From: Mycolicibacterium baixiangningiae
GTDB taxonomy: Bacteria > Actinomycetota > Actinomycetes > Mycobacteriales > Mycobacteriaceae
Reading direction: 5' to 3'
Length of the DNA: 64,000 bases
Assembly: GCF_016313185.1 (NCBI RefSeq)
Contig: NZ_CP066218.1
Span: forward strand, 1,488,001 to 1,552,000
Shown: one piece after another, positions 1-64,000 of the stretch
How positions within the stretch are numbered: position 1 is the first letter of the stretch
Layout: every line of letters starts with the position of its first letter
Position numbers and translations under genes: made by a program
Notes under the pieces: model-generated
Seen by the model: only the letters and a program-made list of their open reading frames with translations
What the model was told of the DNA's origin: nothing
The model's database searches: none

Positions 1-1
1 C

Positions 2-439
2 GGGTTCACGTATCTGTGGGTGGCCGTCAACAACACCACGGGGTGGAGCGGTGAAGGCCTCGGCTGGTTCTCCCTGTTCGTCGCGCTCGCGGCCATCGGC
101 TACGCATGGCATGCGTTCGCGGTCGAAGCCGACCCGGCTTTCGGCGCGATCTGGCTGCTGTGGGCCGTGCTGTGGTTCATGTTGTTCGTGCTCCTCGGTC
201 TGGGCCGTGTCGCGCTGAGGCCGGCGGTCGGCGTCGTCGCCGTGGTCGACGGTGTGGTGACCGCCGCCGTCCCGGCTTTCCTGATCGTGTCCGGCCAATG
301 GGTCACCGGCACAGTTCCCGCCGTGGTCATCGCCGTCATCGGTGTTGCCGCCGTTGTCCTCGCCGTTCCGATTGGCCGCCGGCTCGGCGCGCCGACACCC
401 GATGCCCCGACGCCGGCCGCGCCTGCGGCCACGACCTAA
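2..439 (+). CDS. AmiS/UreI-family amide/urea channel, 5' end missing
   Basis: The reading frame is open from the window edge, so the true start lies upstream; the visible part is about 145 residues. It is strongly hydrophobic with four or more membrane segments, and the first visible residues (FTYLWVAVNN, then GLGWFSLFVA) resemble AmiS/UreI proteins, inner-membrane channels for short aliphatic amides or urea. The C-terminus is an Ala/Pro/Thr-rich tail. It ends 18 bases before a formamidase gene, so it probably imports formamide or related amides for that enzyme. A GTG at 20-22 is in frame but would cut into the conserved first helix, so I treat it as internal. Confidence 0.75.
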   Translation, partial: GFTYLWVAVNNTTGWSGEGLGWFSLFVALAAIGYAWHAFAVEADPAFGAIWLLWAVLWFMLFVLLGLGRVALRPAVGVVAVVDGVVTAAVPAFLIVSGQWVTGTVPAVVIAVIGVAAVVLAVPIGRRLGAPTPDAPTPAAPAATT

Positions 440-457
440 CCGAAAGAGAGTCATCGC

Positions 458-1705
458 ATGCCCGAAGTCGTGTTCAGCGTTGATCAGTCCACATCGATGC
501 GAGACCAGGCCGTCCCCGGCCACAACCGTTGGCACCCCGACGTCCCAGCGGCCGTGACGGTCAAGCCCGGCGCCGAATTCCGGATCGAGTGCAAGGAGTG
601 GACTGACGGCCAGATTGGCAACAACGACTCGGCCAACGACGTGCGCGATGTCGACCTCGCGCCGTGTCACATGTTGTCGGGGCCGATCGCCGTCGAGGGC
701 GCCCAACCCGGTGACCTTCTGGTCGTCGACATCTTGGATCTGGGGCCGGTCCCGCAGACCAACGGTCCGAACTGTGGTGAGGGCTGGGGCTATTCCGGCA
801 TCTTCGCCAAGGTGAACGGCGGCGGTTTTCTCACCGACTACTACCCCGACGCGTACAAGGCGATCTGGGACTTCCATGGCCAGCAGTGCACGTCGCGGCA
901 CGTGCCCGGTGTCCGCTACACCGGCATCACGCACCCCGGTCTGTTCGGCACTGCGCCGTCACCGGACTTGCTGGCCAAGTGGAACGAGCGCGAACGGGCG
1001 CTGATCTCCACCGATCCCGATCGGGTTCCGCCGCTGGCCCTGCCGCCGCTGACCACCGGGACCCTCGGCGGCACCGCCTCCGGCGACGTGCTGCAGGCGA
1101 TCGCCGCCGACGGCGCCCGAACCGTGCCCGCCAGGGAGAACGGCGGCAACCACGACATCAAGAACTTCACCCGGGGCAGCCGAATCTTCTACCCAGTCTT
1201 TGTCGACGGCGCGATGCTCTCCGGTGGCGACCTGCACTTCTCTCAGGGCGACGGCGAGATCAACTTCTGCGGAGCGATCGAGATGGGCGGCTTCATCGAC
1301 ATGCACGTAGAGCTGATCAAGGGCGGGATGGAGACGTACGGCATCACCACCAACCCGGTGTTCATGCCGGGTCGGGTCGAGCCGCTCTACTCCGAATGGC
1401 TGACCTTCATCGGCGTGTCGGTGGATCATGCCGAGAACCGCAACGCCTACATGGACGCCACACTCGCCTACCGCAACGCCTGCCTGAATGCGATTGCCTA
1501 CCTCGACAAGTGGGGCTACACCGGGGAGCAGGCGTACTTGATCCTGGGCACCTCACCGATCGAGGGCCGGATAGGAGGCGTGGTCGACATCCCGAACGCG
1601 TGCTGCTCGGTGTTCCTGCCGACCGAGATCTTCGACTTCGACATCCGGCCCGGCGGCAACGGACCCCAGAAGGCGGACCGCGGTCAGGTTGCCGTCACGT
1701 CCTGA
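458..1705 (+). CDS. fmdA: Formamidase (FmdA/AmdA acetamidase-formamidase family)
   Basis: Cytoplasmic hydrolase of 415 residues, the usual size for FmdA, converting formamide to formate and ammonia. Recognisable family stretches are the N-terminal PGHNRWHPDVPA, the central NGGNHDIKNFTRGSR around residues 228-242, the GGDLHFSQGDGEI segment just after it, and C-terminal PNACCSVFLPTEIFDFD. An AAAGAGAG stretch precedes the ATG. The gene follows the AmiS/UreI channel by 18 bases, giving a transport-plus-hydrolysis pair for nitrogen scavenging. Acetamide could also be a substrate, because the family covers both; formamide is preferred from overall resemblance only. Confidence 0.88.
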   Translation: MPEVVFSVDQSTSMRDQAVPGHNRWHPDVPAAVTVKPGAEFRIECKEWTDGQIGNNDSANDVRDVDLAPCHMLSGPIAVEGAQPGDLLVVDILDLGPVPQTNGPNCGEGWGYSGIFAKVNGGGFLTDYYPDAYKAIWDFHGQQCTSRHVPGVRYTGITHPGLFGTAPSPDLLAKWNERERALISTDPDRVPPLALPPLTTGTLGGTASGDVLQAIAADGARTVPARENGGNHDIKNFTRGSRIFYPVFVDGAMLSGGDLHFSQGDGEINFCGAIEMGGFIDMHVELIKGGMETYGITTNPVFMPGRVEPLYSEWLTFIGVSVDHAENRNAYMDATLAYRNACLNAIAYLDKWGYTGEQAYLILGTSPIEGRIGGVVDIPNACCSVFLPTEIFDFDIRPGGNGPQKADRGQVAVTS

Positions 1706-2050
1706 CCCACGCGCGGCCGTATGGCGTCGATTCGCCACTTCCGCAGTGTCGATCGGTCCACTCAGAACCGGCCGTCGTCGCTCAGTTCGCCATTGGCAAC
1801 GAGTTGGCGCTCAGTGTCTTCCATGTGTCGGGCTGGGGGTTCCACCGACGCGGCACCCGGGGTGGTGGGATCCGGCGTGGTCTCCACCTCGAAGAGGTCG
1901 TCCCAACTGCCGGCGGCGTGGACGGGGCCCGCAACGGCGTTTCACTGAAACCGCGGGGTCCGATTCGCCGAATCGTCGGCCAAACCGTCCTCTGGCGCTG
2001 GGTGAATGTGCAAACATCCGTTTCGGCGCAGCGGAGGGACGGGGTTCACG
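1706..2050. other. Intergenic stretch, no convincing gene
   Basis: About 345 bases between formamidase and the repeat-containing hydrolase. On the minus strand one frame (1765-1941, stop at 1762-1764) reads as an ordinary acidic protein tail (...SWDDLFEVETTPDP...) but has no credible start, so it could be a gene remnant or chance. No clear terminator hairpin was seen after formamidase. The purine-rich GGAGGGACGGGG just before 2051 is the ribosome binding site of the next gene. Confidence 0.5.
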
Positions 2051-3805
2051 ATGGAACGCATTCCGATGTGGTTGGGGATCGGTGCGGTCACCGCCGGCGT
2101 CTCGGCGGCCGCGCTCGCCGGTGCCGGCGCCGCCGGCGCGGAGACCGAGGACGGCTCCGGTCCACCCGCCGCCTCCAGTTCCGAACAGTCGACCGCCGGG
2201 GCCGAGGCCCAAGCCCCGGACGTGACGGAAGAACCGGTTGACGAAGAGCCCGTCGGCGAAGAACCGGTTGACGAAGAGCCCGTCGGCGAAGAACCGGTTG
2301 ACGAAGAGCCCGTCGGCGAAGAACCGGTTGACGAAGAGCCCGTCGGCGAAGAGCCGGTCGACGAAGAGCCCGTCGGCGAAGAGCCGGTCGACGAAGAGCC
2401 CGTCGACGACACCGTCGCCGACGATGCGCCGATGTCCGATGGTGACGACCTCGACGACACGACGGCGCGGGGCGACGAAGAAGAGCCCGCGCCGCCGAAC
2501 GTCCCAGCCGACGACACAGTGGTGGTCGAGGAACCCGCCCCGCCCCTCGTCGAGACCGAGGACGGGCCCGGCACCACCACGGCGGTGATGAGCCGACAGT
2601 TAGACGAACCCGGCCCCGTCGCACGCGAATTCACCTTGCCGCCGGTGTCTTTCCCCGCACCTGGGACGCCCCTGCCGTCACCGTTCCCGTTCCTGGACCA
2701 GCTCCCGCCGTTGGCCAAGGCGATCGGTTCGGTCGCCTTCGACGTCATTGGCGCCTTGGTGAAGATCTTCACCGGCCCACCGCAACTTCCCCCTGGCAGC
2801 ACCGTGTCCGTGCGCACGTCGACCCTCGAGATCGCCGACGGCCGCCGCGTCACCGCCGACTGGTACTTCCCCGAAAAGGACACACCCCCTGAGCGGATGA
2901 TCTACCTGCAGCACGGCTTCCTCGCCATCGGCCCCATGTACAGCTACACCGCCGCCTACCTGGCCGAACACACCAACAGCGTGGTCGTCGCGCCCACGCT
3001 GACCTCGAATCCGTTTGCCGCCGAAGGTGTTTGGCTCGGCGGTGATCCCATGTACCGCACTGTCGCTCAACTCTTCACCGGTGACCGCGAGGCGCTCAAT
3101 GCCAGCGCGGTGGCCAGCGGCTACACCGAGCGGTACGGCGCCACCGCAGTGCTGCCAGAGGAATTCGTGCTGGTGGGCCACTCCCTCGGCGGCGGCTTCG
3201 TCGCCGGTGTGGCCGGCCACTACGCGCGGGCCGTCACCGTCGACGGCGAAGCCAACCACCTGGTGGGCGTCATCTCGCTCGACGGTGTGCCGCCGCGCGA
3301 CGACATCGTCGGCGACTCGCTGGAGGCGCTCGACGACTCCGGCACCTACGTGCCGTTCATCGAGTTGCATGCCCCGACCAGCTTCTTCAACTCGACCAGC
3401 AACATCACCGAGGCGCTGGCCGCCGGCCGCGACGGCAAATTCCACGGCGTCGAACTCAACGGCGGCGTGCACATGGACTCGATGCTGGGCGGCAACCCGA
3501 TCATCCAGCTCGCCGCCTACGTCGTCGCCGGGTTCCCGCAACCCCGGAATCCGCCTGCCGCACAACAACTCATGGCCGGCTGGATCAACGACATGTTCGA
3601 CGACCGGATCAACGCGGCCACCGGAGCCTGCGCCGGTGCTGCGTGCACCGGAACCTACGGTCCCGCCGGGTCCACCGTCGAGATCCCGACCGGCAAGGGC
3701 CGCGCCACGGCCACCGTCCTCGGCACCCCGCCCGCGACGTTGCGCAGCTTCGTCCCGGCGTCGCTGTGGCGGCCGACCCGAACGGTGCTGCTGCCCGTCG
3801 CCTGA
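2051..3805 (+). CDS. Secreted alpha/beta hydrolase with acidic decapeptide repeats
   Basis: 584 residues from the ATG at 2051, chosen because a purine-rich GGAGGGACGGGG precedes it and a signal peptide follows at once (hydrophobic residues about 5-30, then AGAETEDG). Residues 60-119 are six tandem copies of EEPVDEEPVG, and acidic Pro/Glu/Asp-rich sequence continues to about 185. The C-terminal 350 residues form an alpha/beta hydrolase: an oxyanion-type YLQHGF segment near residue 280, the nucleophile elbow GHSLGG near residue 375 and a likely acid/His region (LNGGVHMDSM) near 475. It is probably an exported lipase or esterase; the acidic repeat may act as a spacer in the envelope. The substrate cannot be told. 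Confidence 0.82.
   Translation: MERIPMWLGIGAVTAGVSAAALAGAGAAGAETEDGSGPPAASSSEQSTAGAEAQAPDVTEEPVDEEPVGEEPVDEEPVGEEPVDEEPVGEEPVDEEPVGEEPVDEEPVGEEPVDEEPVDDTVADDAPMSDGDDLDDTTARGDEEEPAPPNVPADDTVVVEEPAPPLVETEDGPGTTTAVMSRQLDEPGPVAREFTLPPVSFPAPGTPLPSPFPFLDQLPPLAKAIGSVAFDVIGALVKIFTGPPQLPPGSTVSVRTSTLEIADGRRVTADWYFPEKDTPPERMIYLQHGFLAIGPMYSYTAAYLAEHTNSVVVAPTLTSNPFAAEGVWLGGDPMYRTVAQLFTGDREALNASAVASGYTERYGATAVLPEEFVLVGHSLGGGFVAGVAGHYARAVTVDGEANHLVGVISLDGVPPRDDIVGDSLEALDDSGTYVPFIELHAPTSFFNSTSNITEALAAGRDGKFHGVELNGGVHMDSMLGGNPIIQLAAYVVAGFPQPRNPPAAQQLMAGWINDMFDDRINAATGACAGAACTGTYGPAGSTVEIPTGKGRATATVLGTPPATLRSFVPASLWRPTRTVLLPVA
2228..2407 (+). repeat. Six tandem 30-bp repeats encoding EEPVDEEPVG
   Basis: Six in-frame 30-base units lie head to tail inside the secreted hydrolase gene. 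Units 1-4 are identical (containing GAACCGGTTGACGAAGAGCC); units 5 and 6 carry synonymous changes (GAGCCGGTCGAC), and unit 6 ends in GAC instead of GGC. Identity at synonymous positions points to recent expansion by slippage or unequal crossover. Confidence 0.95.
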
Positions 3806-4131
3806 CGGACAGCAGCTGGGAGCGGCAGCCGTGAGGGACGCCTCAGGGCTGCCGGCGGTAGATGGGCGCCGGGCGCTGACCGCGTTGACCTGGATGCTCT
3901 GGGGGAGCCGCTCGCGGGCGAGCGTACGGGTCATCGATCGCAGCGTGGCTTTGCGGCCAGTAGGCGGCTGATCAGGGCCCCCCCATCTCGTCGACGATGG
4001 AGGCGGGTCAGCACGATTACGCCGCCGGTGTTCAGCAGGGCGTCGGTGTCGAGACCCGTCATGCACGCCGTCATGCCGCCCACATGACGCAACACAGCGG
4101 CTACGGACTTGTGCGCGGCATCACAGCGCGC
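3806..4131. other. Intergenic stretch upstream of the catabolic operon
   Basis: About 325 bases with no protein-like frame on either strand. It separates the secreted hydrolase from the eight-gene operon and becomes clearly AT-richer only at its right end, where the operon promoter lies. I see no terminator with a U-run. Confidence 0.5.
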
Positions 4132-4152
4132 TAATTTAATCAAATGTTTGAT
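4132..4152 (+). promoter_or_regulatory. Leaderless promoter with palindromic operator over the start codon
   Basis: TAATTT at 4132-4137 fits a mycobacterial -10 hexamer placed six bases before the ATG at 4144, so the mRNA probably begins at the start codon. The sequence ATCAAATGTTTGAT (4139-4152) is a palindrome with ATCAAA/TTTGAT arms around TG and overlaps both the inferred transcription start and the ATG. A repressor bound there would block initiation; the obvious candidate is the GntR-family protein encoded by the last gene of the same operon. Confidence 0.55.
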
Positions 4153-5397
4153 ACAACCCCGTCCGGTGAGAGTCCACCCCTCCAGGGGGTGCGCGTCGTC
4201 GACGCGGCCACGATTTACGCGGGCCCGATGGTCGCAACCTTGCTCGGTGATTTCGGCGCCGACGTGATCAAGGTCGAGCATCCGCGTGGTGATGGGCTGC
4301 GGCAGTGGGAATGGCGCAAGGACGGCGAGTCGCTCTGGTGGGCGCTGGTCGGCAGGAACAAGCGCGACATCAGCCTCGCGCTGTCCGATCCGCGCGGTGC
4401 CGACGTGATGCGCAGACTGCTGGCCGATGCGGACGTGTTCGTCGAGAACTTCCGGCCGGGCACCTTGGAGAAGTGGGGCCTGGACCCCCAGGACCTGCTC
4501 GCCGCCAACCCGAAGCTGGTCGTGGTCCGCGTGTCCGGCTTCGGGCAGACGGGCCCCTACAGTTCCCGCCCGGGGTTCGGCACCATCGCCGAGGCGATGT
4601 CCGGGTTCGCCGATACCAACGGCGCCGCCGACGGCCCCCCGGTGCTCCCGCAGTGGCCGCTGGCTGACGGCGTCGCCGCACTCGCCGGAGCCTTCGCGAC
4701 GATGGTGGCGTTGCGCCACGCGGAGGCCACGGGTCAGGGCCAGATCGTCGACCTGTCCATCTACGAACCGCTGTTCTGGATCCTCGGCGCACAGACGTCG
4801 GCCTACGACCAGCTCGGCACGCTTCCGACCCGTCAGGGCAGCCGAACGGGTTTCAACGTCCCCCGGGAATGCTTCCAGACCCGCGACGGCCGGTGGATCG
4901 CGCTGTCGGGTGCGACCACGTCCACCGCGCAGCGCATCATGCGGGTCGTCGAGCGGCCGGATCTTGCCGAGGCCGAATGGTTCTCCGACATATCCGGGCG
5001 GATTGCGCACCGAGACGAGATCGACGAGTCGATCGCGACATGGGTCGGAGACCGTGACAACGCCGACGTGCTGGCGGCGTTCGATGCTGTCGGGGCCACC
5101 GCCGGCCCGGTGTACAGCGCGGCCGACATCGCCGCCGATCCGCACTTCACCGAGCGCGGCAGCATCGTCACCGTCGACCACCCCACCCTCGGCGCGATGC
5201 GCATGCAGGGCTTGATCGCCCAGCTGTCGCGAACACCCGGCCGCATCAACGGTCCGGGCCCCGTGCTCGGCGAACACAACGACGACATCCTGCGCGACCA
5301 ATTGGCCTACCCGCAGGCCGTTTTGGACGAACTCACCGAGGCCGGCGTCATCGGCCGCACCCGCCAACCCATCTCGACGACCCAAGGACGACCATGA
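4144..5397 (+). CDS. Class III (CaiB/BaiF) CoA-transferase
   Basis: 417 residues, typical for this family, which moves CoA between carboxylic acids. Family signatures are VRVVDAATIYAGPMVATLLGDFGADVIKVE near the N-terminus, ENFRPGTLEKWGL around residues 99-111, GFGQTGPY, and the VDLSIYEPLF segment carrying the likely catalytic aspartate near residue 203. It is the first gene of a run of eight, most of which overlap by 1-4 bases, so it is probably translated from a leaderless mRNA and couples downstream translation. In context it should activate the acid made by the alcohol and aldehyde dehydrogenases for cleavage by the CoA-ester lyase. The acid and the CoA donor are unknown. Confidence 0.88.
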   Translation: MFDTTPSGESPPLQGVRVVDAATIYAGPMVATLLGDFGADVIKVEHPRGDGLRQWEWRKDGESLWWALVGRNKRDISLALSDPRGADVMRRLLADADVFVENFRPGTLEKWGLDPQDLLAANPKLVVVRVSGFGQTGPYSSRPGFGTIAEAMSGFADTNGAADGPPVLPQWPLADGVAALAGAFATMVALRHAEATGQGQIVDLSIYEPLFWILGAQTSAYDQLGTLPTRQGSRTGFNVPRECFQTRDGRWIALSGATTSTAQRIMRVVERPDLAEAEWFSDISGRIAHRDEIDESIATWVGDRDNADVLAAFDAVGATAGPVYSAADIAADPHFTERGSIVTVDHPTLGAMRMQGLIAQLSRTPGRINGPGPVLGEHNDDILRDQLAYPQAVLDELTEAGVIGRTRQPISTTQGRP

Positions 5398-6743
5398 CCA
5401 CCAATACGGCGTCGACAGCGCCCAACGAACGACTGGTCAGGCGCGTGGCGCTGGCCAGCGGCATCGGCTCGATGCTCGAGTTCTACGACTTCTACCTCTA
5501 CGGCGCACTGTCCGCGACGATCTTCGGCACCCTGTTCTTCCACAGTGACGACCCGGCCGTGGGCACCCTGCTCGCGCTGGCGACCTTCGGCGTCGGATTC
5601 GTGGCCCGTCCGATCGGCGGAATCATCGCCGGCCACTTCGGGGACAAGGTCGGCCGCAAGAGCGTGCTGATCGCGACGCTCGCCCTGATGGGCGTGTCGA
5701 CCGTCGGAATCGGGTTGCTTCCCACCTACGACTCGATCGGCACCGCGGCGCCCATCCTGCTGGTCACGCTGCGCGTCCTGCAGGGCCTGGCACACGGCGG
5801 CGAGTGGGGCGGCGCGTCCATCATGACCATCGAGCATGCCCCGGAGGGCCGCCGCGGCTTCTACGGCAGTTGCCCGCAGATGGGTATCTACGCTGGGCTC
5901 GTACTCGCAAGTCTGGTGCTCGGCGCCTTCATGATGCTTCCCGATGATCAGTTCAAGAGCTGGGGCTGGCGAATCCCGTTCATTCTCGGCGCCGTGTTGA
6001 TGCTCGTCGGGCTCTGGCTTCGGCGAGCGATCACCGAGTCGCCCGAGTTCGCCGCGGCCATCGCTGCCCGGTCGATCGAACCGGAGCAGGAGAAGAAGCG
6101 CATCCCGCTGGTGGAGGCATTCCGCACCGGTCGGCGCGGGATCTTTGTCACCTTCGCGGCCAAGGCCGCGGAGACCTGCACCTTCTACCTGATCACCGTC
6201 TTTGCGCTGACGCTGGCCAAGAGTGGTGCCGGGGAATCGACCGCACGCAACGGCATCCTGATCGCGTCCGTCGTCGCCATCATCACCATCGGGGCGTTCG
6301 GAGTGCTCGCCGACAGGATCGGGACGCGGACCGTCTACATGGCGGGTGCCGGCTTCATGGTCCTCTTCGCGTTCCCGTTCTTCTGGCTCGCCGGCACCGA
6401 CTCCGGGCCGGCGCTGTGGCTCGCGCTGATCGTCGGCCTGGCCGTCGGACACTCGCTCATGTACGCCGCGCAGGCAAGCTACTTCTCGGCGCTGTTCGAC
6501 ACCAAGGTCCGGTTCACCGGCGCATCGCTGGGGTACCAGCTCGGGGCCGCCATCGTCGGCGGCTTCACCCCGCTCATCGCCGCAGCGCTGCTGATCCGAA
6601 GCGATGGCGCGACGTGGCCGATCGCGACGTACATCGCCGGGGTGTGCGTGGTGAGCTGCCTCGTCATGGCGGTGTGGGGCAAAGTCCGCGCCACTGCCCC
6701 CGTGATCGTCACCCTCGACGCCCCGGTTGAGGTGCAGCGATGA
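5394..6743 (+). CDS. MFS transporter, metabolite:H+ symporter (MHS) type
   Basis: 449 residues with about 12 membrane segments. The N-terminal LASGIGSMLEFYDFYLYGAL and the loop 2-3 motif GHFGDKVGRKS (about residues 80-90) are typical of the MHS family, proton symporters for small carboxylates, shikimate, betaine or citrate-type compounds. The start codon overlaps the stop of the CoA-transferase by four bases (ATGA). As part of the operon it presumably imports the growth substrate, which the family suggests is a polar organic acid or polyol-derived acid. Confidence 0.88.
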   Translation: MTTNTASTAPNERLVRRVALASGIGSMLEFYDFYLYGALSATIFGTLFFHSDDPAVGTLLALATFGVGFVARPIGGIIAGHFGDKVGRKSVLIATLALMGVSTVGIGLLPTYDSIGTAAPILLVTLRVLQGLAHGGEWGGASIMTIEHAPEGRRGFYGSCPQMGIYAGLVLASLVLGAFMMLPDDQFKSWGWRIPFILGAVLMLVGLWLRRAITESPEFAAAIAARSIEPEQEKKRIPLVEAFRTGRRGIFVTFAAKAAETCTFYLITVFALTLAKSGAGESTARNGILIASVVAIITIGAFGVLADRIGTRTVYMAGAGFMVLFAFPFFWLAGTDSGPALWLALIVGLAVGHSLMYAAQASYFSALFDTKVRFTGASLGYQLGAAIVGGFTPLIAAALLIRSDGATWPIATYIAGVCVVSCLVMAVWGKVRATAPVIVTLDAPVEVQR

Positions 6744-7870
6744 AGTCGACGACACTGCCGGAATACACGCGGGCGGCCGTCGTCCGGGGATTCGGTGAAC
6801 CGCTGAAGCTCGAGGAAGTCGCCGTCCCGCAGACCGTGGAGGCGGGCGGCCTGCTGGTCGAGATCGTGGCCTGCTCGCTGTGCGGTACCGACGTGCACTG
6901 CTGGGAGGGCACTTTGGCCATCCCGGTTGAGCTGCCGTTGATCCTCGGCCACGAGATGGTCGGCCGAATCATCGCGATCGGGGACGGCGCCGACGTCGAC
7001 TCGGCCGGGCAACCGCTACGGATCGGTGACCGCATCCTGTGGACGCACGCCGTCTGCGGCCGCTGCGTCATGTGCGCCAGGAAGCGTCCGACGCTGTGCC
7101 GCAACAAGATCCCCTACGGTCAGGCCACCATGGACCAGTGGCCCAACCTGCTCGGCGGGCTGGCCCAGCACTCCTACGTGCTGCCGGGGTCGGGCCGACT
7201 CCGGGTGCCAGACGGCGTTCCCGACGACCTCGCCAGCATGGCGAGTTGCGCATTGCGTTCGGTGGTCAACGCGGTCGAACAAGCCGGCCGGGTAGGACCC
7301 GAACACACCGTCGTCGTTCAGGGTGCAGGGCCCCTCGGCATCCTCGCCACGGGATTGTTCGCCCAGGGGGGCGCCGGCCGGGTCATCACCGTGGGTGCCC
7401 CCGACGCACGCCTGGAGATCGCGACCGAATTCGGCGCCGACGAGGTGATCTCCCTTGCCGCACATCCGGATCCAAGCGATCGCCTGGCGATGATCAGGGA
7501 CGCCACCGGCGGACTCGGCGCGGATCTGGTCGCCGAGTTCTCCGGCCATCCCGCCGCATTCGCCGAGGGCGTGGAGATGGCCGGACCGGACGGCCGCTAC
7601 CTGGTCGTCGGCCAACTCGGGGCAGGCACCACCGCCATCGCTCCCGGCACCATCACGAAGAAGAACCTCAACGTCATCGGGTCCTTCTCCGGTGACCTCT
7701 CGCACTACCGCACCGCCCTCACCATTCTCGAACGGTACGCGGGTCGGCTACCGTTCGACCGCCTGATCAGCGGTCGCTATCCGCTCGCCGACATCGATTC
7801 GGTGATGACGCGGATGCAGAGCTTTCAGGAAATCAAACCCGTTCTACTGCCGCAGGAGGCCCAGTCATGA
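6740..7870 (+). CDS. Zinc-dependent medium-chain alcohol dehydrogenase
   Basis: 376 residues; NAD(P)-dependent oxidation of an alcohol to an aldehyde or ketone. Catalytic zinc ligands appear as Cys48 (CSLCGTD) and His71-Glu72 (LGHEMVG); the structural zinc site is Cys106, Cys109, Cys112 and Cys120 (VCGRCVMCARKRPTLC). The nucleotide-binding fold starts at VVVQGAGPLG near residue 190. The ATG overlaps the transporter stop by four bases. Together with the following aldehyde dehydrogenase it implies two-step oxidation of a primary alcohol to a carboxylate. The substrate is not identifiable from sequence. Confidence 0.88.
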   Translation: MKSTTLPEYTRAAVVRGFGEPLKLEEVAVPQTVEAGGLLVEIVACSLCGTDVHCWEGTLAIPVELPLILGHEMVGRIIAIGDGADVDSAGQPLRIGDRILWTHAVCGRCVMCARKRPTLCRNKIPYGQATMDQWPNLLGGLAQHSYVLPGSGRLRVPDGVPDDLASMASCALRSVVNAVEQAGRVGPEHTVVVQGAGPLGILATGLFAQGGAGRVITVGAPDARLEIATEFGADEVISLAAHPDPSDRLAMIRDATGGLGADLVAEFSGHPAAFAEGVEMAGPDGRYLVVGQLGAGTTAIAPGTITKKNLNVIGSFSGDLSHYRTALTILERYAGRLPFDRLISGRYPLADIDSVMTRMQSFQEIKPVLLPQEAQS

Positions 7871-9402
7871 CCGCCACCACGAGCCGCCCCACCGACATCA
7901 GCACGCTGGCGGACCCCGCTGCCAGCTCGGACTTCGCCGACCTCTCCATGTTCGTCGCCGGATCACCGACCGCCGCCGTCGACGGAGCGACCTTCGATTC
8001 CTACGAACCGCGCACAGGCCGGGTGTGGGCGAAGCTGCCCCGGTCAGGCACCGAAGACGTCGACCGTGCCGTGCGGGCGGCGCGCGCTGCCTTCGAGGGA
8101 CCGTGGGCCGCAGTCTCAGCTGCCGACCGCGGCCGCTTCCTGATGAAGATCGCGGCCGTCGTCGACCGGCATCGCGACCAGCTCACCATCATCGAATCCC
8201 GCGACAACGGCAAGCCGGTACGCGAGGTTCGGGCCGAGATCGACGCTGTAGTGCGCTATTTCGAGTACTTCGCCGGCGTATGCCAGACCACCCTCGGTGA
8301 AACCCATCCCCAGGCGGCCACGGCCTTCAGCTACACCCGCCGCGAGCCGGTCGGCGTCGTCGGCGCGATCGTGCCCTGGAACTCACCGCTGCTCATGCTG
8401 GCCTGGAAGCTGTCGCCCGCGCTGGCGGGCGGCAACACGATCATCCTCAAGCCCGCCGAGGAGACCTCGGTGTCCGCTGTGGTGTTCGCTCAGCTCGTTG
8501 CCGAGGTCGGGCTGCCCGACGGCGTCTTCAACGTGGTCACCGGAGTCGGTGAGGAGGCCGGCGCCGCGCTGGTCGCCCACCCGGATGTCGACAAGATCGC
8601 CTTCACCGGCTCGACCGAAGTGGGCAGGCAGATCGCCGCCACCGCGGCCAACGACCTCAAGCTCGTCACCTTCGAGCTCGGCGGCAAGTCCCCCACGGTG
8701 ATCTTCGCCGACGCCGACCTCGACGCCGCGGTGCATCGCACGGCCTACGGCATCTTCTCCGCTGCCGGGCAGACGTGCCAGGCGGCATCGCGAATCTTCG
8801 TGCAGGACAGCATCCATGACGAATTCTTGGATCGATTCGCGTCGTTGGCACGTAGCATCCGCGTGGGCGACCCCCTGTCCGAACGAACCCAGATGGGCGC
8901 CCAGATCTCCGCTCAGCATCGGGAGCGGATCGCCGGGTACGTTGCCAGCGGCACCCAGGAGGGCGCGCAGCTGATCTGCGGCGGAACCCGTCCCACCGAG
9001 CCGCCGCTGGCTGACGGCTACTACTACTCGCCGACCATCCTGGACGGCGTCAACCGCGACATGAAGATGATCCGCGAGGAGATCTTCGGACCGGTAACCG
9101 GAGTCATGACCTTCACCGACGAAGCCGACGCCGTCGCCAAGGCCAACGACACTGAGTACGGCCTGGCCGGATCGGTGTGGACGCGAGACGTGACCCGCGC
9201 CCACCGCGTCGCGGCCGGTATCGCCGCCGGCCTGATCTGGGTCAACACCACCCGCACGATCAACCACCTCGTTCCCTTCGGCGGCTACAAGCAGTCCGGA
9301 TACGGACGCGAGGGCGGCCAAGCCGTGATGGAGCACTACACCCGGATCAAGTCCGTGTGGGTCGACCTGCAGGACGACCTGCCGAACTGGTACGCCGACT
9401 GA
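7867..9402 (+). CDS. NAD(P)+-dependent aldehyde dehydrogenase
   Basis: 511 residues, full length. Key features are the VPWNSPL segment near residue 175, the cofactor motif FTGSTEVGR, the general base Glu270 in FELGGKSP and the nucleophile Cys304 in AGQTCQAA; the C-terminal EIFGPV and PFGGYKQSGYGREGG are intact. The start overlaps the alcohol dehydrogenase stop by four bases. It should convert the aldehyde from the preceding enzyme to the acid that the CoA-transferase then activates. Confidence 0.9.
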   Translation: MTATTSRPTDISTLADPAASSDFADLSMFVAGSPTAAVDGATFDSYEPRTGRVWAKLPRSGTEDVDRAVRAARAAFEGPWAAVSAADRGRFLMKIAAVVDRHRDQLTIIESRDNGKPVREVRAEIDAVVRYFEYFAGVCQTTLGETHPQAATAFSYTRREPVGVVGAIVPWNSPLLMLAWKLSPALAGGNTIILKPAEETSVSAVVFAQLVAEVGLPDGVFNVVTGVGEEAGAALVAHPDVDKIAFTGSTEVGRQIAATAANDLKLVTFELGGKSPTVIFADADLDAAVHRTAYGIFSAAGQTCQAASRIFVQDSIHDEFLDRFASLARSIRVGDPLSERTQMGAQISAQHRERIAGYVASGTQEGAQLICGGTRPTEPPLADGYYYSPTILDGVNRDMKMIREEIFGPVTGVMTFTDEADAVAKANDTEYGLAGSVWTRDVTRAHRVAAGIAAGLIWVNTTRTINHLVPFGGYKQSGYGREGGQAVMEHYTRIKSVWVDLQDDLPNWYAD

Positions 9403-10421
9403 TGGACCGACCGACCGTCATCATCTCGCCGGACAGCCTCAAGGGCTGTCTGTCGGCGGCCGACGCCGCCGCGGCCGTCGCCGCAGGCATCACCGCGACG
9501 CGCCCCGAGGTCGCCGTCAGGACCGTGCCGCTGTCCGACGGCGGCGAGGGCCTGGTCGACGTGCTCCGACATCGGCTCGGCGGCGAACTGCGCTACGTCA
9601 CCGTCGCCGACCCACTAGGGCGTCCGACCTCGGCGCACTACCTCGTCCTCCCGGACGGTCGCGCCGTCACCGAAAGTGCCCAGGCCATCGGGCTCACCTT
9701 GCTCACCGCCGAGGAACTGGACCCGTTCGTGGCATCGAGCCGCGGCCTCGGCGAGCTGGTCGCACACATCGGCGCCGACCCCGACGTGCGGGAACTCGTC
9801 CTGGGCGTTGGCGGGGTGGCGACCGTGGACGGCGGCGTGGGAATGCGGCACGTGCTGGCGGGGCTGCCCATCCCCGTTCGGGTCGCCTCCGACGTTCGCA
9901 ACCCGTTACTCGGGGAACATGGTGCCGCAGCGGTATTCGGCCCACAGAAGGGTGCGTCCCCCGCCGACGTGGTGGAGCTGGAGCGCCGGCTGGCCGGGCT
10001 CGGGCACCCTGCTGCGATCGCCGATCATCCCGGCGCCGGGGCAGCGGGCGGGATCGGCGCCATGCTGCTCGCGATGGGAGCCACCATCGAGTCCGGCATC
10101 GAACTCGTCCTCTCGCTGACGGATTGGCGAGAAGCCGCCGCGTCGGCGAACCTGGCTGTCACCGGCGAGGGCACCGTCGACCTGTCCTCAACTGAGGGCA
10201 AAGTCGTCTCCGGCGTGATCGCCGCCGCCCGCCCCAGTCGCCTTCCCGTGGTGGTGTTCGGCGGACGCGTCCATTCCGACGGCGCCGCGGCGCTGCGTGG
10301 ACTAGGGGCTGTCGACGTGCGACCCCTCAGCGGCAGCATCGCCGATGCCGCAACCGATTTGTACGCGTTGGGCGCTTTCGTGGCATCACGCCTGAACTCG
10401 TGGAATCGAGCTGCCGTATGA
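9402..10421 (+). CDS. Glycerate kinase (GlxK/GarK type)
   Basis: 339 residues from the ATG at 9402, which shares its first base with the TGA of the aldehyde dehydrogenase. Family motifs are PDSLKGCLSAADAA at the N-terminus, LSDGGEGLVDVL, ESAQAIGL, VLGVGGVATVDGGVGM, FGPQKGAS, GAGAAGGIGAMLLAMGA and VTGEGTVDLSS near residue 250. These enzymes phosphorylate D-glycerate, in characterised members to 2-phosphoglycerate. It is shorter than the E. coli enzyme (about 380) because of a trimmed middle. Its presence implies that the operon's pathway yields glycerate, most simply by reduction of hydroxypyruvate or tartronate semialdehyde. Confidence 0.87.
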   Translation: MDRPTVIISPDSLKGCLSAADAAAAVAAGITATRPEVAVRTVPLSDGGEGLVDVLRHRLGGELRYVTVADPLGRPTSAHYLVLPDGRAVTESAQAIGLTLLTAEELDPFVASSRGLGELVAHIGADPDVRELVLGVGGVATVDGGVGMRHVLAGLPIPVRVASDVRNPLLGEHGAAAVFGPQKGASPADVVELERRLAGLGHPAAIADHPGAGAAGGIGAMLLAMGATIESGIELVLSLTDWREAAASANLAVTGEGTVDLSSTEGKVVSGVIAAARPSRLPVVVFGGRVHSDGAAALRGLGAVDVRPLSGSIADAATDLYALGAFVASRLNSWNRAAV

Positions 10422-11302
10422 CGTCAGCACTACCCCTGCTTCGCACGCTGCTGTTCGTGCCGGGCGATCGCCCCGACCGGATCGCGAAGGCAGTCGCCAG
10501 CGCGGCCGACGGTGTGGCGATCGATCTCGAAGATGCGGTCGCGGTATCGCAGAAGGCCGTGGCCCGGGACGCTGTCGTCTCCGCATTGCCCACGCTGCCC
10601 GCTGAGGGCGGCCCCGTGATCTGCGTGCGGATCAATGCGATGGACAGCGGCTTCGCCGACGACGACGTGGCCGCCCTGGAACCCGCGCTACACCGCATCG
10701 ATCTCGTCATCGTCCCGATGAGTGCCGAACCCGACGGGATTCGGCGCGCAGCAGAGCTGTTGGCCCGGGCGGAACAGGCTGCTGGCGCCGATATCGGCCG
10801 AATCGGCATCATCCCTCTGATCGAAACGGCGGCAGGCATTTTCGAAGCGCGCGCGATCGCTGCGGCCGATGCCAGGGTGCACACATTGGCGTTCGGTCCC
10901 GCGGACCTGTCTCGTGAACTCGGCATCACCCCCACCGCCGACGGGGAGGAATTCTTGTTCGCACGGTCCCAACTGGTGCTCGCCGCGGCCGCGGCGCACT
11001 GTCCGCCGCCGGTGGACGGACCCTATCTCGACCTCAGCGATGCCGACGGCCTTGTACGCTCGGCCCGCCGAGCCCGCATGCTCGGCTTCAGCGGCAAGCA
11101 GGTCATCCACCCGTCGCAGGTTTCCGGAGTCGCCGGCGCCTTCGCGGCGACCCCGGCTGAAATCGAATGGGCGCGGGCGGTAGACGTGGCTTTCACCGCA
11201 GCGGAAGCCGACGGTGTCTCGTCGATCAGACTCCCCGACGGGACCTTCGTCGACTACCCGATCGCCCGACGCGCCAGGGCAATTCTGGCGGGCGTCCGAT
11301 GA
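10418..11302 (+). CDS. HpcH/HpaI-type CoA-ester lyase (CitE-like, malyl/citramalyl-CoA lyase family)
   Basis: 294 residues from the ATG at 10418, which overlaps the glycerate kinase stop as ATGA. The N-terminal FVPGDRPDRIAKA, VAIDLEDAVA with its Mg-binding acid pair, PLIETAAGI and AFGPADLSRELGI, plus HPSQV near the C-terminus, are those of CitE-like lyases. The family cleaves malyl-, methylmalyl- or citramalyl-CoA to an acyl-CoA and a 2-oxoacid. In this operon it is the expected carbon-carbon cleaving step after CoA transfer. The oxoacid released (glyoxylate, pyruvate or hydroxypyruvate) cannot be read from the sequence. Confidence 0.85.
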   Translation: MTSALPLLRTLLFVPGDRPDRIAKAVASAADGVAIDLEDAVAVSQKAVARDAVVSALPTLPAEGGPVICVRINAMDSGFADDDVAALEPALHRIDLVIVPMSAEPDGIRRAAELLARAEQAAGADIGRIGIIPLIETAAGIFEARAIAAADARVHTLAFGPADLSRELGITPTADGEEFLFARSQLVLAAAAAHCPPPVDGPYLDLSDADGLVRSARRARMLGFSGKQVIHPSQVSGVAGAFAATPAEIEWARAVDVAFTAAEADGVSSIRLPDGTFVDYPIARRARAILAGVR

Positions 11303-12252
11303 AGATCGTCGTCACTCGAGGTTTGCCACCCGCCACGCTGGCACCGCTGGCCGAGCTCGGCGACGTGTGGGTGTCCCCGCACGACCGCCCCCTCACCGCC
11401 GACGAGCTGTGCGACGCCGTCCGCGGCGCAGCCGCAGTCGTGAGCATGCTCAACGACCGCATCGACGACTCGGTGCTGACCGCCGCAGGCACCCAACTGC
11501 GCGTCGTCGCCAACACCGCAGTGGGTTATGACAACCTCGACGTCGCCGCCATCGCGCGGCACGGTGCCACCGCGACCAACACTCCCGGTGTACTCGTCGA
11601 TGCGACGGCCGACCTGACCATGGCCCTGCTGCTCGACGTCACCCGCCGAGTCTCCGAGGGAGACCGGCTGATCCGCTCAGGCCAGTCCTGGTCGTGGGAC
11701 ATCGGCTTCATGCTCGGCACCGGTCTGCAGCGGAAACGACTCGGGATCATCGGTATGGGTCACATCGGTCGGGCGGTGGCGGAGCGGGCGACGGCCTTCG
11801 GCATGAATGTCGTCTATCACGCACGTCGCGAACACCCTGGCGTCATCGGCCGCCGGGTCCCACTCGAGGAACTGCTCGCCACGTCCGACGTCGTGTCCCT
11901 GCACTGCCCGCTGACCGCCGACACCCGCCACCTGATCGATGCCGCGGCCCTCCACCGTATGAAGGCCAGGTCGTACCTGATCAACACCGCCCGCGGGCCC
12001 ATCGTCGACGAAAGCGCGCTGGTAAACGCCCTCGCGACGGGAGTCATCGCCGGCGCCGGCCTCGATGTGTACGAACACGAACCCGATGTGCATCCGGCCC
12101 TGCGTGGTCTTGCCAACGTGCTGCTCGCACCACATCTCGGGTCGGCGACCGTCGAAACGCGGACACGGATGGCAGAATTGGCAGTCGAGAATGTGGTCCA
12201 GGTGCTCACGGGCGGAGGCCCGATCACGCCGATCGCGGTACCGTCACGTTGA
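11299..12252 (+). CDS. D-2-hydroxyacid dehydrogenase (glyoxylate/hydroxypyruvate reductase type)
   Basis: 317 residues from the ATG at 11299, overlapping the lyase stop by four bases. The NAD(P) fold is marked by IIGMGHIGRAVAE near residue 150; the catalytic Arg lies in NTARGPIVDE near 230, the acid in GLDVYEHEP near 260 and the catalytic His279 in LAPHLGSAT. The family interconverts 2-oxoacids and D-2-hydroxyacids. Next to a glycerate kinase the most economical reading is reduction of hydroxypyruvate to D-glycerate or of glyoxylate to glycolate. Confidence 0.87.
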   Translation: MKIVVTRGLPPATLAPLAELGDVWVSPHDRPLTADELCDAVRGAAAVVSMLNDRIDDSVLTAAGTQLRVVANTAVGYDNLDVAAIARHGATATNTPGVLVDATADLTMALLLDVTRRVSEGDRLIRSGQSWSWDIGFMLGTGLQRKRLGIIGMGHIGRAVAERATAFGMNVVYHARREHPGVIGRRVPLEELLATSDVVSLHCPLTADTRHLIDAAALHRMKARSYLINTARGPIVDESALVNALATGVIAGAGLDVYEHEPDVHPALRGLANVLLAPHLGSATVETRTRMAELAVENVVQVLTGGGPITPIAVPSR

Positions 12253-12280
12253 CATCAACGGTGCCGGTCGAGAGGAAGCG

Positions 12281-12955
12281 ATGGCCACCCCACCCGAGCC
12301 CCTCCCGACGACCAAGGCGGAAGAGGCATTCATCGCCATCCGCCGATTGATCGAACGCGGTCAATTGCCGGGCGGGGCCAAGCTGACGTTGGCCAGCCTG
12401 TCCGAGGAACTCCAGATGAGCCTGACGCCCATCCGGGAAGCGCTGCGCATGCTGCAGGCCAACGGACTGGTCGAGTACAAGCGTCACCACGGCCACGTCG
12501 TGACGCGTTACTCCATACAGCGCGCCGAAGAGGTCTACCTGCTTCGTCAGACACTCGAGCCGCTGGCGACCAAGCTGGCAGCCGCCAGTGCAACCGCCGC
12601 CGAGCTGAAGAGCATTCGCGAGTTGCAGGAGGAGTTCCGCCTGGTCGTGGACGGCGATCCGCCGCGCTTCGCCGACGTAGTCGAACTCAACGCGCGATGG
12701 CATCGCATGGTGTACGCGTCGGCGCACTCGGCGTTGTTGGACGACTTCATCGAACGACTCTGGAATGGCGTGCCCTACCAAGCCATTTGGTTCGTACAGC
12801 GCCGACACCAGTCCGTAGCCGACCACGAAGCCGTCACCCTCGCTCTCGAGGCGAGAGAGGCCAGAGTTGCTGAAGAAGCGATGCTGGACCACATCGGTCG
12901 GGGACGCGCCGCGACGGTCGAACACCTGCACGCCATCGGGTCGCCCGAGACCTGA
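12281..12955 (+). CDS. GntR-family transcriptional regulator (FCD/FadR subfamily)
   Basis: 224 residues from the ATG at 12281, preceded by GAGGAAGCG. Residues about 12-75 form the winged helix-turn-helix (LASLSEELQMSLTPIREALRMLQANGLVEYKRHHG), and the rest is an all-helical FCD ligand-binding domain with the acidic/His metal-type residues in LNARWHRMVYASAH and VADHEAV. It starts 28 bases after the dehydrogenase and closes the operon. It is the likely regulator of the cluster, sensing a pathway acid and binding the ATCAAA-TG-TTTGAT palindrome at the first gene; that pairing is inference. Confidence 0.87.
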   Translation: MATPPEPLPTTKAEEAFIAIRRLIERGQLPGGAKLTLASLSEELQMSLTPIREALRMLQANGLVEYKRHHGHVVTRYSIQRAEEVYLLRQTLEPLATKLAAASATAAELKSIRELQEEFRLVVDGDPPRFADVVELNARWHRMVYASAHSALLDDFIERLWNGVPYQAIWFVQRRHQSVADHEAVTLALEAREARVAEEAMLDHIGRGRAATVEHLHAIGSPET

Positions 12956-12989
12956 TCTATCGCGGCGCGGTCGCGGGACTGCTCGAGAC

Positions 12990-13790
12990 TCACTGGGCCG
13001 CAACAGGTGCGACCGGGAAGTCGAAGTAGGTGTCCGGGTACATCTCGGGCTTGTACGTGAAGTGCCACCATTCGCTCTCGTAGCTCTCCAGCCCCTGCTT
13101 CTCGAGCCCCTCCTTCAGCAGCAGCCGGTTCTTCAGCTGCTCACCCTGGATTCGCGGGTCAAGGGTGTGCGACAGCGTGTCGAAGCAGTCGTAGCCGGTG
13201 CCCATGTCGATCGAGTAGTCCACGAAGCGTTCGCTGTTCGGGGCGGTGCAGTCCACCAACGGGAACCCGGGCATGTACACGGGTTCCGGCCTGGCCGGCA
13301 GCGGTAGTGCGACAAGGGTGAGATCGACTGTGCTGCCGCGGCTGTGGCCCGACTTCTCGGCGATGTATCCGTCGGCAACCAGTTGCGTCTTGTCCACGCG
13401 CGGATAGAACTCGGCCTTCATCCGTTGGTCGGGCAGGTTGTTCGCCCACGCGGCGAAGTCGTTGACGGCGCGCTGCGGCCGGTAGCAGTCGTAGACCTTC
13501 AACGAGTAACCCTGGGCGGTGAACTCCTGCTGTGCGCGTCGCAGCGCCTCGGCCGCCGGACGGGCGAGGAGGCAGAGCGGAGCCTGGTAGCCGTCGACCG
13601 GGTCGCCGGTGAAGTTGTGCGGGGTGATGTACCGGATGTCCAGCACGATCGACGGGTCGACGTCGCTGAGCGAGACGAAGTCCGGCGGTGCGACCAGTCC
13701 GGGTTGGGCCGAGGCGACAGGTGTCCCGACAGCGGCGGCGGCCAGGAGTGCGGCGGCGGCGAGCTTCGCGAACATGCGCATGCCCCTCAT
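12990..13790 (-). CDS. Secreted D-alanyl-D-alanine dipeptidase (VanX family)
   Basis: 266 residues from the ATG at 13790, chosen because GGAGG sits seven bases upstream and a signal peptide follows (MRGMRMFAKLAAAALLAAAA...ASAQP). Zinc ligands of the VanX/M15D family are present: His149 and Asp156 in SGHSRGSTVDL, and Glu240 plus His243 in ESEWWHF. Such enzymes split D-Ala-D-Ala. There is no vanH or vanA next to it, and the protein is exported, so peptidoglycan fragment recycling or defence is more likely than vancomycin-type resistance. It is convergent with the GntR gene, 34 bases away. Confidence 0.85.
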   Translation of the reverse strand: MRGMRMFAKLAAAALLAAAAVGTPVASAQPGLVAPPDFVSLSDVDPSIVLDIRYITPHNFTGDPVDGYQAPLCLLARPAAEALRRAQQEFTAQGYSLKVYDCYRPQRAVNDFAAWANNLPDQRMKAEFYPRVDKTQLVADGYIAEKSGHSRGSTVDLTLVALPLPARPEPVYMPGFPLVDCTAPNSERFVDYSIDMGTGYDCFDTLSHTLDPRIQGEQLKNRLLLKEGLEKQGLESYESEWWHFTYKPEMYPDTYFDFPVAPVAAQ

Positions 13791-13821
13791 TTGAACACCT
13801 CCGCGGTGATCGCGCGACGAG

Positions 13822-15354
13822 TCAGCGCCGTCGTCCCAGCCGGTCCCGCACCGCCGCCAACTCCACCGCCACCAACAGTGCGCCCGTCGATCCGCTGCCG
13901 TCGCCGAGCGGCCGACCCATGATCGTCTCGATCCGGCTGATGCGCTGGTACATCGTCTGCCGGTGGATGTTGAGTGCCTTGGCCGCCGCCACCCGCGATC
14001 CGGTGCGGAACAGTGCCGCCAACGTGGCGATGAGTTCGGTCGACCGCTCGGCGGTGAGCAGGGGACCAAGAACCGAGTGCAGAAAGCGGTCCACGGCCGC
14101 CGAATCCACCTCGGACAGGAAGTGATCGATCGCGACATCACGGGCCAGCCCGACGAACTCCGTCTCCGAGGACAACAGGGCGGCCGTCGCCGCGGTCGAC
14201 ATCGCCTCGGCGAGTTCCGGGAGGTCACGCCGCGGTTCGCCGACACCGATCCGCAGGGCCCGCGGCAACGGTGACGAATAGAGTTGGGAGACAAGGGTGT
14301 CGATCACCGTATCGGCGTCCTGGCGGCCGTCGAACCGGACGATCGACCGATGGCGCCCGTCGCGGATCTCCGAGAGCACCGGCCGGTCGTCACGACGCAG
14401 CACCGCCGAGAGCTCGGCCACCTGAATCGGTTCGTCGACGCTGATCGCGACCACGCCGACATACCAGCCGCCGGGCGCGAAGCCCAGATCGCGGGCGGCT
14501 CTGCGCAGCGCCGACTCGGTGTCGGCGCGCAGAACCGCCGGCCTGGTGGTGTCCTCGGCCAGCGCCAGCAACCGGAACACCTCCCGCAGATGCTGATCGG
14601 ACCGGGTCAGCGGCCGCCAGCGCAGCAGTGCCAGCGCCAACGATTCGGGTGCGCGCCGGCACACCGCGGTGACCATCTGGAGGTCCACGCCCGGCCGGGG
14701 CAGCACCTCGAGCGTCGCGATCGTGACACCGGCGGACTCGATCGCCGCGACGTGGCCGTAGCTGCGGGGGCGGGCGCCCTCGACATCCGTGGCGGCCAGC
14801 ACCGCCCCCGACACCGAGCGCACCGCGATCGAGCAGCCGCTGAGCGCACTCAGTCCCGACACCATGTCGTCCAGGTCGCCCTGGGCCGCCAGCACCCCGG
14901 CGAGCATGTGGGTGACCTCGTCGTTGAAGTGCAGCGCGCGCACCGACTCGTTGACCAGCCGGCTGTTGATGGCGCGGGTTACCTCGACGAAGCGGACCAC
15001 CTCGGTCAGCTCGATCAGCGGGAAGTCGCGGACGGCTGCCTGGGCGGTCAGCGCGGCGGGGAACGTTCCGGTCCGGGGCCGCTCGACGGCCAGACCCGCG
15101 GCCCCGGCGTCGGCGAGCGAGTCGATGTAGGCGCGGAGCTGCTCGGGGCCGGAATCGCTGAGGATCACACCCGCCACGAGAAGCAGTTCGCCGCCGCTGA
15201 GCAGTTCCGCGATGTCGAGAACCTCGCTGGTGTGCACCCAGCGGATCTCGGTGTCGAGCCGCCCCCAGCCGGCCAGCACCTGCGGTCGCGCGGCCGCCAT
15301 CGCCGGGTCATCGAGGATGTCCCGCAGGCTCAGTGAGGTCTGGGACGGCAGCAT
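13822..15354 (-). CDS. PucR-family transcriptional regulator
   Basis: 510 residues. The N-terminal PucR domain (SLRDILDDPAMAAARPQV... VSTSEVLDI-like region with ELLLVAGV) is followed by a GGDEF-like middle and a C-terminal PucR helix-turn-helix (RVAAAKALNIHRQTMYQRISRIE, about residues 455-478). Regulators of this kind control purine or nucleobase catabolism. It is divergent from an NCS1 permease and an amidohydrolase with 141 bases between, the classic layout for a local regulator of that pair. Confidence 0.85.
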   Translation of the reverse strand: MLPSQTSLSLRDILDDPAMAAARPQVLAGWGRLDTEIRWVHTSEVLDIAELLSGGELLLVAGVILSDSGPEQLRAYIDSLADAGAAGLAVERPRTGTFPAALTAQAAVRDFPLIELTEVVRFVEVTRAINSRLVNESVRALHFNDEVTHMLAGVLAAQGDLDDMVSGLSALSGCSIAVRSVSGAVLAATDVEGARPRSYGHVAAIESAGVTIATLEVLPRPGVDLQMVTAVCRRAPESLALALLRWRPLTRSDQHLREVFRLLALAEDTTRPAVLRADTESALRRAARDLGFAPGGWYVGVVAISVDEPIQVAELSAVLRRDDRPVLSEIRDGRHRSIVRFDGRQDADTVIDTLVSQLYSSPLPRALRIGVGEPRRDLPELAEAMSTAATAALLSSETEFVGLARDVAIDHFLSEVDSAAVDRFLHSVLGPLLTAERSTELIATLAALFRTGSRVAAAKALNIHRQTMYQRISRIETIMGRPLGDGSGSTGALLVAVELAAVRDRLGRRR

Positions 15355-15398
15355 GCGCGCTCCATAGTGAGCAGAAACTATATGTCCTAGGTAAAACT

Positions 15399-15415
15399 AT
15401 CGACAGAATGTCTAT
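15399..15415. promoter_or_regulatory. Inverted repeat in the PucR/NCS1 divergent promoter
   Basis: AT-C-GACA-GAA-TGTC-T-AT is an interrupted inverted repeat within an AT-rich patch between the divergent regulator and permease genes; a CCTAGG palindrome lies at 15386-15391. Position and symmetry suit an operator for the PucR-type protein or another regulator. This is inferred from position; no PucR consensus was matched. Confidence 0.4.
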
Positions 15416-15495
15416 CACCATTCCGTGGCTTCAGCGCTCAGGATGAATGCAACGCAACGTCGCGAAGCGCCCTTCTTCGACGAACAGGAACCGCC

Positions 15496-16920
15496 ATGTC
15501 CGCTGTCACCACCGGCGAACCAGTCCCCGACGCCACCGAGCAGGCTGAATCCGAACTCACCGTGATCCCGGAATCCGCGCGGACGACCGACGTCCGCGGC
15601 CAGTTCTGGATCTGGGCCGGTGCCAACATCGCCCCCATCAACTGGGTGCTCGGCGCACTGGGCGTCACGATGGGCCTCGGCCTGTTCGAGACCATTGCTG
15701 TGCTGGCGGTCGGCAACCTGATCGGGATGGCGCTGTTCGGCATCTTCGTGGTCATCGGTCAGCGCACCGGCGTGACCGGAATGGTGTTGGCGCGCGCGGT
15801 CTTCGGCCGCCGTGGCGCCTATGTGCCCGCCGCGGTGCAGGCGCTGCTGTGCATGGGCTGGTGCGCGGTGAACACGTGGATCGTGCTCGATCTGGTGATC
15901 GCCCTGCTCGGCCGCATCGGGCTCGTCGACCCCGACAGCGCCGCACACGGCCCCCGAATCGCGGTGGCCGCCATCATCATGGTCATCCAGGTGGTGATCG
16001 CGTGGTTCGGCTACCGCGTGATCGCGACGTTCGAACGCTGGACGGTGCCGCCGACCGTGGCGGTCCTGGTCGCGATGACCGCGGTGGCCTGGTTCGGCCT
16101 CGACGTCGAATGGGGTTACACCGGCGATCCGACGCTGACCACCGGACAGCACATCGCAGCCCTGTCCGCGGTGATGACCGCCATCGGAATCGGCTGGGGG
16201 ATCACCTGGTTCGGGTACGCAGGCGACTACTCGCGGTTCGTGTCCACCACGGTGCCCGCGCGCAAACTGTTCCTCGCCAGCGCTCTGGGCCAGTTCATCC
16301 CGGTGGTCTGGCTCGGCGCACTCGGCGCGACGCTCGCGACGCTCAGCTCGTCGTCGGATCCGGGTGAGATCATCGTCGACGCCTACGGCGTGCTCGCCAT
16401 CCCCGTCCTGCTGCTCGTCGTACACGGACCGCTGGCCACCAACATCCTCAACATCTACACCTGCACGGTGTCCACCCAGGCGCTCGACATCCGCATCGAC
16501 CGCCGGATCCTCAACGTCGTCATCGGCGTGGTCGCCATGGCGGTGGTCGTGGTCTTCGTACTCAACGGTGACTTCGCCTCGACCATCGACGCCTGGCTCA
16601 TCGGCATCGTCGGCTGGCTTTCCCCGTGGGCCGGGGTGATGCTGACGCACTGGTTCGTCATCGCACGCAAGCAGATCGACGCCGAGGCGCTCGTGGCCCC
16701 GCCCGAAGCGGGCCTGCTGCCGGCGGTACGGCCGACCGCGCTGGTGGCGCTCGGTGTCGGCATCGTCTTCACCTGGATGTTCATGTACGGCATGACGCCG
16801 CTGCTGCAGGGTCCGATCTCGAACGCCATGGGTGGCATCGACCTGTCGTGGCTCGCCGGTGGCCTCGTCTCGGCCACCACCTACCTCGCGCTGGAGAAGG
16901 TCGGGCAGCTCCGAAAATGA
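15496..16920 (+). CDS. NCS1-family nucleobase:cation symporter
   Basis: 474 residues with about 12 membrane segments. QFWIWAGANIAPINWVLGALGV at the N-terminus and ITWFGYAGDYSRFV near residue 240 are NCS1 (CodB/PucI-like) features. These permeases import cytosine, purines, allantoin, hydantoins or related heterocycles. AGGAA precedes the ATG at a good distance. The stop overlaps the next gene by four bases, so import and hydrolysis are translationally coupled. Confidence 0.87.
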   Translation: MSAVTTGEPVPDATEQAESELTVIPESARTTDVRGQFWIWAGANIAPINWVLGALGVTMGLGLFETIAVLAVGNLIGMALFGIFVVIGQRTGVTGMVLARAVFGRRGAYVPAAVQALLCMGWCAVNTWIVLDLVIALLGRIGLVDPDSAAHGPRIAVAAIIMVIQVVIAWFGYRVIATFERWTVPPTVAVLVAMTAVAWFGLDVEWGYTGDPTLTTGQHIAALSAVMTAIGIGWGITWFGYAGDYSRFVSTTVPARKLFLASALGQFIPVVWLGALGATLATLSSSSDPGEIIVDAYGVLAIPVLLLVVHGPLATNILNIYTCTVSTQALDIRIDRRILNVVIGVVAMAVVVVFVLNGDFASTIDAWLIGIVGWLSPWAGVMLTHWFVIARKQIDAEALVAPPEAGLLPAVRPTALVALGVGIVFTWMFMYGMTPLLQGPISNAMGGIDLSWLAGGLVSATTYLALEKVGQLRK

Positions 16921-18443
16921 GTGAGACGTACCTGATCGAGAAGGCCACCGTCCTGACCATGGACGGAGCGACCGGGGCCACCCCCGTCGAACGGTCCATC
17001 CGGGTACGCGACGGTGAGATCGTCGCGGTTGCAGCGACTCTCGACCCGGAGCCCGGCGATGTGGTGCTGAGCGGCCGGGACCGCCTGGTGGTACCCGGCT
17101 ATGTCAACGCGCACACCCATTCGTGGGAGGGGCTGTTCCGGGCGCGGCTGGACAACCTGCCGCTCGAGCACTGGATGCTGCTGTCGTATCCGGTGCTTGG
17201 CCTGGCGCCGCTGTCACCCGACCTCATCCGGTTGCGGTCGCAGCTCGTCGCCATCGAATCGCTGCGCAACGGCGTCACCACGCTCGTCGACGACGTGCTC
17301 GAGGTCCCGGGGCAGACCGAGGATCAACTCGCCGCGGTGTTCGAGGCGTACCGCGACATCGGGATTCGCGCCAACATCTCCGGGCACGTGATGGACCGGC
17401 CGTTCGCCGCGCACTTCCCGTTCCTGGCTGACGCGCTCGACCCCGACCTGCGCCGGGAACTCGACGCGCTGACCGTCCTGCGGGGCGACGAGTACCTCTC
17501 GTACGCAAGCGAATCCGCGCAGCGGTACGCGGACTACGCCGGCGGCCGGTTGCGCTTCATGCTGGGCCCGTCGGCGCCGCAGCGGTGCACCCCGGAACTG
17601 CTGGTCGGCATCGATGACATCGCCGCGACCTACGACCTCGAGTTCCACATCCACGTGCTCGAGACACGCACCCAGGCGGTGACGGGCGCGGAGTTCTACG
17701 GCAAGACCATGGTCGAGTACCTCGACGCGCTGGGCGTGCTGGGCGAACGCGTGACGATGGCGCACGGTATCTGGATGACCGACTCCGACGTGGCGGTGCT
17801 CGCCGACAGGCGGGCGTCGGTGTCGCACAACCCGATCTCGAACCTCAAGCTCGGCTCCGGTATCGCCCCCTGGCGCAAGTACCTCGACGCGGGGGTGAAC
17901 CTCGGTATCGGAACCGACGGGATGTCGAGCAGTGACACCGCGCGGATGTCCGAAGCGGTCAAGGCGGCCGCCCTGTTGCACAAGGTCACCGGTCCCGACT
18001 ACCGGCAGTGGCCGACGGCGCAGGAGGTGCTCACCGCGGGCACGCTCGGCGGCGCGCGCTCGGCGCGGCTGGGCGGCACCGTCGGCAGCATCGAAGTGGG
18101 CAAGCGCGCGGATCTGGTGTTCTACGACATGAATTCGCTGGCGTTCACGCCGCGCAACAAGCCGGAGTTGCATCTGGTGTACTCGGAGAACGGTTCATCG
18201 ATCGACACCGTGATGGTCGACGGACGAATTGTGTTGCAGGAGGGGCTCCTGACGTCCATCGACGAGCGTGCCGTGCTCGACGAGCTGCAGGCCCGCGGAC
18301 CCGAACTGCGGGCGTGGCAGGACCATCTGGAGACCCTCAACCGCGCGCTGCTGCCGGCCTTCGATCAGCAGTACGCCGCCGTCATGGACCGGCCGGTGTC
18401 CGTCGACCGCTTCAGCGGCCGGGGGGAGTGCTGGCTCAACTGA
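16917..18443 (+). CDS. Amidohydrolase of the TRZ/ATZ and cytosine/guanine deaminase superfamily
   Basis: 508 residues from the ATG overlapping the permease stop (ATGA). Metal ligands are visible as His66-x-His68 (NAHTHSWEG), His244/His246 (FHIHVLE), His283 (MAHGIWM) and an Asp in GIGTDGMSSSD near residue 337. The family deaminates or dechlorinates heterocycles. Beside an NCS1 permease and a PucR regulator it most likely deaminates an imported nucleobase-like compound (guanine, an oxidised purine, or a triazine/pterin analogue). The exact substrate is open. It is about 50 residues longer than many guanine deaminases because of a C-terminal extension. Confidence 0.85.
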   Translation: MSETYLIEKATVLTMDGATGATPVERSIRVRDGEIVAVAATLDPEPGDVVLSGRDRLVVPGYVNAHTHSWEGLFRARLDNLPLEHWMLLSYPVLGLAPLSPDLIRLRSQLVAIESLRNGVTTLVDDVLEVPGQTEDQLAAVFEAYRDIGIRANISGHVMDRPFAAHFPFLADALDPDLRRELDALTVLRGDEYLSYASESAQRYADYAGGRLRFMLGPSAPQRCTPELLVGIDDIAATYDLEFHIHVLETRTQAVTGAEFYGKTMVEYLDALGVLGERVTMAHGIWMTDSDVAVLADRRASVSHNPISNLKLGSGIAPWRKYLDAGVNLGIGTDGMSSSDTARMSEAVKAAALLHKVTGPDYRQWPTAQEVLTAGTLGGARSARLGGTVGSIEVGKRADLVFYDMNSLAFTPRNKPELHLVYSENGSSIDTVMVDGRIVLQEGLLTSIDERAVLDELQARGPELRAWQDHLETLNRALLPAFDQQYAAVMDRPVSVDRFSGRGECWLN

Positions 18444-18477
18444 TCGGCGGCGGCCGGGATGAGAGTGACGCCGTCAT

Positions 18478-18487
18478 TAGAGTGACG
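18478..18487 (+). promoter_or_regulatory. Probable -10 and direct repeat before the condensation-like gene
   Basis: TAGAGT at 18478-18483 lies seven bases before the GTG at 18491, fitting a leaderless transcript. The nonamer AGAGTGACG occurs at 18462-18470 and again at 18479-18487, a 17-base-spaced direct repeat over the promoter that might be a regulator site. Confidence 0.35.
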
Positions 18488-18490
18488 TAG

Positions 18491-20987
<2,497 letters not shown>

Positions 20988-21006
20988 CGTCCGAGGGGGA
21001 GCGAGG

Positions 21007-21462
21007 ATGAAGGTCCGTCGAACAGGGGTGGCCGTTTCGGTCGCGCTGATCGGTGTGGGTGTGCTGCCCGCCTCCGCGGTGGCGACACCGCCCGAAGGCG
21101 ACGTGGTGCGCACCGATCTGGCGAAGGGGACCACGAATTCGGCGGTGTCCATCACCACGCCGGCCGGCCAGCAGACCACGCTGCTCGTCCAGCAGCTGCA
21201 GATGCGCCCGGGCGCGAGCAGTGGTTGGCACACTCATCCCGGTCCGGAGTATTCGGTGATCACCGACGGGGCGGTCGAGTTGCAGACGGCCGCGGACTGC
21301 GCCGTCGTGCCGTACGGGGCGGGGCAGTCGGTGTTCATTCCCGCCGGGCTCGCCCATCGGGTCGCCAACGGAGCTCCCCACGACGCCGGTGTCGTCGCCA
21401 CCTACACGGTGCCCGCCGGGGCACCGGTACGCGGCGATTCACCCGACGTGTGCGGCAAGTAA
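21007..21462 (+). CDS. Exported cupin-domain protein
   Basis: 151 residues from the ATG at 21007, preceded by GAGGGGGAGCGAGG. Residues 1-27 are a signal peptide (ending ASAVATPP). The cupin metal set is visible as His75, His77, Glu81 and His117 (GWHTHPGPEYSV ... PAGLAHRV). Cupins bind metals and small molecules or act as simple oxygenases or isomerases, so the activity cannot be named. It follows the antigen 85 paralogue by 19 bases and overlaps the next amidase gene, forming a small operon of exported or wall-acting proteins. Confidence 0.8.
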   Translation: MKVRRTGVAVSVALIGVGVLPASAVATPPEGDVVRTDLAKGTTNSAVSITTPAGQQTTLLVQQLQMRPGASSGWHTHPGPEYSVITDGAVELQTAADCAVVPYGAGQSVFIPAGLAHRVANGAPHDAGVVATYTVPAGAPVRGDSPDVCGK

Positions 21463-22193
21463 CCCCCTGGACCGGCGATCCGATCTGGCTCGCCGACGTC
21501 CTACGCGCCGACGGCCTCGCGGTGGTCGAGCACCCGGGCTGGTCACGGCGGGGGCACGGCGATCTCCGCGACATCCGCGGGGTGATGGTCCACCACACCG
21601 GCTCGGATCACGCCACCGCGGCCTCCATCGCCGAGGGCCGTCCCGATCTGGCCGGGCCGCTGTCACAGCTGCACATCGCGCGCGACGGCACGGTGACGAC
21701 AGTCGCGGTCGGGGTGGCCTGGCATGCGGGCCCGGGGAGAACCTCGTGGCTGCCGGCCGATACGGGGAACTGGCACACAATCGGCATCGAATGCGCCAAC
21801 AGCGGTACCGGCCCCACCGCCGCCCACCGCACGAACTGGCCCGATGCCCAGTACTCCGCACTGGTGCGCTCGTGCGCGGCCATCACTCGCCGACTCGGTG
21901 TCAGCGCCGCCCGCACGATCGGCCACAAGGAGTACGCGGGACGGGCGCAGGGCAAATGGGATCCCGGAGCGATCGACATGAACGTTCTCCGCCGCGACAT
22001 CCAGGTCGCTGCGTTGCAGCGACGGCTGAAGCACGCCTACCGCGGCTACGCCGGCCACCTTGCCATCGACGGCGTTTACGGCCCGCGGACCGAGGAGGCC
22101 GTCCGGGAATTCCAGCGCCGAACACCGGGTCTGCGGGTCGACGGCGTCGTCGGGCCCGCGACTGCAGAGGCGCTGCGGCTGGTGGCCGTATAA
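21450..22193 (+). CDS. N-acetylmuramoyl-L-alanine amidase with peptidoglycan-binding domain
   Basis: 247 residues if started at the GTG at 21450, which overlaps the cupin end by 13 bases; the start is uncertain because no strong ribosome site is seen. Zinc ligands of the amidase_2 (PGRP-like) fold are His48 in VMVHHTGSD and a later His in IGHKEYAGRAQGKWDPG near residue 155; GIECANSG is also typical. Residues about 185-245 (LAIDGVYGPRTEEAVREFQRR) are a PG_binding_1 domain. It should cleave the amide between MurNAc and the stem peptide. No classical signal peptide is visible. Confidence 0.82.
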   Translation: MRQVTPWTGDPIWLADVLRADGLAVVEHPGWSRRGHGDLRDIRGVMVHHTGSDHATAASIAEGRPDLAGPLSQLHIARDGTVTTVAVGVAWHAGPGRTSWLPADTGNWHTIGIECANSGTGPTAAHRTNWPDAQYSALVRSCAAITRRLGVSAARTIGHKEYAGRAQGKWDPGAIDMNVLRRDIQVAALQRRLKHAYRGYAGHLAIDGVYGPRTEEAVREFQRRTPGLRVDGVVGPATAEALRLVAV

Positions 22194-22670
22194 CGGTCTG
22201 CACGCGGTGTGTGCCGGGATCCCGCGTGCCCAGCGAACGCGCGGTGACCGGTGTCGGTGACGCGGACGGCGCGCGGCGGCGGGACACTACCGCCGCCGGC
22301 GTCGGACTTGGCGATCCATGGGAATTTGCTGCCGTGTCGCGGTGTGATCTCCGGCTCACTTTTCGGGGGAAAGGTAAGAACCCGCGGCTCAGTACATTTC
22401 GAGGTTTGATCATGGCCGGTTTGCGAATAGCGTGTTAGCGCAGGCCATCACGCCGCTTACATTTGCCCTTCAAATGTCACGAATAAATAACGAAGAGTTC
22501 TCTAAGCATGGGCTGAGAGTCTGTGCAAGCCGGGTGGACACAGGGCGAAATCGCCGGAAGGGCCGTGGTTCAGCCGTCGCTAGACTCGGTTCGGACCGCG
22601 CCATCCTGGCGCGATGAATGACGGAAAACGACGGCCGGTGCGCCCCATACCGGCGGAGGTGCCGAGAACC
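22194..22670. other. Intergenic stretch with AT-rich patch and inverted repeat
   Basis: About 475 bases without a convincing gene. The part around 22420-22520 is visibly AT-richer than its surroundings and holds a perfect inverted repeat, ACATTTG-CCCTT-CAAATGT, at 22459-22477. TAGACT at 22581-22586 is a plausible -10 for the beta-propeller gene, giving an untranslated leader of roughly 80 bases. An eight-codon frame (22412-22438) ending in Cys is probably chance. Confidence 0.5.
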
Positions 22671-23735
22671 ATGGCAAATATCTTCACGCGCAAGAAATCA
22701 CCCGTGGCCGCCCCGAAGGCGGTGGGCATGACCGCCCGCGACCCCGAAGTCGCCGTGCTCGACGTCACCGCGCTCCCGCGCGGACCGGTCGGCGACATCG
22801 CCATCGACGGCGCCGCGGGCGTCGTGGTGGCCACCAATCCGGGCGACCGCTCGATCTCCGTCCTCGATGCCGACCTCGGCTCTGCCAAGGTGGTGGCCGT
22901 GGGCGGTGAGCCGACGCTGGTCGCGGTGGCCGAGGACCGCGCCTACGTCGCCACGGCGTCGCTGGACCACGAGGCCGTGACGGTCGTCGACACTCATGCC
23001 GGCACCGTGATCGCGCGCTACCCGCTGGCCTTCAGCGCCACGGCGATGACCATCAGCCCCGACGGGAAGCGGCTCTACGTCGGCCGCACCGGCGACGAAG
23101 ACGTCGACGTCGCGGTGATCGACATCACCGCGGAACGCATCGGCACCATCGGTATCGGCTACCGGCCGGGCGCGAGCGTGGACGCGGTGCGGTTGGACGA
23201 CTCCGGGCGCCGCCTCTACGTCGCCACGACCAGTCTGGCGGGGAGCGCCCTGCTGACGGTCGACACGGACACCGTGCGGGTGGTGCGGCGGCTGCGGCTG
23301 GCGTCGCCGATCCGCGATCTCGCACTCGGGCGCGACGGTCTGGCGTACGTGCTGCGCTCCGACCGCCGCGACGGCGGCAGCATCGACGTCGTCGACCTGG
23401 CGGCCAACACCGTCACCAAGTCGGTGGCGATCGGCGGTGCGCCAACGCAATTGGTCGTGAACTCCGAGGGCACGCGGGCGTATGTCGTGGACTACGACCG
23501 GGTCGCGGTGTTCAACACGCTGACAGGCGAGATCGTCGACGAACTCACCGGTGACGGGAGCCCCGCGTGCGTGGCCGTGCGAGCCGACGGCCGCCGGCTC
23601 TACGTCGCCGACTTCGCCGGCGTCGTGACCTCGCTCGCGGTGCCGCCGTCGCCGATGCCTCTGACGTATTCGCAGTTCGTGGCGACCGATCGGATCATCC
23701 GCCCCGACGTCCGCGAACTGACGCCCGCCGTATAG
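22671..23735 (+). CDS. YVTN-type beta-propeller repeat protein
   Basis: 354 residues from the ATG at 22671, chosen for the GGAGG 12 bases upstream; an in-frame ATG at 22614 lacks any ribosome site. The sequence is a series of about seven 40-residue blades with recurring patterns such as VAVLDVTALPRGPVGDIAIDG, ISPDGKRLYVGR and VRADGRRLYVADF. Such propellers bind ligands or partners and are often stress-induced in mycobacteria. No signal peptide is visible. It converges on the response regulator with three bases between, so read-through may occur. Confidence 0.8.
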   Translation: MANIFTRKKSPVAAPKAVGMTARDPEVAVLDVTALPRGPVGDIAIDGAAGVVVATNPGDRSISVLDADLGSAKVVAVGGEPTLVAVAEDRAYVATASLDHEAVTVVDTHAGTVIARYPLAFSATAMTISPDGKRLYVGRTGDEDVDVAVIDITAERIGTIGIGYRPGASVDAVRLDDSGRRLYVATTSLAGSALLTVDTDTVRVVRRLRLASPIRDLALGRDGLAYVLRSDRRDGGSIDVVDLAANTVTKSVAIGGAPTQLVVNSEGTRAYVVDYDRVAVFNTLTGEIVDELTGDGSPACVAVRADGRRLYVADFAGVVTSLAVPPSPMPLTYSQFVATDRIIRPDVRELTPAV

Positions 23736-23738
23736 CGG

Positions 23739-24440
23739 TCAGCGCCACTGGTAGCGCGTCCTCGGGCGGCCCGCCCTGCCGTACTCGGGGAGGCGAGTGA
23801 CGGTGGCGTCGTCGGCCAGACGTTCGAGATAACGCCACGCCGTCACGCGGGACACGCCCACCTGGGTGGCCACCTGGTCGGCGGTCAGCCCGTCGTCGGA
23901 ATCGCGGATGGCCCTGGCGATTTCGTCGGTGGTGGCCGGGGCCGCGCCCTTGGGCGCCGCGACGCGCTCGGCGGAACCGCGCAGTTCCGACAGCGCCCGG
24001 TCCACTTCGGCCTGGCTGGCCGCGTCGATACCGGCCGGAAGTGCCTCGCGGTAGCGGCGGTAGCGCTCGAGCCGATCCCGGAACGCGGCGAACGTGAACG
24101 GTTTCAGCAGATAGGCCAGCGCGCCGTGAGAGACCGCCGCGCGCACCATCTCCAGGTCGCGTTCTGAGGTGATTGCGATGATGTCGGGCGCCGGGCGCAG
24201 GCCCGACAGACTCGACGCCAGCGCGATCCCGCTGGCATCGGGCAGGCCGAGGTCGAGCAGCACCAGATCGATCGGGCGCTCGTCGGCGGCCGCCCCGGAC
24301 GCCGCGCGCATCGCGTCGCGTGCGGTATGGACGACGGCGGTCGTGGAGAACCCGGCGAGGCGGGACAGATAGGTGTGATGAGCCTCGGCGATCAGGGGAT
24401 CGTCCTCGACGATCAGCACCGTGATCGGCGGCGCGCTCAT
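23739..24440 (-). CDS. CitB/DcuR-type response regulator
   Basis: 233 residues. A receiver domain occupies residues 1-125 with the acidic pair Glu12-Asp13-Asp14, phosphoacceptor Asp63 (LVLLDLGLPDASG) and the switch Lys in LLKPF. The C-terminal region (SDDGLTADQVATQVGVSRVTAWRYLERL) is the helix-turn-helix of the CitB/DcuR/MalR group. Its start overlaps the kinase stop by four bases. It most likely activates the divergent dicarboxylate transporter. Confidence 0.88.
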   Translation of the reverse strand: MSAPPITVLIVEDDPLIAEAHHTYLSRLAGFSTTAVVHTARDAMRAASGAAADERPIDLVLLDLGLPDASGIALASSLSGLRPAPDIIAITSERDLEMVRAAVSHGALAYLLKPFTFAAFRDRLERYRRYREALPAGIDAASQAEVDRALSELRGSAERVAAPKGAAPATTDEIARAIRDSDDGLTADQVATQVGVSRVTAWRYLERLADDATVTRLPEYGRAGRPRTRYQWR

Positions 24441-25987
24441 GCCGCCTCCAGTGGCACCGTCACGGTCACCACCGAACCGTAGGTGACATCCGCGGTGATC
24501 CTGCCGTGATGGCGGGCGACCACCTGGCCGACCAGCGCCAGCCCGAGGCCGTGGTGTGCCGGGCCGTCACCCGATTTGGTCGAATAGCCTCGCCGCATGG
24601 CCCGCGCGAAGGTTGCCGGATCCATGCCGGGGCCGCTGTCGGCCACCCGGATCAGCAGACGCTCGTCGTCCTGATTGACCGTCACCTCCACCCAGGGGTC
24701 GTCGCGGTCGCAGGCGTCCATCGCGTTGTCGACGAGATTGCCCAGCACGGTGACCATCTCCTGGCCGGACATCGCGTCGCTGTGCGACGGCAGGTGGGTG
24801 TCCTCGGTGACGGTCAGCGCGATGCCCCGTTCGTCGGCCTGCGCCGTCTTTCCCAGCAGCAGTGCCACCAGGGCGGGTTCCGCGACCGCGTTCGAGAGGC
24901 GGTCGACGAGGCGCTGGGACAACTCGAGTTCGTGCGTCGCGAAGCGCACGGCATCCTCCGGACGCCCCATCTCCACCATGGTGACCACGGTGTGCAGCTT
25001 GTTGGCCGCCTCGTGTGCCTGTGCCCGCAGCGAATCGGTGAGCACCTGCAGTGAGCTGAGTTCGCCCAGCGCACCCTGCAATTCGGTGCGATCGCGGATG
25101 GTCACCACCTCCGAGTCGGATCCGGTGACCCGGGAGCGGTTGACCACCAGGACGCGTTCGTCGGTGACGTGGACCTCGTCGCGCGCTCCCGGGTCGGAGG
25201 TCTGCAGGAACAGCGGTAGCGCAGCGGTGTCGATGGGGCCCGGCGGCAGCGCGAGCAGCCGGCGCGCCTCGTCGTTGACCAACGCCACCCCGTTGCGGTC
25301 GACGACGACGAGCCCCTCGGACACCGAATGCAGGATGGCGTCGTGGTGTTCGTACATCACGCGCAGCTCGGCGGGGCGCAGACCGTGGGTCTGGCGCAGC
25401 AGGCGGCGCCGGATCAGCCAGGTGCCGACCGACGACACCAGCACTGCGGCAAGGGTTACCGCGGCGATCGTCGGGATCTGCGCCCGCCAGCGCTGGACCA
25501 GCGTCTGCTGGGTGATCCCCGCGGACACCAGGCCGACGATGCGTCCGGCGCCGTCACGCACCGGCGCGACGGCGCGGATGGACGGGCCCAGCGTTCCGGT
25601 GTAGACCTCGCTGAACGTCTCACCGCGCAGCGCGGGTTCGATCGTGCCGAGGTACCGGCCGCCGATCTGCTGCGGGTCGGTGTGGGTGAACCGCAGCCCG
25701 TCTGGCGCCATGATCGTGATGAACGCGATGCCGGTCTGCGTGCGGACCGCTTCGGTGACCGGTTGCAGAAGCTCTGTGGCCCTGCCGGACTCAATGGCCT
25801 GGGCGGTCGACGGCGAATCGGCGAGCGCGGTGGCGACACCGACGACTTGTTGGCGGGCCGCGTCGTCGCCGTCGCGGCGGGCGTCGACGAGTGCGAGCGC
25901 GCTCCCGGCGAGCACGATCACCGCGATGATCGCGATCTGCAGGGCGATGGCCTGCCCGGCCAGCGAACGGGGCCACCAGCGCGCCAC
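24437..25987 (-). CDS. CitA/DcuS-type sensor histidine kinase
   Basis: 516 residues using the GTG at 25987, because GGAGG (25997-25993) would overlap an alternative GTG at 25993. Two membrane segments (about residues 12-32 and 172-195) enclose a periplasmic PASp sensor (FITIMAPDGLRFTHTDPQQIGGRYLG), the domain that binds citrate, malate or fumarate in this family. A cytoplasmic PAS (SEGLVVVDRNGVALVNDEARRLL), the phosphoacceptor His in QAHEAANKLHTVVTMVE, and HATPase boxes NLVDNAMDAC, DSGPGMDP and GLGLALVGQVV follow. With the next gene it forms a two-component system. Confidence 0.88.
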   Translation of the reverse strand: MARWWPRSLAGQAIALQIAIIAVIVLAGSALALVDARRDGDDAARQQVVGVATALADSPSTAQAIESGRATELLQPVTEAVRTQTGIAFITIMAPDGLRFTHTDPQQIGGRYLGTIEPALRGETFSEVYTGTLGPSIRAVAPVRDGAGRIVGLVSAGITQQTLVQRWRAQIPTIAAVTLAAVLVSSVGTWLIRRRLLRQTHGLRPAELRVMYEHHDAILHSVSEGLVVVDRNGVALVNDEARRLLALPPGPIDTAALPLFLQTSDPGARDEVHVTDERVLVVNRSRVTGSDSEVVTIRDRTELQGALGELSSLQVLTDSLRAQAHEAANKLHTVVTMVEMGRPEDAVRFATHELELSQRLVDRLSNAVAEPALVALLLGKTAQADERGIALTVTEDTHLPSHSDAMSGQEMVTVLGNLVDNAMDACDRDDPWVEVTVNQDDERLLIRVADSGPGMDPATFARAMRRGYSTKSGDGPAHHGLGLALVGQVVARHHGRITADVTYGSVVTVTVPLEAA

Positions 25988-26018
25988 CCACACCTCCGCT
26001 GAACGAAATGAACTAAAG

Positions 26019-26034
26019 CGTGACCTGGCTCACG
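26019..26034. promoter_or_regulatory. CRP-like palindrome in the kinase/transporter divergent promoter
   Basis: CGTGACCTGGCTCACG has the GTGA-N6-TCAC core of CRP/FNR-family sites with one extra symmetric base on each side. It lies midway between the sensor kinase and transporter starts, so it could couple dicarboxylate uptake to cAMP-CRP signalling. One base of each outer TGTGA/TCACA position differs from the best consensus. Confidence 0.45.
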
Positions 26035-26085
26035 TCCTCGCCGAACCTACTTGCAGACCACGCCCGATGTCGACCTGGAGGATCC

Positions 26086-27465
26086 ATGAGCGTCACCCCT
26101 GACCCACCCGAGGCACCGACGCCCCGGCGAGACCGCACGCACTGGCTCTACATCGCCGTTATCGTGGCGGTGGTGGCCGGCGTGGCCGTCGGCATCCTCG
26201 CGCCCGGTGTGGGCAAAAGCGTCGGTGTGCTGGGCACCATGTTCGTCGACCTGATCAAGATGATGATCGGTCCGGTCATCTTCTGCACGATCGTGTTGGG
26301 CATCGGCTCGGTGCGTAAGGCGGCCACCGTCGGCAAGGTCGGCGGCCTGGCCTTCTGCTACTTCCTGGTGATGTCCACCTTCGCGCTGGCGATCGGGCTG
26401 GTGGTCGGGAATGTGCTGCACCCGGGAACCGGGATGAACCTGTCGGAGAGCACCGCGGGCAAGGGCGCCGAACTCGCCGAGAAGGCCCACGAGTCCGGGG
26501 GGCTGCTCGACTTCGTGCAGGGCATCATCCCCGAGACCCTGCTGTCCGCGCTGACCGCGGGCAGCGTGCTGCAGGCGCTGTTCGTCGCGTTGCTGGTCGG
26601 CTTCGCACTGCAGGCGATGGGCCGGGCGGGCGAGCCGATCCTGCGGGGTGTCGAGCACCTGCAGAAGCTGGTCTTCAAGATCCTCGTCATGATCCTGTGG
26701 CTGGCACCCATCGGCGCGTTCGGCGCCATCGCCAACGTCGTCGGTCAAACCGGTTGGGCCGCAGTGACGCAACTGCTGGCGCTGATGCTCGGCTTCTACC
26801 TCACCTGCGCGGTGTTCGTCTTCGGTGTGCTCGGTGCGCTGATGCGTGTGGTGGCGGGAGTGTCGATCTTCAAGCTGGTCCGCTACCTGGCGCGTGAGTA
26901 CCTGCTGATCGTGTCGACCTCGTCGTCGGAGTCCGCGCTGCCGCGGCTGATCGCGAAGATGGAGCACCTCGGTGTGGAGCGCACCACCGTCGGTGTCGTC
27001 GTGCCGACCGGCTACTCGTTCAACCTCGACGGCACCGCGATCTACCTGACCATGGCATCGCTGTTCATCGCCGGCGCGCTGGGCGATCCGCTGTCGCTGA
27101 CCGAGCAGATCGGTCTGCTGGTGTTCATGATCGTCGCCTCCAAGGGTGCGGCTGGTGTCACCGGTGCGGGTCTGGCCACGCTGGCCGGCGGGCTGCAGAG
27201 CCACCGCCCCGACCTGCTCGACGGGGTGGGGCTGATCGTCGGCATCGACCGGTTCATGTCCGAAGCCCGTGCGGTGACGAACTTCTCGGGCAACGCGGTA
27301 GCCACCATCCTGGTGGGTTCGTGGACGAAGACCATCGACAAGGACCGGGTGGATGCGGTGCTGCGCGGTGACGACCCGTTCGACGAACTCACCATGGTCG
27401 ACGACGACGACACCGCCGATGTCCAGAGCACGCGCACGCAGGACCGCGTTCCCGCGCCTGCGTAG
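26086..27465 (+). CDS. dctA: DctA-like dicarboxylate:cation symporter (DAACS family)
   Basis: 459 residues from the ATG at 26086 (GGAGG just upstream). About eight membrane segments and two re-entrant loops; diagnostic motifs are the serine-rich STSSSESALPRL near residue 280 and GYSFNLDGTAIYLTMASLFIA near residue 310, as in DctA/GltP carriers of C4-dicarboxylates or glutamate. The neighbouring CitA/CitB-type system favours malate, succinate or fumarate over glutamate. Within the family the DctA assignment is therefore partly contextual. Confidence 0.83.
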   Translation: MSVTPDPPEAPTPRRDRTHWLYIAVIVAVVAGVAVGILAPGVGKSVGVLGTMFVDLIKMMIGPVIFCTIVLGIGSVRKAATVGKVGGLAFCYFLVMSTFALAIGLVVGNVLHPGTGMNLSESTAGKGAELAEKAHESGGLLDFVQGIIPETLLSALTAGSVLQALFVALLVGFALQAMGRAGEPILRGVEHLQKLVFKILVMILWLAPIGAFGAIANVVGQTGWAAVTQLLALMLGFYLTCAVFVFGVLGALMRVVAGVSIFKLVRYLAREYLLIVSTSSSESALPRLIAKMEHLGVERTTVGVVVPTGYSFNLDGTAIYLTMASLFIAGALGDPLSLTEQIGLLVFMIVASKGAAGVTGAGLATLAGGLQSHRPDLLDGVGLIVGIDRFMSEARAVTNFSGNAVATILVGSWTKTIDKDRVDAVLRGDDPFDELTMVDDDDTADVQSTRTQDRVPAPA

Positions 27466-27477
27466 GGCGCCCGGAGC

Positions 27478-27512
27478 GACCCGACCGGTGTCCCATCCCG
27501 GTCGGGTCTTCC
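27478..27512 (+). terminator. Terminator hairpin after the dicarboxylate transporter
   Basis: GACCCGACCGG (27478-27488) pairs perfectly with CCGGTCGGGTC (27498-27508) across a nine-base loop, followed by a short TTCC. The 11-bp GC stem lies 12 bases after the transporter stop and just before the end of the convergent gene, so it may serve both directions. Confidence 0.7.
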
Positions 27513-27518
27513 GGCGTC

Positions 27519-27839
27519 TCACCCCGCGCAGTTCACCGTGACCGACACCGTCCGGCCGACCACGATCGGATTGAACGCGTTGATGTTGTAGTCGTCGTCG
27601 ATGCCGATCCGGTCGATCGGCGAGAACGAGGTGACGGTCCGCGGATTGCGCACGTTGGTGACCACGCATTCGTTCAAGGTGCCTGAGCCGACGCGGTCGA
27701 TGTTGACCGTGAACCCCTGCTGCTGCAGCCGATTGATGGTGTCCTGTGCAGATTCGTCTGCTGAGGCCAGGCCGGCCGGCGCCGCGAGGACCCCGCATAC
27801 CGCCGCCGTCGCCGCGGCAAGCGCCCATCCTGTGCGCAT
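27519..27839 (-). CDS. Small exported protein of unknown function
   Basis: 106 residues from the ATG at 27839 with GGAG seven bases upstream. Residues 1-27 form a signal peptide ending ASADES. The mature part is about 80 residues, includes two cysteines (NECVV and VNCAG near the end) that could form a disulfide, and the motif DTINRLQQQGFTVNIDRVGSG. This resembles the many small exported mycobacterial proteins with no assigned role. It sits alone between the transporter and the thiolase. Confidence 0.72.
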   Translation of the reverse strand: MRTGWALAAATAAVCGVLAAPAGLASADESAQDTINRLQQQGFTVNIDRVGSGTLNECVVTNVRNPRTVTSFSPIDRIGIDDDYNINAFNPIVVGRTVSVTVNCAG

Positions 27840-27976
27840 GGTTGATCTCCGATCATTTCGTTGTCGATGTCCTCTAGATAGATCGCCCACGGCGCGGTAA
27901 AGCTTCCCCGATCGTTGCGATCCTCCCTGATAACGGAGTCAGGGCCCGGACGGTTCGACCCGTTCGCGAAAAACTT

Positions 27977-29203
27977 TCAGCGATCGGCGCGCTGATAGGC
28001 GGTGACCACGGCCGCGCCACCCAACCCGATGTTGTGTTGCAGCGCCGCGCGGACGTCGTCGACCTGCCGCTTGTCGGCGGTTCCCCGCAGCTGCCACGTC
28101 AGCTCGGCGCACTGCGCCAGACCGGTCGCGCCGAGCGGATGGCCCTTGGAGATCAGCCCGCCCGACGGGTTGACCACCCACCGCCCGCCGTAGGTGGTGT
28201 CGTCGTTGTCGATGAGCTTGGGGGCCTCACCCTCACCGCACAGGCCCAGCGCCTCGTACAGCAGCAGTTCGTTGGCCGAGAAGCAGTCGTGCAGCTCGAT
28301 GACCTGGAAGTCGGCGGGGCCCAGCCCGGACTGTTCGTAGACCTGTTGAGCCGCTTTGACGTTCATGTCGTAGCCGATCAGGTTCTTGGCGGTGCCGTCG
28401 AACGTGCTGCCGAAGTCGGTGGTCATCGCCTGGCCGACGATCTCGACCGCCTGTCCGGCGAGCCCGTGCCGCTCGACGAACGCCTCGCCGGCGAGGATCG
28501 CCGCGCCCGAACCGTCCGAGGTGGGCGAGCACTGCAGTTTGGTCAGCGGGTCGGAGATCATCCGGGCGCCCAGGATGTCGTCGAGGGTGTACTCGTCCTG
28601 GAACTGGGCGTACGGGTTGTTGACCGAATGCTTGTGGTTCTTGTAGCCGATCTTTGCAAAGTGCTCCGCCGTCGAGCCGTGCTGGCGCATGTGCTCACGT
28701 CCCGCCGCGCCGAACATCCACGGCGCCACAGGGAATGCGAACTCGTCGATCTCCGCCAACGCCTTGATGTGACGGCCCAACGGCGACTCGCGGTCGTCGG
28801 CGCCGCCGGCCAGCGCGCCGGGTTGCATCTTCTCGAAGCCGAGCGCGATCGTGCAGTCGGCCAGCCCACCGCGGATGGTCTGCGCGGCCAGATACAGCGC
28901 CGTGGAGCCCGTCGAGCAGTTGTTGTTGACGTTGACCACCGGAATGCCGGTCATACCGAGTTCGTAGAGCGCGCGGTTTCCCGACGTCGAGTCGCCGCTG
29001 CAATAGCCGACGAAGCCGTGCTGCACCTCGGAGTACTCGATACCGGCGTCGGCGAGCGCCTTGGTGCCCGACTCCTTGGCCATCTGCGGGTAGTCCCAGC
29101 CCTCCCGACGGGACTCATGGTCCGCTCCGCGAGCTCCGCGTCCGCCCGGCTTCTCGAATTTCGTCATCCCGACTCCGACGACGAACACGCGGTTGCCTCT
29201 CAT
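27977..29203 (-). CDS. SCP-x-type thiolase / lipid-transfer protein
   Basis: 408 residues from the ATG at 29203 (AAGGGA seven bases upstream); longer in-frame starts would cover the operator. The N-terminal [16 protein letters not shown] and the nucleophile Cys96 (VNNNCSTGS) are thiolase features; [12 protein letters not shown] and GHPLGATG carry the HDCF and His motifs of the SCP-x/steroid thiolase branch. The usual second Cys near the C-terminus is replaced ([10 protein letters not shown]), as in SCP-x enzymes. It probably performs thiolytic or aldol-type cleavage of a sterol side chain or branched acyl-CoA, in line with the KstR-type operator upstream. Confidence 0.85.
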
Positions 29204-29245
29204 GGCGATCCCTTCGCTTACGGCCCGATGTGGTGTAGACCACAA

Positions 29246-29259
29246 TAGAACGTGTTCTA
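29246..29259. promoter_or_regulatory. KstR-type operator
   Basis: TAGAACGTGTTCTA matches the KstR box TNNAACNNGTTNTA at every fixed position and is a perfect TAGAAC/GTTCTA inverted repeat around GT. It lies between the divergent thiolase (43 bases away) and DHDPR-like gene (24 bases away), so one site probably represses both until a cholesterol catabolite relieves KstR. Confidence 0.8.
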
Positions 29260-29283
29260 GTTCGGCGGTCAAGAGGAGGATCC

Positions 29284-30339
29284 ATGGCGTTACGGGTGGT
29301 GCAGTGGGCGACCGGCGGCGTGGGCGTCGCCGCGATCGACGGCGTACTCGAGCACCCCGAGCTCGAACTCGTCGGCTGCTGGGTGCACTCGAAAGCCAAG
29401 GCCGGCAAGGACGTCGGTGACCTCATCGGGGCAGAACCGATCGGGGTCACCGCCACCAACAGCGTCGAGGACATCCTCGCGCTCGATGCCGACGCGGTGA
29501 TCTACTCACCGCTGCTCCCGGACCCGAACGAGGTCGCCGCCCTGCTGCGGTCCGGCAAGAACGTCGTCACGCCCGTCGGCTGGTTCTACCCGGGTGAGAA
29601 GGAGGCCGCGCCGCTGCGGGCCGCCGCGCTCGACGGCGACGTCACGCTGCACGGCACCGGCATCGCCCCCGGCGGGATCAGCGAGAAGTTCCCGTTGGTC
29701 CTGTCGATCATGTCGACGGCGGTGACGTTCGTTCGGGCCGAGGAGTTCTCGGATCTGCGCACCTACGACGCACCGGACGTGGTGCGTTACGTGATGGGTT
29801 TCGGGGACACCCCGGCCAACGCGCTGTCGGGGCCGATGCAGAAGCTGCTCGACGGCGGCTTCATCCAGTCGGTGAAGATGGTCGTCGACAAGATGGGTTT
29901 CCGGGCCGACCCGACGATCCGGTCGTCGCAGGAGATCGCGGTGGCCACCGCGCCGATCGACTCTCCGATCGGCGCCATCGCACCGGGGCAGGTCGCCGGG
30001 CGGCGGTTCCACTGGGAGGCGACCGTCGACGGCGAGGTCGTCGTCCGCGTCACCGTCAACTGGCTGATGGGTGAGGAGCACCTCGACCCGGCGTGGACCT
30101 TCGGCGAGGCGGGGGAGCGTTACGAGATGGAGGTCCGCGGCAATCCGGATTTCACGGTGACCGTCAAGGGTTTTCAGCCCGACAGCGTCGAGTCGGGGTT
30201 GGAGAGCAACAACGGCATCGTCGCGACCGCCGCGCACTGCGTGAACTCGATCCCGGCCGTGTGCGCTGCGGCTCCGGGCATCGCGACCTACCTCGACCTG
30301 CCCCTGATCAGCGGGCGGGCCGCACCGGGGCTTGGCTGA
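29284..30339 (+). CDS. Dihydrodipicolinate reductase-like NAD(P)-binding protein
   Basis: 351 residues; GGAGG directly upstream. The N-terminal [34 protein letters not shown] is a Rossmann fold of the DapB/diaminopimelate dehydrogenase-like type, followed by ADAVIYSP and [10 protein letters not shown]. It is longer than true DapB (about 245) and lacks the clear DapB substrate motif, so it is not the lysine enzyme. The divergent arrangement around a KstR box suggests a redox step in sterol or lipid catabolism. The substrate is unknown. Confidence 0.75.
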
Positions 30340-30341
30340 GG

Positions 30342-30992
30342 TCAGACGCGAGCGAGGCGCTTGCGGGCCAGCTTCTTGATGTCGTCGGGAAGCGCGTTGG
30401 CGTCGAGGAGCCGGGGCAGGAGGTCGGATTCGCCGCTGATGGCGCGGAACACCAGCCCGACCGTGATGTCGCTGTCGGGACGGTCGATCACCTCGACCTC
30501 GTCTCCCGCCCGGACGGTGCCGGGGTGGATCACCCGCAGATAGGCGCCGGGGACGGCCGCCTCGGTGAAGGTCTTGATCCAGCCGCGCACGCCCAGGTAT
30601 GCCGCAAAGGTCCGGCACGGCGTCCGCGGTGAGGTGACTTCGAGCAGCAGCCCGTCCGTGCCCACCCGCCACCGTTCACCGACCCTGGCGCCGGTCACGT
30701 CGATCCCGGAGGTGGTGACGTTCTCACCGAAGTTGCCATTGGCCAATGGCCGTCCAATCGTGGCCTGCCAGCGATCGAGGTCCTCGCGCGCATAGGCGTA
30801 CACCGCCTGGTCGTCCCCGCCGTGCAACCGCGTGTTGCCGACGAGGTCATCCGACAATCCGCTGCCGACGCGGCCGGGCGCCCGCACCGGCACCGCGTCC
30901 TCCGTCGGCACCTTGTCGATACCGGTGACCTTCGTCGACTTGGCGGGATTCGGCATCGGCCGGGCCAGGTTGACGCTGAGGACGCGAGACAC
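30342..30992 (-). CDS. MOSC-domain protein (YiiM-like)
   Basis: 216 residues from the GTG at 30992, six bases after a TACCCT -10 on the minus strand, so probably leaderless. MOSC features are NGNFGENVTTSGID near residue 85, GTDGLLLEVTSPRTPC with the conserved Cys near residue 118, and a C-terminal helical tail. MOSC proteins bind molybdenum cofactor or carry sulfur or N-hydroxylated purine detoxification chemistry. The gene is convergent with the DHDPR-like gene (two bases apart) and has no molybdenum genes nearby. Confidence 0.82.
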   Translation of the reverse strand: MSRVLSVNLARPMPNPAKSTKVTGIDKVPTEDAVPVRAPGRVGSGLSDDLVGNTRLHGGDDQAVYAYAREDLDRWQATIGRPLANGNFGENVTTSGIDVTGARVGERWRVGTDGLLLEVTSPRTPCRTFAAYLGVRGWIKTFTEAAVPGAYLRVIHPGTVRAGDEVEVIDRPDSDITVGLVFRAISGESDLLPRLLDANALPDDIKKLARKRLARV

Positions 30993-31176
30993 CGCTACAG
31001 GGTAGGTCAATTCGAGATGGCCTGGCGGGCGCTGCGATCCTGCCAACCGGCGGTGAATTACCGCCAGAGGAATGAAATCCACGAGGGGATGGTGTTGACC
31101 AGATCACAGGGACCGGCCGATGCAGCGGGCACTACAGCCTTGGCCGCCGCCATGCACCGACAGAACGAGCCAGCGC

Positions 31177-31329
31177 ATGACCACTGCATTCTTCAGCTCA
31201 CAACGGGTACGGCGCGACGACGGCGCGGTGCGCAACCCGGGTGAGTTCGTCACGAGCACAATCATTTCCGCCATCTCGACGATCATCCTGATGACCGCTC
31301 TGATCGTCTTGTTCCTGCACGCGGTGTGA
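31177..31329 (+). CDS. Possible small single-span membrane protein
   Basis: 50 residues from an ATG at 31177. The C-terminal 25 residues (STIISAISTIILMTALIVLFLHAV) would form one membrane helix, and the N-terminal half is charged. The ribosome site is weak and no neighbour supports it, so it may not be real; the clean hydrophobic helix is the only argument. It lies in the 460-base gap between the MOSC gene and the lipoprotein, which otherwise holds a GGCGGT/ACCGCC mini-hairpin (31049-31065). Confidence 0.4.
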   Translation: MTTAFFSSQRVRRDDGAVRNPGEFVTSTIISAISTIILMTALIVLFLHAV

Positions 31330-31392
31330 CCCGGCAACGGTGTGTCACGCGCTGACATGTGCAGCCGGCGGGCATTCTCGTCTCACTGAATC

Positions 31393-31440
31393 GGATACGG
31401 GCGTGGCGCGTTCATGTGGATAGCCGCCGACCCCGTATCC
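31393..31440 (+). promoter_or_regulatory. 5'-leader stem-loop before the lipoprotein gene
   Basis: GGATACGGG (31393-31401) pairs with CCCGTATCC (31432-31440) across a 30-base loop; the right arm directly abuts the AGAGGA ribosome site of the gene starting at 31453. Folding could affect ribosome access. There is no known riboswitch match. Confidence 0.3.
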
Positions 31441-31452
31441 AGAGGAAGCGCT

Positions 31453-32589
31453 GTGACGAGAGGACGACGAGTGCACATTTGTGTGAGGCGGGCGCTGTGC
31501 GCGATGCTGCTCGCGTCGACGATCACAGGATGCGCGACGGCCAATCCTTCCCCGCCCGGGTTGCTGTATGTCGGCCAGCAGCAGGTTCCCGGCGGCGCCG
31601 AGCTGGACGGAACGGTCATCGGCGGGTTGTCCGGCCTCAGCTACGACGCGCAACGCGATGCCTACTTCATCGTCAGCGACGACCGGTCGGCGAAGAACCC
31701 GGCGCGTTTTTACGAGGCCCGAATCCGGCTGGACGGCAACGGGATCAGCTCCCTCGATTTCATCGCCACCCATCCCTGGCTGGATGCCGGCGGGCGACCG
31801 TTCGCGCCGCTCGACCCCGCGGCACGCCCACCCGTTGTGCCGCCGGACGCGGAAGGCATCGCGGTGGACCCCGGCCGCCACCGGCTGTACTGGTCCAGCG
31901 AGGGCGAACGCATGACCGATGACCCGAACGGCCCGGTGCTTCAGGATCCGTTCGTGCGGATCGCCGATTTCGAAGGCCGGTATCTCGGCGAGTTCGCATT
32001 GCCGCCCGCGCTGCGGATGTCGGCGGGCGACAGCGGTCCGCGGCGCAACGAAGGCTTGGAGGGGCTCACCGTCACGCCCAGCGGACGGTGGGTGTGGGCG
32101 GCGATGGAGGGACCGCTGTACCAGGACGGGCCGCTGCCCTCGGACACCGAGGGCGCGCTCACCCGCATCACCCGGTTCGATCCGGACACCGGGGCCGCGA
32201 CCGCGCAGTACGCGTACCCGCTGGACGCGGTGTCCGCCGGGCCGGGCGGGGACAATGGGGTGTCCGCCCTGGTCGCCCTGGAGGATGCGACCTTCGTGGT
32301 GGTCGAGCGCGGTTTCGCCGGACGTAACAGCGTGCGGCTCTACCGCGCCGAGGTGGCCGATGCGGACAACCTGCTGGATCTGCCCGCGCTCGCCGACCAT
32401 CAGGTGCGCCCGATGCCGAAGACCCTGCTGGCCGATCTGACCATGACGCCAGGTCTGACCCGGCTCGACAACATCGAGGGCATCACGCTGGGGCCGACAT
32501 TGCCGGACGGACGTCGCGCCGTGGTGCTGATCAGTGACGACAACTTCTCGCCGACGCAGGTCACTCAGGTGCTGGCCTTCGCGATGTGA
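31453..32589 (+). CDS. Lipoprotein with phytase-esterase-like domain
   Basis: 378 residues from the GTG at 31453, chosen for GAGGA six bases upstream. The signal ends in a lipobox (LLASTITGC, Cys about residue 30), so the protein should be lipid-anchored on the outer face of the membrane. The body matches the esterase-like activity of phytase family: LSGLSYDAQRDAYFIVSDDRS, DAEGIAVDPG, NEGLEGLTVTPSGRWVWAAMEG and RLDNIEGITLG repeat a beta-propeller pattern. Members act on phosphate or ester substrates. No operon partners are evident; the following gene starts 110 bases on. Confidence 0.82.
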   Translation: MTRGRRVHICVRRALCAMLLASTITGCATANPSPPGLLYVGQQQVPGGAELDGTVIGGLSGLSYDAQRDAYFIVSDDRSAKNPARFYEARIRLDGNGISSLDFIATHPWLDAGGRPFAPLDPAARPPVVPPDAEGIAVDPGRHRLYWSSEGERMTDDPNGPVLQDPFVRIADFEGRYLGEFALPPALRMSAGDSGPRRNEGLEGLTVTPSGRWVWAAMEGPLYQDGPLPSDTEGALTRITRFDPDTGAATAQYAYPLDAVSAGPGGDNGVSALVALEDATFVVVERGFAGRNSVRLYRAEVADADNLLDLPALADHQVRPMPKTLLADLTMTPGLTRLDNIEGITLGPTLPDGRRAVVLISDDNFSPTQVTQVLAFAM

Positions 32590-32699
32590 AATACCAAACC
32601 GCGAAAGCGATGCTGAGGGGATAGAAGTTCGGGTGGCCGCGGACCCCGATCGCGGTAACCTGAGGCCTTCGGTGATCCCCAGGCCAAGGGCGGACGAGC

Positions 32700-34109
32700 A
32701 TGGTCGACGAACCTGCGAACGCGTGCGACATCGACGAACTGCGTGGCCTGTTCCTCTTCGAAGGCCTCACCGACGAGCAACTCGAACGGCTGTGCGGCAA
32801 CGGGACGGTGACGACCCTGCCCGCCGGACTGCTCTGCCGCGAAGGCGCGCCGGCGACGCACTTCTACGTCCTGCTCGACGGTGAGATCCTGCTGTCGAAG
32901 CGCACCGGCAACCGCGACATCGAGATGTGGACGACGTCGCAGCGGGGGGCGTACTGCGGCGCGTGGTCGGCGTTCCTCCCCGACGACGACGTCCGCTACG
33001 AGCTCAACGTCAACGTGACCCGGCCGTCACGGCTGCTGGTGATCGATGCCGCCACACTGGGCGCCTTCCTGCGCACCGAGTTCCCGATGGCAACCCACCT
33101 GCTGGTCGGACACTCCCACGGGCGACTGAACGCCGGCCGCATCATCGGCCCGCACGAGCGTCTTGTGCAGCTCGGGCAACTGACCGCCGGGCTCACCCAC
33201 GAACTGAACAATCCGGCCGCGGCCGCCGTCCGCGCCGCCTCCGCGCTACGGTCCCGAATCGCCGAAACACGTCAGCGGCGCGCCGAAGTGGGCGCCGACA
33301 CCGCGCTTCTCGAGTTGCACGACCGGGTGGCCGAGGTGGCCGCCAAGCCGACCGATCTGACCACGGTGCAAAAGTCCCACCTGGAAGAGGCGCTCGGGGG
33401 ATGGCTCGACGCCCACGGGGTCACTGACGCGTGGGATCACGCCGCCACCTTCGCCGACGCCGGCATCGACATCGACTGGCTGGAGCGGATCTCGGCGTCC
33501 GGATGTGGCGAGACGCCGGCCGCGCTGGACGCAGCGGTCCGATCGCTGAGCGCCACCGCGGAGACCGAACTGCTGCTCACCGAGATCGCCGACGCGACGA
33601 AGCGCATCTCGGTGCTCGTCGACCAGGTCAAGCAGTACTCGCAACTGGACCGCGCCCCCTTCGACGTCACCGACATCCACGAATTGCTCGACAGCACGCT
33701 GGCGATGCTGTCGCACCGGCTCGGACCCGGTGTCACGGTCGTGCGCGACTTCGACCACGGTCTGCCCGGCGTGCCCTGTTACGCCGCCGAGCTCAACCAG
33801 GTGTGGACCAACCTCATCAACAACGCCCTCGACGCCATGCCGTCGGGAGTGCTCACGCTGCGCACCCGCCGCGAGCGGGACACCGTGCGCGTCGAGGTGT
33901 GCGACACCGGACCAGGCATCCCCGACGACGTGTTGCCGCGGGTGTTCGACCCCTTCTTCACCACCAAACCTTTCGGTGAGGGTGCGGGACTCGGCCTCGA
34001 CATCGCGGTCCGCAGCGTCGACCGGCATGGCGGCAGACTGTGGGCCGAGTCGACCCCCGGGGACACCCGGTTCATCACGACGCTGCCGCTGACCGTCCAG
34101 CCCGGCTGA
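32700..34109 (+). CDS. Cyclic-nucleotide-binding-domain histidine kinase
   Basis: 469 residues. Residues about 12-130 are a cyclic-nucleotide-binding (Crp-like) domain (LFLFEGLTDEQLERLCGNG ... FYVLLDGEILLSKR). The phosphoacceptor His167 is in LTAGLTHELNNPAAAAV; a roughly 160-residue helical insert separates it from the ATPase boxes QVWTNLINNALDAM, DTGPGIPDDV and FDPFFTTKPFGEGAGLGLDIAV. There are no membrane spans, so it is a soluble sensor. No response regulator is adjacent. It probably links cAMP or another ligand, or a redox partner, to phosphorelay signalling. Confidence 0.85.
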   Translation: MVDEPANACDIDELRGLFLFEGLTDEQLERLCGNGTVTTLPAGLLCREGAPATHFYVLLDGEILLSKRTGNRDIEMWTTSQRGAYCGAWSAFLPDDDVRYELNVNVTRPSRLLVIDAATLGAFLRTEFPMATHLLVGHSHGRLNAGRIIGPHERLVQLGQLTAGLTHELNNPAAAAVRAASALRSRIAETRQRRAEVGADTALLELHDRVAEVAAKPTDLTTVQKSHLEEALGGWLDAHGVTDAWDHAATFADAGIDIDWLERISASGCGETPAALDAAVRSLSATAETELLLTEIADATKRISVLVDQVKQYSQLDRAPFDVTDIHELLDSTLAMLSHRLGPGVTVVRDFDHGLPGVPCYAAELNQVWTNLINNALDAMPSGVLTLRTRRERDTVRVEVCDTGPGIPDDVLPRVFDPFFTTKPFGEGAGLGLDIAVRSVDRHGGRLWAESTPGDTRFITTLPLTVQPG

Positions 34110-34143
34110 GCCTCGGTCGCGTCACCTGGCACAGTGGACTTCT

Positions 34144-35019
34144 GTGACGAAGCGAGCGCTGGTGCTGGCCGGTGGGGGTATCGCGGGCATCGCGTGGGAG
34201 ACCGGAGTGCTGCGCGGCATCGCCGACGAAGCGCCCGACACCGCGCGGGCACTGCTGGGCGCTGAGATCCTGGTGGGCACGTCGGCCGGGTCCACGGTGG
34301 CCGCGCAGATCGGCAGCGGTCTCGGCATCGAGGCGCTCTACGACCGGCAGCTGGTGACGACGTCGGCCGAGATCGACCCCGGGGTCAGCATCGAGACGAT
34401 CACCGGTGTCTTCCTCGCCGCGATGAGTGATCCGGACGCGAATGTCACCAAGAAGACGATCACCGAGAAGTTGCGACGCATCGGGGAGATCGCACTGTCG
34501 ACGCCGACCGTCGCCGAGGACGTGCGCCGCGCGGTGATCGAACAACGCCTGCCCAGCCATGAATGGCCCGACCGTGACCTGCGAGTGACGGCAATCGACA
34601 CGGCCAAAGGCGAACTGGTCACCTTCGACCGGTCCTCGGGGGTCAGCCTGGTCGACGCCGTCGCCGCCAGCTGTGCCGTGCCGGGAGTGTGGCCGCCGGT
34701 GACGATCGGGCCGCGGCGATTCATGGACGGCGGTGTCGGCAGCACCGTCAACATGGGGGTCGCCGCGGACTGCGACGCCGCGGTGGCCCTCGTGCCGTCC
34801 GGCCGGTCGTCGCCGTCCCCGTTCGGTAGCGGGGCCGTCGCCGAGGTGGACGGATTCGCCGCCCCGACGTTCGGCATCTTCGCCGACGACGAGGCGCTCG
34901 CCGCGTTCGGCCCGAATCCGCTCGACCCGGCGTGCCGGGTACCGTCCGCGGAGGCCGGCAGGGCGCAGGGCCGACGGGTGGCCGCCGACGTCGCCGGCTT
35001 CTTCTCAGGGCTGCAGTAG
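34144..35019 (+). CDS. Patatin-like phospholipase (Rv1062-type)
   Basis: 291 residues, GTG start. The patatin dyad is visible: Ser47 in GTSAGS and Asp195 in MDGGVGS, with the oxyanion-type AGGGIAGIAWETG stretch near residue 10-20. Patatins hydrolyse acyl esters of phospholipids and glycolipids. It overlaps a second, divergent patatin tail to tail by 15 bases; from memory this pair corresponds to Rv1062 and Rv1063c. Confidence 0.87.
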   Translation: MTKRALVLAGGGIAGIAWETGVLRGIADEAPDTARALLGAEILVGTSAGSTVAAQIGSGLGIEALYDRQLVTTSAEIDPGVSIETITGVFLAAMSDPDANVTKKTITEKLRRIGEIALSTPTVAEDVRRAVIEQRLPSHEWPDRDLRVTAIDTAKGELVTFDRSSGVSLVDAVAASCAVPGVWPPVTIGPRRFMDGGVGSTVNMGVAADCDAAVALVPSGRSSPSPFGSGAVAEVDGFAAPTFGIFADDEALAAFGPNPLDPACRVPSAEAGRAQGRRVAADVAGFFSGLQ

Positions 35020-36045
35020 CGGGGTGAACGCCGGCTGGTCGAACTGGTCGAGCGCCTGGACGGCCAACTCCCTGCCTAACTCGATGACCTCGGCCGCGCG
35101 GTGGAAATCCAAACTGCGACAAGCGGATCGGGGTACCTCGATGAGCAGGTCGGGCGGATAGGCCGCCAGCGTGTGGCGGGCCAGCGCCGCCTGCGCAATG
35201 TCGATGGTGCGGTTCATCACCTCGAAGCTGCCCAGCCTCGGCACCGTCACCTCTTTGGCGGAGTCGACGAGTTGGTCGGCGCTGCTGTTCGATTCGATCT
35301 GGTCACCGAACTCACCGACCTCACCGTCCCCGTCGGCGGTGGTGCCGAAGCGGTTGAGCATGGACCGCACCGCCGGGGTGTCGAGCACCGTGCGCGCCGA
35401 CTTCGAATCCAGCATCGCAGATGTGCTGCGCAGCAACCGGTTCATCCAGTCGGCCGTCGAGGTCGCGTCACCGTCGACGGGCTCGGTGCCGCCGGTCTCG
35501 CTGCCGCCCAGGCTCACCGCGATCGTGAGGTCGGCATTCACTGCGGCGACCGGCGCCATCGGCAACGGGTCGAGGATCCCGCCGTCGGCGAGTAACCGGC
35601 CGTCGAGCACATGCGGGGTGATGACGCCGGGGATCGCGATCGACGCGCGAATCGCCGCGTCCACCGGACCGCGCTGCAGCCACACCGACCGGCCGGCGAT
35701 CAGATCCGTCGTGACGGCTGTGTACGGCACCGGCAGGTCTTCGATGCAGACCTCGCCGAGGACCTCACGCACGGCGTCGAGGATCTTCTCCGCCCGCAAC
35801 ACCCCGGCCGCGGCGATCGAGGGATCCAGCAGGCGCAGTACCGCGCGCTGGGTCAGCGATCTGGCCCACTCGGCGTACTCGTCGAGCTTGCCCGCCGCCT
35901 GCAGGCCCCCCACCAGCGCGCCCATCGACGAGCCCGAGATGCCGACGATCTCGTAGCCCCGCGACCGCAGTTCGTCGATGACCCCGATGTGCGCGTAGCC
36001 GCGGGCACCGCCACTGCCGAGCACCAGGGCGACGCGTTTGCTCAT
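35005..36045 (-). CDS. Patatin-like phospholipase, RssA type (Rv1063c-type)
   Basis: 346 residues. GSGGARGYAHIG (residues 10-21) is the oxyanion loop, Ser40 in GSSMG the nucleophile and Asp154 in ADGGILDPLP the partner acid. The C-terminal 150 residues are a helical extension with an acidic stretch (FGTTADGDGEVGEFGDQIES). The fold predicts lysophospholipase or esterase activity in the cytoplasm. Its last 15 bases overlap the end of the convergent patatin. Confidence 0.88.
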   Translation of the reverse strand: MSKRVALVLGSGGARGYAHIGVIDELRSRGYEIVGISGSSMGALVGGLQAAGKLDEYAEWARSLTQRAVLRLLDPSIAAAGVLRAEKILDAVREVLGEVCIEDLPVPYTAVTTDLIAGRSVWLQRGPVDAAIRASIAIPGVITPHVLDGRLLADGGILDPLPMAPVAAVNADLTIAVSLGGSETGGTEPVDGDATSTADWMNRLLRSTSAMLDSKSARTVLDTPAVRSMLNRFGTTADGDGEVGEFGDQIESNSSADQLVDSAKEVTVPRLGSFEVMNRTIDIAQAALARHTLAAYPPDLLIEVPRSACRSLDFHRAAEVIELGRELAVQALDQFDQPAFTPLLQP

Positions 36046-36087
36046 GGCGTTATCTTGCGCCGCGTTTTGCGCAGCGTGAACGAAACC

Positions 36088-36537
36088 TCATCCGCACAGT
36101 CCGTCTGCGGCCGCCTCGACGGCGACGATGACCGCCGCCTGACGCGCCGGCTGCAGCTGGGACCACGGCGTCCCGAAGGTGCCCGGGCCCGCCGCATCGG
36201 ACTTCTGGATCTCCGCGAGATAGGGTTCCACCTGCGCTTTGAGGTCGCCGCCACGCTCGTTCATCCACGTCTTGGCCGCGTCGCAGGCCTGGAAGTACTC
36301 CTCTTCGGTGGACTCGGCCGGGGCGCCCACCGCCGTCGTCACCCCGCCAGGGGAGGTGCCCACCTCACCGGGCGCCGCCGTGCGGGCTGCCGTGGTCGTC
36401 GTCGACGCTGTGGCCTGCGGCGACGTCTGGGTCGACGAGGGTTGCGCACCCTCGCCACCGCCGTCGGAGCAACCGGTCAGGGCCAGGACACCGGTGACGG
36501 CGACGGCCGCGGAGAAGCGGGGAAGGCGTCTGCGCAT
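36088..36537 (-). CDS. lpqV: Lipoprotein LpqV
   Basis: 149 residues. The signal peptide ends at the lipobox LALTGC, making Cys23 the likely lipidated residue. A Thr/Ala/Ser-rich linker (about 30-65) precedes the conserved domain APAESTEEEYFQACDAAKTWM ... QPARQAAVIVAVEAAADGLCG, matching mycobacterial LpqV as I recall it. It is a mycobacteria-restricted surface lipoprotein of unknown role. Its start is 28 bases from the divergent Cys leader peptide. Confidence 0.88.
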   Translation of the reverse strand: MRRRLPRFSAAVAVTGVLALTGCSDGGGEGAQPSSTQTSPQATASTTTTAARTAAPGEVGTSPGGVTTAVGAPAESTEEEYFQACDAAKTWMNERGGDLKAQVEPYLAEIQKSDAAGPGTFGTPWSQLQPARQAAVIVAVEAAADGLCG

Positions 36538-36565
36538 GGGGTCAATCTATGCAACACTGGCCGCC

Positions 36566-36607
36566 GTGACGGAGCGGACCGTGTTTGTGGAGTGTTGTCG
36601 GGCCTGA
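36566..36607 (+). CDS. Cys-Cys leader peptide, probable cysteine-responsive attenuator
   Basis: A 13-codon frame, GTG start, encoding MTERTVFVECCRA. AACACT at 36553-36558 fits a -10 seven bases before the GTG, so the mRNA should begin at the start codon. Two adjacent Cys codons near the end, in front of a cysteine dioxygenase/rhodanese operon starting 41 bases later, match the published class of leaderless poly-cysteine upstream ORFs in mycobacteria: ribosomes stall on the Cys codons when cysteine is scarce and alter expression of the following genes. The match to that class is from memory and position. Confidence 0.7.
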   Translation: MTERTVFVECCRA

Positions 36608-36648
36608 CGCCCACCCCCAGACCCGTCTGCCCTCTTGGAGTTCTCGTC

Positions 36649-37203
36649 ATGTCTGTCCACACCCTCTCGTCGCCCGTTTCTGCCGTTCCCGCGGTCTCCG
36701 CGCCCACCCGGCTTCGTCTCCCCGACCTCCTGCACGCCACCGACCGCGGTGCCGACGCCGTACTCAGCGGACGCTTCGACCACCTACTGCCCCGCGGCGG
36801 CGTGCCCGGCGACGACCGTTGGTACACGAGGCTGCACGGCGACGACGAACTCGACATCTGGCTGATCAGCTGGGTGCCCGACCGGTCGACCGAACTGCAC
36901 GACCACGGCGGGTCCCTCGGCGCGCTCACCGTCGTGTCCGGCTCGCTCGCCGAAACCCGTTGGGACGGGGACGGTTTGCGACGGCGCGAGCTCGCGGCGG
37001 GGGATCAGGCCGCGTTCCCGCTCGGCTGGGTGCACGATGTGGTGTGGGCGCCGGATGCTGCGCTTGGTTCGACGCTGACCGGACCGACCCTGAGCGTGCA
37101 CGCCTACTCGCCGCCGCTGACCGCGATGTCCTACTACGAGGTCACCGAGCGGCAGACGTTGCGCCGCAGCCGCACCGAACTCACCGACACACCGGAGGGA
37201 TGA
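36649..37203 (+). CDS. Cysteine dioxygenase-like cupin (Rv1065-type)
   Basis: 184 residues from the ATG at 36649 with GGAG 11 bases upstream. Iron ligands of the CDO family are His84 and His86 (ELHDHGGS) and His129 (GWVHDVVW), and the SxH segment around SYYEVTE follows. The enzyme should oxidise cysteine to cysteine sulfinate, the first step of cysteine catabolism. A rhodanese follows by four bases, and the Cys-Cys leader peptide precedes it, so the whole unit appears to be controlled by cysteine supply. Confidence 0.85.
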   Translation: MSVHTLSSPVSAVPAVSAPTRLRLPDLLHATDRGADAVLSGRFDHLLPRGGVPGDDRWYTRLHGDDELDIWLISWVPDRSTELHDHGGSLGALTVVSGSLAETRWDGDGLRRRELAAGDQAAFPLGWVHDVVWAPDAALGSTLTGPTLSVHAYSPPLTAMSYYEVTERQTLRRSRTELTDTPEG

Positions 37204-37207
37204 CCGC

Positions 37208-37582
37208 GTGACAAGCCGCATCGATAAGGTCCTCGACGCCGCCAGAGCCAGATTGCAGCGCATGCCCGCGGCCGCGGTGCCCGGCGCGCTCGCGCGTGGC
37301 GCGCTGCTCGTCGACATCCGCCCGCAGGCGCAGCGTGCTGCCGAAGGCGGGGTGCCTGCCGCGATGGTGATCGAACGCAACGTGCTCGAGTGGCGATGCG
37401 ACCCGACCAGCGACGCCCGGCTGCCCGAGGCCGTCGACGACGACGTCGAGTGGGTGGTGCTGTGCTCGGAGGGCTACACGTCCAGCCTCGCCGCCGCGTC
37501 GCTGCTCGACCTCGGCCTGCACCGCGCCACCGACGTCGTCGGCGGCTACCGCGCGCTGAAGGCCGAAGGCGTTCTGCTCTAA
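37208..37582 (+). CDS. Rhodanese-like sulfurtransferase (Rv1066-type)
   Basis: 124 residues, GTG start four bases after the dioxygenase stop. The active-site loop is CSEGYTS with Cys86, and LVDIRPQAQRAAEGGVP is the N-terminal rhodanese signature. It moves sulfane sulfur, which would handle persulfide made during cysteine breakdown. Its last four bases overlap the end of the convergent membrane hydrolase gene. Confidence 0.87.
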   Translation: MTSRIDKVLDAARARLQRMPAAAVPGALARGALLVDIRPQAQRAAEGGVPAAMVIERNVLEWRCDPTSDARLPEAVDDDVEWVVLCSEGYTSSLAAASLLDLGLHRATDVVGGYRALKAEGVLL

Positions 37583-39270
37583 CCGTCGGAGTGCAGCAGC
37601 GGCCGCAGCCGCTCGGTCTTCTCCGGCGTCCACCCCGGCGGCTGCAGCACCGCCGCCCACCCGTTGGCGACGTCCTTGACGTAGACGTGGCCGTGACCGT
37701 CCGGTACGTCGATGGCCACCGCCATATCGGCCGACACCTGCAGGAACGTCACCACCGGGATCCACTTCATCCGCGCGGTCCGGTCGTAACCCGGCGGCTC
37801 GTGGAGCCAGTCCGGCCGAGCGAACAACAGGTCGGGATTCCACCAGGCGATCGGGTCGGAGGCATGCTGCAGATACACCACTCGTGGTGCACCCCAAGGA
37901 TTTTCGGGACGTCCGAGGTCCTCCGGGCGGTCGACGAAGCGGACGTTCTCGCCGTCGTCGTAGATCGGCAGCCATTGCGGTGAGCCCGGATCGCGTTGGC
38001 GGGTCAAATCGTTCCAGATCGTGTTGTTGAAGGTCGGACCGGAGAACAGTGCGCCGTCGGTGCGCGCGATCAGGTTGTTGAGCGCCAGGAACGGCGCCTC
38101 CCCGCCGAACGAGCCGAGGCTCTCACCGAAGACGACGAGCCGGGGGCGCTGGGCTTCCGGCATCGCGCGCACCAGTTCGTCGACGGCCTCGAACAACGCC
38201 TGCCCGGCCTGCCTGGCGTTCTCCTGGTCGACCAGGAACGACAACCAGCTCGGCAGGAACGAATACTGCATCGACACGATCGCCGTGTTGCCGTTGAACA
38301 TGTACTCCAGGCCCGAGGCCTCCGCCTCGTTGATCCATCCGGTGCCCGTGGTGGTCGCGACGGCGACGACCTCGCGGGTCAGACCGCCGGTGCGCAGCAG
38401 CTCCTGGGCGGCCACCCTGGCCGTCGCGCGGATACCGTCGGCCGAGTGCAGACCGGCGTACGCGCGGATCGGCTCGATCGCGGGCGCACCGTTGAACGCG
38501 GCGATTTCCTCGACCGTCGGCCCGGCCGCGACGAAGATCCGGCCCTGGTGGCCCAGCGACTCCCAGCTGACCAGCGACTGCGGACCGCCCGACCGCAACG
38601 CGCTGGCGGGTGGGGAGGTGTCGGGGTCGGATTCGTCGTTGACCGTCGCAAAGGTGTTGTTGATCGCGCTCATCGCGCCCCGTACCACGACACCGTTGAG
38701 AATCGCGATGGTCAGCGCCAACAGCAGCGCCACCACGACCACTGCTGAAACCCTCGGCGGCGCAACGCGATCGAGCTGCCTGACCAGGAATCCCACCAAC
38801 CGCCTGACCTGCTGGCCCACCTCGACGAGCGCGAACAGCACGACGATCGACAGCACCGCGGCCAGCGGGTGGTCCCAGAACCCCATCCGCGGCACACCCA
38901 TCAGGTCGCGGATCTGGTCCTGCCAGACGTGGAAGTAGATGATCATCAGCACCTGGCCGACGACGCCCACCACGACCAGTGCCAGCCAGGCCCACCGCGG
39001 CGCCGGCGGGCTGGTGTCTCTGGACAACATGTAGCGCACGAGCCACACCCCGAAGACGCCGATGCCGTAACCCACCGCGCCCGCCCCGCCGCTGACCAGG
39101 CCTTGGAACAGCGGGCCGCGCGGCAGCAGCGACGGGGTGAGCGAAAACCAGACGAACACCAGCCCGACGGCGGTGCCGAAGAACGTGTAATGGCGCAGCC
39201 ACCACGCCCGTTTCGGTGGTGGCTGCTCCTGCGGCGGCGCCTGCTCGCTGACCTCCGCGGTGCGGCTCAC
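37579..39270 (-). CDS. Membrane protein with C-terminal alpha/beta hydrolase domain (Rv1069c-type)
   Basis: 563 residues from a GTG. The N-terminal 190 residues hold about four membrane segments; the remaining 370 form an alpha/beta hydrolase of the Abhydrolase_9 group, with nucleophile elbow VVFGESLGSFGGEAPF near residue 375 and VVYLQHASDPIAWW near 475. It probably acts on a lipid in or at the membrane. The start is nine bases from the enoyl-CoA hydratase stop, so it is the last gene of an echA9-echA8-hydrolase operon. Confidence 0.83.
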   Translation of the reverse strand: MSRTAEVSEQAPPQEQPPPKRAWWLRHYTFFGTAVGLVFVWFSLTPSLLPRGPLFQGLVSGGAGAVGYGIGVFGVWLVRYMLSRDTSPPAPRWAWLALVVVGVVGQVLMIIYFHVWQDQIRDLMGVPRMGFWDHPLAAVLSIVVLFALVEVGQQVRRLVGFLVRQLDRVAPPRVSAVVVVALLLALTIAILNGVVVRGAMSAINNTFATVNDESDPDTSPPASALRSGGPQSLVSWESLGHQGRIFVAAGPTVEEIAAFNGAPAIEPIRAYAGLHSADGIRATARVAAQELLRTGGLTREVVAVATTTGTGWINEAEASGLEYMFNGNTAIVSMQYSFLPSWLSFLVDQENARQAGQALFEAVDELVRAMPEAQRPRLVVFGESLGSFGGEAPFLALNNLIARTDGALFSGPTFNNTIWNDLTRQRDPGSPQWLPIYDDGENVRFVDRPEDLGRPENPWGAPRVVYLQHASDPIAWWNPDLLFARPDWLHEPPGYDRTARMKWIPVVTFLQVSADMAVAIDVPDGHGHVYVKDVANGWAAVLQPPGWTPEKTERLRPLLHSDG

Positions 39271-39279
39271 CAGTGCACT

Positions 39280-40053
39280 TTAGCGATGGGTGAAGTTCGC
39301 GGGGCGCTTCTCGCTGAACGCCGCCATACCTTCCTTCTGGTCCTCGGTGGCGAACGCCGAGTGGAACAGCCGGCGCTCGTAGAGCAGGCCTTCGGTCAGC
39401 GTGGACTCGAAGGCGCGGTTGACCGCTTCCTTGGCCATCCGGGATGCGTTGCGCGACATCCCCGCAATCGCCGCGGCGACCTCGTTGGCCTCGTCGAGCA
39501 GCCGGTCGGCGGGCACCACCCGCGACACCAGACCGCTGCGATCCGCCTCTTCGGCGCCGATCGTGCGACCGGTCAGGATCAGGTCCATCGCCTTGGCCTT
39601 GCCGATCGCCCGGGTCAACCGCTGTGAACCGCCCATGCCCGGCAGCACGCCCAGCTTGATCTCGGGCTGGCCGAACTTCGCGGTGTCGGCCGCGATGAGG
39701 ATGTCGCACATCATCGCCAGCTCACACCCACCGCCGAGCGCGTAGCCCGCGACCGCGGCGATGGTGGGGGTGCGGGTTGCCGCGAACGTGCCCCACAGCG
39801 CGAAGAAGTCGGAGGTGAAGACGTCGGCGAACGACAGGTTCGCCATCTCCTTGATGTCCGCGCCCGCCGCGAACGCCTTCTCGCTGCCGGTGATGACGAT
39901 GGCTCCGATGCCCTCGTCGTCATCGAATTCGGCTGCCGCCGTGGTGACTTCGACCATCACCTGGGAGTTGAGCGCGTTGAGCGCCTTGGGGCGGTTCAGC
40001 GTGATCGTGCCGACCCGGCCGTCGCGGGTGACGAGGATGGTCTCGTAATCCAT
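39280..40053 (-). CDS. echA8: Enoyl-CoA hydratase (EchA8-type)
   Basis: 257 residues. Crotonase-fold catalytic elements are present: oxyanion loop [12 protein letters not shown] near residue 62, [12 protein letters not shown] with a catalytic Glu near 108, and [16 protein letters not shown] with the second Glu near 130. Both glutamates favour true hydratase activity (trans-2-enoyl-CoA to 3-hydroxyacyl-CoA). It follows the 3-hydroxyisobutyryl-CoA hydrolase by nine bases and corresponds by position to M. tuberculosis echA8. Confidence 0.9.
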
Positions 40054-40062
40054 GGCTACTCC

Positions 40063-41100
40063 TTAGGGGAACGTGAGGTCGGGATCGGCTGGCGTGAAGT
40101 ATCCGTCAACGTCGGCAGCGGTGACCTCGGCGACCGACTGGTGCGACCACTTGGGGTTGCGGTCCTTGTCGACGAGTTGAGCCCGGATGCCCTCGACGAA
40201 GTCGTGCGAGCGCAGCGACGCGCACGAGACGCGGTATTCGTCGCGGAGGACGTCCTCCAGTGTGTCGAGGCGGGCCGCCCGGCGGATCGACTCCAGCGCG
40301 ACGGCGAGCGCGATGGGGGAGCGCGACGCGATGAGGTTCGCGGCGTCGTCGGCCGGGCCGGCATCGTGGCCGCGCAGCGCGGCGATGATGTCGGCGATGG
40401 TGTCCCCGGCGTAGCACTCGTCGATCCAGTCCCGCTGCGCGAGCAGGTGACTGGCGGGCGGTTCGACGGTGTGGGCGGTCAGCGCGGCGTCGACGCCGTC
40501 GGCGATCACGGCGGCCCGGAAGTCGGCCAGCCGGTCGTGCGGCACGAAACGGTCGGCGAAGCCCATGGCGATCGCGTCGGCGCCGGAGAACGGCGCACCG
40601 GTCAGCGCGGCGTGGTAGCCGAGCAGGCCGGGGGCGCGGGAGAGCAGATAGGTGCCGCCGACGTCGGGGATGAAGCCGATGCCGACCTCGGGCATCGCCA
40701 TCTTGGTGTTGTCGGTGACCACGCGGACGTCGCCGTGTGCGCTGACACCGACGCCGCCGCCCATGACGATGCCGTCCATCAACGCGACATACGTCTTGGG
40801 GTAGTGGCCGATGTAGGCGTTGAGTTGGTACTCCTCGAACCAGAACTGCCTCGCCTCGGCACCGCCGGCCTTCGCGCTGTGGTAGAGCGCCACGACGTCG
40901 CCGCCCGCGCACAGCCCGCGCTCGCCTGCGCCGTCGAGCAGCACGGTGTGGACGCCGTCGTTGGCCTCCCAGGCGTGGAGTGCGTTGCCCAGGGCGGTCA
41001 CCATGCCGTGGGTCAGCGAGTTGATGGCCTTCGGCCGGTTCAGGGTGACGAGGCCGACACCGTTTTCGACAGTTACTAGGACATCCTCGTTTCCGGCCAC
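40063..41100 (-). CDS. echA9: 3-hydroxyisobutyryl-CoA hydrolase (EchA9-type)
   Basis: 345 residues, GTG start, about 90 longer than a hydratase, as in the HIBCH branch. Signatures are GLCAGGDVVALYHSAK near residue 65, MGGGVGVSAHGDVRV, and MPEVGIGFIPDVGGTYLLSR near 130, with the extended C-terminal lid. HIBCH releases 3-hydroxyisobutyrate in valine degradation. It heads the three-gene operon with EchA8 and the membrane hydrolase. Confidence 0.88.
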   Translation of the reverse strand: MAGNEDVLVTVENGVGLVTLNRPKAINSLTHGMVTALGNALHAWEANDGVHTVLLDGAGERGLCAGGDVVALYHSAKAGGAEARQFWFEEYQLNAYIGHYPKTYVALMDGIVMGGGVGVSAHGDVRVVTDNTKMAMPEVGIGFIPDVGGTYLLSRAPGLLGYHAALTGAPFSGADAIAMGFADRFVPHDRLADFRAAVIADGVDAALTAHTVEPPASHLLAQRDWIDECYAGDTIADIIAALRGHDAGPADDAANLIASRSPIALAVALESIRRAARLDTLEDVLRDEYRVSCASLRSHDFVEGIRAQLVDKDRNPKWSHQSVAEVTAADVDGYFTPADPDLTFP

Positions 41101-41270
41101 GTGTGCAATCTAGATCGTCGCCCGGGGGGCGTGCGAGACGGGTAAGGTTTCGCTCGACAGGCCTGGGAACTTCCTGTGTGAAGTCATGATCGATCTCGGG
41201 AACCCGCGCCGGCTGTCGTTCGTTGATCGAGTGTTCGTCAACATCGAACCACCTATGAGAGGACCCGACG

Positions 41271-42119
41271 GTGCGCGAGAGCAGCAACCCGGTATTCCGC
41301 TCCCTGCCGAAGTCGCAGGGCGGATACGCGTCATTCGGTACCGGAGCCGCCGGCTACGGTGCGCAGCAGGTACAGGCTGAGCCGTACACGACGCAGTACC
41401 CCGAGCAGACCGGCGTCGCCCGGCCGATGACCATCGACGACGTCGTCACCAAGACCGGCATCACGCTGGCCGTCTTGTCTGCCGTCGCCGTCGTCTCCTA
41501 CTTCCTGGTCGGCCAGAGCCCGGCGCTCGCCGGCCCGCTGACCCTGATCGGCGCCCTCGGCGGCCTGGTGGTGGTGCTGATCGCCACCTTCGGCCGCAAG
41601 CAGGACAACCCGGCCGTGGTGCTGACCTACGCCGCGCTCGAGGGTCTGTTCCTCGGCGCGATCTCGTGGCTGTTCGGCAACGTCGTCGTCGCGGGCGGCA
41701 GTGCCGGCGCGCTGATCACCCAGGCGGTGCTGGCCACGCTCGGTGTGTTCTTCGGCATGCTGGTCGTCTACAAGACCGGCGCGATCCGTGTGACGCCGAA
41801 GTTCACCCGCATGATCGTCGCCGGCATGTTCGGCGTGCTGGTGCTGATGCTCGGCAACTTCGTGCTCTCGATGTTCGGTGTGGGCGGTGGCGACGGCATG
41901 GGCCTGCGCAGCGGCGGCACCATTGCCATCATCTTCTCCCTGGTCTGCATCGGCCTCGCGGCGTTCAGCTTCCTGCTCGACTTCGACGCTGCCGACCAGA
42001 TGATCCGCGCCGGCGCACCGGAGAAGGCGGCCTGGGGCGTCGCGCTCGGCCTGACCGTCACGCTGGTCTGGCTGTACCTGGAGATCCTTCGGCTGCTGAG
42101 TTACTTCCAGAACGACTAG
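41271..42119 (+). CDS. Bax inhibitor-1/YccA-family membrane protein (Rv1072-type)
   Basis: 282 residues from a GTG preceded by GAGAGGACCC. A 55-residue Gln/Tyr/Gly-rich N-terminus leads into seven membrane segments ending with ALGLTVTLVWLYLEILRLLSYFQND, characteristic of the BI-1 fold, which forms pH- or calcium-sensitive membrane channels. It lies divergent from echA9 across 170 bases and is followed by a strong terminator, so it is a single-gene transcript. Confidence 0.88.
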   Translation: MRESSNPVFRSLPKSQGGYASFGTGAAGYGAQQVQAEPYTTQYPEQTGVARPMTIDDVVTKTGITLAVLSAVAVVSYFLVGQSPALAGPLTLIGALGGLVVVLIATFGRKQDNPAVVLTYAALEGLFLGAISWLFGNVVVAGGSAGALITQAVLATLGVFFGMLVVYKTGAIRVTPKFTRMIVAGMFGVLVLMLGNFVLSMFGVGGGDGMGLRSGGTIAIIFSLVCIGLAAFSFLLDFDAADQMIRAGAPEKAAWGVALGLTVTLVWLYLEILRLLSYFQND

Positions 42120-42134
42120 CAGCCTTTACGAGGG

Positions 42135-42165
42135 AAGCCCGGCACCGGCGGTGCCGGGCTTTCTG
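42135..42165 (+). terminator. Rho-independent-type terminator
   Basis: AAGCCCGGCACC pairs with GGTGCCGGGCTT across a three-base GGC loop, giving a 12-bp stem, followed by TTTCT. It begins 16 bases after the Bax-inhibitor gene stop. Confidence 0.88.
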
Positions 42166-42213
42166 TATGCATGGGCCCGTACCTGGTTGCGCGTTGACTC
42201 TGCGCCTTTCCGC

Positions 42214-42269
42214 CGAAACTGCTCACAGATCGCGATTCCTCCACAAACTGCGATCTGGCAGCAGTTTCG
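42214..42269. repeat. Stem-loop A flanking the DUF559 gene (left)
   Basis: CGAAACTGCTCACAGATCGC (42214-42233) and GCGATCTGGCAGCAGTTTCG (42250-42269) form an 18-of-20 inverted repeat with a 16-base loop. Each arm is closely related to the arms of the stem-loop that overlaps the end of the following gene (43141-43195). Confidence 0.8.
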
Positions 42270-42308
42270 AGGGGCTGTGGTGTCTGCGGGCGTGCCGACT
42301 CTGCCGGT

Positions 42309-43154
42309 ATGAGAACCGAACCCTTCCTCGGCAGCGCGGCGGTCGCCTCAGGGCGTGTCCGCAAGCACGAGTTGCGCACGCGCTATCGCGTCGTCTTCCC
42401 CGACGTCTACGTCGCCAAGGACGCCGAATTGACCCTGCATCAGCGGGCGACGGCCGCGTGGTTGTGGTCGCATCGCGAGGGGGTGATCTCGGGGCGCACC
42501 GCGGCGGCGCTGCATGGAGCGAAATGGGTGGACGAGAACAAGCCCGTCGAGCTCATGTGGCGGAACACCCGTCATCCCCCAGGACTGCGCACCTCGGATT
42601 CCAGCCTGCGACGTGACGAATACGGAGATCACCAGGGCATGAGGATCACCACCGTGCCCCGCACGGCGTTCGACATCGGCCGGTGCGCCAGCCTTGACGA
42701 AGCCGTGGCGAACCTCGATGCCCTCGGCAACGCGACGAGATTTCACACACAGGATGTGCTCGACCTCGCCGCGCGACACCGCGGCGCGCGGCGGATACGC
42801 CAACTGCGCGCCGCGCTCGACTTCTACGACCCCGGGGCGGAGTCACCGAAAGAGACGTGGCTGCGTCTGCTCGTGATCCGAGCCGGGTTTCCGCGTCCAC
42901 AGACCCAGATCCCTGTTCTGCGGGCCGACGGGTGGTCGAAGTATTACCTCGACATGGGGTGGGCAGAGCTCATGCTGGCGGTGGAGTACGACGGGGACCA
43001 CCACCGCACGGACCCGATGCGATACGCGTACGACATCAAGCGAAGCGAGGAGCTCGCCGACCTCGGTTGGAAAGTCGTTCGCATCGTCAAAGCAGACCGC
43101 GAGGCCGACATCCTGCGGCGGCTTGAGCGGGCCTGGTCATCGAGACTGCTGTGA
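42309..43154 (+). CDS. DUF559/Vsr-like endonuclease-domain protein with AbiEi-like N-terminus
   Basis: 281 residues. The N-terminal half (SGRVRKHELRTRYRVVFPDVYVAK ... SHREGVISGRTAAALHGAKWV) looks like the AbiEi-type winged helix. The C-terminal half holds a PD-(D/E)xK-like nuclease core: LAVEYDGDHHR near residue 225, and the ELADLGWKVVRIVK segment. Proteins of this kind are common in actinobacteria and their role is unsettled (DNA repair, defence or mobile-element nuclease). It is flanked by two related stem-loops, the right one overlapping its stop codon, suggesting a transferred unit. Confidence 0.75.
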   Translation: MRTEPFLGSAAVASGRVRKHELRTRYRVVFPDVYVAKDAELTLHQRATAAWLWSHREGVISGRTAAALHGAKWVDENKPVELMWRNTRHPPGLRTSDSSLRRDEYGDHQGMRITTVPRTAFDIGRCASLDEAVANLDALGNATRFHTQDVLDLAARHRGARRIRQLRAALDFYDPGAESPKETWLRLLVIRAGFPRPQTQIPVLRADGWSKYYLDMGWAELMLAVEYDGDHHRTDPMRYAYDIKRSEELADLGWKVVRIVKADREADILRRLERAWSSRLL

Positions 43155-43195
43155 GATCACCAAATCGGCGAAAGCGTGATCTCACAGCAGTCTCG
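43141..43195. repeat. Stem-loop B overlapping the DUF559 gene end (right)
   Basis: CGAGACTGCTGTGAGATCAC (43141-43160) is perfectly complementary to 43176-43195 across a 15-base loop, a 20-bp stem. It contains the stop codon of the DUF559 gene (43152-43154) and sits just before the end of the convergent thiolase gene, so it may also terminate transcription from both sides. Confidence 0.9.
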
Positions 43196-43206
43196 GCGCA
43201 AGAAAA

Positions 43207-44424
43207 CTAGCTGAGCCGCTCGATGATCATCGCCATACCCTGGCCGCCGCCCACACACATCGTCTCCAGACCGAACTGCTTGTCCTGGGTCTGCAGATTG
43301 TTCAGCAGCGTGGCGGTGATGCGGGCGCCGGTCATGCCGAACGGATGCCCCAGCGCGATCGCGCCGCCGGACACGTTGAGCTTGTCCTCGTCCATGCCGA
43401 GCTCACGCGCGGACCCGAGCACCTGCACCGCGAACGCCTCGTTGATCTCGTAGAGGTCGATGTCGCCGATGCCCATGCCTGCATTGGCCAGCGCCTTCTT
43501 CGACGCCTCGATGGGGCCCAGGCCCATGATCTCGGGCGACAGACCGGACACCCCGGTCGCGACGATGCGCGCCAGCGGCGTCAACCCCAGCTCGCGGGCC
43601 TTCTCGTCGGACATGATCACCACGGCGGCGGCGCCGTCGTTCAGCGGGCACGCATTGCCCGCGGTGATCGTGCCGTTCGGCCGGAACACCGGCTTGAGCT
43701 GGCTGATCTTCTCGTAGGTGGTGCCGGCGCGCGGCCCGTCGTCCTTCGACACGACGGTGCCGTCGGGGAGCGTCACCGGTGAGATCTCCCGCTCGAAGAA
43801 GCCGCTGTTGATGGCCTCCTCGGCGCGGTTCTGCGACCGCACACCCCAGTGGTCCTGGTCTTCGCGGCTGATCCCCGTGAAGAGCGCGACGTTCTCGGCG
43901 GTCTGGCCCATCGCGATGTAGACATCCGGCAGGTTGCCGTCCTCACGCGGGTCGTGCCACTCGTCGGCGCCGGCGGCCCCCTGGTTCGACCGCTCCATCG
44001 CCTCACCGAACTTCGGGTTCTTGGTGTCGGGCCAGCCGTCGGAGTTGCCCTTCGCGAAGCGTGACACGGTCTCGACACCCGCCGAGATGAACGCGTGGCC
44101 CTCGCCGGCCTTGATCGCGTGGAACGCCATCCGCGAGGTCTGCAGCGACGACGAGCAGTACCGGTTGACCGTGGTGCCGGGCAGGAAGTCGTAGCCCAGC
44201 TGCACGGAGACCGCGCGCCCGATGTTGAAGCCGGACTCGCCGCCGGGCTGACCGCAACCCATGATCAGGTCGTCGATGTCGCGCGGGTCGAGCGAGGGCA
44301 CCTTGTCCAGCGCGGCGCGCACCATCTGGGCGGCGAGGTCGTCGGGCCGCATGTCGACCAGCGACCCCTTGTTGGCGCGACCGATCGGCGAACGCGCGGT
44401 AGAGACGATGACGGCTTCAGGCAT
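43207..44424 (-). CDS. fadA3: Acetyl-CoA C-acyltransferase (thiolase, FadA3-type)
   Basis: 405 residues, a full-length degradative thiolase. Cys90 (VNRYCSSSLQ) is the nucleophile; NEAFAVQ, GGAIALGHPFGMTGARI with the catalytic His near 358, and CVGGGQGMAM with the second Cys near 388 complete the active site. It cleaves 3-oxoacyl-CoA in beta-oxidation. By position it corresponds to M. tuberculosis fadA3 (Rv1074c). A 31-base gap separates it from the upstream SGNH esterase gene on the same strand, so they may be co-transcribed. Confidence 0.9.
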   Translation of the reverse strand: MPEAVIVSTARSPIGRANKGSLVDMRPDDLAAQMVRAALDKVPSLDPRDIDDLIMGCGQPGGESGFNIGRAVSVQLGYDFLPGTTVNRYCSSSLQTSRMAFHAIKAGEGHAFISAGVETVSRFAKGNSDGWPDTKNPKFGEAMERSNQGAAGADEWHDPREDGNLPDVYIAMGQTAENVALFTGISREDQDHWGVRSQNRAEEAINSGFFEREISPVTLPDGTVVSKDDGPRAGTTYEKISQLKPVFRPNGTITAGNACPLNDGAAAVVIMSDEKARELGLTPLARIVATGVSGLSPEIMGLGPIEASKKALANAGMGIGDIDLYEINEAFAVQVLGSARELGMDEDKLNVSGGAIALGHPFGMTGARITATLLNNLQTQDKQFGLETMCVGGGQGMAMIIERLS

Positions 44425-44455
44425 GAGGGCTCCTCAATCGGCTAATGGAGAAAAG

Positions 44456-45406
44456 CTAGCCTGCCGACGCGATGACCGGCGCGGGCACCCCGGTTGTCCG
44501 CCGCCACAGCCGGGTAATGCCGCCGACCTTGGCCAGCAGCGTGCTGACATCGGCGGCGCGGGTCCGCAACGCCTCGTCGGGCGCCCCATCCCGGCTGCAC
44601 CCGCCGAGTGCGTCGCACAATGCGGGCAGCAGCTGGCTGGCGGCCAGCGCGTAGCCGGCCGCCGAGGGGTGGAACATGTCGCCGGAGAACAGCACCTCGG
44701 GCTGCTTGTAGAACTCCGGCGCCAGCAGGTCGGAGAACGGTACGGGCACCCCGCCTTCGGCGCGCACGGCCGACGCCTGGGCCCGCGCCAGGCGCAATCC
44801 GAGGGCCCGGGCCACCGTGCGCAGGGGCTGCGGGATCGCGGTGATCACTCCGAAGTCCGGACACGTGCCCACGACGACGACCGCGCCGCTGGACCGCAGC
44901 CGCGCGACGGCCTTTCCCAGTCGGCGCGCCGACTGCGTGATGCCGTTGAGTGCGGTGATGTCGTTCGCGCCGATCATGATGACCGCGGCGTCCGGCGGCG
45001 GGCCCGCCACGAACATGGCGTCGATCTGTCCGGCCAGGCCCTTCGAGGTGGCGCCGACGATCGCCTTGGTGCTCAGCCGGATGCGCTTACCGGACTGTTC
45101 GGCCAGCCCGCGCGCGATGAGCACACCGGGCACCTCGTCGGTCGTGCGGCAGCCGTATCCGGTGGCTGTGGAGTCGCCGAAGATCATCAGGTGCAGGTCG
45201 AACGGGTCACCGCGGTGCCAACGCTCGACGGGTCCGCCGCCGGGGGAGTAGACGCCGTCGGCGCGGGGCGGGACGTCCCAGGCCCTGGGGATCACCTGAC
45301 GGGCCTGATGGGCCTGATCGGTCAGCAGGTTGCGCAGCCCGAGGTAGACGGAGCCAGTCGATGCGAGCGTGGCCGCCGCCGTCAGGGCACCGCGTGATGC
45401 GCGCAC
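44456..45406 (-). CDS. SGNH/GDSL-family esterase (Rv1075c-type)
   Basis: 316 residues, GTG start, with an N-terminal hydrophobic stretch (LTAAATLASTGSVYLGLRNLL) that may anchor or export it. SGNH blocks are visible: FGDSTATGYG near residue 78 (nucleophile Ser), a Gly in block II, the Asn of VIMIGANDITAL near 145, and DMFHPSAAGYALA near 245 with the Asp-x-x-His pair. It should hydrolyse short-chain esters or remove acyl groups from envelope carbohydrates. Confidence 0.87.
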   Translation of the reverse strand: MRASRGALTAAATLASTGSVYLGLRNLLTDQAHQARQVIPRAWDVPPRADGVYSPGGGPVERWHRGDPFDLHLMIFGDSTATGYGCRTTDEVPGVLIARGLAEQSGKRIRLSTKAIVGATSKGLAGQIDAMFVAGPPPDAAVIMIGANDITALNGITQSARRLGKAVARLRSSGAVVVVGTCPDFGVITAIPQPLRTVARALGLRLARAQASAVRAEGGVPVPFSDLLAPEFYKQPEVLFSGDMFHPSAAGYALAASQLLPALCDALGGCSRDGAPDEALRTRAADVSTLLAKVGGITRLWRRTTGVPAPVIASAG

Positions 45407-45586
45407 ATCGACAGTCTAGGGATCGACGGCGTGGCACTCCCCGAGTAGCGATCACAGTGCGATATCAACTCCAGTAGCGAATTTGTGAAGGCCATTGTGA
45501 TATTGGTTACGTGTGCGAAGCTGAGTTACGGAGATTGGCTGAGTAGCTGAGTGCCTGTCACTACAACGGCGTTGGAGGTGGTGTCG

Positions 45587-46639
45587 ATGACGGCACCCAG
45601 TAAGGTTCCCAGCCCCTCACATGCTGGCGTCAGGGCAGGTGGATCGCATAAGACGCGGCGCTTCCCGGTCAGTGACGGCGCCCCCGTCGAGGTGGTCGAA
45701 GACGGGCCGAGCATCGCCGCGCGCGTCATGGCGCTCGCGGCGCTGATGACGATCAAGCCGACGCTGACGATTGGTAGCCTCGCTCCCAAGATGCCCTGGC
45801 CGTGGGGTGCCGTCGACTTTGCCTGCCGTATCATTCGGCCGGTTCCGGGCACCATCCGCGCCACCATCGCGCTGCAGAACTGCACCGCCCAGCTGGTGCG
45901 CGCACCCGGCGTCCTGCCGGCCGACGGCAAGCGCAGCGTGATCCTCTACCTGCACGGCGGTGCGTTCCTGACCTGCGGGGTCAACTCGCACAGCCGCCTG
46001 GTGACGGCCCTGTCCAAGTTCGCCGACAGCCCCGCCCTGGTGGTCAACTACCGGATGATCCCGAAGCACTCGGTCGGCCAGGCCGTCGACGATTGCTACG
46101 ACGCCTACCAGTGGCTGCGCCGCAAAGGATATGAACCAGACCGGATCGTGTTGGCGGGCGACTCCGCGGGCGGCTACCTCTCGTTGGCGCTGGCCGAGCG
46201 GCTGCAGGACGAAGACGAGACGCCGGCCGCGGTGGTGACCATGTCACCGCTGTTCGAACTCGACAACGAGGCCCGGGCCAACCACCCGAACGTCCGCAGC
46301 GACGCGATGTTCCCGCAGCGCGCCTTCCACGCACTCGTCGAGCTGGTCGAGCACGCCGCCAAGAACCATCTCGTCGACGGCAGGCCCGAGCCGGTGTACG
46401 AACCGCTCGACCACATCGAATCCGGGCTACCGCGCACCCTGATCCACGTGTCCGGCTCCGAGGTGCTCATCAGCGACGCCCGCAAGGCCGCGCGCCTGCT
46501 GGCCGCCGCGGGTGTCCCGGTCGAGGTACGGGTGTGGCCCGGCCAGATGCACGTGTTCCAACTCGGGGCGCCGCTGGTGTCGGAGGCGCAGCGGTCGTTG
46601 CGGCAGATCGGTGAGTACATCCGAGAGGCCACCTGGTAG
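45587..46639 (+). CDS. lipU: Alpha/beta hydrolase of the hormone-sensitive lipase family (LipU)
   Basis: 350 residues from the ATG at 45587, chosen for GGAGG eight bases upstream; a GTG at 45551 is an alternative in the same frame. HSL-family motifs are LYLHGGAFLTCG near residue 120 (oxyanion hole), GDSAGGYLS near 190 (nucleophile Ser), SEVLISDA near 292 (Asp) and GQMHVFQ near 325 (His). It hydrolyses acyl esters. By position it matches M. tuberculosis LipU. The next gene, cystathionine beta-synthase, begins 29 bases later. Confidence 0.87.
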   Translation: MTAPSKVPSPSHAGVRAGGSHKTRRFPVSDGAPVEVVEDGPSIAARVMALAALMTIKPTLTIGSLAPKMPWPWGAVDFACRIIRPVPGTIRATIALQNCTAQLVRAPGVLPADGKRSVILYLHGGAFLTCGVNSHSRLVTALSKFADSPALVVNYRMIPKHSVGQAVDDCYDAYQWLRRKGYEPDRIVLAGDSAGGYLSLALAERLQDEDETPAAVVTMSPLFELDNEARANHPNVRSDAMFPQRAFHALVELVEHAAKNHLVDGRPEPVYEPLDHIESGLPRTLIHVSGSEVLISDARKAARLLAAAGVPVEVRVWPGQMHVFQLGAPLVSEAQRSLRQIGEYIREATW

Positions 46640-46668
46640 CCCATCGGCGCACCTGGGACGATGGAGTC

Positions 46669-48066
46669 ATGCGCATCGCCCAGCACGTCAGTGAGCTCAT
46701 CGGTAACACCCCCCTGGTACAGCTGAACTCGGTTGTTCCCGAGGGTGCGGGCACGGTCGCGGCCAAGATCGAATACCTCAACCCGGGCGGCAGCTCCAAG
46801 GACCGCATCGCGGTCAAGATGATCGACGCCGCCGAGGCCAGCGGTGAACTCCGGCCGGGCGGCACCATCGTCGAACCCACGTCGGGCAACACCGGTGTCG
46901 GGCTGGCGCTGGTGGCCCAGCAGCGGGGCTACAAGTGCATCTTCGTCTGCCCGGACAAGGTCGGCGAGGACAAGCGCAACGTGCTGCGCGCGTACGGCGC
47001 CGACGTCGTGGTGTGCCCGACGGCGGTGGCCCCCGACGATCCGGACAGCTACTACAGCGTCTCCGACCGCCTGGTCGCCGAGATCGAGGGCGCGTGGAAG
47101 CCCGACCAGTACTCCAACCCGATGGGTCCGGAATCGCACTACGAGACCACGGGTCCGGAGATCTGGCGCGACACCGACGGCAAGGTCACGCATTTCGTGG
47201 CCGGCGTCGGCACCGGCGGCACGATCACCGGTGCCGGGCGCTACCTCAAGGAGGTCTCGGGCGGGAAGGTCAAGGTCATCGGCGCCGACCCCGAGGGTTC
47301 GGTGTACTCGGGCGGTACCGGCCGGCCGTATCTGGTCGAGGGCGTCGGTGAGGACTTCTGGCCGTCGGCCTACGACCCCGCGATCCCCGACGAGATCATC
47401 GCGGTGTCCGACGCGGATTCGTTCGACATGACGCGCCGCCTCGCCCGCGAGGACGCGCTGCTGGTGGGTGGTTCGTGCGGGATGGCGGTGGTGGCCGCCA
47501 TCGAGGTCGCCCGCAAAGCCGGTCCCGATGCGCTGGTGGTCGTGTTGCTGCCCGACGGCGGCCGCGGCTACATGTCGAAGATCTTCAACGATTCGTGGAT
47601 GTCGTCCTACGGCTTCCTTCGCAACCGGCTCGACGGGTCGATCGAACAGCCGACGGTCGGAGATGTGTTGCACCGCAAGTCGGGAGCGCTCCCCGACCTC
47701 GTGCACACCCATCCCGCCGAGACCGTCCGCGACGCCATCGGCATCCTGCGCGAGTACGGCGTCTCGCAGATGCCCGTGGTCGGCGCCGAGCCGCCGGTGA
47801 TGGCCGGTGAGGTGGCAGGCAGCGTCTCCGAGCGGGAACTGCTGTCGGCGGTCTTCGAGGGCCGCGCGAAGCTGGCCGACGCGGTGGCCGAGCACATGAG
47901 CCCGCCCATGCCCCTGATCGGTGCGGGCGAGTTGGTCAGCACCGCGGCCAAGAGCCTGCGCGAGTGCGATGCGCTGATGATCGTCGAGGAGGGCAAACCG
48001 GTCGGGGTGCTCACCCGCCATGATCTGCTCGGCTTCCTGTCCGAGGGCAGCAGCGCGCGGCGTTAG
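46669..48066 (+). CDS. cbs: Cystathionine beta-synthase (Rv1077-type)
   Basis: 465 residues: a PLP domain (about 1-320) and a C-terminal pair of CBS domains (about 335-460). PLP-binding Lys44 is in GGSSKDRIAVKM, followed by EPTSGNTGVGLALVA and the phosphate loop GTGGTITGAGRYL. There is no N-terminal heme-binding segment, as in other bacterial enzymes. It condenses serine and homocysteine to cystathionine in reverse transsulfuration. Cystathionine gamma-synthase (metB) lies 2 kb downstream, and cysteine-catabolism and mycothiol genes flank the region. Confidence 0.92.
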   Translation: MRIAQHVSELIGNTPLVQLNSVVPEGAGTVAAKIEYLNPGGSSKDRIAVKMIDAAEASGELRPGGTIVEPTSGNTGVGLALVAQQRGYKCIFVCPDKVGEDKRNVLRAYGADVVVCPTAVAPDDPDSYYSVSDRLVAEIEGAWKPDQYSNPMGPESHYETTGPEIWRDTDGKVTHFVAGVGTGGTITGAGRYLKEVSGGKVKVIGADPEGSVYSGGTGRPYLVEGVGEDFWPSAYDPAIPDEIIAVSDADSFDMTRRLAREDALLVGGSCGMAVVAAIEVARKAGPDALVVVLLPDGGRGYMSKIFNDSWMSSYGFLRNRLDGSIEQPTVGDVLHRKSGALPDLVHTHPAETVRDAIGILREYGVSQMPVVGAEPPVMAGEVAGSVSERELLSAVFEGRAKLADAVAEHMSPPMPLIGAGELVSTAAKSLRECDALMIVEEGKPVGVLTRHDLLGFLSEGSSARR

Positions 48067-48217
48067 CCGAATTACCGAGCCCGGCAAACCATTTGCCGGT
48101 CACCGCAACGCGCGATGTGGCCACCGCGAAGTTACCCGGAGAACACCTGTCGTGCCGTGCTGCTCCGGTACTGTTAGCTCGCTCGTGCCCAGCTCACTGC
48201 ACATCGGAAGGCGTCCA

Positions 48218-48928
48218 TTGACCGATCAACCGCCCCCGCCGCCCGAAAATCACCCCCCGCCGCCGCAGTCAGGTTTTCCCCCGCCCGGCAACGCTCCGCC
48301 GCCACCACCACCTCCCGGCGGCTACCCTCCGCCTCCGCAGGGCAACATGCCGCCACCCGGCGCGTATCCGCCTGCGCCACAGGGCTATCCCGGTGGGTAT
48401 CCGCAGTCCGGCCCGGCCCGGGTGCTTCCGCAGGACGCCTACACATCGTGGTTCACCCGCGTGCTGGGCGCCCTCATCGACGCCGTTCCGCCGTTGTTGC
48501 TCAGCGGTATCGCCTACGGCATCGCGTTCGCCACCGGCGAGACGGTCTGCGTCGATAACGAGTACGGGGTGGGCGGAGCGTGTTCGTCGTCGTTCTCCGG
48601 GGTCGGCGTCACCGTGCTGGTGCTGGCGTGGCTGGCCTCGCTGGCCTACTGGGTGTGGAACTGGGGCTACCGTCAGGGCACCACCGGCCAGAGCATCGGA
48701 AAGTCGGTGATGAAGTTCCGGGTGGTCAGCGAAAAGACTTGGCAACCAATCGGTTTCGGATTGTCGCTGGTCCGCCAGATCGCCCACGTGATCGACCAGA
48801 TCATCTGCTACATCGGATACCTGTTCCCGCTGTGGGACGCCAAGCGTCAGACGCTGGCCGACAAGATCATGACCACGGTGTGCGTCCCGACCGATCAGAC
48901 CGGGAGCGCGCAGCCCTACTCGCAGTGA
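48218..48928 (+). CDS. pra: Proline-rich antigen Pra (RDD-family membrane protein)
   Basis: 236 residues from a TTG at 48218, chosen because GGAAGG lies seven bases upstream and MTDQPPPPPE resembles the known Pra N-terminus; a GTG at 48185 is possible. Residues 1-75 are a Pro/Gly/Tyr-rich cytoplasmic-type region; the rest is an RDD domain with three to four membrane segments and the typical SWFTRVLGALIDAVPPLLL and LFPLWDAKRQTLADKIMTTVCV ends. The function of the RDD protein is unproven (ion exchange or small-molecule transport has been suggested for the family). Confidence 0.88.
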   Translation: MTDQPPPPPENHPPPPQSGFPPPGNAPPPPPPPGGYPPPPQGNMPPPGAYPPAPQGYPGGYPQSGPARVLPQDAYTSWFTRVLGALIDAVPPLLLSGIAYGIAFATGETVCVDNEYGVGGACSSSFSGVGVTVLVLAWLASLAYWVWNWGYRQGTTGQSIGKSVMKFRVVSEKTWQPIGFGLSLVRQIAHVIDQIICYIGYLFPLWDAKRQTLADKIMTTVCVPTDQTGSAQPYSQ

Positions 48929-48935
48929 CCGAGGT

Positions 48936-50105
48936 TCATCCGCGGAAGGCGCTGACCCCGGTCAGCGCCTCCGCGATGACCATCTGGTGCACCTCCGAGG
49001 TGCCCTCGTAGGTCAGCACCGATTCGAGGTTGTTGGCGTGCCGCAGCACCGGGTACTCGAGCGTGATCCCGTTGGCGCCCAGCAGGGTGCGGCACTGGCG
49101 CGCGATCGCCAACGCCTCACGGACGTTGTTGAGCTTGCCGAAGCTGACCTGGTCGGGCCGGATCCGCCCCTCGTCCTTGAGCCGGCCGAGATGCAGCGCG
49201 AGCAATTGCGCCTTGCCGAGTTCGACGGCCATGTCGGCGATCTTCGCCTGGGTCATCTGGTAACCCGCCAGCGGTTTGTCGAACACCTCGCGGCTGCCGA
49301 CGTAATCCAGCGTCGTCTCCAGACAGTCGCGGGCGGCGCCGACGCTGCCGAACACGATGCCGAACCGCGCCTCCGACAGACAGGCCAAGGGCCCGGACAG
49401 GCCGCGCGCCTCGGGGAGTTGGGCGTCAGCGGGTAGGCGGACGTCGTCGAGGTGCAGTTCGGAGGTGTTCGACGCCCGAAGCGAGAGCTTGTGCTTCATC
49501 TCCCGCCCCGAGAAGCCCTCGGTGCCTGCGGGGACGATGAAGCCCAGGATGCCCTCCTCGGCGCGCGCCCACACCACGGCGATATCGGCGAGCGAGCCGT
49601 TGGTGATCCACATTTTCGACCCGTTGAGAATCCAGTCCGAGCCGTCGCGGCGCGCGGTGGTGCGCATCCCGGCGGGATTGGAGCCGAAGTCCGGTTCGGT
49701 CAGCCCGAAACAGCCGATCACGTCGCCGGTGGCCATCGCGGGCAGCCACTGCTCGCGCTGCTCCTCGCTGCCGTGCTTGTGGATGGCGAACATCGCCAAC
49801 GACCCCTGCACCGAGACCATGCTGCGCAGCCCGCTGTCGACCGCCTCGAGCTCCTGGCACACCACGCCGTAGGCGGTGGCCGTCGACCCGCCGCAGCCGT
49901 ACCCCTCGAGGTGCATGCCCAGCAGGCCGAGCTTGCCGAACTCCGACGCCAGCTCACGCACCGGGACCTCGCCGGCCTCGAACCACTCCGCGACGTGGGG
50001 GCGCAGACGCTGTTCGCCGAAGCGACGCACGGTCGCGCGCAGCTCGCGTTCCTCGGGGGCGAGCATCGCATCGGTGTCGAGCAGATCGTCGATACGCACG
50101 GTCAT
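48936..50105 (-). CDS. Acyl-CoA dehydrogenase, glutaryl-CoA dehydrogenase-like
   Basis: 389 residues. Signatures are GCFGLTEPDFGSNPAGMRTTA near residue 130, WILNGSKMWITNGSLADIAVVWAR, and YEGTSEVHQMVIAEALTG at the C-terminus, where the Glu is the expected catalytic base. The R-containing segment RSMVSVQGSLAMFAIHKHGS is typical of the glutaryl-CoA branch. It oxidises an acyl-CoA with FAD. It lies between pra (convergent, seven bases) and metB (divergent, 42 bases) and is not present at this place in the M. tuberculosis order I recall. Confidence 0.88.
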   Translation of the reverse strand: MTVRIDDLLDTDAMLAPEERELRATVRRFGEQRLRPHVAEWFEAGEVPVRELASEFGKLGLLGMHLEGYGCGGSTATAYGVVCQELEAVDSGLRSMVSVQGSLAMFAIHKHGSEEQREQWLPAMATGDVIGCFGLTEPDFGSNPAGMRTTARRDGSDWILNGSKMWITNGSLADIAVVWARAEEGILGFIVPAGTEGFSGREMKHKLSLRASNTSELHLDDVRLPADAQLPEARGLSGPLACLSEARFGIVFGSVGAARDCLETTLDYVGSREVFDKPLAGYQMTQAKIADMAVELGKAQLLALHLGRLKDEGRIRPDQVSFGKLNNVREALAIARQCRTLLGANGITLEYPVLRHANNLESVLTYEGTSEVHQMVIAEALTGVSAFRG

Positions 50106-50147
50106 GGGACATGTCTACACCCACGCTTCGCTAGGCTCGGGGGTGTT

Positions 50148-51317
50148 ATGAGTGAACAGCGCAACGCCCTCGGATCGGCCACTGGACTCTCCACGAAGGC
50201 CATCCACGCCGGGTATGCCCCCGACGCCCGCACCGGTGCGGTCAACACCCCCATCTACGCCAGCTCCACCTTCGCCCAGGACGGCGTGGGCGGGCTGCGG
50301 GGTGGCTTCGAATACGCCCGCACCGGCAACCCGACCCGCCAGTCGCTCGAGCAGGCGCTGGCCGCGGTGGAGGACGCCGGCTACGGCCGCGCCTTCGCCT
50401 CCGGTATGGCCGCCACCGACTGTGCGCTGCGTGCCGTGCTGCGCCCGGGTGACCATCTGGTCATCCCCGACGACGCCTACGGCGGCACGTTCCGGCTGAT
50501 CGACAAGGTGTTCTCCCAGTGGGGCATCAGCTACACCGCGGTCGCGCTGTCCGACCTCGACGCCGTTCGCGCGGCGATCACCCCGCAGACCCGGATGGTC
50601 TGGGTCGAGACGCCGACCAACCCGCTGCTGTCGATCGCCGACATCGCCGGTATCGCCGGGATCGCCTCCGGTTCGCGGGTGAAGGTGTTGGTGGACAACA
50701 CTTTTGCCTCACCCGCATTACAGCAGCCGCTGCCGCTGGGCGCCGACATCGTGCTGCACTCCACCACCAAGTACATCGGCGGACACTCCGACGTGGTCGG
50801 TGGCGCGCTGCTGACCAACGACGAGGAACTCGACACCGCGTTCGCGTTCCTGCAGAACGGGTCGGGCGCCGTGCCGGGCCCGTTCGACGCCTACCTCACG
50901 CTGCGCGGCCTCAAGACACTCGTGGTGCGGATGCAGCGGCACAGCGAGAACGCCGCGCTGATCGCCCAATTTCTCGACAACCACCCGGCGATCGAGTCGG
51001 TGCTCTACCCGGGGCTCCCCAGCCACCCCGGCCACGAGGTGGCCGCCCGGCAGATGAGCGGCTTCGGCGGCATGGTGTCGGTGCGGGTGCGTGGCGGCGC
51101 GCAGGCCGCCCGCGACTTCTGCGCTCGCACAAGCATTTTCATCCTCGCCGAATCCCTCGGCGGGGTGGAGTCACTGATCGAGCACCCGGGTGCGATGACG
51201 CACGCCTCGACCGCCGGATCTCAACTCGAGGTACCAGAGGATCTGGTCCGGCTGTCGGTCGGCATCGAGGATTCCGCCGATCTGCTCGCCGATCTGGAGC
51301 AGGCGCTAGGCGGTTAA
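50148..51317 (+). CDS. metB: Cystathionine gamma-synthase (MetB)
   Basis: 389 residues from the ATG at 50148; TAGGCT at 50132-50137 is a likely -10, giving a very short leader. PLP-dependent Cys/Met enzyme: EYARTGNPTR, DDAYGGTFRL, VETPTNPLLSI, the PLP-binding Lys208 in LHSTTKYIGGHSD, and the C-terminal ESLGGVESLIEHPGAMTHAS. It makes cystathionine from activated homoserine and cysteine. Its last 12 bases overlap the end of the convergent GPP34 gene. Confidence 0.92.
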   Translation: MSEQRNALGSATGLSTKAIHAGYAPDARTGAVNTPIYASSTFAQDGVGGLRGGFEYARTGNPTRQSLEQALAAVEDAGYGRAFASGMAATDCALRAVLRPGDHLVIPDDAYGGTFRLIDKVFSQWGISYTAVALSDLDAVRAAITPQTRMVWVETPTNPLLSIADIAGIAGIASGSRVKVLVDNTFASPALQQPLPLGADIVLHSTTKYIGGHSDVVGGALLTNDEELDTAFAFLQNGSGAVPGPFDAYLTLRGLKTLVVRMQRHSENAALIAQFLDNHPAIESVLYPGLPSHPGHEVAARQMSGFGGMVSVRVRGGAQAARDFCARTSIFILAESLGGVESLIEHPGAMTHASTAGSQLEVPEDLVRLSVGIEDSADLLADLEQALGG

Positions 51318-51959
51318 CGCCGCGCGTATCGCCGACGCGGTCACGGCGAGGTTCACCTCGGCCAGCCCCGTAGGGTATTCATCGACCCAACTGCCGAGCG
51401 CGATCTCCCCGGCCCGGCCGTGCACCCACCGCCAGCCCCTGTCGTTGAGGCTGAGCAGCGCGCCCAGCCCGTCCACGGCGTGCAGCAGCGTGATGACCGC
51501 CGCCGTCGCCGGGGCCGGGGGTTGGCGGTCGAACAGCGCCGACAACACCTGGGAGCGGGCGTGCGCCGCGCGCTCACGGTTCGTCACCGGCCAGGCGGTT
51601 CTCCGGTGGGCCACCGGCGTCCGCGCGATCTGACCGGTGGCCTCGAGATGGGCGAGCAGCGTGCCCTCGGTGCGCCTGCGCAGTTTGTCCACCGCCGACC
51701 GCGGGGTCAGCGCACGGCGTTGCAACAACAGGAAGGCCGGTTCTGCCACCGGGTCGACCGGGCCGCGCGGCGTCAGCGCGACGAGCCTGCCTGCCGGTGC
51801 GGGATCACCGTCGACGGCGGGCCGGATCAGGCAGGCGTGTGCGAGGTCCAGCAGCACCGCAGCGGTCAGTACCCGCTCGCGGCGAGCCTTGTCCAGGCAC
51901 GGCTGCGCGGACGCGTTGTCCAACAGCAGCAGTAGGAGGTCCTCAGCGATTCGCGCCAT
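51306..51959 (-). CDS. GPP34/GOLPH3-family protein
   Basis: 217 residues, helical and Leu/Ala-rich. MARIAEDLLLLLLDNASAQPCLDKARRERVLTAAVLLDL at the start and the C-terminal helices resemble the Golgi phosphoprotein 3 (GPP34) fold, a phosphoinositide-binding family in eukaryotes with many actinobacterial members of unknown role. No catalytic motif is visible. It starts six bases upstream of greA's end on the same strand, so it may be transcribed with greA. Confidence 0.78.
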   Translation of the reverse strand: MARIAEDLLLLLLDNASAQPCLDKARRERVLTAAVLLDLAHACLIRPAVDGDPAPAGRLVALTPRGPVDPVAEPAFLLLQRRALTPRSAVDKLRRRTEGTLLAHLEATGQIARTPVAHRRTAWPVTNRERAAHARSQVLSALFDRQPPAPATAAVITLLHAVDGLGALLSLNDRGWRWVHGRAGEIALGSWVDEYPTGLAEVNLAVTASAIRAALTA

Positions 51960-51965
51960 GGACCG

Positions 51966-52460
51966 TCAGGAGTGGTACGGCTCCGCGCTCACGAGGGTCA
52001 CCTCGACGGTGTTGCCGCTGGGGACGGTGTAGCTGCGCGTGTCGCCCACCTTGGCGTCGATCAGCGCGGAACCCAGCGGCGACGCGGGCGAGTACACCTC
52101 GAGCTTGCCGTTGTTGACGGCCTGCTCGCGGGTGCCGATCAGGAACGTCTCGGTGTCGCTCTCGTCACCGTCGTAGTAGACCTTGACGACCGAACCGGGC
52201 AGCGCGACGCCGGACTGCTTGGGCGCTTCACCGACCTTGGCGTTGTTGAGCAGCTCCTGCAGCTGGCGGATCCGGGCCTCTTCCTGGCCCTGCTGATCAC
52301 GGGCGGCGTGGTAGCCGCCGTTCTCACGGAGGTCGCCCTCTTCGCGGCGGTCGTTGATCTCGGCGGCGATGACGGGGCGATTGGCGATCAGCTGGTCCAG
52401 CTCCGCCTTCAGCCGGTCGTACGACTCCTGGGTCAACCACGTGACCTGAGTGTCAGTCAT
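51966..52460 (-). CDS. greA: Transcription elongation factor GreA
   Basis: 164 residues from the ATG at 52460. The N-terminal coiled coil ([63 protein letters not shown]) carries the tip acidic residues DLREN that reach the RNA polymerase active site; the C-terminal FKBP-like domain ends AEPYHS. It rescues backtracked polymerase. A structured leader lies upstream (52542-52608). Confidence 0.93.
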
Positions 52461-52541
52461 GTCCTTCGCGCTCCTGTCGTCGTTGTGTCGCGCTGTGTAC
52501 GCATACGAAGTGTTGTGGGCTCGAGGGCCGGGAGCTCGTCG

Positions 52542-52608
52542 CGTGTATCGCTGCGCCTTGTCCGTGCGTCCAGCGGCACGAATATGCGTGCAAATGCAGC
52601 AATACACG
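52542..52608 (-). promoter_or_regulatory. Stem-loop in the greA leader region
   Basis: On the greA strand CGTGTATTGCTGC and GCAGCGATACACG (arms 52596-52608 and 52542-52554) form a 12-of-13 inverted repeat across a 41-base loop that contains a smaller CGTGC/GCACG pairing. It lies about 80 bases upstream of the ATG in a 240-base gene-free stretch. It could be a leader structure or a factor-binding site. No known riboswitch is matched. Confidence 0.4.
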
Positions 52609-52701
52609 GCCCCAGCCGGAACCGTGTACCAGTCGATCGTACCACCGACGCGATGACGGGAATTCATGTTTTCGCGGCCCGGTGTTCGTCACGGGGTCGC
52701 G

Positions 52702-53124
52702 CTACGGCGCCACCAGATAGGGCGGCACGTCGAGTCCACACCCGTAGACATCGCCGATCACCGGCGGTCTGCTGCTCTTGACCACCGTCGTGACCTGCAC
52801 CGTCGCCCGCTCCGAGGGTGTGACGAGGATTTCGCGGCGGCCGGTTTCGCTGCCGTCGAGGGAGCGGGCCCGCACGATGCACACCGCGGGCCGCGACGGA
52901 TCCTCGCGCGTGACGCTGACCGTCACCTCCACGGTCTGATCGTCGATCAACCGGTAGGCGCCGAGCTCACCTTTGACGTCCTGGCCGGCGAACCGCTGCG
53001 AGGCCACGATCGCCACGACCACCCCGGCGGCGACGACCAGGACGGCGAGCACGGCGATCACGAGTCGTCGCGTGCGGTGCGGTACCCGCTGCCGCCCGTA
53101 ACGGGCGGTGGGACGTTCGATCAT
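52702..53124 (-). CDS. DUF4307 single-span membrane protein (Rv1081c-type)
   Basis: 140 residues: a basic N-terminus, one membrane helix (RRLVIAVLAVLVVAAGVVVAIVAS, about residues 19-42) and an extracytoplasmic domain ending CGLDVPPYLVAP with two conserved cysteines (AVCIVRA and VYGCGLD). The family is actinobacterial and of unknown function. It is transcribed toward greA, with about 240 bases between, and is divergent from mca. Confidence 0.83.
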   Translation of the reverse strand: MIERPTARYGRQRVPHRTRRLVIAVLAVLVVAAGVVVAIVASQRFAGQDVKGELGAYRLIDDQTVEVTVSVTREDPSRPAVCIVRARSLDGSETGRREILVTPSERATVQVTTVVKSSRPPVIGDVYGCGLDVPPYLVAP

Positions 53125-53263
53125 GCGTTTGGGGTGCCCGTCGGTCGGCCGGCTTCGTCAGGACTGAGACTATAGAGACCAACGGTTGCGACCTCGAAGA
53201 CGAGCCCGGACGTCGACCGTCCCGGGGCATAGTCGCGACGATGCCGTAGTTAGATGAGATGAG

Positions 53264-54136
53264 ATGAGTGAACTGCGTTTGATGGCGGTGCATGCGCACC
53301 CAGACGACGAGTCGAGCAAGGGTGCCGCCACCATGGCCAAATACGCCGATGCGGGCGCCCGCGTCATGGTGGTGACGTTGACGGGCGGCGAACGCGGCGA
53401 CATCCTGAACCCGGCGATGGACCTGCCCGAGGTACACGGCCGGATGGCCGAGATCCGGCGCGACGAGATGGCCAAGGCCGCCGAGATCCTCGGCGTCGAG
53501 CACCATTGGCTCGGCTACGTCGACTCCGGTCTTCCGGAGGGCGATCCGCTGCCGCCGCTGCCCGAGGGGTGTTTCGCGCTCGCGCCGCTGGACCGGTCCA
53601 CCGAGGCCCTGGTGCGGGTGATCCGCGAGTTCAAACCGCACGTGATGACCACCTACGACGAGACGGGCGGGTATCCGCACCCCGACCACATCCGTTGCCA
53701 TGAGGTGTCGGTGGCCGCGTACGAGGCGGCGGGGGACTACCGCCTCTACCCCGAGGCCGGTGAGCCGTGGAACGTCTCGAAGCTCTACTACATCCACGGC
53801 TTCCTGCGGGAGCGTATGCAGCTGCTGCAGGACGAGTTCGCCAAGCACGGGCTCGAAGGACCGTTCGCGAAGTGGCTGGAGCACTGGGATCCCGACCGCG
53901 ACGTGTTCGCCAAGCGGGTGACCACCCGCGTGGAGTGCGCGAAGTACTTCCCGCAGCGTGACGATGCGCTGCGCGCGCACGCCACCCAGATCGACCCGAA
54001 CAGTTTCTTCTTCGCGGCGCCGATGGAGTGGCAGGAGCGGTTGTGGCCGACCGAGGAGTACGAGCTGGCCCGCTCACGCGTCCCGGTCACGCTGCCCGAG
54101 ACTGATCTGTTCGACGGCATCGAGGTCGACGACTGA
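53264..54136 (+). CDS. mca: Mycothiol S-conjugate amidase (Mca)
   Basis: 290 residues. The zinc-binding AHPDDES sits at residues 11-17, with HPDHIRCHE near residue 141 giving the second zinc His, as in the MshB/Mca LmbE family. It cleaves mycothiol conjugates of drugs and electrophiles to a mercapturic acid and GlcN-Ins, a detoxification route. The length and [26 protein letters not shown] tail favour Mca over MshB. The upstream GATGA repeat (three tandem copies before the ATG) is unusual but the start is clear. Confidence 0.92.
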
Positions 54137-54444
54137 TGATCGACAGCCTGCTGTTGGCCACCGAATTCCTCGCCCAGGATCAGCCCCGCGACACCGGGCC
54201 GGACTTCGGCAAGGCCAGCCCCTTCGGACTGCTCATCGTCGCCGTGCTGCTCGTCGCGGTGTTCCTGCTGGTGTGGTCGATGAACCGGCACCTCAAGCGG
54301 CTGCCGGAATCGTTCGATCCCGAGCATCCCGAACCCGATCAGGCCGTCGACGACGGCACCGTCGACCTGGGCGCCGTCGACCTCGGCACCGCCTCCGGTG
54401 CCGACTCCGAGAACGGGAACACCCCGCGTGAGTCCGGCGGCTAA
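54136..54444 (+). CDS. Small membrane protein (Rv1083-type)
   Basis: 102 residues; the ATG shares its first base with the stop of mca, so it is translationally coupled. One membrane helix (FGLLIVAVLLVAVFLLVWSMN, about residues 30-50) is followed by an acidic tail rich in Asp, Gly and Val. No known domain. Coupling with mca and the DUF255 gene suggests a role tied to that operon. Confidence 0.8.
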   Translation: MIDSLLLATEFLAQDQPRDTGPDFGKASPFGLLIVAVLLVAVFLLVWSMNRHLKRLPESFDPEHPEPDQAVDDGTVDLGAVDLGTASGADSENGNTPRESGG

Positions 54445-56428
54445 CGAGCTCGGCGGGGCCACCAGCCCCTACCTGCGCCAGCACGCCGACAATCCGGTGG
54501 CATGGCGGCAGTGGACGCCCGAGGCGCTGGCCGAGGCCGCCGAGCGTGACGTGCCGATTCTGCTGTCGATCGGCTACGCGGCGTGCCACTGGTGCCATGT
54601 CATGGCCCACGAATCGTTCGAGGACGACGAGGTTGCGGCCGCGGCGAACGCCGACTTCGTGTGCATCAAGGTCGACCGCGAGGAGCGGCCCGACCTGGAT
54701 GCGGTGTACATGAACGCCACCGTCGCGCTGACCGGTCAGGGCGGTTGGCCGATGACGTGCTTCCTCACCCCCGACGGCCGGCCGTTCTTCTGCGGCACCT
54801 ACTACCCGAAGCCCAACTTCCTGCAACTGCTTGCCGCGGTCGCCCAGACGTGGCGTGAGCGCCGCGCCGAGGTGGAGGACGCCTCCGATCGGATCGCCGG
54901 TGAGCTGCGCTCCATGGCGGGCGGCCTGCCCGGCGGCGGACCACCCGTGCAGGCAGAACTGTGCGACGCCGCCGTCGCCGCGGTGCTGCGCGACGAGGAC
55001 ACCGCCCGCGGCGGATTCGGGGATGCGCCCAAGTTCCCGCCCTCGGCGCTGCTGGAGGCGCTGCTGCGGCATCACGAGCGCACCGGTTCGGCCGAATCGC
55101 TCGCGGTGGCCGAGCGCACGGGGACGGCGATGGCCCGCGGCGGGATCTACGACCAGTTGGCGGGCGGCTTCGCGCGCTACAGCGTCGACGCCTCGTGGGT
55201 GGTGCCGCACTTCGAGAAGATGCTCTACGACAACGCGTTGCTGCTGCGTTTCTACGCGCACTGGGCGCGCCGCACCGGCAGCCCGCTCGCGCGCCGGGGG
55301 GCCGCCGAGACGGCCCGCTTCGTCATCGACGATCTGGGTGCGGACGCGATGTTCACCTCGTCGCTCGACGCGGACGCCGACGGCGTCGAGGGTCTCACCT
55401 ACGCGTGGACGCCCGCCCAGCTTCGCGACGTGCTCGGCGATGACGACGGACGTTGGGCTGCACAGGTTTTCGCGGTCACCGACGCCGGGACGTTCGAGCA
55501 CGGCGCCTCGGTGCTGCAGCTTCCCGTCTTCCCGGACGATGCGGAGCGGTTCGACCGCGTGCGTACCGCGCTGAGGGCGGCGCGGTCGATACGCCCGCAG
55601 CCCGGCCGCGACGACAAGGTCGTGACCGCGTGGAACGGGCTGGCGATCACCGCGCTCGTCGAAGCCGCCGTCGCGCTGGACCAACCCGAATTGCTGGGCG
55701 CCGCAACGGAATGCGCACGCGCTCTCGTCGAACTGCACGTCGTGGACGGCCGGTTGCGCCGCGCCAGCCTCGGCGGCCGGGTGGGGGAGAGCGCGGCGAT
55801 CCTCGAGGACCACGCCGCGCTGGCCACCGGGCTGCTCACCCTGTACCAGGCGACCGGGGACGCGGCGTGGCTCGATGCGGGCCTGGACCTCGTCGACATC
55901 GCGCTCGAGCACTTCGCCGACCCGCAGCGCAACGGGCACTGGTTCGACACCGCCGACGATGCCGAGGCGCTCATGCTCCGGCCGGCCGACCCGTTCGACG
56001 GTGCCACCCCCTCGGGCGCCTCCCTGACCGCCGAGGCGTTGCAGTTGGCCGCACACCTGGCGCCGGCCGCGCGTGCGGGGCGCTACGCGTCGGCCGCGGA
56101 CGCCACCCTGGCCACCGCGGCGCTGATCCTCGACAGGGCGCCCCGGTCCGGCGGGCACTGGCTTGCGGTTGCCGAGGCCGCGGTCCGAGGACCCATCCAG
56201 ATCGCGGTGGCCTGCGACCCGGCACACTCCGAATTGTTGCGTGCCGCAAGGCAACTGGCGCCGGGCGGGGCGGTCGTGGTCGGCGGTCCGGTCGACTCGT
56301 CGGAACTGCTGATCGACCGCGATCGCGTCGACGGTGCCGACGCCGCCTACGTGTGCCGCGGCCGGGTGTGCGACCTGCCGGTGACAGGCGTCCGCGAACT
56401 CGCAGGCGCGCTGGGCGTCGCCGTGTAG
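54428..56428 (+). CDS. DUF255 thioredoxin-domain protein (Rv1084/YyaL-type)
   Basis: 666 residues from the GTG at 54428, which overlaps the preceding gene by 17 bases; the start is supported by the conserved NELGGATSPYLRQHADNPVAW. The N-terminal thioredoxin-like domain has CHWC (Cys53, Cys56) followed by HVMAHESFEDDEVA; the remainder is an (alpha/alpha)6-barrel like that of glycosidases and SPATA20. Family members are large cytosolic proteins with presumed redox or sugar-linked roles; none has a firm assigned reaction here. Confidence 0.86.
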   Translation: MSPAANELGGATSPYLRQHADNPVAWRQWTPEALAEAAERDVPILLSIGYAACHWCHVMAHESFEDDEVAAAANADFVCIKVDREERPDLDAVYMNATVALTGQGGWPMTCFLTPDGRPFFCGTYYPKPNFLQLLAAVAQTWRERRAEVEDASDRIAGELRSMAGGLPGGGPPVQAELCDAAVAAVLRDEDTARGGFGDAPKFPPSALLEALLRHHERTGSAESLAVAERTGTAMARGGIYDQLAGGFARYSVDASWVVPHFEKMLYDNALLLRFYAHWARRTGSPLARRGAAETARFVIDDLGADAMFTSSLDADADGVEGLTYAWTPAQLRDVLGDDDGRWAAQVFAVTDAGTFEHGASVLQLPVFPDDAERFDRVRTALRAARSIRPQPGRDDKVVTAWNGLAITALVEAAVALDQPELLGAATECARALVELHVVDGRLRRASLGGRVGESAAILEDHAALATGLLTLYQATGDAAWLDAGLDLVDIALEHFADPQRNGHWFDTADDAEALMLRPADPFDGATPSGASLTAEALQLAAHLAPAARAGRYASAADATLATAALILDRAPRSGGHWLAVAEAAVRGPIQIAVACDPAHSELLRAARQLAPGGAVVVGGPVDSSELLIDRDRVDGADAAYVCRGRVCDLPVTGVRELAGALGVAV

Positions 56429-56438
56429 CGTGCGGGCC

Positions 56439-56807
56439 ATGACCGTCGACCCAAGGGCCATCGTCGAGCGCTACCTGCACACCGTCTCCACGGGCACCTC
56501 CGAAGAGGTCGCCGCGCTGTACGCCGAGGACGCCACGCTCGAGGATCCGGTCGGCGGCGGCGAGGTCCACATCGGACGGCAGGCCATCGCCGGCTTCTAC
56601 AAGAACACCGACAGCGTCGAGGTCGAGACCGAGCTGCTGGAGTTCCGCTCCGGCGGACACGAGGCGGCGTTCGTCTTCGCGATCACCGTGAAGATGGGCG
56701 ATGCGACGATGCGCATCGAACCGATCGAGGTGATGACGTTCACCGGTGGCGGACAGATCGCTTCGATGAAGGCCTACTGGGGTCCGGACGACGTCACGCA
56801 GCTGTGA
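56439..56807 (+). CDS. Ketosteroid isomerase-like (SnoaL/NTF2-fold) protein
   Basis: 122 residues from the ATG at 56439, 10 bases after the DUF255 gene stop. It resembles bacterial Delta5-3-ketosteroid isomerase: Tyr12 (ERYLH) and Asp36 (LEDPVG) match the catalytic Tyr and base, but the third acidic residue aligns with Glu97 (EPIEVMTF) where the classic enzyme has Asp. It could isomerise a steroid or act on another lipid, or simply bind a hydrophobic ligand. The gene is absent at this place in the M. tuberculosis order I recall. Confidence 0.75.
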   Translation: MTVDPRAIVERYLHTVSTGTSEEVAALYAEDATLEDPVGGGEVHIGRQAIAGFYKNTDSVEVETELLEFRSGGHEAAFVFAITVKMGDATMRIEPIEVMTFTGGGQIASMKAYWGPDDVTQL

Positions 56808-56856
56808 TTCGGGCGCGGTAATCCGACGCCTGACGTACGTATGCGCGCCGTAATCG

Positions 56857-57600
56857 CTAGCTCGCGAAGACGGCGAACCACATCGCGATGTAGTGGCAGA
56901 TCGCCGCGACCGCGGTGCACGCGTGGAAGAACTCGTGATGACCGAAGGTCGTCGGCCACGGGTTGGGCCACTTCAGCCCGTAGAGCACCCCGCCGATGCT
57001 GTACAACGCGCCGCCCACGATCAGCAGCACCACCGCGGCCACGCCCGCACCGTCCATGATCGGGCCGATGAACCACGCCGCCACCCACCCGAGCAGCAGG
57101 TACAGCGGCACCCCCACCCAGGCCGGCGCCGACGGCCAGAACATCTTGAGCAGCACACCCGCGACCGCCCCGCTCCAGACGATCCAGAACAGCATCATGC
57201 CCTTGTCCTGCGGCAGCGCCAGCAGCGCGAACGGCGTGTAACTGCCCGCGATGAAAATGAAGATCATCGAATGGTCGGCGCGTTTCATCCACTTGCGCGC
57301 CAGCGGCGAGCGCCAGTTCACCCGGTGGTAGGTCCCGCTGACGGTGAACATCGCGACGATGGTGAACGTGTAGATCAGCGTCGCGATACCCGCGCGGGCG
57401 GACACCTCCGCCCACGACACCGCGACCAGCGTCGCCCCGCAGATCAGCGCGACGACCGCGGAGTAGACGTGGATCCATCCGCGGGCGCGCGGTTTGCCGA
57501 TGAACTGGGCCACCCCATCGGCGACCGCCTCGGGGAAGTCCTCCGGATCGCCCGTCGGACGTGGGTTGTCGGCGTCGAGCGGCGTGGACGGGGTCGTCAT
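56857..57600 (-). CDS. Hemolysin III-family membrane protein (Rv1085c-type)
   Basis: 247 residues from the ATG at 57600 (GGAG six bases upstream). About seven membrane segments; conserved family elements are [34 protein letters not shown] around residues 90-125 and the C-terminal [21 protein letters not shown], whose His and Ser/Asp residues form the metal-type site of the PAQR/HlyIII fold. Function in bacteria is unproven. It is convergent with the isomerase-like gene (49 bases). Confidence 0.85.
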
Positions 57601-57656
57601 CTGGAGCTCCGTCAACTCGGGTGGGGCATTCGGCCGCCACAGTAGTCTGGATACCT

Positions 57657-58454
57657 ATGGACATCATTCCCCGCGGCCTCAAGGAGCCTGCATATCGGCT
57701 CTATGAGATGCGGTTGCGGCAGGAGCTGGCGCGGTCCAAATCACAACTACCGCGCCACATTGCCGTTCTCTGCGACGGCAACCGTCGCTGGGCCCGTGAT
57801 GCCGGTCACGATGACGTCAGTTACGGCTACCGCATGGGCGCGGCAAAGATCGCCGAGATGCTGCGCTGGTGTCAGGCGGCGGGAATCGAGATGGCCACCG
57901 TCTATCTGCTGTCGACGGAGAACCTGCAACGCGACGCCGCCGAACTCGCCGAGCTGATCGACATCATCACCGGCGTCGTCGAGGAGATCTGCGCACCGAT
58001 CAACAGGTGGAGTGTGCGCACCGTCGGTGACCTCGCGCTGCTCGGCGAGGAACCGGCGCGACGGCTGCGCGACGCCGTCGAATCGACACAGACGGAGACA
58101 ACCGCCGGGTGCCTCCATGTCAATGTGGCCGTCGCCTATGGCGGTAGGCAGGAGATCGTCGACGCGGTGCGCGCGCTGCTCGCAAAGAAGCTCGCCGACG
58201 GCGTCTCCGGTGACCAGCTTATCGAGGCCGTCACCGCCGAGGCCATCTCCGAGAACCTCTACACCTCGGGGCAGCCCGATCCGGACCTGGTGATCCGGAC
58301 CTCCGGTGAACAACGACTGTCCGGGTTCCTGCTGTGGCAGAGCGCGTATTCGGAGATGTGGTTCACCGAGGCGTATTGGCCGGCGTTCCGGCGGGTGGAC
58401 TTCCTGCGGGCTCTGCGCGACTACACGCGCCGAGATCGCCGCTACGGCGCCTGA
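57657..58454 (+). CDS. Short-chain (Z)-prenyl diphosphate synthase (Rv1086-type)
   Basis: 265 residues from the ATG at 57657; TAGTCT at 57643-57648 suggests a leaderless transcript. cis-Prenyltransferase motifs: CDGNRRWARD (residues 39-48) with the catalytic Asp40, NVAVAYGGRQEIVDAV and the C-terminal RTSGEQRLSGFLLWQSAYSEMWFTEAYWPAFR. In M. tuberculosis the orthologue makes (Z,E)-farnesyl diphosphate feeding decaprenyl phosphate, the lipid carrier for arabinogalactan and peptidoglycan. The short length supports a short-chain product. Confidence 0.9.
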   Translation: MDIIPRGLKEPAYRLYEMRLRQELARSKSQLPRHIAVLCDGNRRWARDAGHDDVSYGYRMGAAKIAEMLRWCQAAGIEMATVYLLSTENLQRDAAELAELIDIITGVVEEICAPINRWSVRTVGDLALLGEEPARRLRDAVESTQTETTAGCLHVNVAVAYGGRQEIVDAVRALLAKKLADGVSGDQLIEAVTAEAISENLYTSGQPDPDLVIRTSGEQRLSGFLLWQSAYSEMWFTEAYWPAFRRVDFLRALRDYTRRDRRYGA

Positions 58455-58475
58455 GACGCGTGCCACACTTGAGCC

Positions 58476-59828
58476 ATGGCTGCGCTGTCCGCCGTGGTCT
58501 TCTCCCTGAGCTGGTGGCTCGGGCTGTATCTGCTCATCCGTAACCCGCGCAAACCGGTCCTGGTGCTGGCCGCGGCCGGGTTGACCAGTTTCGCCGTCGT
58601 GGTGGCGTTGGACGCCGTGCGCGTGGTCAGCGGTGCCGAGGCGCTGGGCCGGGTCGAGGTCTACCTCGTCGCATTGCCGGGTGTCGCGTGGTTCGCGGTG
58701 CTGCTCGAGTTGTCGCGACAGGCGGACACCTCGCGCGGGCGGGCCGGTGAGGTGATCGCCGTCAGCGGTGTCGCGGTGGTGGCGTCGGCCGGCGCCGCGA
58801 TGGCCGGCAGTGTCGAGGGCCCGCTGCGAATCGGGCACTGGGTGATGTTCGCCGCCGTCTCCGTATCCGCACTCGGTGCGATGGTGCGCGCGGTGCGCCG
58901 TGGCGTGAAACCCGTTCCGGTGGTCGGCTTCCTGGTGATCGCGACGCTGTTCTTCGCGCTCGGCAACGCGATCCTGGTGATTCCTCTCGGCCTCGTGCCG
59001 AGCTGGCTGGCGTTGGCGTCGACCGGTTTTGACGTCGCCCTGCTCGGGGTGGCCGTCGCGATCTGGGATGCGTTCGACGAAGGACAGGCGCTGCGGGCCG
59101 ACATGCGGCGGTCGTTCGTCGCGACGGCGGTGGTGGCGTTGCTGTTCGGCGGTCAGGTGCTCGTCGGCATGGCGTTCACCGGACAGCGCACCGCACTGGT
59201 GGTGCTGATGTTCACCAGCCTGGCGCTCGCGATCGGGATCAACGTGCTGGCCGATCCGCTGGCCGGCGTGCTGGACCGGCTCGCGTTCTCCCGCTCCCCG
59301 GACCTGCGGGCCGACCGGGCCACGCTGCGCCGCACCGAAGCTGCGCTGCCGCGGCGGTCGGCGAATCCGCTGCACGACGTCGACGACGAGACCTTCGCCC
59401 GGTTGACCCGCCGCGCGCTCGGACACTACGGCGACCTCGCCAAGCTGATGGCCAACCCGTTGACGGGCTTACCCGCCATCGACGACCGGCTGGCCGCCCG
59501 CGGCGCACCCGACCAGCCGCTGGAACGGGCCAACGAACTGCGCGCGCTGCTCGCCGAGCGCATCGCCCGGCTCAAACCGCGCGACGGCGGCGACTTCGGC
59601 ACCACCGAGCAGTGGCGGCACTACAACTCCCTGTACTTCCCCTACGTGGCCGGCGTGCGGGCGTACGCCCAGAACGCGACGCCCGCCGGCCTTGACCCCG
59701 TCGCGCGGCGCGCCTGGCAGTGGTTCGTCACCGAGGTGCCCCAGCGGTCGCTGCACAACTGGCAGACCGCGGCCGCCAAGGTGATCGCCGCCGACCTGCG
59801 CAGCGATCTGGTCAGCGCCCGCGACTGA
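58476..59828 (+). CDS. Multi-span membrane protein of unknown function
   Basis: 450 residues, 21 bases after the prenyl synthase. The N-terminal 265 residues hold about eight membrane segments; the C-terminal 185 residues are soluble and charged (HDVDDETFARLTRRALGHYGDLAKLMANPLTGL ... RRAWQWFVTEVPQRSLHNWQTAAAKVI). I do not recognise the family. It may be co-transcribed with the prenyl synthase. It is not part of the M. tuberculosis order I recall between Rv1086 and coaA. Confidence 0.78.
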   Translation: MAALSAVVFSLSWWLGLYLLIRNPRKPVLVLAAAGLTSFAVVVALDAVRVVSGAEALGRVEVYLVALPGVAWFAVLLELSRQADTSRGRAGEVIAVSGVAVVASAGAAMAGSVEGPLRIGHWVMFAAVSVSALGAMVRAVRRGVKPVPVVGFLVIATLFFALGNAILVIPLGLVPSWLALASTGFDVALLGVAVAIWDAFDEGQALRADMRRSFVATAVVALLFGGQVLVGMAFTGQRTALVVLMFTSLALAIGINVLADPLAGVLDRLAFSRSPDLRADRATLRRTEAALPRRSANPLHDVDDETFARLTRRALGHYGDLAKLMANPLTGLPAIDDRLAARGAPDQPLERANELRALLAERIARLKPRDGGDFGTTEQWRHYNSLYFPYVAGVRAYAQNATPAGLDPVARRAWQWFVTEVPQRSLHNWQTAAAKVIAADLRSDLVSARD

Positions 59829-59953
59829 TTCGCGGCGCTGACCTGCGGTTGGCAGCAGTCGGCAGCGTTCGGTGTCGATCTGGCAGCGCGTCCTGCGCAG
59901 CATCGGTGGTGTCCACAGAAATTCGCGGAGACCTCAACGCCGAGGAGACCGAC

Positions 59954-60361
59954 ATGACCGCCATCGTCACCCGTCCACTGTCCGATTCCACCGACTCGCT
60001 GCTGCGCTTCGCGCTGCGCTCCGATGCCACCCTGTGCGCGGCGCTCGGCCTGCTGGTCGCGATGGCCGCCGATCCGCTCTCGCGGCTCTCCGGCCTGTCG
60101 TCGACGTTCGAATGGGTCAGCGGCGCTGCGCTGGTCGGTTACGGCGCGCTGCTCTACGTGCTGGCGGCCGTGCCCGATGTGCGGCGCGTCGGGGTGGGTG
60201 TCGTGGCGGGCAACGTCGGGTTCGCGGTTGCCGTCGGCGCCGTGCTGATCGGTGGCTGGCTGCCGCTGACGCCGTCGGGTGTCGTCCTGACCATCTCGTT
60301 CACCGTCGTCACGCTGGCCTTCGCCACCGTGCAGTACCTCGGGGTGCGCCGTCTGGCGTGA
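59954..60361 (+). CDS. Small four-span membrane protein, copy 1 of a tandem pair
   Basis: 135 residues from the ATG at 59954 (GAGGAGACC upstream). Four hydrophobic segments with short loops; no known domain. It resembles the next gene in length, topology and pattern (TRDSLLRFALRSDA- vs TRDRLLRLAMRADA-like starts, ALVGYGALLYVLAAVPDVRR vs FIVYGVVVFGLAALPSVRR), so the two arose by duplication. Confidence 0.75.
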   Translation: MTAIVTRPLSDSTDSLLRFALRSDATLCAALGLLVAMAADPLSRLSGLSSTFEWVSGAALVGYGALLYVLAAVPDVRRVGVGVVAGNVGFAVAVGAVLIGGWLPLTPSGVVLTISFTVVTLAFATVQYLGVRRLA

Positions 60362-60464
60362 CCCCCTCCTGCCGGTGCGGGGCGCCGCCGTTTCGAGGTT
60401 GGGCGTGACGCCCCGCATCCGGCCCTCAGATTTTCCGAGTGATCCGACCACCGAAGGAGAAGGC

Positions 60465-60860
60465 ATGACCACCACCGCCCCCACCACGACCCGCGACCGC
60501 CTACTGCGTCTGGCCATGCGTGCCGACGCGGTGATGACCGGGCTGGCCGGGCTGGCCGCATTGCCGCTCGCCGGCATGCTGGCCGAAATGTCCGGCACTA
60601 CAACGACAATCGAGTACTCGCTGGCGGCGTTCTTCATCGTCTACGGGGTGGTGGTGTTCGGGCTCGCGGCGCTGCCGTCGGTGCGGCGCGCGGGTCTTGC
60701 GGTGATCGCCGCGAACATCCTCTACACCGTCGCCGCGGTTCTCGTGGTCGTCACCGACGTGTGGTCGATGACCACCACCGGCGTGGTGCTCACCCTGGCG
60801 ACCGGCGTGTACACGGCGGTCTTCGCCGAACTGCAGTACGTGGGCTGGCGGCGGATCTAA
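60465..60860 (+). CDS. Small four-span membrane protein, copy 2 of a tandem pair
   Basis: 131 residues from the ATG at 60465 (AAGGAGAAGGC upstream). Same four-span layout as the preceding gene. The two diverge enough that an old duplication is likely. It ends against a very long hairpin that separates it from coaA. Confidence 0.75.
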   Translation: MTTTAPTTTRDRLLRLAMRADAVMTGLAGLAALPLAGMLAEMSGTTTTIEYSLAAFFIVYGVVVFGLAALPSVRRAGLAVIAANILYTVAAVLVVVTDVWSMTTTGVVLTLATGVYTAVFAELQYVGWRRI

Positions 60861-60927
60861 CCCGCTGAGCAGACGCAAACTCGCCCTGAAACGCCGGTTT
60901 CAGGGCGGGTTTGCGTCTGCTCGCGGG
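60861..60927. terminator. Very long bidirectional hairpin between membrane protein and coaA
   Basis: Arms 60867-60892 and 60897-60922 pair over 26 positions with a single G-U, around a four-base loop; outer CCCGC/GCGGG (60861-60865, 60923-60927) extends the stem after one bulged base. It exactly fills the 67-base gap between the two convergent genes, so it probably ends transcription from both. Confidence 0.85.
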
Positions 60928-61866
60928 TCAGAGCTTGCGCAGACGCAACCGGTTGATGGCGTGGTCGGCGTCCTTGCGCAACACCAGCGTCGCGCGGGGG
61001 CGGGTCGGCAGGATGTTCTCGATCAGGTTCGGCCGGTTGATCGAATGCCAGATGTCGCGGGCGGCGAAGACGGCCTGTTCGTCGGTCAGCGTCGCGTAGT
61101 GGTGGAAGTGCGAGGCCGGATCGGCGAACGCCGTCGAGCGCATCGTGAGGAAGCGTGAGATGTACCAGCCCTCGATGTCCTCGAGGCGGGCGTCGACGTA
61201 GACGGAGAAGTCGAACAGGTCCGACACCATCAGCGCCGGCCCGGTCTGCAACACGTTGAGGCCCTCGAGGATGAGGATGTCGGGGTGGCGGATGACCTGC
61301 TTCTCGCCGGGCACGATGTCGTAGAGCAGGTGTGAGTAGACCGGTGCGCACGCGTGGTCGGCCCCGGACTTCACCGCGGTGACGAACCGCATCAACGCCC
61401 TGCGGTCGTAGCTCTCCGGAAACCCCTTGCGGTGCATGATGTTCCGGCGGCTCAACTCCGTGTTCGGGTACAGGAAGCCGTCGGTGGTGACCAGATCGAC
61501 CTGGGCGTGGTTGCCCCAGCGCGCGAGCAGCGCCTGCAGCACGCGGGCGGTGGTGGACTTGCCGACGGCCACGCTGCCCGCGACGCCGATGATGAACGGC
61601 ACCGGCCGGTCCGGGTTCTGCTGCGGTTCGCCGAGGAACTCCGACGTCGCGGCGAACAGCCGTTGCCGGGCGGCCACCTGCAGGTGAATCAGTCGGGCCA
61701 GCGGAAGGTAGACCTCCTCGACTTCGAGGAGGTCGAGTTTCTCACCGAGGCCACGGAGCTTGAGCAGCTCGTCCTCGGTGAGTTTGAGCGGCGTCGACAT
61801 CCGAAGCGCACGCCACTGAGTGCGGTCGAACTCGACGTAGGGGCTCGGTTCGCTCAGCCGCGCCAT
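60928..61866 (-). CDS. coaA: Pantothenate kinase, type I (CoaA)
   Basis: 312 residues. The Walker A loop [13 protein letters not shown] is at about residues 94-106, with [28 protein letters not shown] and [13 protein letters not shown] following, as in E. coli-type CoaA. It phosphorylates pantothenate, the first step of coenzyme A synthesis, which supports the many CoA-dependent genes here. A DUF885 gene is divergent, 65 bases away. Confidence 0.93.
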
Positions 61867-61931
61867 GGAGCCAGTCTTACAGCACGGCGTCCGAGGTGAA
61901 CGCCTGGGGCGACCCGATTAGCGTGGCAGGT

Positions 61932-63143
61932 ATGGAGCCCGACACCCTGATTCGTGAATATCTGCTTCTCGGTCTGCGCTTCGACCGCGTCGAGGACGGC
62001 TACGTCGACTCCTTCACCGGCGACCCGGCGCTACGTCGGGCGGTGGCCGCCGAGCCCGCACCCGACCCCGTCGACCTCACCCGGCAGGCCGAGAGATTGC
62101 TGGCCGCGCTGCCCGATACGCCGCGCACCGGCGGGTTCGACGAGACCCGCGCGGATTACCTCGCCGCGCACCTGCGCGCGCTCGCGCTGGCGGGGCGCAA
62201 GTTCGCCGGGGAGGACGTCGGATTCGTCGACGAGGTGGAGGCGTATTTCGACGTCCGGATCACCAAGGGCGATCCGGAGACCTACCGTCAGGCGCACGTC
62301 GCGCTGGACGAGGCGCTCGGCGGAACCGGCCCGCTGATCGAGCGCATCCAGGCGCACCGCACCTCCGACGAGATCCCGCCCGATCGGCTCGAGGAGTGCA
62401 TCCACGCCTTCTCCAGTGCGCTGCGCGACCGTGTCCGCGCCACCTTTCCGCTGCCCGACGCCGAGACCATCACCTATGAGGTCGTCACCGACAAACCGTG
62501 GTCGGGGTTCAACTACTACCTCGGTGACTACCGGTCGACGGTCGCGGTCAACGCCGACCTCAAGCAGCAGATGGCCAACCTGCCGCGGCTGGTGGCCCAC
62601 GAGTCCTATCCGGGCCACCACACCGAGCACTGCCGCAAGGAGGCGGGGCTCGTGCACACGCTGGGCCACGCCGAGCAGACGATCTTCCTGGTGAACACGC
62701 CGCAGTGCCTGATGGCCGAAGGGCTCGCCGATTTGGCGCTCTACGCGGTGGTCGGACCGAACTGGGGGAGTTGGGCGGCCGAGATCTACGCCGACCTCGG
62801 GCTGCGGTTCGACGGCGCGCGGGCCGAGGCGGTGTCGGCCGCGACGGCTGCGCTGGCCGATGTGCGCCAGGACGCCGCGCTGATGCTGCACGACGAGCAC
62901 CGCCCGGTCGACGACGTGGTGGCGTTCCTCAAGCGGTGGCTGCTGGTCGACGACGACCGGGCGCGGCAGATGCTGCGGTTCCTCTCGTCACCGCTGTGGC
63001 GCGCGTACACCAGCACCTACGTGGAGGGTTACCGGTTGCTGCGCGGGTGGCTGGACGCGAGGCCCGCGGGCGTCGAGCTGACCGAGCGGTTCGGCCGCCT
63101 GCTCGACGAGCCGTTGATCCCGTCGGCGCTGCGGGTGGCTTGA
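61932..63143 (+). CDS. DUF885-family putative zinc carboxypeptidase
   Basis: 403 residues from the ATG at 61932; TAGCGT at 61919-61924 suggests a leaderless start. The HESYPGHH motif (residues 223-230) is a HExxxxH-type zinc-binding sequence of the DUF885/M32-like group, with further conserved Glu and Tyr toward the C-terminus. Related proteins are predicted metallo-carboxypeptidases. It lacks a signal peptide. It is shorter than many DUF885 members (about 550), because the N-terminal region is reduced. Confidence 0.8.
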   Translation: MEPDTLIREYLLLGLRFDRVEDGYVDSFTGDPALRRAVAAEPAPDPVDLTRQAERLLAALPDTPRTGGFDETRADYLAAHLRALALAGRKFAGEDVGFVDEVEAYFDVRITKGDPETYRQAHVALDEALGGTGPLIERIQAHRTSDEIPPDRLEECIHAFSSALRDRVRATFPLPDAETITYEVVTDKPWSGFNYYLGDYRSTVAVNADLKQQMANLPRLVAHESYPGHHTEHCRKEAGLVHTLGHAEQTIFLVNTPQCLMAEGLADLALYAVVGPNWGSWAAEIYADLGLRFDGARAEAVSAATAALADVRQDAALMLHDEHRPVDDVVAFLKRWLLVDDDRARQMLRFLSSPLWRAYTSTYVEGYRLLRGWLDARPAGVELTERFGRLLDEPLIPSALRVA

Positions 63144-63263
63144 CGCGCCGCCACTGTGCGATTTCGTGCGGGACGCGCGGGGCGGGGCGTATCAGTTCGC
63201 ACAGTCGCCGCGGAAGGTGACTGACCGGGGAGGGCTCGGCCGGCGGGTATTACCCTCGACAGC

Positions 63264-64000
63264 ATGACTGCAGACCCTGTGACCGCGTCGTCCGCCGCTC
63301 CCGGCGCCGAGTACGCCGACACCGCGAGCGCCGCCTATCAGGCCGCGCTGCAGGTCATCGAGTCGGTCGAGCCACGGATCGCGGCCGCGACCCGCAAAGA
63401 GCTTGCCGACCAAAGGGATTCGCTCAAGCTGATCGCGAGCGAGAATTACGCCTCGCCGGCGGTGCTGCTGACCATGGGCACATGGCTGAGTGACAAGTAC
63501 GCCGAGGGCACCATCGGCCACCGGTTCTACGCGGGTTGCCAGAACGTCGACGTCGTCGAGAGCGTTGCCGCCGAGCACGCCCGCGAGCTGTTCGGCGCCC
63601 CCTACGCGTACGCCCAGCCGCACTCCGGCATCGACGCCAACCTGGTCGCCTTCTGGGCCATCCTGGCCACCCGCGTCGAGGCGCCCGGCCTGGCCGAACT
63701 CGGCGCCAAACACGTCAACGACCTCTCCGAGGCCGACTGGGAGAGCCTGCGCAACAAGCTCGGCAACCAGCGGCTGCTCGGCATGTCGCTCGACGCCGGC
63801 GGCCACCTCACGCACGGTTTCCGGCCCAACATCAGCGGCAAGATGTTCCACCAGCGCAGCTACGGCACCGATCCGGAGACCGGGCTGCTCGACTACGACA
63901 AGCTGGCCGCCGCCGCGCGTGAGTTCAAACCGCTGATCCTCGTCGGCGGTTACTCCGCCTACCCGCGTCGGGTGAACTTCGCCAAGCTGCGTGAGATCGC
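63264..64000 (+). CDS. glyA: Serine hydroxymethyltransferase (GlyA), long type, 3' end beyond window
   Basis: 245 codons visible from the ATG at 63264; TACCCT at 63251-63256 lies seven bases upstream, so the mRNA is probably leaderless. PLP fold-type I enzyme converting serine plus tetrahydrofolate to glycine plus methylene-[43 protein letters not shown] and [15 protein letters not shown] are clear. Relative to the common 420-residue form it has an N-terminal extension of about 30 residues and a roughly 27-residue insert after QPHSG, so it belongs to the longer SHMT subtype. The PLP lysine lies beyond the window. Confidence 0.88.

Follow-up and report, generated by a model that had tools for sequence, protein, structure and literature searches.

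In the passages of PMC12290011 and PMC9875883 that describe it, the itaconate/methylsuccinate cluster of Pseudomonas (ict, ich, ccl, mcd, mmgE) combines a CoA-transferase acting on a branched C5 dicarboxylate with a CitE-type lyase that produces acetyl-CoA and a 2-oxoacid, a combination also predicted for the operon analyzed here, which lies in a window of 64,000 nucleotides (the whole stretch of DNA studied) from Mycolicibacterium baixiangningiae (Table 1). Unlike that cluster, the operon has an alcohol dehydrogenase (ADH), an aldehyde dehydrogenase (ALDH), a 2-oxoacid reductase and, in four of its nine known occurrences, a glycerate kinase, and it lacks a hydratase, an acyl-CoA dehydrogenase and MmgE/PrpD; no itaconyl/mesaconyl-CoA hydratase (MaoC or similar) is among the eight genes filling positions 4144-12955. 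Its reductase and kinase belong to the same protein families as the GyaR/GhrB-type reductases and GlxK/GarK-type kinases, from which they differ in that the kinase lacks an internal stretch and both proteins fall below equivalog cut-offs, the kinase being above its subfamily cut-off. Malyl-CoA lyases (MCL; ethylmalonyl-CoA pathway and 3-hydroxypropionate bi-cycle) share superfamily and catalytic residues with the window lyase; in the portions of PMC3832036 that concern them, they have a Pro and a Trp that face the substituent of the 2-oxoacid as well as an Ala that leaves room for propionyl-CoA. The window lyase differs from MCL in having Gln for that Trp and in its operon. CLYBL and Pseudomonas Ccl (which we take to be the citramalyl-CoA lyases of PDB 5vxc and 9nzb) are of the same superfamily and, like the window lyase, have no Trp at this position; both have Val at the Pro position, whereas the window lyase keeps Pro.

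Table 1. Features of the operon and its 5' region (window coordinates).
Feature	Position	Strand	Basis
Sigma-70-like -35/-10 pair (TTGTGC, 17 bases, TAATTT), candidate leaderless promoter	4109..4137	+	sequence
AT-rich element TAATCAAATGTTTGATACA overlapping first ATG, candidate operator	4137..4155	+	sequence comparison of operon loci
Class III (CaiB/Frc) CoA-transferase	4144..5397	+	Pfam, NCBIfam; top model a dicarboxylate transferase, under cut-off
MHS-type metabolite/H+ symporter	5394..6743	+	Pfam, NCBIfam
Zinc-binding alcohol dehydrogenase (Zn-ADH, MDR)	6740..7870	+	Pfam, NCBIfam
NAD(P)-dependent aldehyde dehydrogenase (ALDH)	7867..9402	+	Pfam, NCBIfam
Glycerate kinase (PF02595/TIGR00045), ~35 internal residues missing, optional operon member	9402..10421	+	Pfam, NCBIfam, tblastn
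HpcH/CitE-type acyl-CoA lyase with conserved catalytic residues and Gln in place of the malyl-CoA-lyase Trp	10418..11302	+	Pfam, NCBIfam, alignment
D-2-hydroxyacid dehydrogenase (HADH), nearest glyoxylate/hydroxypyruvate reductases	11299..12252	+	Pfam, NCBIfam
GntR/FCD transcriptional regulator	12281..12955	+	Pfam, NCBIfam

The original prediction of seven overlapping catabolic genes followed after 28 bases by a GntR regulator proved exact to the base, with successive overlaps of 4, 4, 4, 1, 4 and 4 bases on the + strand and a 28-base gap before the regulator gene. The enzyme classes it had named were upheld as well, Pfam giving the expected class for all eight genes (for the last four, the query ORFs carried additional N-terminal residues; the NCBIfam search was repeated after trimming their starts). 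Seven of the proteins, namely the CoA-transferase, MHS transporter, ADH, ALDH, lyase, reductase and regulator, score below the cut-off of their best NCBIfam model, which we count against the explanation preferred below. The glycerate kinase exceeds its cut-off (TIGR00045, 260.6 versus 168.45 bits) in two stretches, with an internal piece missing.

By tblastn, the same gene order occurs in nine genomes, including that of the window, at 66-98% identity, which is more than chance. This recurrence bears out the view of the genes as one co-inherited catabolic unit and excludes an arrangement specific to one strain, the outcome that was to count against it in the proposed genome search. The carriers are six of 396 searched genomes of the window's genus and three Pseudonocardiaceae, two bacterial families in all, and the flanks of the operon mostly differ between them. 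Among 178 genomes drawn from the genus, four have a CoA-transferase ortholog (E <= 1e-130), and all four carry the operon; the phylum and class draws held no carrier beyond the window's own genome, and the lyase had no match in plasmid records at E <= 1e-40. Values of dN/dS were 0.05-0.23 against four of five other carriers within the genus and 0.17-0.38 against one Pseudonocardiaceae carrier. Operon presence was taken from tblastn; the gene caller missed or mis-framed genes at several loci. When flanks were compared with a simple gene caller for a hint of the substrate, no non-operon family was present in more than three of the nine carriers. As a fixed set of eight genes the prediction stood only in part, since the order recurs but the kinase is absent from five of the nine operons, a point that also counts against our preferred explanation. 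Should the substrate prove to be another one, the operon still represents an orphan pathway that is conserved, self-contained and equipped with a regulator of its own.

Our preferred, though tentative, reading is that the operon serves the uptake and breakdown of the branched C5 hydroxy acid HOCH2-C(OH)(COOH)-CH2-CH2OH, which we take to be xyloisosaccharinic acid (3-deoxy-2-C-hydroxymethyl-tetronic acid), or of a close relative. Xyloisosaccharinate is known mainly as a product of alkaline xylan degradation, which, for genes of a soil bacterium, counts against this reading. The MHS symporter would bring the acid into the cell, where the Zn-ADH and ALDH would convert its CH2-CH2OH arm to CH2-COOH to give itatartarate, from which the CoA-transferase would form a C4 CoA ester, probably with succinyl-CoA as donor. 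The lyase would then split this itatartaryl-CoA-type ester into acetyl-CoA and hydroxypyruvate, the reductase would produce D-glycerate, and a glycerate kinase, operon-borne or from elsewhere in the genome, would yield phosphoglycerate. We infer every substrate and product in this scheme, as well as the relative order of the ADH and ALDH steps. Glucoisosaccharinic acid was rejected as a substrate by reasoning, since with its extra CHOH carbon it does not lead to a CoA ester cleavable by a lyase of this kind.

The CoA-transferase is a full-length class III enzyme (PF02515, 399 bits, 366 of 366 positions) whose best solved relative is succinate-hydroxymethylglutarate CoA-transferase. Its best models are succinate-glutarate (240.7 bits), formyl-CoA (214.3) and succinyl-CoA:mesaconate (207.0) transferases, against 150.8 bits for carnitine transferases, the second place of formyl-CoA transferase again counting against our preferred reading. 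The MHS protein belongs to MFS_1 and scores 400.2 bits with TIGR00883 (cut-off 443.45). Its match to ProP (239.2 bits, cut-off 544) and the top model of the ALDH, betaine-aldehyde dehydrogenase (535.5 bits, cut-off 668.6), would suit the breakdown of a quaternary amine, in which a carnitine-type class III CoA-transferase would act, a 3-hydroxyacyl-CoA would be cleaved to an aldehyde and a betaine-aldehyde-type ALDH would follow. We consider this highly improbable, as the transferase is closer to dicarboxylate than to carnitine transferases, the MHS protein matches the shikimate transporter better (370.4 bits), CitE-type lyases yield 2-oxoacids, and the reductase and glycerate kinase would have no explanation. 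A phosphonate route, to which NCBIfam labels of the ADH (202 of 328.1 bits) and regulator (91.5 of 271.5 bits) point weakly, was rejected because the operon has no phosphonate gene.

The predicted CitE-type lyase has its catalytic residues intact: with positions taken from PMC3832036, the alignment shows that the catalytic and metal residues of the CitE-like acyl-CoA lyase superfamily (Asp/Glu/Asp, Arg, Glu, Asp and the lid Asp) are all kept, and the retained lid Asp sets the protein apart from malyl-CoA thioesterases, which have Glu in its place. In the Trp column, as set by alignment, all nine operon lyases have Gln, with Pro kept, and thus depart from the Pro and Trp of malyl-CoA lyases. 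Among the 120 best-listed of 504 lyase homologs, the motif was readable in 115, with Gln in 101 and Trp in none. Gln at this position is not specific, which again counts against our preferred reading: CLYBL has it too, as does a Desulfobacteraceae lyase of 34% identity (L039). The replacement of Trp by Gln in the pocket disfavors glyoxylate as a product, and hence a pathway from 2,4-dihydroxybutyrate (X = H in the general substrate HO-C(X)(COOH)-CH2-CH2OH of the original prediction) through a malate enantiomer and its CoA ester to acetyl-CoA, glyoxylate and finally glycolate. We judge that pathway quite unlikely despite the lyase's best solved relative by sequence being a malyl-CoA/beta-methylmalyl-CoA lyase and the nearest relatives of the HADH being glyoxylate reductases, because Trp is gone from all nine operon lyases although the genome retains a Trp-bearing paralog (L002; paralogs L003 and L006 were left out of the residue table), the glycerate kinase would be unexplained, and the TCA cycle could take malate without CoA transfer.

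The next-nearest lyases, at 52-57% identity to the window lyase, stand in parts of itaconate/methylsuccinate-like clusters, with MmgE/PrpD nearby in G1125 and G1121, MaoC and acyl-CoA dehydrogenase in G1125 and G1128, and a class III CoA-transferase beside the lyase in G1125. This context suggests that their reaction is probably the cleavage of citramalyl-CoA, a C-substituted substrate. Together with the Gln of CLYBL and with RipC_Ccl as the lyase's best NCBIfam model (179.2 bits, cut-off 375), it is consistent with a route from 2,4-dihydroxy-2-methylbutanoate or similar (X = CH3) to acetyl-CoA and pyruvate, the 2-hydroxyacid dehydrogenase acting elsewhere, for example in oxidizing a D-2-hydroxyacid precursor. 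Such a route appears unlikely, as pyruvate would need neither the reductase nor the inserted glycerate kinase, which together disfavor it as the product, and the next-nearest lyases have Ala or Val rather than Gln in the Trp column (nine of nine sequences from L086-L093). As a separate observation, G1128 has a second enolase besides its housekeeping one, adjoining the lyase and a 2-hydroxyacid dehydrogenase, which hints at a glycerate-to-PEP branch; we gave this little weight, as it concerns a single genome with other genes in the cluster.

The HADH is closest to glyoxylate reductases and glycerate dehydrogenase/glyoxylate reductase; it has D-2-hydroxyacid dehydrogenase domains and reaches 304.5 bits with its best equivalog, glyoxylate reductase (cut-off 455). 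The glycerate kinase has dN/dS values of 0.16-0.20. Each of four kinase-less carriers tested has another PF02595 kinase elsewhere, but a further glycerate kinase is present in every one of the eight carriers tested, and this co-occurrence therefore discriminates little. Hydroxypyruvate appears the more likely 2-oxoacid given the Trp-to-Gln change, the itaconate-like context of the nearest other lyases and the recruitment of a glycerate kinase into some operons; of the two forms originally envisaged for the substrate, X = CH2OH is thus favored over X = H with its glyoxylate. Hydroxypyruvate could also come, with glycolyl-CoA or propionyl-CoA as the other half, from a 3-hydroxylated or 3-methylated branched tetronate, a possibility in keeping with the propionyl-CoA-admitting Ala retained in all nine operon lyases. 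We hold it to be about as unlikely as the pyruvate-forming route, as the operon has no gene of glycolate or propionyl-CoA metabolism.

Turning again to xyloisosaccharinic acid, no description of the operon's route from a branched hydroxy acid to acetyl-CoA and glycerate was found in the open-licence literature. Among the papers listed there, isosaccharinic acid degradation is represented by work on communities and isolates, and none of the titles names genes for it. Saccharinic acids matter for pulping liquors. According to several abstracts, they are also relevant to radionuclide mobility in cementitious waste. In the relevant part of PMC9875883, a mixture of 2-hydroxyparaconate and itatartarate did not support growth of the Pseudomonas strains tested. 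If our reading is true, the 9 kb operon makes itatartarate use and the genes of isosaccharinic acid degradation testable questions. The laboratory species M. smegmatis likewise encodes an ortholog of the lyase (79%). It is rather doubtful that every part would hold, that is, that this would be the first gene set for a full route from xyloisosaccharinic acid, having itatartarate and itatartaryl-CoA as intermediates and acetyl-CoA and phosphoglycerate as end products, with a lyase of novel specificity (itatartaryl-CoA lyase) and a GntR protein acting at a leaderless promoter.

Regarding that regulation, we infer a promoter and an operator at the 5' end of the operon, where the GntR/FCD protein would control leaderless transcription via the element at the first start codon. 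The predicted -10 ends 6 bases 5' of the CoA-transferase ATG, and the -35/-10 pair is the only match within the window, with 0.05 expected in shuffles. As a fixed pattern (TTGTGC, 17-18, TANNNT, 6), this layout is present at five of the nine operon loci, the other four having no match. The AT-rich element contains the perfect inverted repeat ATCAAA-TG-TTTGAT (4139-4152), and is found at the CoA-transferase start in all nine operon genomes and at one further place in them, with 2 mismatches.

The search for the same gene order in other genomes, which the original prediction had put forward as a check, found it in six (its own included) of the 396 genomes searched from the window's genus, and in three genomes of the Pseudonocardiaceae. 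All six genus genomes with a lyase ortholog (E <= 1e-55) have the order CoA-transferase, MHS transporter, alcohol dehydrogenase (ADH), aldehyde dehydrogenase (ALDH), glycerate kinase where present, lyase, D-2-hydroxyacid dehydrogenase (HADH) and GntR regulator. Among the Pseudonocardiaceae, the lyase was identified at E <= 1e-50 in 11 of 249 genomes, three of which (G868, G917 and G1221) carry the operon with 66–83% identity to that of the window; it was not seen in the stretches fetched from the other eight. Overlapping draws at other ranks, which like all our draws were samples of species representatives, yielded a lyase ortholog in one of 394 genomes for the class, three of 397 for the order and one of 296 for the phylum (E <= 1e-50 for the latter two), each count including the window's own genome. 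A CoA-transferase ortholog was present in four of the 178 genomes of one draw, all of them operon carriers. The lyase of M. mengxianglii has 94% identity to that of the window and those encoded by M. smegmatis and M. goodii 79–80%, while in a Streptosporangiales MAG a contig of 5,344 bases (L038) has, of the eight genes, only the CoA-transferase (63%) and lyase (56%).

Values of dN/dS between the window and four of the remaining five carriers in the genus were 0.05–0.20 for all genes, except for the ADH of G192 (0.23), whose frame is split; against G868, they were 0.17–0.38. The split frame in G192, the closest relative, may reflect either sequencing error or decay. The operon flanks are common to G101 and G368 and, apart from the neighbours in those two genomes and a ligase-like gene, differ among the carriers in the stretches compared. 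The ligase-like genes (ATP-dependent DNA ligases by eye) are related to each other and belong to three carriers of the nine, G101, G368 and G917, where they lie close to the regulator; two of these genomes are close relatives.

The predicted positions of the eight genes were borne out by the window sequence, as was their spacing, with successive overlaps of 4, 4, 4, 1, 4 and 4 bases and a gap of 28 bases between the HADH and the regulator. Pfam matches were, in order, CoA_transf_3, MFS_1, ADH_N/ADH_zinc_N, Aldedh, Gly_kinase, HpcH_HpaI, 2-Hacid_dh and GntR/FCD. The seven catabolic genes do form one chain in the window, but the kinase is not a constant member, since it is found in four of the nine operons (the window's, G192, G176 and G328), always between the ALDH and lyase genes, and is absent from five. 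Relative to six other PF02595 kinases it is without an internal stretch, with shared motifs kept. As another PF02595 kinase is present in all eight carriers examined (all but G1221), the operon kinase looks like an optional addition hinting at the pathway product, rather than a required core step.

Lyase positions were taken from Zarzycki and Kerfeld (PMC3832036) and transferred by alignment. That paper describes Pro231 and Trp257 of haloarchaeal malate synthase as touched by the methyl group of pyruvate, and both as conserved in malyl-CoA lyases. The operon lyase retains every catalytic and metal position. The Trp column, located by its 26-residue spacing from Pro and by malyl-CoA lyase 5ugr, is Gln in all nine operon lyases, which keep the Pro, and in L038. 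It is Ala or Val in nine lyase sequences of eight other Pseudonocardiaceae loci (L086–L093), Trp, Val and Ile in the own-genome paralogues L002, L004 and L005, respectively, Leu in sequences L008–L010 and in 9nzb (Ccl), and Gln in 5vxc (CLYBL) and a Desulfobacteraceae lyase (L039). The pocket argument made from this change of Trp to Gln draws on sequence alignment.

Three of the eight other Pseudonocardiaceae loci were annotated. The G1125 locus has MmgE/PrpD, class III CoA-transferase, MaoC and acyl-CoA dehydrogenase genes; that of G1121 has MmgE/PrpD, the sole gene searched for there; and that of G1128 has MaoC, acyl-CoA dehydrogenase, 2-hydroxyacid dehydrogenase and enolase genes, with MmgE/PrpD, CoA-transferase and a second lyase farther away. 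All three resemble the itaconate/methylsuccinate cluster of PMC12290011, which suggests that the operon lyase is probably related to enzymes cleaving C-substituted malyl-CoA esters. G1128 also has a housekeeping enolase.

Beyond gene identification, every step of the pathway is one we infer. For a lyase product X-CO-COOH, the original prediction had offered X = H or CH2OH. The former appears disfavoured because of the pocket and because malate requires no CoA, whereas the latter fits the reductase and glycerate kinase. X = CH3 is likewise disfavoured, because pyruvate requires neither of those enzymes. X = CH2OH agrees with both the pocket and the reductase/kinase considerations. If the second product is acetyl-CoA, the ester cleaved would be itatartaryl-CoA, and its activated carboxyl would derive from the alcohol HOCH2-C(OH)(COOH)-CH2-CH2OH, which is xyloisosaccharinic acid. 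MHS transporters are for the most part carboxylate importers, a class that fits a hydroxy acid substrate.

No paper with the term itatartaryl was found in the open-licence literature searched, and the isosaccharinic acid papers among the matches listed concern, by their titles and abstract openings, community, isolate and chemistry work. PMC9875883 reports that tested Pseudomonas strains did not grow on a 2-hydroxyparaconate/itatartarate mixture. The logic of CoA transfer and a CitE-type lyase is already known; this gene set was not found described in the open-licence literature searched.

In all nine carriers the first ATG of the operon is inside the element WWATYAAATGTTTGAYACR, and inspection revealed no ribosome-binding site before it in any of them. 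A genome-wide pattern search (<= 2 mismatches) found one WWATYAAATGTTTGAYACR site in eight carriers and two in G101, the extra one having 2 mismatches; a control with the pattern backwards gave one match across the nine genomes. In the window's copy of the element, ATCAAA-TG-TTTGAT forms a perfect inverted repeat that occurs a single time in the 64 kb and in none of 100 shuffles; among the other eight loci, L049 alone shares this perfect form. A fixed pattern of TTGTGC and TANNNT, 17-18 bases apart and with the end of the latter 6 bases upstream of the ATG, is present in five of the nine loci and has its sole match in the window there (0.05 expected). The -35 of L047 is off by one base from TTGTGC, and in the three Pseudonocardiaceae loci the ATG is preceded, at a distance of 7 bases, by TACATT. 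Judged from sequence, this arrangement looks like a leaderless promoter with an operator at the start codon, and protein conservation may contribute to the conservation of the element because it is partly coding sequence.

In the flanks compared, no relative of the window's acetamidase/formamidase was seen next to another operon. The window's 599-residue protein has a homologue on the opposite side of the operon in G192.

Coordinates of features in the window and at related loci
Locus	Coordinates	Strand	Feature
Window	458-1705		Acetamidase/formamidase (PF03069), upstream of operon
Window	2006-3805		599-aa protein, acidic VDEEPVGEEP-like repeat tract, without Pfam match
Window	12990-15354	minus	Peptidase M15 (D-Ala-D-Ala dipeptidase family) and PucR-type regulator, downstream of operon
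L045 (G192)	6020-7146		ADH in two frames (tblastn pieces 6020-6901, 6901-7146)
L045 (G192)	16314-17999		Homologue of window 2006-3805 protein
L046	3086-5268		Ligase-like gene
L047	13657-15869		Ligase-like gene
L054	12097-13200		Ligase-like gene
L085 (G1221)	4920-6107		Second MHS-type transporter, downstream of regulator, 35% to operon MHS
L088 (G1128:C8)	9275-14165		Second enolase (490.8 bits, above cut-off), adjoining 2-hydroxyacid dehydrogenase, acyl-CoA dehydrogenase, MaoC hydratase and related lyase
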